NCBI GenBank assembly: GCA_015492515.1 | Contig: WGEZ01000138.1 | Span: 1 to 33,796 of the forward strand | Length of the DNA stretch: 33,796 nt | Source of the DNA: Nitrospirota bacterium | GTDB taxonomy: Bacteria > Nitrospirota > Thermodesulfovibrionia > Thermodesulfovibrionales > JdFR-85 | Direction: 5' to 3' | Shown: in pieces, positions 1 to 33,796 of the stretch | Position numbering within the stretch: position 1 is the first letter of the stretch | Layout of the letters: the number at the start of each line of letters is the position of its first letter | Made by a program: the position numbers and the translations under genes | Notes under the pieces: model-generated | Seen by the model: only the letters and a program-made list of their open reading frames with translations | The model's database searches: none | What the model was told of the DNA's origin: nothing

Positions 1-45
1 AGGATGACGGGAAATTGACGGAGGGGAGGGATCGATGGGGAGGGC

Positions 46-1308
46 TCAGAAGCCGAACTCCTTCAGCAGCGCATCCACGTCCTCCTGGCTCGAGAGGGCG
101 TCTTCGGACTCCCTGGTCCGGGGTCCCGCGAGCTGCTCCTCGACCTTCTTGGACTCTATCTTGACGCCGAAGACCTTCACAAGCCTTACGAGCTGGGATT
201 CGAGTTCGGCCACGAGGGCTATTACCTTCTTTATTATCTGGCCCGTCAGGTCCTGGAACTCCTGGGCCAGGAGCACCTCCATGAAGTCGCCGTTCATCCT
301 CTCCAGCGACTGCCTCAGGAACCCCATCGCCTCCCTCTCCTTGTCGGCCTTCCTGAGGCCCTTCAGCCTCCTGTCGATCAGGTCGAGCCTCTTGATGATC
401 TCGCTCTGCAGCGAGAGGTTCTTCTCCATCAGGTTGATCGTCTTCTCAGCCGCTTCCTCCGTCCTGGAGATCACCCACTGCAGCTTGTCCGTCGCCTCGG
501 GCATCTCCTCGAGGGCCATGTTCTTGAGCCTCGGATCGATGAGGGTCTTGAACTCGGTGAGGGCGTTGTGGAGGTTCCGGGTTATCTTGCCGATCTCGGT
601 GAAGAGCTCCTTCTCGCCGACCACGGATATCTCCGCAAGGATGGCCTCGGCGCTGTCGAGGTCTCCGCTCGAGAGGGCGTCGAGAAACTCCTGTATATCC
701 GCCATTATCTGCTGGACGACCTCCCTCTCGAGCCCCTTTGATTCCGCCCTGTCGATGATCTCCTCCCTCACCTCTTTCTTGAGATACTCGCCTCCCATAC
801 CTGAGACCTTCCTGGTCACCACGATCCTGCCTTCCTCGGTCCTCTCCGTCTTCACGATGTTGTCCTCGAGCAACGTCATGTCACCGACGGAGAGGAGCCT
901 GGAGAAGTCGATGAGCTGCAGGAGCCTGTCCTCCTCGAGCGTGGCGACGCCCCTGATGTAATCACCGGATGTCTTCGAGATGACGCCCACGTTCTCCCTT
1001 ACGTCCTTCTCCTCGAGGTTCACCACCCCGGTGATGCTGTCCACCACACCGCCTATGGTCATCCTCCCTATATTGACCACGATTATCTTCTGTTCCTGCT
1101 CTCCGTTGCCTCCACTCTCGATGCCGAGCCTCTTCTTCAGCTCGATCACCGGGATCACCTTCCCCCTGAGGTTGATGATCCCGAGCACGTGTTCAGGGGA
1201 CTCGGGGATCCTCGTTGCCGGCACAGGCTTTATTATCTCCTGGACCGCGAGTATCGGGATGGCGTACTCCTCGCCGCCGAGCATGAAGCCGATGTGTTGT
1301 GACGACAT
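46..1308 (-). CDS. CheW-CheZ fusion chemotaxis protein
   Basis: A 420-aa protein. Residues about 5-140 form a CheW domain (IGFMLGGEEYAIPI, IINLRGKVIPVIELKKRLG), the SH3-like coupling module that binds CheA and receptors. After a linker, residues about 200-385 match the CheZ four-helix phosphatase: AQEFQDLTGQ at 348-357 carries the Asp and Gln (D353, Q357) equivalent to E. coli D143 and Q147, which dephosphorylate CheY-P. The last residues, SSQEDVDALLKEFGF, resemble the C-terminal CheY-binding peptide of CheZ. Both functional elements of CheZ are therefore intact. Free CheZ is about 215 aa, so the extra length is the CheW part. A strong AGGGAGG lies just upstream of the ATG. The inferred role is a CheY-P phosphatase docked directly in the receptor-CheA array. 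Domain calls are confident; array localisation is inference. Confidence 0.93.
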   Translation of the reverse strand: MSSQHIGFMLGGEEYAIPILAVQEIIKPVPATRIPESPEHVLGIINLRGKVIPVIELKKRLGIESGGNGEQEQKIIVVNIGRMTIGGVVDSITGVVNLEEKDVRENVGVISKTSGDYIRGVATLEEDRLLQLIDFSRLLSVGDMTLLEDNIVKTERTEEGRIVVTRKVSGMGGEYLKKEVREEIIDRAESKGLEREVVQQIMADIQEFLDALSSGDLDSAEAILAEISVVGEKELFTEIGKITRNLHNALTEFKTLIDPRLKNMALEEMPEATDKLQWVISRTEEAAEKTINLMEKNLSLQSEIIKRLDLIDRRLKGLRKADKEREAMGFLRQSLERMNGDFMEVLLAQEFQDLTGQIIKKVIALVAELESQLVRLVKVFGVKIESKKVEEQLAGPRTRESEDALSSQEDVDALLKEFGF

Positions 1309-1374
1309 AGAGACCTCCCTCTCAAGGATGATCCGCCCGCTCCTCGGCAGGCCCTGTCAGAACTGCATGCATCT

Positions 1375-1402
1375 ATATCGTCCAGGGGAGGCGAAATCTT
1401 TA
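1375..1402 (-). promoter_or_regulatory. Candidate sigma-28 promoter for the CheW-CheZ gene
   Basis: On the minus strand TAAAGATT (1402-1395) is followed after 12 nt by GACGATAT (1382-1375), close to the FliA/SigD consensus TAAAGTTT-N11-GCCGATAA/T. The spacer is one base longer than the enteric optimum. It lies about 67 bases upstream of the start codon. Its -35 box is the inverted copy of the -35 box of the flagellin promoter. Confidence 0.55.
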
Positions 1403-1419
1403 AGGCCCCGGGGAGGAGC

Positions 1420-1446
1420 TAAAGATTTTCAGGCAATGTCCGATAG
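1420..1446 (+). promoter_or_regulatory. Sigma-28 (FliA) promoter of the flagellin gene
   Basis: TAAAGATT (1420-1427), an exact 11-nt spacer, then TCCGATAG (1439-1446) match the sigma-28 consensus TAAAGTTT-N11-GCCGATAA at 7/8 and 6/8 positions. Transcription should start near 1453, giving a flagellin leader of about 150 nt. Flagellin genes are classic sigma-28 targets, so position and sequence agree. Confidence 0.75.
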
Positions 1447-1481
1447 ATACCACGAAGACGACGGAAAGGGCGATGATCCGG

Positions 1482-1599
1482 AAAGGAGGTGTGAGAACCC
1501 TGGGACCGGGTCAGGAACACCCGGCTCGTGGATCGGAAGCCCGAACAGGGACAGCCGGACGCTGTCCCGGAAAGATCAGAAACTTACACGGAGGTAAAA
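1482..1599 (+). promoter_or_regulatory. Flagellin mRNA leader with hairpin and CsrA-like sites
   Basis: The leader contains three GGA elements. AAAGGAGGT at 1482-1490 is a strong Shine-Dalgarno-like sequence that serves no well-placed start codon. A perfect 8-bp hairpin, GGGACAGC-CGGAC-GCTGTCCC (1548-1568), puts GGA in its five-base loop. TTACACGGAGGT around 1583-1594 overlaps the real ribosome binding site and matches the CsrA consensus RUACARGGAUGU at 9 of 12 positions. Paired GGA sites, one in a hairpin loop and one over the Shine-Dalgarno, are the layout by which CsrA represses hag translation in Bacillus. No csrA or fliW gene is in the window, so the regulator is inferred. Confidence 0.5.
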
Positions 1600-1603
1600 G
1601 AAG

Positions 1604-2446
1604 ATGGGTTTGGTCATCAACACCAACATCATGTCCTTGAACGCCCAGAGGAACCTCACTGCGAGCACCAACAAGCTCGCCGTGTCGGTACAGAGGTTGT
1701 CCTCGGGCCTCAGGATCAACAGCGCCAAGGACGATGCCGCCGGGCTCTCCATCTCTGAGAAGCTGAACGCCCAGACCAGGAGCATAGCCGTCGCGATCAG
1801 GAACTCCCAGGACGGCATCAGTCTCGCCCAGGTTGCGGAAGGCGGCCTGCGGGAGATCGGTAACATCCTCGCCAGGATGAGGGAGCTGGCAGAAGAGGCG
1901 GCCAACGGCACCCTCGGCACGAGCGAGAGGTCGGCCCTTGACAACGAGTATGCACAGCTGAAGAGCGAGATCGACAGGATAGCCAACGTCACCGAGTTCA
2001 ACAACATCAAGCTCCTCGACGGATCTCAGAGCGCGAACGGTGTGACCCTCCAGGTCGGGTTCCAGAACACCACCAACGACAGGATAACCTTCTTCTCCGG
2101 CATCGATGCCACCAGCACGACCAAGCTCGGTCTGACAGGGCTGTTCGGTACCATCTCCATAGCCAGTAACGCCCAGTCCGCGCTCACCCAGATCGACAGC
2201 GCCATACAGACGGTGGCTACAAGGAGGGGCACGCTCGGTGCGATCCAGAACAGGCTCGACGCCACCATCGCCAACCTGAGGGTGGAGTCGGAGAATCTGT
2301 CCGCTGCAAACTCCCGCATCAGGGATGCAGACTTCGCCTACGAGACGGCGGTGTTCACGAGGAACCAGATACTGGTTCAGGCCGGCACGGCGATCCTGGC
2401 CCAGGCCAACGTGCTTCCTCAGAACGCCCTCGCGCTCCTGCAGTAG
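1604..2446 (+). CDS. fliC: Flagellin, filament structural protein
   Basis: A 280-aa flagellin. The N-terminus MGLVINTNIMSLNAQRNL with RLSSGLRINSAKDDAAGLSIS and the motif TEFNN are the conserved D0/D1 helices. The C-terminus, RDADFAYETAVFTRNQILVQAGTAILAQAN...LALLQ, is the matching C-terminal D0/D1 half. The central part (about residues 145-200) is short, so the protein lacks large D2/D3 domains, as in other short flagellins. The centre contains Ser/Thr-rich stretches (FQNTTND, DATSTTK) that would face outward and are plausible glycan acceptor sites. Secretion is by the flagellar type III apparatus, with FliS as chaperone. GGAGG at 1590-1594 precedes the ATG. It is the first gene of the filament operon, and the glycan island lies just downstream of that operon. 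Confidence 0.97.
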   Translation: MGLVINTNIMSLNAQRNLTASTNKLAVSVQRLSSGLRINSAKDDAAGLSISEKLNAQTRSIAVAIRNSQDGISLAQVAEGGLREIGNILARMRELAEEAANGTLGTSERSALDNEYAQLKSEIDRIANVTEFNNIKLLDGSQSANGVTLQVGFQNTTNDRITFFSGIDATSTTKLGLTGLFGTISIASNAQSALTQIDSAIQTVATRRGTLGAIQNRLDATIANLRVESENLSAANSRIRDADFAYETAVFTRNQILVQAGTAILAQANVLPQNALALLQ

Positions 2447-2463
2447 GCGTTTCCGGCGTAATG

Positions 2464-2493
2464 AGGCGGGGTCTCCCGGTGGCGGCCCCGCCT
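2464..2493 (+). terminator. GC-rich stem-loop between fliC and flaG
   Basis: AGGCGGGG (2464-2471) pairs with CCCCGCCT (2486-2493) across a 14-nt loop, and two more pairs are possible inside. Only TTG follows, so there is no real U-tract. It begins 18 bases after the flagellin stop. It may be a partial terminator or an mRNA-stabilising 3' end that keeps flagellin expression above that of the downstream genes. Confidence 0.45.
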
Positions 2494-2512
2494 TGATCCA
2501 ATGGAGATGGCG

Positions 2513-2854
2513 ATGATCAATACAAAGGATACACTAATCACAGCGGCCCTTCAGCCCGGAGCGAAGAGCGAGAAGTCCGACGAGACCGAGGGCAGGAGGG
2601 TATCTGAAACAAGCCATCCCGACAGGGGCAGCACGGAAGGCCCGGAGAGGAAGGAGAGGCCCAAGGTACGGCTGAAGAACCACCTGAACAGGCAGATACG
2701 CCTTGAGGTCGACGATGAGCTCCACAGCATCATCTTCAAGCTGATCGACAAGGAAAGCGGCAGGGTCATCCGTCAGATACCACCGGAGGAGTTCATCGAA
2801 CTCGCCAAGAAGATGAGGCAGATGGACGGTCTCCTCATCGATAAGGAGGCTTAG
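2513..2854 (+). CDS. flaG: FlaG family flagellar protein
   Basis: A protein of about 113 aa. The N-terminal half is polar and probably disordered. The C-terminal half (LNRQIRLEVDDELHSIIFKLIDKESGRVIRQIPPEEFIELAKKM) is the conserved FlaG domain, with the typical signature GxVIRQIPPEE. FlaG proteins sit beside flagellin and fliD and influence filament length in several bacteria; their mechanism is not settled. The ORF track starts at 2501, but GGAG at 2503-2506 is correctly spaced only for the ATG at 2513, so I prefer that start. The gene ends two bases before fliD begins and so belongs to the filament operon. Confidence 0.88.
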   Translation: MINTKDTLITAALQPGAKSEKSDETEGRRVSETSHPDRGSTEGPERKERPKVRLKNHLNRQIRLEVDDELHSIIFKLIDKESGRVIRQIPPEEFIELAKKMRQMDGLLIDKEA

Positions 2855-2856
2855 CG

Positions 2857-4260
2857 GTGTCCGTGATCTCGGGCATAGGGCTCTCTTCAGGGATAAACTA
2901 CGATGAACTGATCTCCAGCCTGGTGGAGCTCCAGAGGCAGCCGATATACATCCTCCAGGACAGGCAGTCCACCTACAACGACAAGATCAGCGTCTACAAC
3001 CAGCTCTCTTCAAAGGTCTCGGCCCTCAAGAGCGCCGCCGACACCCTCAGGACCACCTCCGACTTCTACGCGAAGACCTCCTCTGTGAGTGATTCCACGG
3101 TGCTCGACGTCTCTGTGAGCAGCTCAGCGGACGTGGGGACCTATTCGATATCGGTAACGCAGCTCGCCCAGGCCCACAAGATCACCCACAACACGGGGCT
3201 GAGCGACAAGGACAGCACGACGGTCCTGGCCTCGGGAAACACGTTCCAGTTCACCATAAACGGCGAGACGAAGACCATAACCGCTGCATCCGACCTCACC
3301 CTCGAGGACCTCGCCTCCCAGATAAACAGCCAGACCTACACCGGTACCGTGGAGGTGGAGGCCACCGTGGTGAACACAGGGACCTCGAGCTCTCCGTCCT
3401 ACAAGCTGATACTGACGAGCAACACCACAGGCGCCGACTACGGCATCACCATTGATACGGACCAGTCCATACTCGACCTCACCGACACCCAGGCCTCGGA
3501 CTCTGACTCGGACGGACAGTACCGGGTGGAGCTGAAGGCGGCGCAGGACGCGGTGTTCACCGTCGATACCATGCAGGTGACGAGGAGCTCCAACACGGTG
3601 AGCGACGTCCTGACGGGTGTCACCTTCACCCTGAAGGAGGACGGCTCTTCGGCCACCTTCACCGTATCGAACGATACGGAGACCATAAAGGGAAACATAG
3701 AGGCCTTTGTGAATGCGTACAACGACGTGGTCACCCACGTGACGTCCAACTCCGTCTATGATACGGAGACGAACACGGGAGGTCCCCTCGTCGGGGAGTC
3801 CACATCAAGGAACGTCGTAAACAACCTCAGGAACATCATCATAAGCAGGGTCACCTCCAATCCCCAGGACATGCGGGCCCTCTCCCAGCTCGGCATAGAG
3901 ACCGACTACGAGACGGGCCAGCTCACCATCGACACCTCGACCCTGGAGGACAAGCTCTCCACCGACCTGGACGACGTGGCCACCCTCTTCACCGACAGCT
4001 CCAGCGGTATCGCCGTCAGGATCTATGACACCGCAGACGACATAACGGACTCCATCGACGGCTCCATCGCCATCAGGATAGACGGCCTCGAGACACTGGT
4101 GGACGACGTCAGCGACGACATCAGGGAGATGGAGGAGAGGCTCGAGAGGATGGAGGAGGACCTGAGAAGGCAGTTCGCGGCCCTGGAGATGCTCCTCGGC
4201 GGACTCTCCTCACAGGGAGCCTTCATCAGCAGCATGATGAACAGCTGGGCAAATTCTTGA
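2857..4260 (+). CDS. fliD: Flagellar filament cap protein FliD
   Basis: A 467-aa FliD (HAP2), the pentameric cap under which flagellin monomers fold at the filament tip. The N-terminus GIGLSSGINYDELISSLVELQRQPI, with a following helix rich in Gln, is the FliD N-terminal domain. The C-terminus (DDVSDDIREMEERLERMEEDLRRQFAALEMLLGGLSSQGAFISSMM) is the coiled-coil leg that contacts the filament. The middle is rich in Ser and Thr. Length is normal for the family. It starts with GTG, preceded by AAGGAGG at 2843-2849, a 7-nt spacing that fixes the start. It is translated next to flaG and followed by fliS. Confidence 0.96.
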   Translation: MSVISGIGLSSGINYDELISSLVELQRQPIYILQDRQSTYNDKISVYNQLSSKVSALKSAADTLRTTSDFYAKTSSVSDSTVLDVSVSSSADVGTYSISVTQLAQAHKITHNTGLSDKDSTTVLASGNTFQFTINGETKTITAASDLTLEDLASQINSQTYTGTVEVEATVVNTGTSSSPSYKLILTSNTTGADYGITIDTDQSILDLTDTQASDSDSDGQYRVELKAAQDAVFTVDTMQVTRSSNTVSDVLTGVTFTLKEDGSSATFTVSNDTETIKGNIEAFVNAYNDVVTHVTSNSVYDTETNTGGPLVGESTSRNVVNNLRNIIISRVTSNPQDMRALSQLGIETDYETGQLTIDTSTLEDKLSTDLDDVATLFTDSSSGIAVRIYDTADDITDSIDGSIAIRIDGLETLVDDVSDDIREMEERLERMEEDLRRQFAALEMLLGGLSSQGAFISSMMNSWANS

Positions 4261-4278
4261 TAAGATCAGGAGGTAAGG

Positions 4279-4698
4279 ATGCAACAGGCAGCAGAGTACA
4301 GAAAGACGGAGGTGAACACCTCGGACAGGGTGAGGATCGTCTCACTGCTCTACGACGGAGCGATCAATTTCGTGAGGATGGCGAAGAACAAGCTTGACGA
4401 GGGAGACCTGGCAGCCAAGGGGCTCTACACCGGGAAGGCGACGGCGATCGTGGGAGAGCTGTCGAGCACGCTGGACGTGAAGGCCGGGGGTGAGATCGGT
4501 CAGAACCTCAGACGGCTCTACGACTTCGTCATGGACAGGCTCTTCTACGCCAACATGAGGAACGACAGGACCGCCTTCGAGGACGCCGAGAGGGTGCTCG
4601 ACGTGCTGCGCGGTGCGTGGAAGGAGATGGCGGAGAGCAACAGTGAGGCCGGAAGCAGAAGGGAGCTCAACGGCACCGGCATGGAGCTGAGGGTATGA
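4279..4698 (+). CDS. fliS: Flagellin export chaperone FliS
   Basis: A 139-aa FliS. Diagnostic features are an N-terminal AAEYRKTEVNTSDRVRIVSLLYDGAINFVRMAK segment and LYDFVMDRLFYANMRND, which fit the four-helix FliS fold that wraps the disordered C-terminus of flagellin in the cytoplasm and prevents early polymerisation. The last 15-20 residues are polar and variable. AGGAGG lies ahead of the ATG. The stop overlaps the next gene by ATGA, which implies translational coupling. Confidence 0.95.
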   Translation: MQQAAEYRKTEVNTSDRVRIVSLLYDGAINFVRMAKNKLDEGDLAAKGLYTGKATAIVGELSSTLDVKAGGEIGQNLRRLYDFVMDRLFYANMRNDRTAFEDAERVLDVLRGAWKEMAESNSEAGSRRELNGTGMELRV

Positions 4699-5027
4699 GC
4701 AGATCGATCGTCGGGCTCTGCAGCGAACTGCTCCGCCTGGCCGAGGGTCAGAGGGACGCCCTCCTGGCGGGAGACCTCCTCAAGGCCGTGGAGCTTCAAC
4801 AGAGACGCCGGGAGCTTACAGAGGAGATGGCCCGCGCCGGACCGGACGGTGAGGCCTGCCGCGAGGCGGTGGGGCTGCTGGAGCGGGTCCTTAAGGTCGA
4901 CGGCCTCCTGAAGGACCTCGTCCGCGAAGGCCTCAACTCGACCATGGAGAGGATGCGCTCCATCGGAAAGCTCAGGGCCTACCACCTCCATGAACGGAAG
5001 AGGGCCGGCATAAATATAAACGTATAG
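4695..5027 (+). CDS. fliT: FliT-like flagellar chaperone
   Basis: A 110-aa, almost wholly alpha-helical and charged protein, translationally coupled to fliS through an ATGA overlap. The pattern (LCSELLRLAEGQRDALLAGDLLKAVELQQRRRELTEEM, then a long second helix) fits the small FliT/FlgN chaperone fold. FliT binds FliD before export. Sequence conservation in this family is poor, so the assignment rests mostly on size, helix pattern and the order fliD-fliS-fliT. It could be a generic FlgN-like chaperone instead. It is the last gene of the filament operon. Confidence 0.7.
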   Translation: MSRSIVGLCSELLRLAEGQRDALLAGDLLKAVELQQRRRELTEEMARAGPDGEACREAVGLLERVLKVDGLLKDLVREGLNSTMERMRSIGKLRAYHLHERKRAGININV

Positions 5028-5081
5028 GACACCCCCCACACCCATCCGATCGCGACCCACCTCTACCCTGTCCAGTGATCC

Positions 5082-5102
5082 AACCCCTGGGTTCAAATTT
5101 TT
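5082..5102 (+). terminator. Weak candidate terminator after the filament operon
   Basis: AACCCCTGGGTT (5082-5093) can form a four-pair stem and is followed after four bases by TTTTT (5098-5102). The stem is short for a GC-rich genome, so this is only a possible end for the filament transcript. Confidence 0.25.
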
Positions 5103-5231
5103 GACACCTCGGGAAAAGAAGGCCTGCCGGAGGAAGAGATTTCCCGGTGGAGTTCAACATCCCGACGGACCCTCCCCGTGAAGCGACCTCAGCGGCGAGC
5201 CGCAGCCCTCACCCTGATGCCTGGTTCGAGG

Positions 5232-5295
5232 CGAGGGGAACACGACCCTCGTGCATGATCCGCTCGCCGTGGATATCCGATCCGGGCAATCCCGG
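5232..5295. promoter_or_regulatory. Dyad symmetries upstream of the sigma-54 promoter
   Basis: The 358-base gap 5028-5385 holds no convincing gene. It contains CACGA-CCC-TCGTG (5241-5253), nested in CGAGGG...CCCTCG (5232-5251), and CCGGG-CAAT-CCCGG (5282-5295). Sigma-54 promoters need an enhancer-binding protein, and short dyads like these are typical targets, although the second lies unusually close to the -24 box. Function is inferred. Confidence 0.3.
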
Positions 5296-5297
5296 CC

Positions 5298-5313
5298 TGG
5301 CATAGATGTTGCT
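5298..5313 (+). promoter_or_regulatory. Sigma-54 (RpoN) promoter of the glycan island
   Basis: TGGCATAGATGTTGCT matches the -24/-12 consensus TGGCACG-N4-TTGCW: the invariant GG (5299-5300) and GC (5311-5312) are exactly 10 bases apart. Transcription would start near 5324, about 60 bases before the first gene of the island. In many polar flagellates sigma-54 drives middle or late flagellar genes, which would tie the island to flagellum assembly. Confidence 0.7.
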
Positions 5314-5385
5314 TGGTGCTTGGTGTCCTTGATGTCACCGTACAGCTGCATCACGCAGAGGAAGGCCGGTGCATGAGGCCTCTGT

Positions 5386-7593
5386 TTGCACGACATGGGC
5401 AGGGATTCGGAAACTACGGTAGAGGGGACCGCGGGTCGAACAAAGGCGGATTCCCCGGAAGGGTCGACGGTGCTACCTTCGGTTGAGGATTTAGACAGGA
5501 GGAACTCTGCCGGAGACGCAGCCTACCTGCCTTTTGGCAGGCCCAACTTCTCTGACGAGGAGATAGAGGCTGTGGCGAGGGTGATGCGTACCGGCTGGAT
5601 CGGGATGGGGCCGGAGACCATCGCCTTCGAGAAGGAACTATCCCGTTTCCTCGGTGCACCCCACGTCGTCACCGTCAGTTCCTGTACCTGGGCCCTCTTC
5701 CTCTCCCTCCTCGTCCACGGGATCGGGCCGGATGACGAGGTGATCTGTCCGAGCCTCACCTGGTTCAGCACGGCGAATGCAGCCCTCTACCTGGGGGCGA
5801 GGCCGGTCTTCTGCGACATCGACCCCCACACACTGAGCGTGACGCCTGAGACGATAAAGGAGAAGCTGACCGACCGTACCAGGGCGGTCGTGGTCGTCCA
5901 CATGGGCGGCTATGCGGTGGATGTCGATGAGATCCGGGGCATCCTGCCCGATGGCGTGGCGATAGTGGAGGATGCCGCCCATGCCCTCGGTTCGAGGTTC
6001 GCCGACGGAAGACCCGTCGGCTCATCGGGGAACCTCACCTGCTTCAGCTTCTATGCAAACAAGAACCTCTCGACCGGAGAAGGCGGGGCGATCGCCCTCC
6101 ATGACGGGGAGCTGGCCGGGAGGCTCTGCTCGCTGAGGCAGCATGGATTGGCTGCAGATGCATGGAGGCGTTACAGCAACCCCCGGTGCGCCCTTGTGCC
6201 GGGGCTTAAAGAACTGGGTTACAAGATGAACTTCACCGATCTGCAGGCCTGTATAGGACGTGTCCAGCTGAGGCGTCAGGGCGAGTTTGCCCGGATCAGG
6301 AAGGAGATAGCCCGGCTCTATCACGACGCACTGGATGGCAGGGGTGTAACGTTTCAGAAGGGCTGCCTCGACGACGGTCACTCCAGGCACCTCTTCACGG
6401 TACTGCTGCCCCTGGAGGGGCTCGTGAAGTCGCGGGACGAGTTCGTTCTGGAGCTGAGGAGAAGGAAGATAGGGGCTGCGATCCACTACTCCCCGCTGCA
6501 CCGGATGCCCCACTATGAGAGGCTCTGTTCAACGAGCCTGCCGAACACGGAGTTTGTCAGCCAGAGGATCATCACCTTACCGATCAGCGCGAGCATGGGG
6601 ATCGAGGACGCCCGCCGGGTGCTGGAGGAGTTCACGGAGATCTTAGAGGCCTCGCGATCCGTTACCGGCCGGGCGGGGACCGGCACGATCTCGGCTCCAG
6701 GGTATGTGAAGAGTGACGGCAGCCCGGGGAAGGTCACCAAACCGGTCTTTATCGTAGGCTGCGGCAGGTCGGGAACGACCTTCCTGTTCAACATCATGAA
6801 GAAGCATCCCCGCCTGAGGGCCACGACGGGCTACCCCGACGGTGAGGATCATACAGGCTGGATCAAGCACGGAGGATGCATAATAAGCGGCCTCGGTCAC
6901 GCCCATATCGAGAAGGGCCATACGGGGTATCATTACTGCCTCTACATGGATGAGAAGGACGTAACCCCCCGGGTCGTGGAGTCGATGCACAGGTATTATC
7001 ACGAGGATGTGCTGGGTGGTGACGGCTCAAAGAGGGTGCTGAACAAGTGCCCCCATCTGTCGAACAAACTGAGATATGTGAGGGCGATCTTCCCCGATGC
7101 GAAGTTTATCCATATCATCAGGGACTGTCTGCCCGTGGTCTCCAGCTGGATCAAGATCATGGAGACCCAGCCTCATCTGGTCCTGTACCTGCCTGACGAC
7201 GAGTATCCCTGCCACTGGGTCCTCCCGGCCCCTCCAGATGGAGAGAGGGAGACCGTCTTACGCAGGCATGGCAGGATATTTCCAGGCGGCGGGGTGGAAC
7301 GGCTGGTGGATTACTGGTCGATCGTGAACAGAAACATCCCCCTCCAGCTTCTGGACACCCCCGGGCAGCTGCTGACGGTCAGGTACGAGGACCTCTGCGC
7401 CGATACCGCCGAGACACTGAGACGGATCTGCCGCTTCTGCGAGATCCCTTCATTCGATGAAATCCCTGAGGAGATTTCCATAGACGTCACACTGAACAAC
7501 AACGAAAAGTACAAGACCCATCTGACGGAAGAACAGATCACGGCGTTCTTGAAGCGTTCGGAAGTTACCCGTTCAATATTCGGTTATGTCTGA
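5386..7593 (+). CDS. DegT-family aminotransferase fused to a sulfotransferase
   Basis: A 735-aa two-enzyme fusion. Residues about 45-425 are a DegT/DnrJ/EryC1/StrS PLP-dependent sugar aminotransferase: GWIGMGPE, VEDAAHALGS with the pyridine-binding D196, and the Schiff-base lysine K226 in SFYANKNLSTGEGG. Such enzymes aminate keto-sugars on nucleotide carriers. Residues about 450-735 are a PAPS-dependent sulfotransferase: the 5'-phosphosulfate loop FIVGCGRSGTT (455-465) and the 3'-phosphate motif IHIIRD...VVSSW (575-588). Both active sites look intact. The start is TTG at 5386 with GAGG seven bases upstream; ATG at 5395 is the alternative. The first 45 residues are low-complexity and not part of the fold. 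The stop overlaps the next gene. It is the first gene after the sigma-54 promoter. Confidence 0.9.
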   Translation: MHDMGRDSETTVEGTAGRTKADSPEGSTVLPSVEDLDRRNSAGDAAYLPFGRPNFSDEEIEAVARVMRTGWIGMGPETIAFEKELSRFLGAPHVVTVSSCTWALFLSLLVHGIGPDDEVICPSLTWFSTANAALYLGARPVFCDIDPHTLSVTPETIKEKLTDRTRAVVVVHMGGYAVDVDEIRGILPDGVAIVEDAAHALGSRFADGRPVGSSGNLTCFSFYANKNLSTGEGGAIALHDGELAGRLCSLRQHGLAADAWRRYSNPRCALVPGLKELGYKMNFTDLQACIGRVQLRRQGEFARIRKEIARLYHDALDGRGVTFQKGCLDDGHSRHLFTVLLPLEGLVKSRDEFVLELRRRKIGAAIHYSPLHRMPHYERLCSTSLPNTEFVSQRIITLPISASMGIEDARRVLEEFTEILEASRSVTGRAGTGTISAPGYVKSDGSPGKVTKPVFIVGCGRSGTTFLFNIMKKHPRLRATTGYPDGEDHTGWIKHGGCIISGLGHAHIEKGHTGYHYCLYMDEKDVTPRVVESMHRYYHEDVLGGDGSKRVLNKCPHLSNKLRYVRAIFPDAKFIHIIRDCLPVVSSWIKIMETQPHLVLYLPDDEYPCHWVLPAPPDGERETVLRRHGRIFPGGGVERLVDYWSIVNRNIPLQLLDTPGQLLTVRYEDLCADTAETLRRICRFCEIPSFDEIPEEISIDVTLNNNEKYKTHLTEEQITAFLKRSEVTRSIFGYV

Positions 7594-8632
7594 CACGGCA
7601 TCCCCATGGAGAAAAAAGAATAACATGGAGAACAGGGCAGCGCGACGGGAAGGCAAGGAGATCGTTGAATACGGTTTTTACGGACGGCTGAAGGCCGGGT
7701 TCCCTTCACAGATAATCGTGGATATCACAGAGGTCTGCAACCTGAGCTGTATCCACTGTCTCCACCGGGAGTTCAGGAGGTCCGGGCATTACTCCGCCGC
7801 GCACCTGGACCCTGAACTGAACGCCAGGATGGTGGATGAGGTGAGAAGGCACGGCCGGGGCCTCACCCGGTATATCCGCTACACCGGCGACGGTGAACCC
7901 CTGTTGCATCCCGGCGGCTATGAGATGATTGAGCATGCAGTCCGCCATTCCGGCGTCTTCGTCACCCTCACCACCAACGGGACCGTACTGGACGAAAGGA
8001 GGACGGAGAGACTGCTGGACTCGGGCATCCACATGATCGATATAAGCATCGATGCCTACAGTGCCGAGACCTATGCCAGGATCCGCATCGGCGGAGACCT
8101 GAGCGTGACGCGTGCAAACGTCCTGAGGTTGATAGAGATGGTCAGGAGCGGCGGATACAAGACCAGGGTGGTCGTCAGTTATGTGGAGCAGCCCCTGAAT
8201 CTTCACGAGACGGCGGACTTCGAGGGGTTCTGGAAGGACCACGGTGCCGATTACGTCGTCATCAGGAGGCTCCATTCCTGCTCCGGAGCCAAGGGGGATC
8301 TGGCCGAGCAGATGAGGAGGGACAACGGCAGGAGGAGGCCCTGTCTCTATCCCTGGGAGAGGATCGTCCTGAAACCCAAGGGGGTGCTCACCTTCTGTCC
8401 CGCAAACTGGTTTGAAGAGACCTTTGTATCGGAGTACCGCGGCACAACCATAAGGGAGACGTGGCAGGGGGAGTATTATCAGGACCTCCGGAGGGCCCAC
8501 CTCTGCAACGACTTCTCAACCCAGCCCTTCTGCGGGCAGTGCCCGGACTGGAGCGCGACGCGCTGGCCCTCTGAGGGCCGGAGCTATGCCGATATGATAG
8601 AGGAATTCATCGAAGATGAGCACAGCCGTTGA
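7586..8632 (+). CDS. Radical SAM/SPASM-like protein
   Basis: A 348-aa radical SAM enzyme. CNLSCIHC (C51, C55, C58) is the CX3CX2C motif that ligates the SAM-cleaving 4Fe-4S cluster, followed by the barrel elements YTGDGEPLLHPG, TLTTNG and IDISIDAYSAETY. The C-terminal third has spaced cysteines (RPCLYPW, LTFCPANW, HLCND, FCGQCPDW) that resemble a SPASM/twitch auxiliary cluster domain. In glycan clusters such proteins act on sugars or peptides; the substrate here is unknown. The first eight bases overlap the preceding gene; a later ATG at 7625 is a possible alternative start. It overlaps the following methyltransferase by 17 bases. Confidence 0.85.
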   Translation: MSDTASPWRKKNNMENRAARREGKEIVEYGFYGRLKAGFPSQIIVDITEVCNLSCIHCLHREFRRSGHYSAAHLDPELNARMVDEVRRHGRGLTRYIRYTGDGEPLLHPGGYEMIEHAVRHSGVFVTLTTNGTVLDERRTERLLDSGIHMIDISIDAYSAETYARIRIGGDLSVTRANVLRLIEMVRSGGYKTRVVVSYVEQPLNLHETADFEGFWKDHGADYVVIRRLHSCSGAKGDLAEQMRRDNGRRRPCLYPWERIVLKPKGVLTFCPANWFEETFVSEYRGTTIRETWQGEYYQDLRRAHLCNDFSTQPFCGQCPDWSATRWPSEGRSYADMIEEFIEDEHSR

Positions 8633-9353
8633 CAAAAGGACCGTTCCCCTCATCGACCGGATAGAAGCCGTGGTGGCCGATATACCGGGATGGTCGCCCG
8701 TGGACCAGCTCTACACGCTCTTCTGTCTCGTGTATCTCGACCCCGAGGCCGAGGGCGATATCATAGAGATCGGTTCGTGGTGTGGAAGGTCCTCCGTCGT
8801 GCTCGGGATGGCCGCCCGCATGACCGGTGCCGCCAGGGTCTACTGTATAGACCTCTTTCCCGAGAAGGACGACTGGAGAGAGAACGACGACGGCACCTAT
8901 TCCTTCGAGGTCGTCCTGGACGGCCGGAGATATGCCGGACACAACGTACAGACGGTCTGGAGGGAGCCCTTTCAGAGGGATATCGCCCCTGTCTACGAGA
9001 GATACAACAGCGTATTCGACCGTTTCATCAAGTCCGTCGAGGACAACGACCTGCAGGATATAGTCAGGCCCTGCAGGGGCACGTCGGAGATGATCAGGGA
9101 CTTCGTGCCGGAAGGCTTCAGATGCAGGCTTGCGTTCATCGACGGCGAACACAGCTACGAGGCCGTGTGCCGGGACATAACAAACGTGGAGCCCTTCCTG
9201 GTGGAAGGGGGCTGGCTCTGTTTTGACGACGCCTTCACCACCTACAGCGGGGTAAACAGGGCGATAGAAGACCTCGTACTCGACAACCCCGGTTACGAGC
9301 TCTGCCGACAGATGACGAGGAAGCTCTTTGTTGCAAGAAGAAGGAGGGGGTGA
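8616..9353 (+). CDS. Class I SAM-dependent methyltransferase
   Basis: A 245-aa protein of the Methyltransf_24 / TylF-like type. IIEIGSWCGRSS (49-60) is the SAM-binding glycine loop, VYCIDLFPEK the acidic residue after strand 2, and LAFIDGEHSYEAVCRDI the region that in related sugar O-methyltransferases and cephalosporin-hydroxylase-like enzymes holds catalytic and metal-binding residues. It is likely to O-methylate a sugar, but the acceptor cannot be read from the sequence. The gene overlaps the radical SAM gene by 17 bases, so the two are probably coupled. Confidence 0.82.
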   Translation: MSTAVDKRTVPLIDRIEAVVADIPGWSPVDQLYTLFCLVYLDPEAEGDIIEIGSWCGRSSVVLGMAARMTGAARVYCIDLFPEKDDWRENDDGTYSFEVVLDGRRYAGHNVQTVWREPFQRDIAPVYERYNSVFDRFIKSVEDNDLQDIVRPCRGTSEMIRDFVPEGFRCRLAFIDGEHSYEAVCRDITNVEPFLVEGGWLCFDDAFTTYSGVNRAIEDLVLDNPGYELCRQMTRKLFVARRRRG

Positions 9354-9357
9354 AGAG

Positions 9358-10068
9358 GTGAAGGTGGGAATCATCCAATCGAGCTACATCCCCTGGAGGG
9401 GATACTTCGACTTCATCGACAGCGTGGATCTGTTCATCCTCTTTGATGACGTAGCGTATTCCAAGGGCAGCTGGCGGAATCGTAACAGGATCAAGACGGC
9501 CTCCGGCCTGAAGTGGCTGACCGTACCTGTAAGAACCAGGACGGGCGTCCCGATAGACCAGGTGCTCATATGTGACACATCATATAGAAGATCATGGCAG
9601 AGGAGACATCGCAACCTCTTGAGAAGCGCCCTTGAACCGGCTCCTTATTTCAAGGATGCCCTGGAGATCTGGGAAGAGGGGGTCTCCGCCGGTCATACCA
9701 GGCTGAGCCGGCTGAACCTCGGCCTGATCAAACTGATCTGCGCGTACCTCGGCATCAAGACGCCGATCGCGCTTTCCCGGGACTATGAAGCAGCTGGCTC
9801 CGGGACGGAGAGAGTGATCAACCTCCTCAGAAAGGTCGGGGCCACCGTGTATCTCTGCGGACCATCGGCAAGGGCATACCTTGACGAGACCCTCTTCGAG
9901 AAGCACGGCATAGGGCTGCAGTACAAGAGATATGACTACAGGCCCTATCCCCAGCTCTGGGGAGGGTTTGAGGGGGCCGTGACCGTGCTCGACCTGATAG
10001 CGAACTGCGGACCCGGGTCGAGGCGCTATCTGAAGAGCCAGAGCCCGGATGAGGTGGTGGTAGGATGA
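9358..10068 (+). CDS. WbqC-family protein
   Basis: A 236-aa WbqC-like protein (Pfam WbqC). VGIIQSSYIPWRGYFDFIDSVDLFILFDDV near the N-terminus, followed by SWRNRNRIKTASGLKWLTVPV, is the family signature. The family is found in O-antigen and other glycan clusters; its reaction is not established. The ORF track starts at a TTG (9328), but AAGGAGG (9341-9347) serves the GTG at 9358, just after the stop of the preceding gene, and conservation begins there. The end overlaps the next gene by ATGA. Confidence 0.87.
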   Translation: MKVGIIQSSYIPWRGYFDFIDSVDLFILFDDVAYSKGSWRNRNRIKTASGLKWLTVPVRTRTGVPIDQVLICDTSYRRSWQRRHRNLLRSALEPAPYFKDALEIWEEGVSAGHTRLSRLNLGLIKLICAYLGIKTPIALSRDYEAAGSGTERVINLLRKVGATVYLCGPSARAYLDETLFEKHGIGLQYKRYDYRPYPQLWGGFEGAVTVLDLIANCGPGSRRYLKSQSPDEVVVG

Positions 10069-11345
10069 GGGTCGTCTTCTTCGGGAACACGAACAACTAC
10101 CCCTACCTGCTGGCCAGGGCGGTACGGAACCTCGGCCATGAGGTGGTCCTGCTGGTGAACAGGGCTGAGAGGCTCCACAGACCGGAATCGATGGAGCCCG
10201 GATATCTCGACGGGTATCCGGCATGGATCAGGGACGTCTCCGGGATAGACGAGGGCTGCTATGTTGAGCCGGACGGGAGGATAGAGCCGGTGGTCAGAGA
10301 ACTGGCCGGTGCCGACGGCCTCGTCCTGAACCATATCGGACCGTCGCTGCTCGACTTTGTGAAGAGACCCGCCATCGCGATGCTGACCGGGTCTGACCTC
10401 GATTATTACGCCAACTTCTCCACCCTCGGCGTCAGGCAGTCGGGCTGGGGGGAGGATTTCCTCTTCTCAGCGCAGGGGAGGCGGGAGTGCCTCCTCTGGG
10501 CTGACTTCATCCAGCGCCAGAGGCTGGGCATACGGATGTCCAGGGCGGTGAGCTACTTCCCCAGAGGGGTCGTCCCCGAGGGGGACAGGCTGCTGGACGG
10601 AATAGGGGTGAGCGACGGCAGGAGGTTCTTCATCTATATGGCGAATCCGTTTATTCCCCTTGACGGTGAGCCCCTTTCCGGCGGAGCGGTGCGTATATTC
10701 TGCGGCACCCGCCTCACCTGGAGGAAACCCGTGAGGGAGGGCGCGAGCACCCTGGATTACAAGGGCTCGGACGTCATGATCAGGGGGCTGGGCCTCTTCC
10801 TCAGGAGGCGGTCCATACCCCTTGAGGTCCGCATCGTGAGGAAGGGGCTGGATGTAGAAGAGACAGAGGAGCTCGCCAGGGCTGAAGGGATAGCCCACTC
10901 CGTTGAATGGCTTGAGGAGATGAGCCTGAAGGACTTCTACAGGGAGCTCCGGCGCGCTGACATCGTCTTCGAGCAGCTCGGCGACAGTTGTGTGGGGATG
11001 GCGGGCCTGGATGCCATGGCGATGGGCAAACCCGTGATCGCCAACGGCCGCCCAGAGGTCCTCGGCAGGGTGCTGCCCCGGCCGCTGCCGGTCTGCCAGG
11101 CCTCCACACCTGAGGAGGTCTCGGAGGCACTGGAGAGGCTCACCCTCGATGAGGGATACCGAAGAAGGGTCGGGGAAGAGGCCCGGGAGTACGCGAGGCG
11201 GTTTCTGTCCCCCGAGTATTACGCCGAAAGATGCATCGAGATCCTATCGAGACCGGATCGAGGCGATGATCCCTTAAGCGCAGACCGGTTTCCTGGAAGA
11301 GACCGGGCATCACGTGAAGGAGGAGACCGCTATGTACGAGGATGA
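10065..11345 (+). CDS. GT-B glycosyltransferase (GT4-like)
   Basis: A 426-aa GT-B fold protein. The N-terminus MRVVFFGNTNNYPYLLARAVRNLGHEV is a typical GT4 nucleotide-fold start. The C-terminal half has KGSDVMIRGLGLFLRR and DIVFEQLGDSCVGMAGLDAMAMGKPVIANGRPE, the donor-binding region in which the usual EPFG-type acidic motif is replaced by GMAGLDAM. The last 25 residues are low-complexity. It probably transfers a sugar from a nucleotide donor in the cytoplasm. It is coupled to wbqC by ATGA and overlaps the next small gene by 14 bases. Confidence 0.8.
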   Translation: MRVVFFGNTNNYPYLLARAVRNLGHEVVLLVNRAERLHRPESMEPGYLDGYPAWIRDVSGIDEGCYVEPDGRIEPVVRELAGADGLVLNHIGPSLLDFVKRPAIAMLTGSDLDYYANFSTLGVRQSGWGEDFLFSAQGRRECLLWADFIQRQRLGIRMSRAVSYFPRGVVPEGDRLLDGIGVSDGRRFFIYMANPFIPLDGEPLSGGAVRIFCGTRLTWRKPVREGASTLDYKGSDVMIRGLGLFLRRRSIPLEVRIVRKGLDVEETEELARAEGIAHSVEWLEEMSLKDFYRELRRADIVFEQLGDSCVGMAGLDAMAMGKPVIANGRPEVLGRVLPRPLPVCQASTPEEVSEALERLTLDEGYRRRVGEEAREYARRFLSPEYYAERCIEILSRPDRGDDPLSADRFPGRDRASREGGDRYVRG

Positions 11346-11466
11346 TCTCGACAGCCTTCTTGCAACCCTGTACAGGGTGATCCCCTTGACAGGGGAGGAC
11401 GACGGTGAGGAGACGACGTGGTCAACGTTTGAGGACTGGCGGTGTGATCTGGACAGCGAGTATTAG
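11332..11466 (+). CDS. Small acidic protein, 44 aa, unknown
   Basis: Too short for the ORF track. ATG at 11332 is preceded by AAGGAGGA (11317-11324) at a 7-nt spacing, among the best ribosome binding sites in the window. The product begins MYEDDLDSLLATLYRVIPL, is strongly acidic, and ends DWRCDLDSEY. It overlaps the glycosyltransferase end by 14 bases and ends 14 bases before the carbamoyltransferase. I do not recognise the family. It could be a small partner of the carbamoyltransferase or a translational coupler. Confidence 0.6.
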   Translation: MYEDDLDSLLATLYRVIPLTGEDDGEETTWSTFEDWRCDLDSEY

Positions 11467-11480
11467 AGGGAGGTGTCTTC

Positions 11481-13169
11481 ATGAACGTCCTTGGCATATC
11501 CTGTTATTTCCACGATGCCGCGGCGACGCTGGTGAGTGACGGCAGGGTCGTGGCTGCAGCGGAAGAAGAGCGTTTCACCAGGAAGAAGCATGACAACAGG
11601 TTCCCTGAACTCGCCATCGGCTACTGCCTCAGGGAGGCGGGCTTGAAGGCCTCTGACATCGATCTCGTCTGTTTCTACGAAAAACCACTCCTCAAACTGG
11701 AGAGGGTGCTGCTCCAGGGGAGGCGATGGCAGGCGATGCCCCGGGCACTCGTGAAACGGCAACTCTCACAGATGATGCATGAACACCTCTTCCCCGAGGA
11801 AGTGCTGAGGGAGAAGACAGGCTACGAAGGGAGGGTGGTCTACACAGAGCATCATCTCGCCCATGCCGCCTCTGCCTACTACATATCGGGCTTCGACGAC
11901 GCGGCGGTGCTGACCGTTGACGGTGTCGGAGAGAGGGCCTCCACCGCGATCTTCACCGCCGCCGGCAACAGCCTGCAGAAGATGCAGGAGATACGGTATC
12001 CCCACTCCCTGGGACTGCTGTACAGCACCGTAACGGCCTTTCTCGGTTTCAAGGTGAACAACGACGAATACAAGGTGATGGGGCTTGCTTCCTACGGTCG
12101 GCCGAGATACGTGGACAAGATCCATCAGCTGATAACGTTCAACGGAGACGGCAGCTTCCGTCTCGACCTCGACTACTTCAGTTTCATGTATGACAACAGA
12201 CGGATGTACAGCGGGAAGTTCATCGAGCTCTTCGGCCCGCCGCGGGTTCCGGAAGGGCCGATAACCCAGTACCATATGGACCTGGCCGCCTCGCTGCAGC
12301 ACCTCCTGGAGGAGGCGATGGTGAGGCTGGGGAACCTGTTGTATGCGAAGACGGGAAGCGACAACGTCTGTCTCGCCGGCGGCGTGGCCCTCAACTGTGT
12401 GGCGAACTCCAGGTTCATGAAGCACACCCCTTTCAAGAGGGTCTCCGTTCAGCCTGCGGCGGGCGATGCAGGCGGCTCGATGGGGGCCGCCATGTACGCC
12501 TACTACACCCTCTGCGGCGACCGCCCCAGGCCCGAGGAACACTCGACTCTCCTCGGACCCTGGTATTCCAACGGCGAGATCAGGGGCTTCCTTGATTCAG
12601 TCGGCGCCACCTACACCGAGTACGATGAAGAGACGATCTGCAGAAAGACGGCGGAGCTGATCCACGGGAACAAGATCGTCGGATGGTTCCAGGGAAGGAT
12701 GGAGTTCGGCCCCAGGGCGCTGGGCAGCAGGAGCATCCTTGCAAACCCCTGCAACCCGGAAATGAAGGACATTCTCAACGCACGGGTGAAGTTCAGGGAG
12801 GATTTCCGCCCCTTCGCCCCGGCGGTTCTTGCAGAGAAGGCGCGGGAGTATTTCGATCTCGACTTCGACAGCCCCTACATGCTCTTCATAGCGGACGTCA
12901 AACCCGGGATGGCGAAGCTGATCCCCTCGGTCACGCACACCGACAACACGGCCCGCGTACAGACCGTCTCCAGAAGGGAAAACCCGATCTTTTATCGACT
13001 CATCGAGGAGTTCGGCAGGATATCAGGGGTCCCCGTGGTGATCAACACGTCCTTCAACATCCGTGGAGAGCCCATCGTATGCACCTGTGAGGATGCATAC
13101 AACTGCTTCATGAAGACGGACATAGATTTCCTGGTCATGGGAAACTATCTGATCGAGAAGGAGGTCTGA
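11481..13169 (+). CDS. NodU/CmcH-family carbamoyltransferase
   Basis: A 562-aa O-carbamoyltransferase. The N-terminal ASKHA-like domain starts MNVLGISCYFHDAAATLV with AAAEEERFTRKKHD and includes EHHLAHAASAYY (metal-binding His) and LTVDGVGE. The C-terminal domain contains CLAGGVALNCVANS, GWFQGRMEFGPRALGSRSILANP and FREDFRPFAPAV. Family members such as NodU, CmcH and TobZ transfer a carbamoyl group from carbamoyl phosphate, via carbamoyl-AMP, to a sugar or antibiotic hydroxyl. Length matches the family. GAGGGAGG precedes the ATG. It is flanked on both sides by tiny genes with strong ribosome binding sites. Confidence 0.95.
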   Translation: MNVLGISCYFHDAAATLVSDGRVVAAAEEERFTRKKHDNRFPELAIGYCLREAGLKASDIDLVCFYEKPLLKLERVLLQGRRWQAMPRALVKRQLSQMMHEHLFPEEVLREKTGYEGRVVYTEHHLAHAASAYYISGFDDAAVLTVDGVGERASTAIFTAAGNSLQKMQEIRYPHSLGLLYSTVTAFLGFKVNNDEYKVMGLASYGRPRYVDKIHQLITFNGDGSFRLDLDYFSFMYDNRRMYSGKFIELFGPPRVPEGPITQYHMDLAASLQHLLEEAMVRLGNLLYAKTGSDNVCLAGGVALNCVANSRFMKHTPFKRVSVQPAAGDAGGSMGAAMYAYYTLCGDRPRPEEHSTLLGPWYSNGEIRGFLDSVGATYTEYDEETICRKTAELIHGNKIVGWFQGRMEFGPRALGSRSILANPCNPEMKDILNARVKFREDFRPFAPAVLAEKAREYFDLDFDSPYMLFIADVKPGMAKLIPSVTHTDNTARVQTVSRRENPIFYRLIEEFGRISGVPVVINTSFNIRGEPIVCTCEDAYNCFMKTDIDFLVMGNYLIEKEV

Positions 13170-13172
13170 TCC

Positions 13173-13352
13173 ATGAGGAAGAGCTATTTCGACCCCGACG
13201 TGCTGGAGAGGAAGATGGCCCGTCTCAGGGAGGAGGACAGGTGCGAGCCCTGGCTTATCAGCGCACTGGAGACCCTGAAGAGGAACGTGGACCGGATACC
13301 CGTTGAAGAGGACGAGAACAGATACGTGGTCGAGTTCATATACCCTCACTGA
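13173..13352 (+). CDS. Small charged protein, 59 aa, unknown
   Basis: One residue below the track cutoff. ATG at 13173 has AAGGAGG (13158-13164) eight bases upstream and starts four bases after the carbamoyltransferase stop. The product (MRKSYFDPDVLERKMARLRE... ending YVVEFIYPH) is soluble, with a predicted amphipathic helix and a short C-terminal strand. No family recognised. The next gene starts 9 bases later. Confidence 0.65.
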   Translation: MRKSYFDPDVLERKMARLREEDRCEPWLISALETLKRNVDRIPVEEDENRYVVEFIYPH

Positions 13353-13361
13353 AGCGTCACC

Positions 13362-15605
13362 ATGAGGTTTAGAGAAGGAAGGAGCTACGGGATCGTGGAG
13401 AGGAAGCCCGAAGGGGTGTTCAGGGTCCTCTGCCTGGGGGATTCCATGGTTTATGGTCAGGGGGTCGACAACGGCGAGACGCTGCCCTCGATGCTCGAGC
13501 GGTTTCTGAACCGTGCCGTCTGGAACCGCTGGGTGGAGGTGATAAACGAGGGCACGTGCGGTTTCTCCGTCTATGATGAATGGCATCAGTTCATCCAGAG
13601 AGGACATCGTCTTCGACCAGACCTGATCCTGTTGATACTGTCCAACAACGACGCCGAGCTCTTCGGGGTCCAGCAGGGGTATGTGGAGCACGTGATGGAA
13701 TGCTGGAGCAGAGAGGGTGTGCATCTGCCCTACTTCAGGTTGCTCCTCAAGGACGTCGCAAGGGAGCTGAAAGCCCTGAGGATCCCCGTACTCGTCTGCT
13801 TCTACGAGATATATGAAGGCGAACTGAGGGAGATATGCACCGCATCGATCAAGGAGGCCTGTGAATGGTCGGGACTGGACTTCCTGGACCTCTCGGTCGA
13901 CTTCCTCGGTGCCTCTTCGGCCCAGATGAACAGGGGCATGAGGGTCGACGATCTGGACGGGCACCCCTCTGCCCAGGCGCACCGGACCGCAGCACTCAGG
14001 CTGACCAGGCATCTGATACGCAAGGGTTACATCGGGGCTGAAAACGACCGCCTGACGCCCGAGGGGACGCTCTACGGCGGCCTCCTGAAGACCTCGGAGA
14101 GGATGTTGAGGGCTGGATATCGACCTCATGAGGTCCTGTACCGTCTGAGTGAGACGCTCCTGAGGAAGAGGGAGAGCAACCTCCGCCTGAGGCTCTCGGA
14201 GCCGGAACGCATGAGCGATGACGACTTCAGGGAGCTCCTCGCCGCGGTGAGGTCCCTCTACGAGAGGAGCCTGATCCTGCTGTCCTGGCAGGCGTATTCA
14301 ACAGTGCTCAGGTTTGAGAGGCAGCGATTCCTCACCGCCTGCCGCAACGCCGACAGGCTGATCCAATCACTCCTGAAGAAACTCTTCATCATCGAAAAGA
14401 ACCTGACTGGAGACCCGGAGCTCCGTTATCAGCCGGTTGCGGACGAATCGGTGGAGAAGAGGGAGCGTATCGATCCAGCGGCCTTCGAGTACGAGGTTGC
14501 CCGCTGGTTGACCCTTCTGGCCAGGGTGAACGAGACACTGTCGGTTTCACGGCCCCCTGCCTCTGAGGGGCTTGAGGGTCTCGCCGCGAGGATCGACCAC
14601 GGCATGGAAACGGAGAGGCACCACATAGGCGAGTACCTGGCCGAAGGCGAGAGGATCCTGAAGGCCTGTCAGCACGTCCTTTCACTCCATGATCACCTCT
14701 CTGGGCCGGGCAACGGAAACGGCGGCGAGGCCGGGGCCGCCGATCCTGTCCTGTCCGAGCTCTCAAGCCTTGCGGCGGAGGCTGGGCTTCTCCTCGAGCT
14801 GCTCCGGCTGGAGGAGGCCCAGGAGCCCCCTCCCCTTCCGGAACAGCCGGTCTGCCGTGTCGATGTCCTCCTGACGTCTGTTGCGGAAGAACCCTTCAAC
14901 CTCGTCGTCCGGCTGGACTCCCTGGTGCCCGACTATCCTGCCGTCGAGGATCATCGGATGGTACAGAACGACGGCGGCCTCCGGCGCTATCACTTCGAGT
15001 TCCCCCTCACCTGCCTGGGAAGATTCAGGCTCTCCTTCCCGGGTAACGGCAGGTCCCTGAGCCCCGACGACGGTATCCGCGTCGAGAGGATGGAGTTGAG
15101 CTCAGGCCGGAGGGCGATGACGATCGACGGAAGGGACCTCGTCCACGGCAGCGACGGCTCCCTTGAAACACCCCTCATCTGGGACCTCAACGGATCGGTC
15201 GAGACACCCGACGCCGTAGCCGACGGGATGAGGGATGAACTCTTTGCGGAGCTTCCGTACACGGAGTACAGGATACCGGAGGAGGAGATGGAAAAGGACG
15301 ACGGTTACTGTTACACCTTCAGCTTCAGGACGAGGGCGAGTTCCTTATTCACCGGCTCGAGGGTTTATCGCGGCATGAGACTGTTTGAAGACGGTCGGCC
15401 GTTGAGATTCGATCGGACACCCCGTTACGAGATCGTACGGCTCGGTGGAGGACGCTACTCCCTCACACCCGGGAAGGTCCTCTTCTCGTCTTCCGACAAC
15501 ACCGATCCCCGTACGAACGGAAGGGTCTACACCCTCCTTGTTCCCACGTTCGTATATCTCCTGGAGAACCTCTCCGATGGACAGATCGAGAGGTTCAGAC
15601 TGTGA
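13362..15605 (+). CDS. SGNH-hydrolase-like protein with long C-terminal extension
   Basis: A 747-aa protein. Residues about 18-220 are an SGNH/GDSL domain: GDSMVYGQGV with S28, the block II Gly in NEGTCGFS, SNND (94-97), and DGHPSAQAH (199-207) with the catalytic His. These enzymes remove or transfer acetyl or acyl groups on glycans. Residues about 220-480 are mostly helical, probably coiled coil. Residues about 500-747 look beta-rich (LLTSVAEEPFNLVVRLDSL and following), perhaps carbohydrate binding; I do not recognise this part. No signal peptide or membrane segment is visible, so it should be cytoplasmic. There is no good Shine-Dalgarno; the ATG at 13362 is used because the fold begins right after it. 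Confidence 0.75.
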   Translation: MRFREGRSYGIVERKPEGVFRVLCLGDSMVYGQGVDNGETLPSMLERFLNRAVWNRWVEVINEGTCGFSVYDEWHQFIQRGHRLRPDLILLILSNNDAELFGVQQGYVEHVMECWSREGVHLPYFRLLLKDVARELKALRIPVLVCFYEIYEGELREICTASIKEACEWSGLDFLDLSVDFLGASSAQMNRGMRVDDLDGHPSAQAHRTAALRLTRHLIRKGYIGAENDRLTPEGTLYGGLLKTSERMLRAGYRPHEVLYRLSETLLRKRESNLRLRLSEPERMSDDDFRELLAAVRSLYERSLILLSWQAYSTVLRFERQRFLTACRNADRLIQSLLKKLFIIEKNLTGDPELRYQPVADESVEKRERIDPAAFEYEVARWLTLLARVNETLSVSRPPASEGLEGLAARIDHGMETERHHIGEYLAEGERILKACQHVLSLHDHLSGPGNGNGGEAGAADPVLSELSSLAAEAGLLLELLRLEEAQEPPPLPEQPVCRVDVLLTSVAEEPFNLVVRLDSLVPDYPAVEDHRMVQNDGGLRRYHFEFPLTCLGRFRLSFPGNGRSLSPDDGIRVERMELSSGRRAMTIDGRDLVHGSDGSLETPLIWDLNGSVETPDAVADGMRDELFAELPYTEYRIPEEEMEKDDGYCYTFSFRTRASSLFTGSRVYRGMRLFEDGRPLRFDRTPRYEIVRLGGGRYSLTPGKVLFSSSDNTDPRTNGRVYTLLVPTFVYLLENLSDGQIERFRL

Positions 15606-15660
15606 TCATGGTGACGGCGGTGGTTGAGGCGGTGCAGTTGCTGTACGAGGGGAGAAGATC

Positions 15661-17487
15661 ATGTGCGGGATAACGGGTTTCGTCTCCTTCTCCGGCGGGA
15701 GGGTCGATGAAGGGATGCTCAAGGGCATGCGAGACAGCATCGCCTACAGAGGTCCCGACGACGCCGGCATCTACATATCGGGGGACCGGTCCGTCGGACT
15801 CGCCCACCGCAGGCTGGCGATCATCGACCTGTCACCCGCAGGTCATCAGCCCATGTCCAATGAGGACGGCAGCATCTGGATCACCTACAACGGAGAGGTC
15901 TTCAACTACCGGGAGCTGATGAGGCGGTTGAAGCGGTCCGGACACACCTTCAGATCCAACTGCGACACGGAGGTGATCATCCACCTCTATGAGGAGTACG
16001 GAACGGACTGTCTCGCTTATCTGCGGGGACAGTTCGCCTTCGTGATATGGGATTCCGTTAAAAGAAGGCTCTTCGGTGCGAGGGACCACCTCGGGATAAA
16101 GCCCCTTTATTACCGCTGGGACGGCTCGACCCTGGCCTTCGCTTCGGAGCTGAAGGCACTCCTGCCCGCAGCGGGAAAGGGCGAGATAGACTACGGCTCC
16201 GTCGTGGATTACCTGGTCCTTCAGTACATCCCGGCACCGAAGACGGTATACAGGGATATCAGGAAACTGGAGGCGGGCACATACTTCTGCGTCGAAGACG
16301 GGACGTTCAAGGTGAGAAGGTTCTGGCGACCGGAGCCGCTCCGGGGCCATCAACTTCCGGAGGAGATACTCGTGGAGAGACTGGATGAATTGCTGCACCA
16401 GTCCGTCAAGGGGCAGCTCGTGGCCGACGTCCCCCTCGGGGTCTTCCTCTCCGGAGGCGTGGACTCCAGCACCATAACCTATTACATGTCGAAGATCAAC
16501 AACGGACGGGTCCAGGCATTCTCGGTGGGGTTCGAGGAGCAGGAGTACAACGAGATCGAATACGCCGCCGGTACGGCAGGGCATCTCCAGAACGTGGACC
16601 ACCACAAGCTCCTCCTGAAGGCGGACAGGGCCTTCGAGATCATCCAGAGCCTCATAGAGTCCATCGACGAACCCTTCGCTGACCAGGCGATCGTGCCTAC
16701 GTATATGATGTCCAGGTATGCAAGGGAATCCGTCACGGTCTGCCTCTCCGGCGAAGGGAGTGACGAGATCTTCGGAGGGTATGACAGGTACAGGCTGGCG
16801 ATAGAGCGGGTCAAGAAGCTGGGCGAGCTTACGAGGTTCTATCCCGACCTGAGCCCCTACCTGCGGGACAGCCTCTCCGTCGAGTATCTGGACTATCTCT
16901 CCAGCCTCTGCTCCTTCAGGCCTGATGAGGTCTCTTCGGTGTTTACGGAGACGAAGTACATCTACAAGAGTTTCGCAACCTCGGCCTTCAGGGAGGGTTT
17001 TGCGGCCCTGGAGGCGATGGACGAGCTTGAACGCCTCCAGCGGTTCGACCTCAAGACCTATCTCGCCGACAACCTCCTCTTCAAGGTGGACAGGGCGAGC
17101 ATGCTCGCCTCCCTTGAGGTCAGGGTCCCCTTTCTCGAGCCCGAGCTCGTCAACTTCGGCTTGGGGCTGCCCTTCGAGATGAGATACAGGAGCCATCTGC
17201 AGAAATACATCCTGAAGAAGCTGATGGTGGACAGGGTCCCGAACAAGGTCGTATACAGGAGCAAGATGGGCTTCTCCGTGCCGATCTTCGTCTGGTTCCG
17301 GAAGGGGTTCTACGACTATCTGCGCGAGACCCTCCTGAGCAGGAGGGCGAGGGAGCGTGGCTGCTACAGGATCGCAGAGATCGAGAAGCTGCTCGATCCC
17401 GACATTTCCATGAGGGACAGGCGGAACTCCCTCAAACTCTGGTGTCTGCTGATCCTGGAGGAGTGGTTCAGGAGGTATCATGACTGA
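15661..17487 (+). CDS. asnB: Glutamine-hydrolysing asparagine synthase family amidotransferase
   Basis: A 608-aa AsnB-type enzyme. C2 of MCGITGF is the N-terminal nucleophile of the class II glutaminase, supported by RGPDDAG, AHRRLAIIDLS and NGEVFNYREL. The synthetase half has the PP-loop SGGVDSS (264-270) and CLSGEGSDEIFGGYDRY. It activates a carboxylate with ATP and amidates it with ammonia from glutamine. In surface-glycan clusters paralogues amidate uronic-acid carboxyls, so a sugar amide is as likely a product as asparagine. Length is normal. It overlaps the next gene by eight bases. Confidence 0.92.
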   Translation: MCGITGFVSFSGGRVDEGMLKGMRDSIAYRGPDDAGIYISGDRSVGLAHRRLAIIDLSPAGHQPMSNEDGSIWITYNGEVFNYRELMRRLKRSGHTFRSNCDTEVIIHLYEEYGTDCLAYLRGQFAFVIWDSVKRRLFGARDHLGIKPLYYRWDGSTLAFASELKALLPAAGKGEIDYGSVVDYLVLQYIPAPKTVYRDIRKLEAGTYFCVEDGTFKVRRFWRPEPLRGHQLPEEILVERLDELLHQSVKGQLVADVPLGVFLSGGVDSSTITYYMSKINNGRVQAFSVGFEEQEYNEIEYAAGTAGHLQNVDHHKLLLKADRAFEIIQSLIESIDEPFADQAIVPTYMMSRYARESVTVCLSGEGSDEIFGGYDRYRLAIERVKKLGELTRFYPDLSPYLRDSLSVEYLDYLSSLCSFRPDEVSSVFTETKYIYKSFATSAFREGFAALEAMDELERLQRFDLKTYLADNLLFKVDRASMLASLEVRVPFLEPELVNFGLGLPFEMRYRSHLQKYILKKLMVDRVPNKVVYRSKMGFSVPIFVWFRKGFYDYLRETLLSRRARERGCYRIAEIEKLLDPDISMRDRRNSLKLWCLLILEEWFRRYHD

Positions 17488-19291
17488 GGGATGCCGTTAT
17501 TGCGGCTGTGACACGATCGTCTCGGACTCCGTATTCACCCACAGCGGCAGGAGATACGAGGTGAGGGAATGCCTCGAGTGCGGTCTCTCCTCCCTGTACC
17601 CCTTCCCGGATCACTCCACCCTCAAGACCGCCCTGAGGATCTTCAGGAGGCATCTCCCCGGCTATGACCCCGGGTTCGACTGGAGATCCTTCTTCGCCAG
17701 AAGATACCTTGACGACGGCGATAAGGTCTTGAGCATCGGCAGAGAAGACGGAACCCTGCAGAACACGTTCATGAAGGAGAACCTCCATCTCGTTCAGTGC
17801 GATGCCTTCACCCCCGATGCACTCTCCTGCTTCTCGGACAACGAGTTCGACGCCGTCTTCGTTGAAGACAACATCGGTTTTGTGAAAGACCTGAGAGGCT
17901 TCCTCGACCAGATCAATAGAATCCTGAAGGACTCCGGGCTCGTCTCTTTCAGAACGAGGGACGCCTGCTCCAGGCTCAACAGGGACAGGGGCAGGGAGAA
18001 CTACCTGCTCGGAGACTTCAACTTCATGGGGAGGAGGTTCGTCCGAACCGTCTTCAGGAGACACTTCGGCTCGATCCCCACCTGCATAATGCAGGAGAAG
18101 TTCAACGACAGTTTCATCGTCGCCTACGGCCGGCTCAACAGCGGATGTGACAGATACTTCATGAGCGTGCTCATCCTGGTACATCATTATCTCTTCGCAA
18201 GGCTCGACGACGCCACGGGGCCGAGGGGAAGGGTGATGAACACCGTCGACATGCTCGACAGAAAGGGGGTCAAGGCGGACATATCCTTCTCACTCACACC
18301 CTATGTCGACGAAAACTATGACCTTGTACATCTGTTCCACAACGCCTGGGAGACGCAGGATGCGATATCGCAGATGCTTTCCGTGAAGGAGGCGGACAAG
18401 AAGGTCGTCGTTTCAACCATATACATGGACATGTCGGAGACGAACTTCATCATAAACGTCCTGGGCAGGATATTCAAGATGCCCGATGAGGACGAGAGGG
18501 AGGCCTTTCTGGAGATGCTGGCGCGGGGGGATCTGAAGGCCGGAAGGTTGCACCAGAAGATGCGCTTCTATGCGAGGTGGAACCTCGAGGAGGACCAGAG
18601 GGCGCTCCTTGAGATGGCCGACAGGCTGATCTGCTTCTCCTACACCGAGATGCGCCAGATGAGCCTGAACCTCGATCGTCAACGGCCCTTCTCCATTGTA
18701 TACAACTCTGCCGATGACGAGCTCTTCGGCGAGTCCGGCCCTGAGTACTTCATCGAGCGATACGGGGTGAGGGATTTCATCATATCGGCGGGACACCTGG
18801 AGTGGAGGAAGAACCAGCTCATGACCCTGTACGCGCTGAGGGACTACCCCGAGATACCGGTGGTGGTGGTCGGTGCTGAACAGGATGAGGAGTACCACGA
18901 GCTGTGCAGGTTGTGGGCGCACAAGAACACGATCTTCATCTCCCAGCTTAAGCACCGCCATCTCGCAAGCGCCTTCGCGGCGGCCAGGGCCCACGTCCAG
19001 CCGAGCTGGATAGAGGGGATCGCCCTGTCCACCATAGAGGCAGCGATGTGCGGATGCTCACCGGTCGTTGCAGACAGGGCGGGAGAGATCGAATACTACG
19101 GCGACCTCGGGTTCTACGTCAATCCCGGCTCGGCGGCCTCGATAAGGAAGGCCGTGCTCGCAGCATACGGCAACAACCACAACGTGAGGGAAGAGACCCG
19201 CAGGTTCGTCAGGGAGCGGTACAGCTTCAAGAGGGCCGTCGATATGACGATCGATGCATACCGGAAGGTGCTGGAGGCTGAGCGGTGTTGA
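17480..19291 (+). CDS. Zinc ribbon / methyltransferase-like / GT4 glycosyltransferase fusion
   Basis: A 603-aa fusion. CRYCGC and CLECGL (C5, C8, C31, C34) form an N-terminal zinc-ribbon of the kind seen before many glycan-cluster methyltransferases. Residues about 75-215 resemble a class I methyltransferase, but the SAM loop reads VLSIGREDGTLQ instead of GxGxG, so it may be inactive. Residues about 226-600 are a GT-B domain with AGHLEWRKNQ and ARAHVQPSWIEGIALSTIEAAMCGCSPV, the GT4 donor-site motif. It overlaps asnB by eight bases and the next gene by seven. Transferase activity is likely; methylation is doubtful. Confidence 0.8.
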   Translation: MTEGCRYCGCDTIVSDSVFTHSGRRYEVRECLECGLSSLYPFPDHSTLKTALRIFRRHLPGYDPGFDWRSFFARRYLDDGDKVLSIGREDGTLQNTFMKENLHLVQCDAFTPDALSCFSDNEFDAVFVEDNIGFVKDLRGFLDQINRILKDSGLVSFRTRDACSRLNRDRGRENYLLGDFNFMGRRFVRTVFRRHFGSIPTCIMQEKFNDSFIVAYGRLNSGCDRYFMSVLILVHHYLFARLDDATGPRGRVMNTVDMLDRKGVKADISFSLTPYVDENYDLVHLFHNAWETQDAISQMLSVKEADKKVVVSTIYMDMSETNFIINVLGRIFKMPDEDEREAFLEMLARGDLKAGRLHQKMRFYARWNLEEDQRALLEMADRLICFSYTEMRQMSLNLDRQRPFSIVYNSADDELFGESGPEYFIERYGVRDFIISAGHLEWRKNQLMTLYALRDYPEIPVVVVGAEQDEEYHELCRLWAHKNTIFISQLKHRHLASAFAAARAHVQPSWIEGIALSTIEAAMCGCSPVVADRAGEIEYYGDLGFYVNPGSAASIRKAVLAAYGNNHNVREETRRFVRERYSFKRAVDMTIDAYRKVLEAERC

Positions 19292-22149
19292 GGATACACC
19301 TCGTATACCAGTGGTACACACCGGCCATGGTCAGGAGACTGCTACGACCTCTCGAGATCCTGGAGGAGGCCGGGCGTATCGAGCTCTCCTGCTACAGCGC
19401 CTCTGGGTACAGGAACGTCCTCGTCTCCGGTGCCGACGTGATCATCTTTTCGAACATCGTCTGCCGGACGGCGACGGTGACGGCGGAGGAGGCGAGGCTG
19501 AAGGGTGTCAGGATGATCTATGACGAGTCTCTTGAGTCCGGCTCAGACGGCCCCTCCCACGGCTTCATCCGCGATTACTACCACGACGTCAGGGCCCGCA
19601 ACGTCAGGGACCGTCTCTTGAGAACCGTCGATGCGGTAATCTCTCCGGAGGCGACGATCGTGGAGAGGCATCCCCACATAAGGGGGCGTTGTCATGTCAG
19701 GGAGAAGATCAGCCCGGACTGGCTGTACGACACCCTGAAGGCCGTCAGCCCCGTACGGGCACGGGACGGCGGTCTCTCCAAGAGGATCCTCTTCATCACC
19801 CCGACGCTGATGTGGCCCTATCAGCAGATCGCAGACCTGATGGCCGAGGAGCTCATGAGGATGGGGCATGATCTCCATCTCTTCACCGTCAACCCCCCGG
19901 GGTTCCTCTATCAGACCCTCTGCAAACCCGGGCTCTTCGAGGAACGCCTGGTGAGAAGGATCGTCGATTATTCAGAGGATGCCTATAAGATACCCCTCCT
20001 GATCGACAGGACGGAGCCTGACGTCGTCCTTACCATCCAGGGCTATGTGATACCGCGGCAGATACTGAAGGAGATAAAGAAGCGCGGTGTCCCGTCCGCC
20101 GTCTGGTTCATGAAGGAGCCTTACGATACCATGAGGAGTTGTTCCTACGGCAGATACTTCACCCATGTATTCCTGCAGGACAGGGCCTCCCTCATGTATC
20201 ACAGGCGCTACGGCAACCCGAACAGCTTCTATCTGCCCCATGGATCAGCCCCGGTCATTGAGGACGCTCCTCCGAACGGTGACGACCGCTACAGATACGG
20301 GCTCTCTCTGACGGGAACCCCCACGGAGGATCGGGTGAGGCTCGTACGAGGCCTCCGGGAGGCCGGCATGGAGGTGACCGTCGCAGGGCCCGGATGGGAA
20401 GGGGTGGAGGAGGTGAACGTCCGGCGGATCCGATCTCACAGGGACAGATGCGACCACTTCAGGTCCTCCCTCGTCAACATCAACCTCCACGGCACGGAGC
20501 GGTCCTCGTACAATCCCTGGCAGCTGAAGGCGTACAGCCCGAACCTCGAAACCTTCGACATCTCGGCATCCGCCGCATTCCAGCTCGTGGATGACCGTCG
20601 AGAAGGCGTCAAGGAGTGTTTTGAGCCGGGGAAGGAGATCGTCCAGTTCTCCGACGTAAGCGACTGCATCGAGAAGGCGAGGTATTACCTGGAGAACGTG
20701 GAGGAGGTGAAGGCGATAGCCTCTTCAGCCCATGAACGGGCATGCAGGGAACACGGCTACAGACACCGTATCGAGTTCATATTGAAGACCGTCGAGGATA
20801 TCGGCCCGGAACCCGAGGGCCGGTGCCATTACAGGATGGGCTACGTCCAGTTCTCGTCGGAGGTCCCTGAGTCCGTGGATCTGCTGCCTGACTCAGCCAC
20901 GCTGACCGCCGTATCGGAGGACTCCTCGAGGTTGTACATAGAGAACAAGATGCGCGTCATACAGTGCCGCCGTGAAGAAGGCTTCTCATCGGCCCTGAAC
21001 GGCGCCGTCCTGAACACCCCCTCCGATCACATCGCCGTTGGTCCGTCGGGGCTGTGGCACAGGCATTCAGAGATCACTTCCCTCGTCGACGGATTTCTCG
21101 AGGACCTGCAGCTTGGAGCCCTTCTGTTGAGGGACCCGGAGGGCGGTGAGATCACCGGCATCGTGATGCCCGCAAGGGTGCTCATGGATGCGGGCAGCTT
21201 CAGGTACGGAAACGCTGAACGATCCCTGCTGGACATCCGATACAGGTTGGAGGAGGCCGGACTGGTCGTCAAAGAGACGCCCTTTGCATCCTCCCCGCTC
21301 GCCGGGTCGATCTTCTCCCTCCCCGCCACAGAGGCCGAGGAGAAGGAGTTCCTGAGGGAGTGGACCGGGACGCCTGCCGAAAGGTTGACCGCCTCCAGGC
21401 TGCTCGGCCTCGTCCTCGACAACCCGGAGAGGCTCGACGAAGGGGAGGCGACAAGGAGCATACAGAAGACGGTGGAGGTCTGTCCCGGGTTTCTGAAGGG
21501 CCGCGAGTACCTGGCGAGGCTTTACCTGAAGCAGGGCAAGGCCTCCAGGGCGATCGGACATCTCGAATTCATATGGGAGAGCAACCCCGGGGACGGACAG
21601 ACCGGGCTCCTCCTCTCCTTGGCCCTCATCATGAAAAAGGAGTTCCACAGGGCCTCGTCGATACTGGAGAGGATCCTGGACACCGATCTTGAACCCTCGC
21701 TCAAGGCGAGCGCCCTCTATCAGAAGGGCCTGCTGCTGAAAGGGGACAACGACGTCGACCGCGCCATGGAGTGTTTCAACCTCGCCCTCGGGACTGATCC
21801 GACGCACCTGAATGCGATGAGGGAGCTCGCCATGATCTGTATCGAGCTCGGCAGGCCGGAGGAGGCCCTGGAGCTCATGAAGGCGAGGTTGTCCTTCCTC
21901 GTCAGCGAAGAGACGCTGAACGACGTCGGCGCCGCATACTGGATGAGGGGTGAGAAGGAGGAGGCCTATCAGTACTTCCTCAAGGCCCTCGAGTCGGACC
22001 CGGCCTCAAAGAGCGCCGTCGTCAACGCCGTCACCGCGGCTGTAGAGCTCGGCCGTGATCCCGAAGAGGTGAGGGACCTTCTCGTCGGATACCTCAATCA
22101 CCATCCCGATGATCTGGAGGCGTGGAGGCTCCTTGAAGGCATGAGGTAG
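19285..22149 (+). CDS. CgeB-like glycosyltransferase with central unknown domain and C-terminal TPRs
   Basis: A 954-aa protein. Residues about 1-160 look like a Rossmann-type N-terminal glycosyltransferase half. Residues about 165-500 form a CgeB/Glyco_trans_1_2-like unit (RILFITPTLMWPYQQIADLMAEELMRMGHDL, NINLHGTERSSYNPWQ, SASAAFQLVDDRREGVKECFEPGKEI). Residues about 505-700 may be a degenerate GT2-like domain (VAVGPSGLWHRHSEI) that I cannot place. From about 710 to the end are tetratricopeptide repeats (LYLKQGKASRAIGHLEFIWESNPGD, ALYQKGLLLKGDNDVDRAMECFNLALGTDP). TPRs beside a transferase suggest a scaffold for the acceptor protein. GGAGG at 19273-19277 supports the GTG at 19285, overlapping the previous gene. 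Confidence 0.75.
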   Translation: MLRIHLVYQWYTPAMVRRLLRPLEILEEAGRIELSCYSASGYRNVLVSGADVIIFSNIVCRTATVTAEEARLKGVRMIYDESLESGSDGPSHGFIRDYYHDVRARNVRDRLLRTVDAVISPEATIVERHPHIRGRCHVREKISPDWLYDTLKAVSPVRARDGGLSKRILFITPTLMWPYQQIADLMAEELMRMGHDLHLFTVNPPGFLYQTLCKPGLFEERLVRRIVDYSEDAYKIPLLIDRTEPDVVLTIQGYVIPRQILKEIKKRGVPSAVWFMKEPYDTMRSCSYGRYFTHVFLQDRASLMYHRRYGNPNSFYLPHGSAPVIEDAPPNGDDRYRYGLSLTGTPTEDRVRLVRGLREAGMEVTVAGPGWEGVEEVNVRRIRSHRDRCDHFRSSLVNINLHGTERSSYNPWQLKAYSPNLETFDISASAAFQLVDDRREGVKECFEPGKEIVQFSDVSDCIEKARYYLENVEEVKAIASSAHERACREHGYRHRIEFILKTVEDIGPEPEGRCHYRMGYVQFSSEVPESVDLLPDSATLTAVSEDSSRLYIENKMRVIQCRREEGFSSALNGAVLNTPSDHIAVGPSGLWHRHSEITSLVDGFLEDLQLGALLLRDPEGGEITGIVMPARVLMDAGSFRYGNAERSLLDIRYRLEEAGLVVKETPFASSPLAGSIFSLPATEAEEKEFLREWTGTPAERLTASRLLGLVLDNPERLDEGEATRSIQKTVEVCPGFLKGREYLARLYLKQGKASRAIGHLEFIWESNPGDGQTGLLLSLALIMKKEFHRASSILERILDTDLEPSLKASALYQKGLLLKGDNDVDRAMECFNLALGTDPTHLNAMRELAMICIELGRPEEALELMKARLSFLVSEETLNDVGAAYWMRGEKEEAYQYFLKALESDPASKSAVVNAVTAAVELGRDPEEVRDLLVGYLNHHPDDLEAWRLLEGMR

Positions 22150-22151
22150 CC

Positions 22152-23849
22152 GTGGAGATGAAGCATGTCAGGAGAGAGATGATCCACGTCGTACCCGCAA
22201 GGTCCGGCGCCCTCACCCTGAAGCTCTCCTCGCCGGACGGAGGGAGCAGGGCCATACACAGCCTCTACGACCCGGAGGCGGAGGCGGAGGCGCTCGTGAA
22301 CGCCTCCCGTTTCGATGAGGAGGGCATACTGGTTGTACTGGGCCTGGGGCTCGGCTACCACCTGAAGAAGTTGATCGAGAAATACCCCGATGCATGCATC
22401 GTCGTGGTGGAAGCCCTTGAAGAGATATATGAAATTGCGAAGTCGGAGAAGGGGGTCGACCTCCTGAGGGAGGGGATCGAGTTCATCGTTGCAGCCTCCC
22501 CCCGGGAGGTCCTGGAAAGGATCACGAAGATCCAGCTTGAAAGGGGCATGCCGCCGATCGGGGTCTTCAACCTCTCCTCAGCAACCGGCGCGTTCCCTGA
22601 GTACTACCGACCCATAGCAGCGAGGCTCACTGCGGCGGCGTCCTTCAGGCTCTGGGAGAGGCTCCGGTATCGGAAATTCAAGACCCCCGTCTTGAAGGTC
22701 GCCGTAATGGACTTCGACTATTTCCTCACCCTCGAGATCGAGAGGGCCCTGAGGGGCCTCGGGCACAGGGTGTACAGGATAAAGGGGGACCTCAAGAGAG
22801 AGAAGGCCGCTGATATACTCACCAAGGTCGTCAAGGCCGTCCTGGACATCAAACCCGACTTCCTCATCGCGGTAAACCACATCGCCTTTGACGAGGAGGG
22901 GGTGGTCAGCTCCTTCCTCCATTCCATAGAGATGCCCGTTGCGGTCTGGTACGTGGACAGCCCCACGATCATCGTCAAGGCCTTCAAGGGCAACGCCACA
23001 CCCAATACGGCCGTATTCGTCTGGGACAGGACGTACATCGAGGACCTGAGGGCCATGGGCTTCGAATCGGTCCACTACCTGCCGCTGGCAACGGATGAAA
23101 CGGTCTTCTTCCCCAGGGACGTCACGAGGGAGGAGATGGAGACGTACGGGGCTGAAACGGGGTTCATCGGCAACTCGATGGTGAGATCGACCGAGGAATA
23201 TATGGAGAGACTGCCCCTCCCCCTTCGCCCCCTCGTGGAGAAGCTGGCCCGTCCAATGAGCGAGGGGAGGCAGCGCTTCAACGATGCACTCCGGACCCTC
23301 GACGAGAGGGAGCTGGAGATGCTCGACTCCTCTCCGGAGAAGACGAGGTCCGATTTCGAGACCGCCCTCCTGAGGAAGGCCACCTTCCTGTACCGCCTCT
23401 CCTGCATCGGATACCTCTCCTCCTTCAATACCGTGATCCACGGTGACAGGGGCTGGCGGAAGATATTGAACGGCAACTATATCATAAGGCCCAGGCTGAA
23501 TTACTACACCGAGCTTCCCGTCTTCTACAACGCCTGCAGGATAAACTTCAACGCCACGAGCCTCCAGATGAGGGAGGCGGTGAACCAGAGGGTCTTCGAC
23601 GTGCCCGCCTGCGGGGCCTTCCTCCTCACGGACCATCAGGGGGCGATCGAGGAGCTCTTCGAGGTGGGCGAGGAGGTGATCACCTACAGGGAGAGGGGGG
23701 AGATACCCGAACTCGTGAGGTTCTACCTCAGAAACCGGGGACAGAGGGAGGCCGTCGCCGGGAGGGGCAGGGAGCGGGTCCTCGGTGAGCACACATACCG
23801 CCGGAGGATCGAGAGGATGATTCAAGTTATGAGGAAGATCTACCGATAA
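22152..23849 (+). CDS. Maf-like N-terminal domain / CgeB-like glycosyltransferase, copy 1
   Basis: A 565-aa protein. Residues about 35-160 contain HSLYDPEAEAEALVN and VVLGLGLGYHLKKLIEK, which resemble the N-terminal region of the Maf (DUF115) flagellin glycosyltransferases. Residues about 185-565 resemble CgeB: LKVAVMDFDYFLTLEIERALRGLGHRVYRI, VAVWYVDSP, YLPLATDE, NFNATSLQMREAVNQRVFDVPACGAFLLTD. It shares this architecture with the gene at 30212. The start is taken as GTG 22152; ATG 22158 is close by. It probably acts as a glycosyltransferase on flagellin or a lipid-linked glycan; acceptor unknown. Confidence 0.75.
   Translation: MEMKHVRREMIHVVPARSGALTLKLSSPDGGSRAIHSLYDPEAEAEALVNASRFDEEGILVVLGLGLGYHLKKLIEKYPDACIVVVEALEEIYEIAKSEKGVDLLREGIEFIVAASPREVLERITKIQLERGMPPIGVFNLSSATGAFPEYYRPIAARLTAAASFRLWERLRYRKFKTPVLKVAVMDFDYFLTLEIERALRGLGHRVYRIKGDLKREKAADILTKVVKAVLDIKPDFLIAVNHIAFDEEGVVSSFLHSIEMPVAVWYVDSPTIIVKAFKGNATPNTAVFVWDRTYIEDLRAMGFESVHYLPLATDETVFFPRDVTREEMETYGAETGFIGNSMVRSTEEYMERLPLPLRPLVEKLARPMSEGRQRFNDALRTLDERELEMLDSSPEKTRSDFETALLRKATFLYRLSCIGYLSSFNTVIHGDRGWRKILNGNYIIRPRLNYYTELPVFYNACRINFNATSLQMREAVNQRVFDVPACGAFLLTDHQGAIEELFEVGEEVITYRERGEIPELVRFYLRNRGQREAVAGRGRERVLGEHTYRRRIERMIQVMRKIYR
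23822..23849 (+). promoter_or_regulatory. Candidate sigma-28 promoter for the chemoreceptor gene
   Basis: TCAAGTTA (23822-23829), 12 nt, then ACCGATAA (23842-23849) match TAAAGTTT-N11-GCCGATAA at 6/8 and 7/8 positions with a spacer one base long, the same spacing as the CheW-CheZ promoter candidate. It overlaps the end of the preceding gene. It would give the receptor a leader of about 40 nt and class-3 flagellar expression independent of the island promoter. Confidence 0.5.
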
Positions 23850-23894
23850 GAAAAAAGAGGTATTCACGGCCTCCACGGAAAGGAGAAGGTGCAT

Positions 23895-25796
23895 ATGGAC
23901 ATGGTGCTGAAGAAGTCGGTCGTAAAGAACGCCGCGGTCTTCGTCGTCCTCGCCGTGTTCAATATATACCAGGGATTCAACGCCCTCTACGTTCTCTCCT
24001 CGGCCCTCCTCTTCCTCCTGATCCTGGCGGGGGACCTCTGGGTGCTCCTGCCGCTTAAGAGGAGGACGGTACGGCTGGCTGGGTTCGTGGACGACCTTGC
24101 AGCGGGCGGAAGGGATCTCACAAAGAGGATCGACGTCGACGGCGATGACGAGGTCTCGAGGCTGGCGGCGGGTCTGAACAGCTTCGTCAGCAGGCTCCAT
24201 AACCTCATCGGCAGGTCGATGAACACGGCCAACCAGGTCGCCTCGGCGTCGGGCGAACTCTCGAAGTTCTCGACCAGGATGGCCGCCGGAGCGACGAGGC
24301 AGGACGACCAGGTGAGGCAGGTCGCCGTGGCCACGGAGGAGCTGAACTCCACCGTGAACGAGGTGGCGGCCAATGCCCAGAAGGTGGCCGAGCTGGCGAA
24401 GGGATCGGTGGAGATCGCCGAGAGGGGCAGGCAGACCGCGGTGACAGGCATGGAGGATCTGAAGAGGATGACCCTCTCGGTGGAGGACTCCTCCAGGATC
24501 ATCGCCGAGCTCGGAGAGCGGGTGGCCTCGATCGGAGAGATAATATCGCTGATAGAGGATATAGCGGACCAGACGAACCTCCTGGCCCTGAATGCGGCCA
24601 TCGAGGCTGCGAGCGCAGGGGAGATGGGGAGGGGCTTTGCAGTGGTGGCCGATGAGGTGAGGAAGCTCGCCGAGAGGACCACCCGGGCGACGAAGGAGAT
24701 CGCAGAGGTGATAAAATCGCTCCAGAAGGGGGCTGAAGAGGCGATGGGGACGATGGAGTCCGCATCGGGAGAGTCGAGGAAGGCCCAGGAGTTCGCAACG
24801 GAGATATCGAGGGCCCTCGATGACATCGCAGGGGCCTCAAGGAGCGTATCGGACAGCATCAATCAGATAGCCACGGCTGTGGAGGAACAGTCTTCGACCA
24901 CGACGGAGATCTCGGGCAACATCGAGGCGATAGCCCAGGTGGTGGAGGATACGGCCAAGAACGTCAAGAAGACCTCTGATGCAGCCGTCGAGCTCAGCAA
25001 GCTCTCCAACGAACTCCTTGAAGAGGTGGGGGGCTTCAGGATGAACCTCTTCGGCGTCGTTCCCCTGAAGAACGCCGTGGAGATGAACAGGAAGTTCGCA
25101 CCCCTCGTCGAATACCTCGGCAGGAGGCTCGGCATGGACCTGATAATAAAGGTGGGGAAGGATTATCCGGAGGCGATCGAAGACCTCGGCACCGGCAGGG
25201 CGCTCATATCATACCAGACACCCACCACCTACATAGAGGGGAAGCACAAGTACGGCGTCAGGCTCCTCGGCTACTTCGAGCAGAACGGCTCGCCCACGTA
25301 CAGGAGCGTCATCGTGGTCTCAAGAAGCAGCGGGATAAGGAGCGTGGCGGAGCTGAGGGGGAAGAGGTTCGCCTTCGGCAGCGAGAAGTCAACGGGCAGC
25401 ACCCTCGTCCCGATGGCGATGCTCGCCGAGGCCGGGATCACCCTGAACGACCTCTCGGGACACGCCTTCCTCGGCTCCCACGACTCGGTGGCCAGCGCCG
25501 TCCTGAAGGGAGAGTTCGATGCCGGAGGGATGATGGAGTCCGTCGTTGCTGAGTTTGCGGAGAAGGGGCTTGAGGTGATCAAGGTCTCCGAACCGATACC
25601 GCAGTTCCCGATCTGTGCGACCAGGGACCTGCCGCCCGATCTGGTCGGCAGGATCGTCGAGGCCCTCCTCTCGATTCCGGACCCCTCCATACCCAGGGCG
25701 ATAGACAGGGGTTATACGAGGTTCCTGAGGGCCGAGGACAGCGACTTCGACGGTGTGCGCCAGATGGTGAAGAGACTCTATGGTGTACAGTACTGA
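23895..25796 (+). CDS. Methyl-accepting chemotaxis protein with C-terminal PhnD-like domain
   Basis: A 633-aa chemoreceptor. Two adjacent membrane helices (about residues 10-28 and 31-52) leave almost no periplasmic loop. A HAMP-like segment ([33 protein letters not shown]) follows, then the MCP signalling coiled coil with the hairpin tip [40 protein letters not shown]. After it, residues about 380-633 form a PhnD-like solute-binding domain ([68 protein letters not shown]). PhnD proteins are normally periplasmic phosphonate or phosphite binders; here topology puts the domain in the cytoplasm. The track start (GTG 23889) is too close to AGGAG; ATG 23895 is better spaced. Confidence 0.88.
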
Positions 25797-25806
25797 CGGA
25801 GAGACG

Positions 25807-25830
25807 GGGCGGATCACAGCCGCTCCGCCC
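25807..25830 (+). terminator. Stem-loop after the chemoreceptor gene
   Basis: GGGCGGA (25807-25813) pairs with TCCGCCC (25824-25830) around a 10-nt loop, eleven bases after the receptor stop. No U-tract follows. It may be a GC-type terminator or a 3'-end stabiliser. Confidence 0.4.
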
Positions 25831-25878
25831 TCGATACAGGGCTGGATGTGACGGGGGTATCCTCACCTCCCGCCTGAA

Positions 25879-25914
25879 CAGCGGCGAAGGCGCCGCTGAG
25901 AGGTTATCACTCAG
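25879..25914 (+). terminator. Strong hairpin with an overlapping alternative stem
   Basis: CAGCGGCG-AAGG-CGCCGCTG (25879-25898) is a perfect 8-bp stem with a four-base loop. Its right arm overlaps CTGAG (25896-25900), which can instead pair with CTCAG (25910-25914), so the two stems exclude one another. No U-tract is present. It lies about 40 bases before the next gene and could be a terminator of the receptor transcript or an attenuator for the downstream genes. Confidence 0.4.
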
Positions 25915-25939
25915 AGCAGACTTCCGGGGAAGACGCGTG

Positions 25940-27463
25940 ATGTTCGAGAAGATCAGAGAGCAGGATCATCTGTCCTGTCTGAAGGAGTTGATAGACCGGG
26001 TCAAACGACACCCCGAGGACAGGCGGGCCTGGAAAGAGATCGGACAGCTGTGCTGGGACCTCGGTGATATGGAGACGGCCCAGAGGCTGTTCGCCCTCTA
26101 CGGCGACGATGCAAGGCACAGGGTGGGGATCGACCTCATACCGTATGAGCGCGGCGATGAGGTGCTGATGGACTTCGGGATAAACACCAATCCAGGAAGT
26201 CAGGTGGAGGTGAGCGCCCTGGACCTCGCTGGATGGGTGCTTGGCAGGCGGTCCCCGGCCCTGAGGGTGGAGGTCGTCCATGAGGGGAGGGTGATCCTCA
26301 GGAGCCCGGTCTGTGCACCCACCCCCGACCTGGCCGACCGCTATCCGGACCTGCCCGGAGCGGGGAACTGCGGCTTCCGGGTCATGGTGGGCCTGCTCGG
26401 CATGCCCCTGGAGTTCGAGCTCTCCCTCTTCGCGCTCTTCAAGGATGGACACCGGTTGCCCCTGGCAAGGCTCGGTGTCCAGCGCAAGCCCCTGAGCTCA
26501 GGCTTCCGCCCGGTCCTGCAGCCGCTCATGGTGACGAGTCTGGGCAGGATGGGGACGACGCGGCTGATGCAGCTGCTGAGAGAGCATCCATCCATCGTTG
26601 TTCATTCGAGGTACCCCTATGAAGCGAGGGTTCTGAGCTACTGCACCTTCATGTTCAAGACCCATTCGGAGATGATGAACCTCATCCAGCAGGTCGATCC
26701 ATTCGGCTACCTGAGCGGATTCTTCGGCCACCTCCATCCAGGGTACATCAGGCCCATCGGCTACGGTGCAATCGATTACCAGTTCCGCCACCGGTTCGAG
26801 CTGATCTATACGGAGCAGGCGCTGGCGTCGCTGCAGCGGAGCGTCGATGAGTTTTATCTGAGGCTGGCGGCAGAACAGGGGAAGAGAGGGGCGCTCTTTC
26901 TTGCCGAGAAGATGTATCCGGGCGATATCCCCCCGCAGGTCTGGGAGCTCTATCCCGGGGCCCGCGAGATAATCCTGGTCCGCGATCTCCGCGACATGAT
27001 CTGCTCCGTGCTCGCTTTCAACAGGAAGCGCGGCTTCGTGGACTTCGGCCGTCAATGCGTATCCACGGATGAAGAGTATATCGAAACACGGGTGAGGGCC
27101 GGCGCCATGAGGCTCCTCAACAGCTGGAAGCAACGGGCCGGAAAGGCGTATCTGCTCCGTTACGAGGATCTCATACTGAACCCGGAAGAGGCCCTCTCGG
27201 GGATACTCAGGTACCTGGGACTGGATGACCCGCCCTCTGTGGTCGAGGGCGTGTTGAAGAGGGCGTCCGGGGATGCACCTGAGCTGAGGATTCATCGGAC
27301 CACCCCTGATCCTGCGGCATCCATAGGACGGTGGAAACGGGAGATGAGCCCGGAGATGCAGGCCCTCTGCAACGATCTACTGGGGGAGATACTGAGGGAG
27401 TTCGGTTACACGACCGGCAGCGACGACCTTCAAGGCCTTCAGCTCGAGAGGGGTCGATCATGA
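25940..27463 (+). CDS. PAPS-dependent sulfotransferase with N-terminal accessory domains
   Basis: A 507-aa protein. Residues about 8-55 look like a single TPR-like helical pair. Residues about 65-180 form a beta-rich module (VEVSALDLAGWVLGRRSPALRVEVVHEGRVIL) of the kind found beside bacterial glycan transferases. Residues about 193-490 are a sulfotransferase domain: the 5'-phosphosulfate loop VTSLGRMGTTRLMQLL (198-213) and the 3'-phosphate motif EIILVRDLRDMICSVLAF (343-360), plus YLLRYEDLILNPEEAL. It would transfer sulfate from PAPS to a hydroxyl or amine of a sugar. A GTG at 25937 precedes the ATG at 25940; the Shine-Dalgarno (GGGGA) is weak. It ends with an ATGA overlap into the next gene. 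Confidence 0.87.
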   Translation: MFEKIREQDHLSCLKELIDRVKRHPEDRRAWKEIGQLCWDLGDMETAQRLFALYGDDARHRVGIDLIPYERGDEVLMDFGINTNPGSQVEVSALDLAGWVLGRRSPALRVEVVHEGRVILRSPVCAPTPDLADRYPDLPGAGNCGFRVMVGLLGMPLEFELSLFALFKDGHRLPLARLGVQRKPLSSGFRPVLQPLMVTSLGRMGTTRLMQLLREHPSIVVHSRYPYEARVLSYCTFMFKTHSEMMNLIQQVDPFGYLSGFFGHLHPGYIRPIGYGAIDYQFRHRFELIYTEQALASLQRSVDEFYLRLAAEQGKRGALFLAEKMYPGDIPPQVWELYPGAREIILVRDLRDMICSVLAFNRKRGFVDFGRQCVSTDEEYIETRVRAGAMRLLNSWKQRAGKAYLLRYEDLILNPEEALSGILRYLGLDDPPSVVEGVLKRASGDAPELRIHRTTPDPAASIGRWKREMSPEMQALCNDLLGEILREFGYTTGSDDLQGLQLERGRS

Positions 27464-30207
27464 GGATCTCCGTCTCGATGATCACGTTGAACGAGGCGAG
27501 GCACATAGGGAGGGCCCTTAGCTCGTGTACATTCGCCGATGAGATAGTGGTCGTGGACGGTGGGAGCACCGACGGCACCCTTGAGATCCTGAGCTCCTTC
27601 GACAGGGTCAGGCTGGTACAGCATCCCTGGGAGGGCCACTTCGGGAGACAGAGGCAGATCTCCCTGGAGAATTGCACGGGAGACTGGATCGTGCGGCTCG
27701 ATGCAGACGAGGTCTTCTCCGAGGAGTTCGAGAGAGGGATCAGGCCCCTCCTGGAATCGACACCGCCCGGTGTGGTGGGCTACAAGGTGAGGAAGTGCAA
27801 CCTGGTGGGGAGCGAGGACTTCTACGCGAAGGCCCATGACCGCTACGAAGACACACCGAGGATCTGGCGGAACAACCCCGGGGTCAGGTGGGAACGCCAT
27901 GTCCACGAGATACCCGTCGGCCTCGCCGGAGAGATCGCCTGCTGGGACGTCTATATCGTCCACTACAACATCATCGACAGGGAGCGCTTCGAGAGGAAAG
28001 GAAGGTTCTATTCGAACATCCCGGGAAGCGGGTTTGAACGACCGGAGGACCTCTACTACAGGGAGTACGACATCCAGCCGAGACCGCGAAGGAGCAGGGT
28101 CTCGCCCCATGTGCCCCCCTTCGAGACGGAGGGAGAAGAGGGGAGAGGCCTGAAGGTCGCGATAGTTCGCGGGCCCAACCTGAACCCCTGGGAGATGCAG
28201 AACTACGAGGCCCTGACGGACCGGTTCGACGTTACGGCCTACACCACCACGGAGCCCAGCTTCGATATAAGAGGGATCAAGCTCCCCGTGGTCAAGCTCC
28301 CGCCCCATCCGGATCACCCGGCATACATGATGGGGCTGGAGTTCGCGCTCTTCGACAAAGACCTCATCTACACGGCCGACACGACCTGGATCTTCTCGCA
28401 CCAGGCCGTCATGATAAAGGAGAAGTTCGGCACACCCGTCGTCTGTCTGCAATGGGAGAATATCCCCTTTGCCTATGAGGAGGACGAGCGGATAAGGTTG
28501 GCCAAGAGGAGGGTCCGGCAGGAGGCCGATCACTTTGTCGCCGTGACGGAGAGGGCGAGGGAGGCCTTGATGCTGGAGGGTGTTCCTCCGGAGAGGATAA
28601 CCGTGATCCCGATGGGTATAGATATCGAGAGGTTCAGGCCCGAAAGGGCAGCCGGTCTCGGGCTCAGGAGGGAACTCGGCATCGACCCTGAAGAGAAGGT
28701 CGTACTCTTTACGGGGAGGATCGTATGGGAGAAGGGGATCTACGACCTGGTCCATGCGGCACGGCTCGTCCTCCGGCGGATAGGCGGTGATGCGGTAAGG
28801 TTCGTCGTCGTGGGGAGGGGACCGGAGCTGGCGGCGGTGAAGCAACGGGTGCGGGAGCTATCGATGGAGGACTCCTTCCTCTTCATGGAGAGCTGTCCCT
28901 ACCACGAGATACACAGGATGTACAACCTCGCCGATCTCTTTGTGCTTCCGAGCATCTCCACGAGGATGTGGAAGGAGCAGTTCGGGATGGTGCTGATAGA
29001 GGCGATGGCCTGCGGCGTCGCCGTTGTCTCGACCCACTCCGGCTCCATCGCCGAGGTGGTGGGTGATGCAGGCGTTCTCGTGCATCCCAATGATCCAGGA
29101 CCTCTTTCCTCGGCGCTGATCGAGCTGCTCCGTGACGACGAGAAGAGGAGGGCCCTGGGTGGCAGGGGTCGGGAGAGGGTTGAATCAAGGTTCAACGCCA
29201 GAAGGGTCTCGGAGAGGATAGGGGAGCTCTTCGAGGCCCTCCTGGAAGAGAGGGCCGGGGATCGCAAGGCGAAGGCGACTTCCGTGGCAGGCCCCGCTGT
29301 CTCATCGGTCAGCGACGGCGGTTACCACGGCCAGGAGAGGAACGACGTGGAGACCGTAATCCCCGGGGGTATAGAGAGGGTACTGGATGTGGGTTGCGGA
29401 GAGGGCATCCTCGGCAGGAAGCTCCTCCGGAAGGGAGCAACAGAGGTGGTCGGTGTGGACATCGTCCCGGAGGTCTGCAGGAAGGCGGAAGAGAACCTGA
29501 CGAGGGTCATATGCGGAGACATAGAGGAGATCGACCTCCCCTTCGATGAGGGTTATTTCGACTGCATGATCTTCGCCGATGTCCTGGAACACCTCAGGGA
29601 CCCCCTCGCGGCCCTGAGGAGACTGAAGCGCTACCTTGCCGACCACGGCACGATAGTGGCCAGCATCCCCAACGTGAGGTACTTCAAGGTCCTGGTCATG
29701 CTGGCGGAAGGACGCTGGGAGTACAGGGACCGGGGCATCCTGGACAGGACCCACCTGAGGTTCTTCACCAGGAAGGAGATGGAGCTCCTCTTTGCAGGGG
29801 CGGGACTGGAGATAACGGGGATAACGGAGAACCTGGACCCCTCCTACGGCCTGATCCAGGACCCCCTTGCCGGAGAGATATCCCTGGGCAGGATCTCCCT
29901 GAAGGACCTCTCCCCTGAGGAGCTGAAGGACCTCTTCGTCTTCCAGTACCTGATAAGGGCGCAGAAGGCGGAGCAGAGGCTGAAGGGCCTGAAGACCGCT
30001 GTCCGGGCAGAGGACCTTGAAGAGGGCAGGAGGGTGCTCGAGGGACATCTGGAGCTCCATCCTGCCGACCTGGAGGCCCTCTACAGGCATGCCGAGGTCT
30101 GCTACAGGCTCGGTCTGGTGGAGAAGGCCCTTGAGAGCCTTGACAGGCTCCTCGTCTTCGAGCCGGAGAGGCCGGAGGCGCTCGCCCTGAGGAAGAAGAT
30201 GGAGTAG
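27460..30207 (+). CDS. GT2-GT4-methyltransferase-TPR fusion
   Basis: A 915-aa multidomain enzyme. Residues 1 to about 230: GT2 (GT-A) domain with MITLNEARHIGRAL, VVVDGGSTDGT and LDADE as the DxD. About 235-610: GT4 (GT-B) domain with FTGRIVWEKGIYDLVHAARLV, VIPMGID and SISTRMWKEQFGMVLIEAMACGVAVVST. About 640-800: class I methyltransferase with VLDVGCGEGILGRKLL, FDCMIFADVLEHLRDP and a good SAM loop. The C-terminal 60-70 residues are TPR-like (LEGHLELHPADLEALYRHAEVCYRLG). All three catalytic domains appear intact. The track starts at 27331, but conservation begins at the ATG at 27460, which overlaps the previous stop as ATGA. It could add two sugars and a methyl cap in sequence; that order is inference. 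Confidence 0.9.
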   Translation: MRISVSMITLNEARHIGRALSSCTFADEIVVVDGGSTDGTLEILSSFDRVRLVQHPWEGHFGRQRQISLENCTGDWIVRLDADEVFSEEFERGIRPLLESTPPGVVGYKVRKCNLVGSEDFYAKAHDRYEDTPRIWRNNPGVRWERHVHEIPVGLAGEIACWDVYIVHYNIIDRERFERKGRFYSNIPGSGFERPEDLYYREYDIQPRPRRSRVSPHVPPFETEGEEGRGLKVAIVRGPNLNPWEMQNYEALTDRFDVTAYTTTEPSFDIRGIKLPVVKLPPHPDHPAYMMGLEFALFDKDLIYTADTTWIFSHQAVMIKEKFGTPVVCLQWENIPFAYEEDERIRLAKRRVRQEADHFVAVTERAREALMLEGVPPERITVIPMGIDIERFRPERAAGLGLRRELGIDPEEKVVLFTGRIVWEKGIYDLVHAARLVLRRIGGDAVRFVVVGRGPELAAVKQRVRELSMEDSFLFMESCPYHEIHRMYNLADLFVLPSISTRMWKEQFGMVLIEAMACGVAVVSTHSGSIAEVVGDAGVLVHPNDPGPLSSALIELLRDDEKRRALGGRGRERVESRFNARRVSERIGELFEALLEERAGDRKAKATSVAGPAVSSVSDGGYHGQERNDVETVIPGGIERVLDVGCGEGILGRKLLRKGATEVVGVDIVPEVCRKAEENLTRVICGDIEEIDLPFDEGYFDCMIFADVLEHLRDPLAALRRLKRYLADHGTIVASIPNVRYFKVLVMLAEGRWEYRDRGILDRTHLRFFTRKEMELLFAGAGLEITGITENLDPSYGLIQDPLAGEISLGRISLKDLSPEELKDLFVFQYLIRAQKAEQRLKGLKTAVRAEDLEEGRRVLEGHLELHPADLEALYRHAEVCYRLGLVEKALESLDRLLVFEPERPEALALRKKME

Positions 30208-30211
30208 CTCC

Positions 30212-31993
30212 GTGGAGGAAAGGCCCTTCGAGAAGAACATGGAGGTCCTGAGCACCCGGGACCCCGGGCTGGCGGCATTGATCGCGGCTGCAGGGAGGGG
30301 AGGCGACCTCCGTCCCTGCACCTCGAGGACGGGCCACCCCGTCCTGAAGGCGTCGGGCATCGCCCTCCACAGCCTCTATGACCCGCTGGGGGAAGCGGAG
30401 GCGTGGCTCGGGCATTACAGGGAGAGGATCGAAGGGGCCTCCACGGTGGCCGTCCTCGGCTTCGGCCTGGGCTACCACGTCATCGAGCTCTGCAGGGCGA
30501 CGGAGAAGGAGGTGGTCGTCTTCGAACCGAGGGTGGACATCCTCAGGACCGCCCTCGAGCTTCTGGACCTCACCGCCGTCCTCTCCAGGGTGAGGCTCGT
30601 CACGGACGAGGGACCGCCTCCAGGGATGAGGGGGTTCACGATCGTGAGACATGAACCGTCGATCAACCTCTCCCCCGGTTATTTTGAGAGGCTCCTCGGA
30701 AGGCTTCAGGTCCTTCAGACCTTCGACAGGGGGCTGAGGATCATGGTCGTGGGCCCGATCTACGGCGGTTCACTCCCGACAGCGCGGTACTGTGCGGATG
30801 CCCTCAGGCGGCTCGGCCACAGGGTGGACTTCGTCGACAACAGCCTCTACAGGGACGCCTTCCTCGGCATCGAGAGGATTACGGGCAACAGGACCCACAG
30901 GAATCAACTGACGGAGCTCTTCGTTGACTTCGCCTCCGAGGCCGTGATTGCAAGGTGTGCCGAGTTCAAGCCTGACCTCGTCTTCGCCCTCGCCCAGGCA
31001 CCCCTGGCGGCGGCCTCCCTCAGAAAGCTCACCGACTGCAGGGTCCCGACGGCCTTCTGGTTCGTAGAGGACTACAGGCACCTGGAGTACTGGAAGGAGA
31101 TCGCCCCTCTTTACAGCTACTTCTTCACCATCCAGAGGGGCCGGTTCTTCGAGGAGCTGAAGGCCGGAGGGGTGAAGGACCCCCGTTACCTCCCGCTCGC
31201 CGCCTCCCCCGGGGTCCACAGGAGGCTCAGGCTCGACCCCGGGGAGCAGCGACGGTACGGAAGCGACGTATCCTTCGTGGGCGCCGGTTACCACAACAGG
31301 AGGGTCCTCTTCACCGGCCTGCTCGACTTCGACTTCAAGATCTGGGGGAGTGAGTGGGACGTGAACTCACCCCTCGGGGACCGCATCCAGGACTCCGGCA
31401 GGTGGGTGGAGACGGAGGAGGCGGTGAAGATATTCAACGCCACGAAGGTCAACATAAACCTCCATTCCTCCGCATACCGCGACGGGATCGACCCCTACGG
31501 TGATTTCGTCAACCCCAGGACGTTCGAGATCGCCGCCTGCGGAGCCTTCCAGCTCGTCGACTACCGCTCGGAGCTGCCGGAACTTCTCGAGCCGGGCAGG
31601 GAGATAGTCTGTTTCGAGGACCTGGACGACCTGCGGGGAAAGATCAGGTATTATCTGGAGAGGCCGGAGGAGAGGGAGGCGATCGCCTCCCGCGGCAGGG
31701 AGAGGGTGGCCAGGGACCATACCTATGAGCAGAGGATGGAAGAGATGCTCCAGTTCGTGCTTGACAGGGGCTATGAACCGCCGCCGTGGAGTTCGGAGCT
31801 TGCCGGCGTGGAGACCCTCATCGAGTCAGCCGGCGAGGGGACGGAGCTCGGCCGGTATCTCTCCCGGTTCGAGGGCAGGATAGGTCTTGACGAGATCGTG
31901 GAGGCGATAAACTCCGGAGACGCGTCCCTCTCCGAGGTGGAGAAGATATTCCTGCTGATGGAGGAGATGAGGAAGGTCTACCTGAAGGGTTAG
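30212..31993 (+). CDS. Maf-like N-terminal domain / CgeB-like glycosyltransferase, copy 2
   Basis: A 593-aa paralogue of the gene at 22152. The N-terminal part has ALHSLYDPLGEAEAWLGHYRE and VAVLGFGLGYHVIEL, the Maf-like segment. The C-terminal part has the CgeB-like elements LRIMVVGPIYGGSLPTARYCADALRRLGHRVDFV, TAFWFVEDYRHLEYW, YLPLAASPGVHRRL, NATKVNINLHSS and NPRTFEIAACGAFQLVDYRSELPELLEPG. About 60 extra helical residues follow the catalytic part. The start is GTG, with GGAG seven bases upstream. Separated from its neighbours by 2-4 bases. Probably a cytoplasmic glycosyltransferase acting in the same pathway. Confidence 0.77.
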   Translation: MEERPFEKNMEVLSTRDPGLAALIAAAGRGGDLRPCTSRTGHPVLKASGIALHSLYDPLGEAEAWLGHYRERIEGASTVAVLGFGLGYHVIELCRATEKEVVVFEPRVDILRTALELLDLTAVLSRVRLVTDEGPPPGMRGFTIVRHEPSINLSPGYFERLLGRLQVLQTFDRGLRIMVVGPIYGGSLPTARYCADALRRLGHRVDFVDNSLYRDAFLGIERITGNRTHRNQLTELFVDFASEAVIARCAEFKPDLVFALAQAPLAAASLRKLTDCRVPTAFWFVEDYRHLEYWKEIAPLYSYFFTIQRGRFFEELKAGGVKDPRYLPLAASPGVHRRLRLDPGEQRRYGSDVSFVGAGYHNRRVLFTGLLDFDFKIWGSEWDVNSPLGDRIQDSGRWVETEEAVKIFNATKVNINLHSSAYRDGIDPYGDFVNPRTFEIAACGAFQLVDYRSELPELLEPGREIVCFEDLDDLRGKIRYYLERPEEREAIASRGRERVARDHTYEQRMEEMLQFVLDRGYEPPPWSSELAGVETLIESAGEGTELGRYLSRFEGRIGLDEIVEAINSGDASLSEVEKIFLLMEEMRKVYLKG

Positions 31994-31995
31994 CA

Positions 31996-33720
31996 ATGAA
32001 GGAGGCACTCGTCATAAACCTCACCAGGATGGGCGACCTGATACAGACCACCCCCGTGATCTGCGGGCTGAAGGAGAGGTATCCGGGCGTGCGGGTGACC
32101 CTCCTTGTCAACTCCGCCTTCTCGGAGATCTGCGGCTTCATCCCCTTCATCGACAGGCTCATCGTCTTCGACATAAGGGGCCTGCTGAGGATGCTCAGGG
32201 ATGAAAGGGACGGGATCGTGAAGGCCTACAGATACATAGAGGGGCTGCTCGCCGAGGTGAACGACACCGCCTATGACGTTGCGATAAACTTCACCCACTC
32301 CACGGACAGCGCGGTCCTGATGTCGCTGATCCGGGCCAGGGAGAAGCGGGGGGTCGGCATCGACGAAAAGGGCTTCAGCGTCAAGAGGCATCCCTGGATA
32401 AGGTACTTCTTCAACGTGATCCCCGGCAGGGAGTACAACCCCTTCCACCTCTGCGACATGCATCTGAAGGTGGGCGGGGTGATGCCCTCCGAGAGGGGGC
32501 TCCGTCTCGACGTCCCCGGCGACATCGAGGAATGGATGGGGATGACCCTGGAGAAGGAGGGGGTCGGAGAGGGTGAGCTCCTGATAGGGCTTCAGCTCGG
32601 TGCGAGCGCAGAGGACAAGCGCTGGCCCGTCTCCTCCTTTGCAGCACTGGCCAGGAGGCTCACCGGGTCGCTCGGTGCAAGGGTCGTCCTCACCGGCTCG
32701 GCCGGAGAGGCAGGTCTCGGAAGGGAGTTCGAGGCCCTCTACGGAAGGGGAACGATCAACCTGATCGGCAAGACCGACCTCAGGGAGCTCGCTGCATTGA
32801 TAAAGAGGTGCGATCTCTTCATAAGCAACGACACCGGCCCCCTCCATATAGCCACCGCCGTGGGGACAAGGACGGTGAACATCTCCCTGGCATCGGTCAA
32901 CTTCAGGGAGACCGGCCCTTACGGCGAGGGGCACTATGTGGTGGCGCCCGACATCCCCTGCAGCCCCTGCGGCTTCATGCTCGATTGCAAGGACACGGTC
33001 TGCAAGGAGCTGATAAAGGCCGGGAACGTCTTCGACCTCGTGGAGCGGGTGCTCCGGGAAGGCATGCTGGAGGGGATCGAGGACTCCCCGCTCTGGAGGG
33101 ACGTCCAGGTCTACGGCTCGTACTTCGATCGCGACGGTCTGATCGATTACCGACCCCTGATAAGGAGGCCCCTCAAGAGGGAGCTCCTCTACAACCATAT
33201 CTACCGGCGGACCTGGACCACCGTGCTCGACGCCCCTCCGGTGGCGGAGGGGATCGAGGAGGCCTGCCGGGCCGTCGCCGAAAGGCTCCGTTCCTGGTAC
33301 ACGGAACGGTCCGTGACGGCCGTCCTCGACTCCCTCGACGAGGACATGGCTGCACTCACAAGGCTCCTCGGCGTCGCTGAAGAGGCGCAGGCAAGGGTCA
33401 CCCTGATAAGCAGGGAGGCCGGCCGGCCCTCCCCGGATATCCAGTGGATAAAGGAGACCTGGGCCGATGTCCCCTCCCTGGACCGGGAGATAGAGACCAT
33501 CGGCCACACCTGCCGGCCCCTCAGGCCCATGACGGTGATCTTCAGGTACGGGAAGGAGGCCCTGGAGGGGGAGGGGCTTCTTGAGCAGGCGGAGGAGACA
33601 CGACGCCTCTACCACGAGCTGAAGGCCCACGCGTCGATGATCCTGGAGATCCTGAAGGGGTTGCGGGAGCGGTTCGGCTGCGGCAGATCGGCCCCGGAGC
33701 TGACCTCGACGAGCGGATGA
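31996..33720 (+). CDS. GT9 heptosyltransferase-like enzyme with C-terminal extension
   Basis: A 574-aa protein. Residues 1 to about 350 are a GT9 (heptosyltransferase / ADP-heptose:LPS) fold: MKEALVINLTRMGDLIQTTPVI at the N-terminus, IGLQLGASAEDKRWPVSSFAALARRL, and SNDTGPLHIATAVGTRTVNISLA. A cysteine cluster (DIPCSPCGFMLDCKDTVC) follows, as in many of the family. Family members are usually about 340-360 aa; here about 220 further residues, mostly helical, have no recognised identity. It may transfer a heptose to the growing glycan. GAAGG precedes the ATG. It is the last gene of the visible island. Confidence 0.87.
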   Translation: MKEALVINLTRMGDLIQTTPVICGLKERYPGVRVTLLVNSAFSEICGFIPFIDRLIVFDIRGLLRMLRDERDGIVKAYRYIEGLLAEVNDTAYDVAINFTHSTDSAVLMSLIRAREKRGVGIDEKGFSVKRHPWIRYFFNVIPGREYNPFHLCDMHLKVGGVMPSERGLRLDVPGDIEEWMGMTLEKEGVGEGELLIGLQLGASAEDKRWPVSSFAALARRLTGSLGARVVLTGSAGEAGLGREFEALYGRGTINLIGKTDLRELAALIKRCDLFISNDTGPLHIATAVGTRTVNISLASVNFRETGPYGEGHYVVAPDIPCSPCGFMLDCKDTVCKELIKAGNVFDLVERVLREGMLEGIEDSPLWRDVQVYGSYFDRDGLIDYRPLIRRPLKRELLYNHIYRRTWTTVLDAPPVAEGIEEACRAVAERLRSWYTERSVTAVLDSLDEDMAALTRLLGVAEEAQARVTLISREAGRPSPDIQWIKETWADVPSLDREIETIGHTCRPLRPMTVIFRYGKEALEGEGLLEQAEETRRLYHELKAHASMILEILKGLRERFGCGRSAPELTSTSG

Positions 33721-33761
33721 AGGGAGGCATCTCCTGGTCCGGGTTCCTTACGGCTGATTTC

Positions 33762-33770
33762 TGATATAAT
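33762..33770 (+). promoter_or_regulatory. Extended -10 housekeeping promoter
   Basis: TGATATAAT is a perfect extended -10 (TGnTATAAT) in a short AT-richer patch just after the last gene. The region 15-18 bases upstream (GGGTTCCTT) has no good -35 box, as is common for extended -10 promoters. It points out of the window to an unseen gene. Confidence 0.55.
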
Positions 33771-33796
33771 ACCGCAACGAAGGGGCGGGCGGGAGC

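Follow-up and report, generated by a model that had tools for sequence, protein, structure and literature searches.

An open reading frame joining a DegT-type aminotransferase to a sulfotransferase beside the flagellin gene of a Nitrospirota genome

Introduction

The closest described systems come from flagellin glycosylation and carbohydrate sulfation. VioA, the dTDP-viosamine aminotransferase, belongs to the flagellin viosamine island of Pseudomonas syringae, for which seven genes are listed with no sulfotransferase among them (PMC3927599). NodH of the Sulfotransfer_3 family, a stand-alone enzyme acting on lipochitooligosaccharide, O-sulfates GlcNAc (PMC11625862). In Halobacterium salinarum, the sulfotransferases Agl30 and Agl31 sulfate glycan sugars of the archaellum and S-layer proteins (PMC11980604). 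In the literature searched, coverage of which was partial, no report was found of a DegT-sulfotransferase fusion or of a sulfated bacterial flagellin glycan.

Here, we analyzed a stretch of 33,796 nucleotides (the window), which is one contig (C138) of a 2.19-Mb genome in 148 contigs, with an estimated completeness of 100%, from the order of Thermodesulfovibrio. The window encodes a DegT-type aminotransferase in an island predicted to build a flagellin glycan, as is the case for VioA, but VioA is a single-domain protein of 372 amino acids and the substrate of the window enzyme is a prediction (PMC3927599). The aminotransferase is joined to a sulfotransferase of the same Pfam family as NodH, in which an arginine likewise replaces the lysine of the PAPS loop; unlike NodH, the window sulfotransferase is fused (PMC11625862). 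Agl30 and Agl31 differ from it in being stand-alone enzymes of an archaeal N-glycan with uronic acid acceptors (PMC11980604). Our preferred reading, to which we give about an even chance, is that the open reading frame (ORF) consists of two consecutive tailoring enzymes of the predicted flagellin-glycan island that have become fused, one behind the other, in this lineage.

The fused reading frame

The nearest relative with the locus is Thermodesulfovibrio sp. isolate S141 (JALUAR010000215.1, a metagenome assembly; G003 below). The ORF was divided into the following parts.

5386..5469, plus strand: N-terminal stretch of the ORF, probably untranslated, with the likely start at GTG 5470
5470..6648, plus strand: DegT/DnrJ/EryC1 aminotransferase domain (Pfam, ArnB structures, AF2; 70% identical to G003)
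6649..6738, plus strand: linker, putatively a former intergenic spacer, about residues 422-446 (a stop and a 55-nt spacer in G003)
6739..7593, plus strand: Sulfotransfer_3 domain and stop (Pfam, motifs, fold search; 72% identical to G003)

The ORF is a single open frame of 735 codons on the plus strand, running from TTG 5386 to the stop at 7593, and its two domains, both complete, are separated by a linker of about 25 to 30 residues. This confirmed that the aminotransferase-sulfotransferase join reported in the first-pass annotation is present in the sequence as read, and the domain matches and motifs of both halves were far beyond chance level. Translation probably begins at GTG 5470 rather than at TTG 5386, because the segment 5' of the GTG has no counterpart in G003 and because the G003 aminotransferase begins about 20 residues ahead of the conserved block. 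In addition, AAGGG lies seven bases 5' of this GTG.

The Pfam DegT_DnrJ_EryC1 profile matched residues 56-416 with an E value of 1.1e-104 and 350.9 bits against a curated cut-off of 19.8, covering profile positions 4-359 of 360. The PLP-binding Lys226, which the first-pass annotation had named, is the lysine of ANKN (SFYANKN; nt 6061-6063) and aligned with the lysine of the SFHAIKN motif in solved ArnB structures, as did the EDAAHA (from residue 195), PSLTW, and AIHYSPLH regions with their ArnB counterparts. The PLP lysine and the Asp/His motif of the DegT/DnrJ/EryC1/StrS family were thus both found, and the AF2 model of the domain had pLDDT values of mostly 90 or more. Judged from its sequence, the domain is of normal length with intact active-site motifs. 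ArnB, the UDP-4-amino-4-deoxy-L-arabinose aminotransferase, provided the nearest solved structures (E 1e-74), and its active-site motifs are conserved in the window enzyme; however, ArnB has another genomic context and no fusion partner, and the window enzyme missed the subfamily cut-offs of both ArnB (311.7 of 631 bits) and PseC (275.6 of 423.5 bits). The other DegT gene examined in the same genome (L048, G000:C131, 3121-6345) adjoins LpxB and a UDP-GlcNAc 3-dehydrogenase-like gene, which suggests a lipid A context and a lipid A with a diamino sugar.

For the second half, Sulfotransfer_3 matched from residue 453 (E 4.2e-28; 99.5 bits against a curated cut-off of 27) and Sulfotransfer_1 matched residues 453-725 (E 9.2e-14). 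The two nucleotide motifs claimed in the first-pass annotation were both recovered, the 5' PAPS motif FIVGCGRSGTT from residue 455 and the 3' motif IIRDCLPVVSS from residue 577. When six sulfotransferases were aligned, Arg461 (in RSGTT), Glu487, Lys554, Arg579, and Ser587 were invariant, so that the 5' loop and the 3' phosphate motif with its Arg and Ser, which mark a PAPS sulfotransferase, are present. The domain modeled alone by AF2 gave a mean pLDDT of 71 and a pTM of 0.78, with poorly modeled substrate loops. A Foldseek search with this model returned a tyrosylprotein sulfotransferase (TPST; E 2e-9, TM 0.57) and many other sulfotransferases, with 3-OST further down; the predicted fold is that of a sulfotransferase.

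The linker had AF2 pLDDT values below 50, and all 11 of the other aligned aminotransferases end where it begins. In a shuffling control, the shuffled linker was still open about half of the time, indicating that its openness alone proves nothing; linker openness and codon-phase GC were both set aside as uninformative on whether the fusion is genuine. In the AF2 model of the whole fusion, the aminotransferase was confident and the sulfotransferase half was poor owing to the thin alignment there, leaving the arrangement of the domains unreadable.

The flagellin island

The ORF belongs to an island directly 3' of the flagellin, FlaG, FliD, FliS, and FliT genes, with the following features.

35-961 and 980-1597: ORFs without a Pfam match, just upstream of flagellin
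1604..2446, plus strand: flagellin (FliC; Flagellin_N/C), 86% identical to the G003 flagellin in the same place
2501..5027, plus strand: FlaG, FliD, FliS, and FliT-like genes (Pfam; FliT below the curated cut-off)
7586..10068, plus strand: radical SAM/SPASM, Methyltransf_24, and WbqC-like genes (Pfam; collinear G003 orthologues 67-71% identical)
10065..33720, plus strand: rest of the island, with many glycosyltransferases, a carbamoyltransferase, GDSL, an asparagine-synthase-like amidotransferase, and methyltransferases (Pfam, orthologues)
23889-25796, plus strand: MCP gene, with HAMP and MCP signaling domains followed by a C-terminal phosphonate-binding (PhnD-type) domain
25937..27463, plus strand: second sulfotransferase (Sulfotransfer_3, E 3e-14), with no match in the G003 island

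The islands of the window and G003 are largely collinear from flagellin up to the GT9 gene, with proteins 42-86% identical. The carbamoyltransferase, the MCP, and the second sulfotransferase are additional in the window, which in turn has no counterpart of the G003 gene at 18297-19337. Linkage to flagellin and the presence of glycosyltransferases, conserved between two genomes, are the marks of a flagellin glycosylation island.

WbqC, GT9 heptosyltransferase-like, and carbamoyltransferase genes are found in polysaccharide loci too; papers sought on WbqC yielded nothing of use. As the island holds all three, it could instead build another surface polysaccharide, with the flagellin genes merely adjacent. 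We consider this unlikely, since flagellin and the island kept their order in G003 despite saturated synonymous divergence. Moreover, two of the island glycosyltransferases gave weak Maf N-terminal matches, one above the cut-off for Maf_flag10_N (26.9 versus 23.5) and one just below, and further relatives also carry sulfotransferases beside flagellin. Such genes were located no more than about 4 kb from flagellin in at least the window's genome (G000), G002, G003, G013, and G023, and about 14 kb from it in G104 among the matches listed, although the majority of sulfotransferase genes in the order lie away from flagellin. A flagellin glycan is the reading kept below.

The domain order of the MCP gene product is odd for a chemoreceptor-like protein, and the G003 island has no counterpart. 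The first approximately 190 of the 508 residues of the second sulfotransferase had no match in Pfam. The end of its ORF runs 133 nt past the start called for the next one (27331), and this latter start was probably placed too early. In G003, a 726-amino-acid protein (L027:16120-18300) combines a relative of the GT4 protein at 10065-11345 of the window with the C-terminal approximately 112 residues of the window GDSL protein (13362-15605), which by sequence comparison is a reshuffling of domains between the two islands.

Comparison with the split genes of G003

In G003, the same two enzymes are encoded by separate neighboring genes, in different frames and 55 nt apart. The aminotransferase gene is terminated by a stop of its own at 12731; ATG 12787 (or TTG 12769) is the start of the sulfotransferase. 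The order of the pair and its flagellin island are the same as in the window; only the fusion is missing. The identities between the window and G003 were 70% for the aminotransferase and 72% for the sulfotransferase, whereas fourfold sites were 26-27% identical in both halves, i.e., saturated. Proteins conserved to this extent over saturated sites indicate that both halves were kept by selection, and each half of the fusion is under strong purifying selection.

The split pair raises the alternative that the fusion is an artefact of assembly or base calling and that the genome truly has a pair of genes, overlapping or adjacent, as G003 does. A TGA at 6714 (frame 2) lies right at the junction together with an out-of-frame ATG at 6704, so that the gain or loss of a single base would turn one gene into two, and the fusion is known from one metagenome-assembled genome. 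On the other hand, wherever another window gene has a G003 counterpart, it is intact, and in most cases full length, indicating that indel errors are infrequent on this contig, and the junction has no long homopolymer. Most island genes have a good Shine-Dalgarno sequence, but the possible internal starts at 6704 and 6706 do not; this deprives the out-of-frame ATG of a usable site and counts against internal initiation that would yield two proteins. An artefact is thus doubtful, although it is a possibility to be taken seriously, and the genuine join remains our preferred reading.

Next, other copies were sought. The search of the named genome collection with the sulfotransferase returned only G003. 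Neither a third close copy of the sulfotransferase nor the same fusion in a second lineage was found in 177 genomes from the order or in 396 from the phylum, the next sulfotransferase being about 32% identical. No relatives of the sulfotransferase were found in viral contigs or phages, and the two found on plasmids (25-27%) did not adjoin an aminotransferase. Because the G003 pair is split and no third close copy was found, the fusion is interpreted as a lineage-specific joining of co-operonic genes, known from one metagenome-assembled genome, and therefore not as an established enzyme class. This narrows the earlier description of "one polypeptide", which does not hold as a conserved design when the only close relative is split. 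By its sequence, the ORF appears to be a new combination, in one genome, of domains from two known families. Genes fused here and split there are a classical sign of a functional link, not of new chemistry; such a natural fusion argues that the aminotransferase and the sulfotransferase share one pathway, and comparing the split pair with the fused one offers a simple way to learn whether tethering matters.

Target of the sulfotransferase

TPSTs were the nearest solved structures by both sequence and fold, at 16-18% identity, and the PAPS loop, Glu, and Lys positions of TPST1/2 align with those of the window domain. The sulfotransferase domain could accordingly act on protein tyrosine, for example of flagellin, rather than on a sugar, and tyrosine sulfation is known in bacteria from the RaxST system (PMC6637879). 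However, the identity is low, and the match partly reflects library bias because few characterized bacterial relatives have structures. TPST1/2 are secreted eukaryotic protein-modifying enzymes from another context, whereas the partner domain and every neighboring gene in the window are carbohydrate enzymes. Tyrosine as the target is therefore quite improbable.

With a sugar as the acceptor, the attached sulfotransferase might N-sulfate the amine directly after it is made, releasing an NDP-sulfamino sugar. The physical tethering of amine-making and sulfate-transferring enzymes is consistent with this, as are Glu487 and Lys554, invariant in the six sequences, since N- and 3-O-sulfotransferases as well as TPSTs use a glutamate as their base (PMC11625862). 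But the same type of glutamate also serves O-sulfation, and because it is common to N-, 3-O-, and tyrosine enzymes, these residues cannot tell N- from O-sulfation (PMC11625862). Furthermore, the best matches are O-sulfotransferases (TPST, with 3-OST lower), NodH of the same Pfam family O-sulfates its GlcNAc (PMC11625862), and the partners are separate in G003, so tethering is inessential. A bifunctional N-sulfating enzyme is accordingly very unlikely, and it is scarcely probable that such an enzyme makes and N-sulfates the amino sugar at the nucleotide-sugar stage for an N-sulfated flagellar glycan. The N-sulfation proposed in the first-pass annotation must be regarded as a guess. In contrast, its broader proposal of a single sugar or glycan pathway comprising both amination and sulfation was supported by the adjacent genes in the collinear flagellin island of G003 and by genes for PAPS synthesis.

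Precursor supply and proposed pathway

The window's genome encodes an APS kinase (at a contig end) and an ATP sulfurylase, indicating that PAPS can be made. It also carries a strong match to RmlB (dTDP-glucose 4,6-dehydratase) and an RmlD; with RmlB present, dTDP-4-keto-6-deoxyglucose is available. Searching the genome with PF02719 for a PseB/CapD-type UDP-GlcNAc 4,6-dehydratase brought up general SDR enzymes only, all weakly matched and in several cases coinciding with RmlB/GalE-like genes. No such dehydratase stood out, which leaves the UDP-keto sugars named in the first-pass annotation a tentative choice of substrate.

By analogy with VioA, the aminotransferase would convert an NDP-4-keto sugar to an NDP-4-amino sugar, and dTDP-4-keto-6-deoxyglucose from RmlB may be the best-supplied candidate substrate. 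The sulfotransferase would then sulfate either this NDP-4-amino sugar or the growing cytoplasmic glycan, more probably at a hydroxyl than at the new amine, and the island glycosyltransferases would attach the sulfated sugar to flagellin. The join could have arisen once a short spacer no longer contained a stop and was in frame, tethering two enzymes already in one pathway; new chemistry would be unnecessary. The likely outcome is a flagellum with a sulfated amino-sugar coat rather than a new kind of enzyme. This reading is bounded by a sequence that does not fix the substrates of either domain and by a fusion seen in one genome, where an assembly error is possible. If confirmed, it would point to bacterial flagella that bear sulfated amino sugars, of which the literature searched held no bacterial example; the sulfated archaella and S-layer of Halobacterium would be the archaeal parallel.

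Other long sulfotransferase frames

Other long sulfotransferase frames of the order and phylum (G093, G052, G083, G160, G194, and G002) lack an aminotransferase partner. In four such frames from the order, the additional Pfam domain is TPR or LPG_synthase_TM, if there is one at all. One frame of G052 (L075, G052:C65, 1877-4216, minus strand) joins the sulfotransferase domain to the LPG_synthase_TM membrane domain. In related genomes, Sulfotransfer_3 matches also lie within very long open frames of 1550-3338 amino acids (G103:C40, G055:C78, G113:C10, and G163:C22). Near FliD and flagellin in G002, a 737-amino-acid frame (L041, G002:C259, 591-2804, minus strand) has two tandem sulfotransferase domains, followed at its C terminus by what read as TPR-like repeats.
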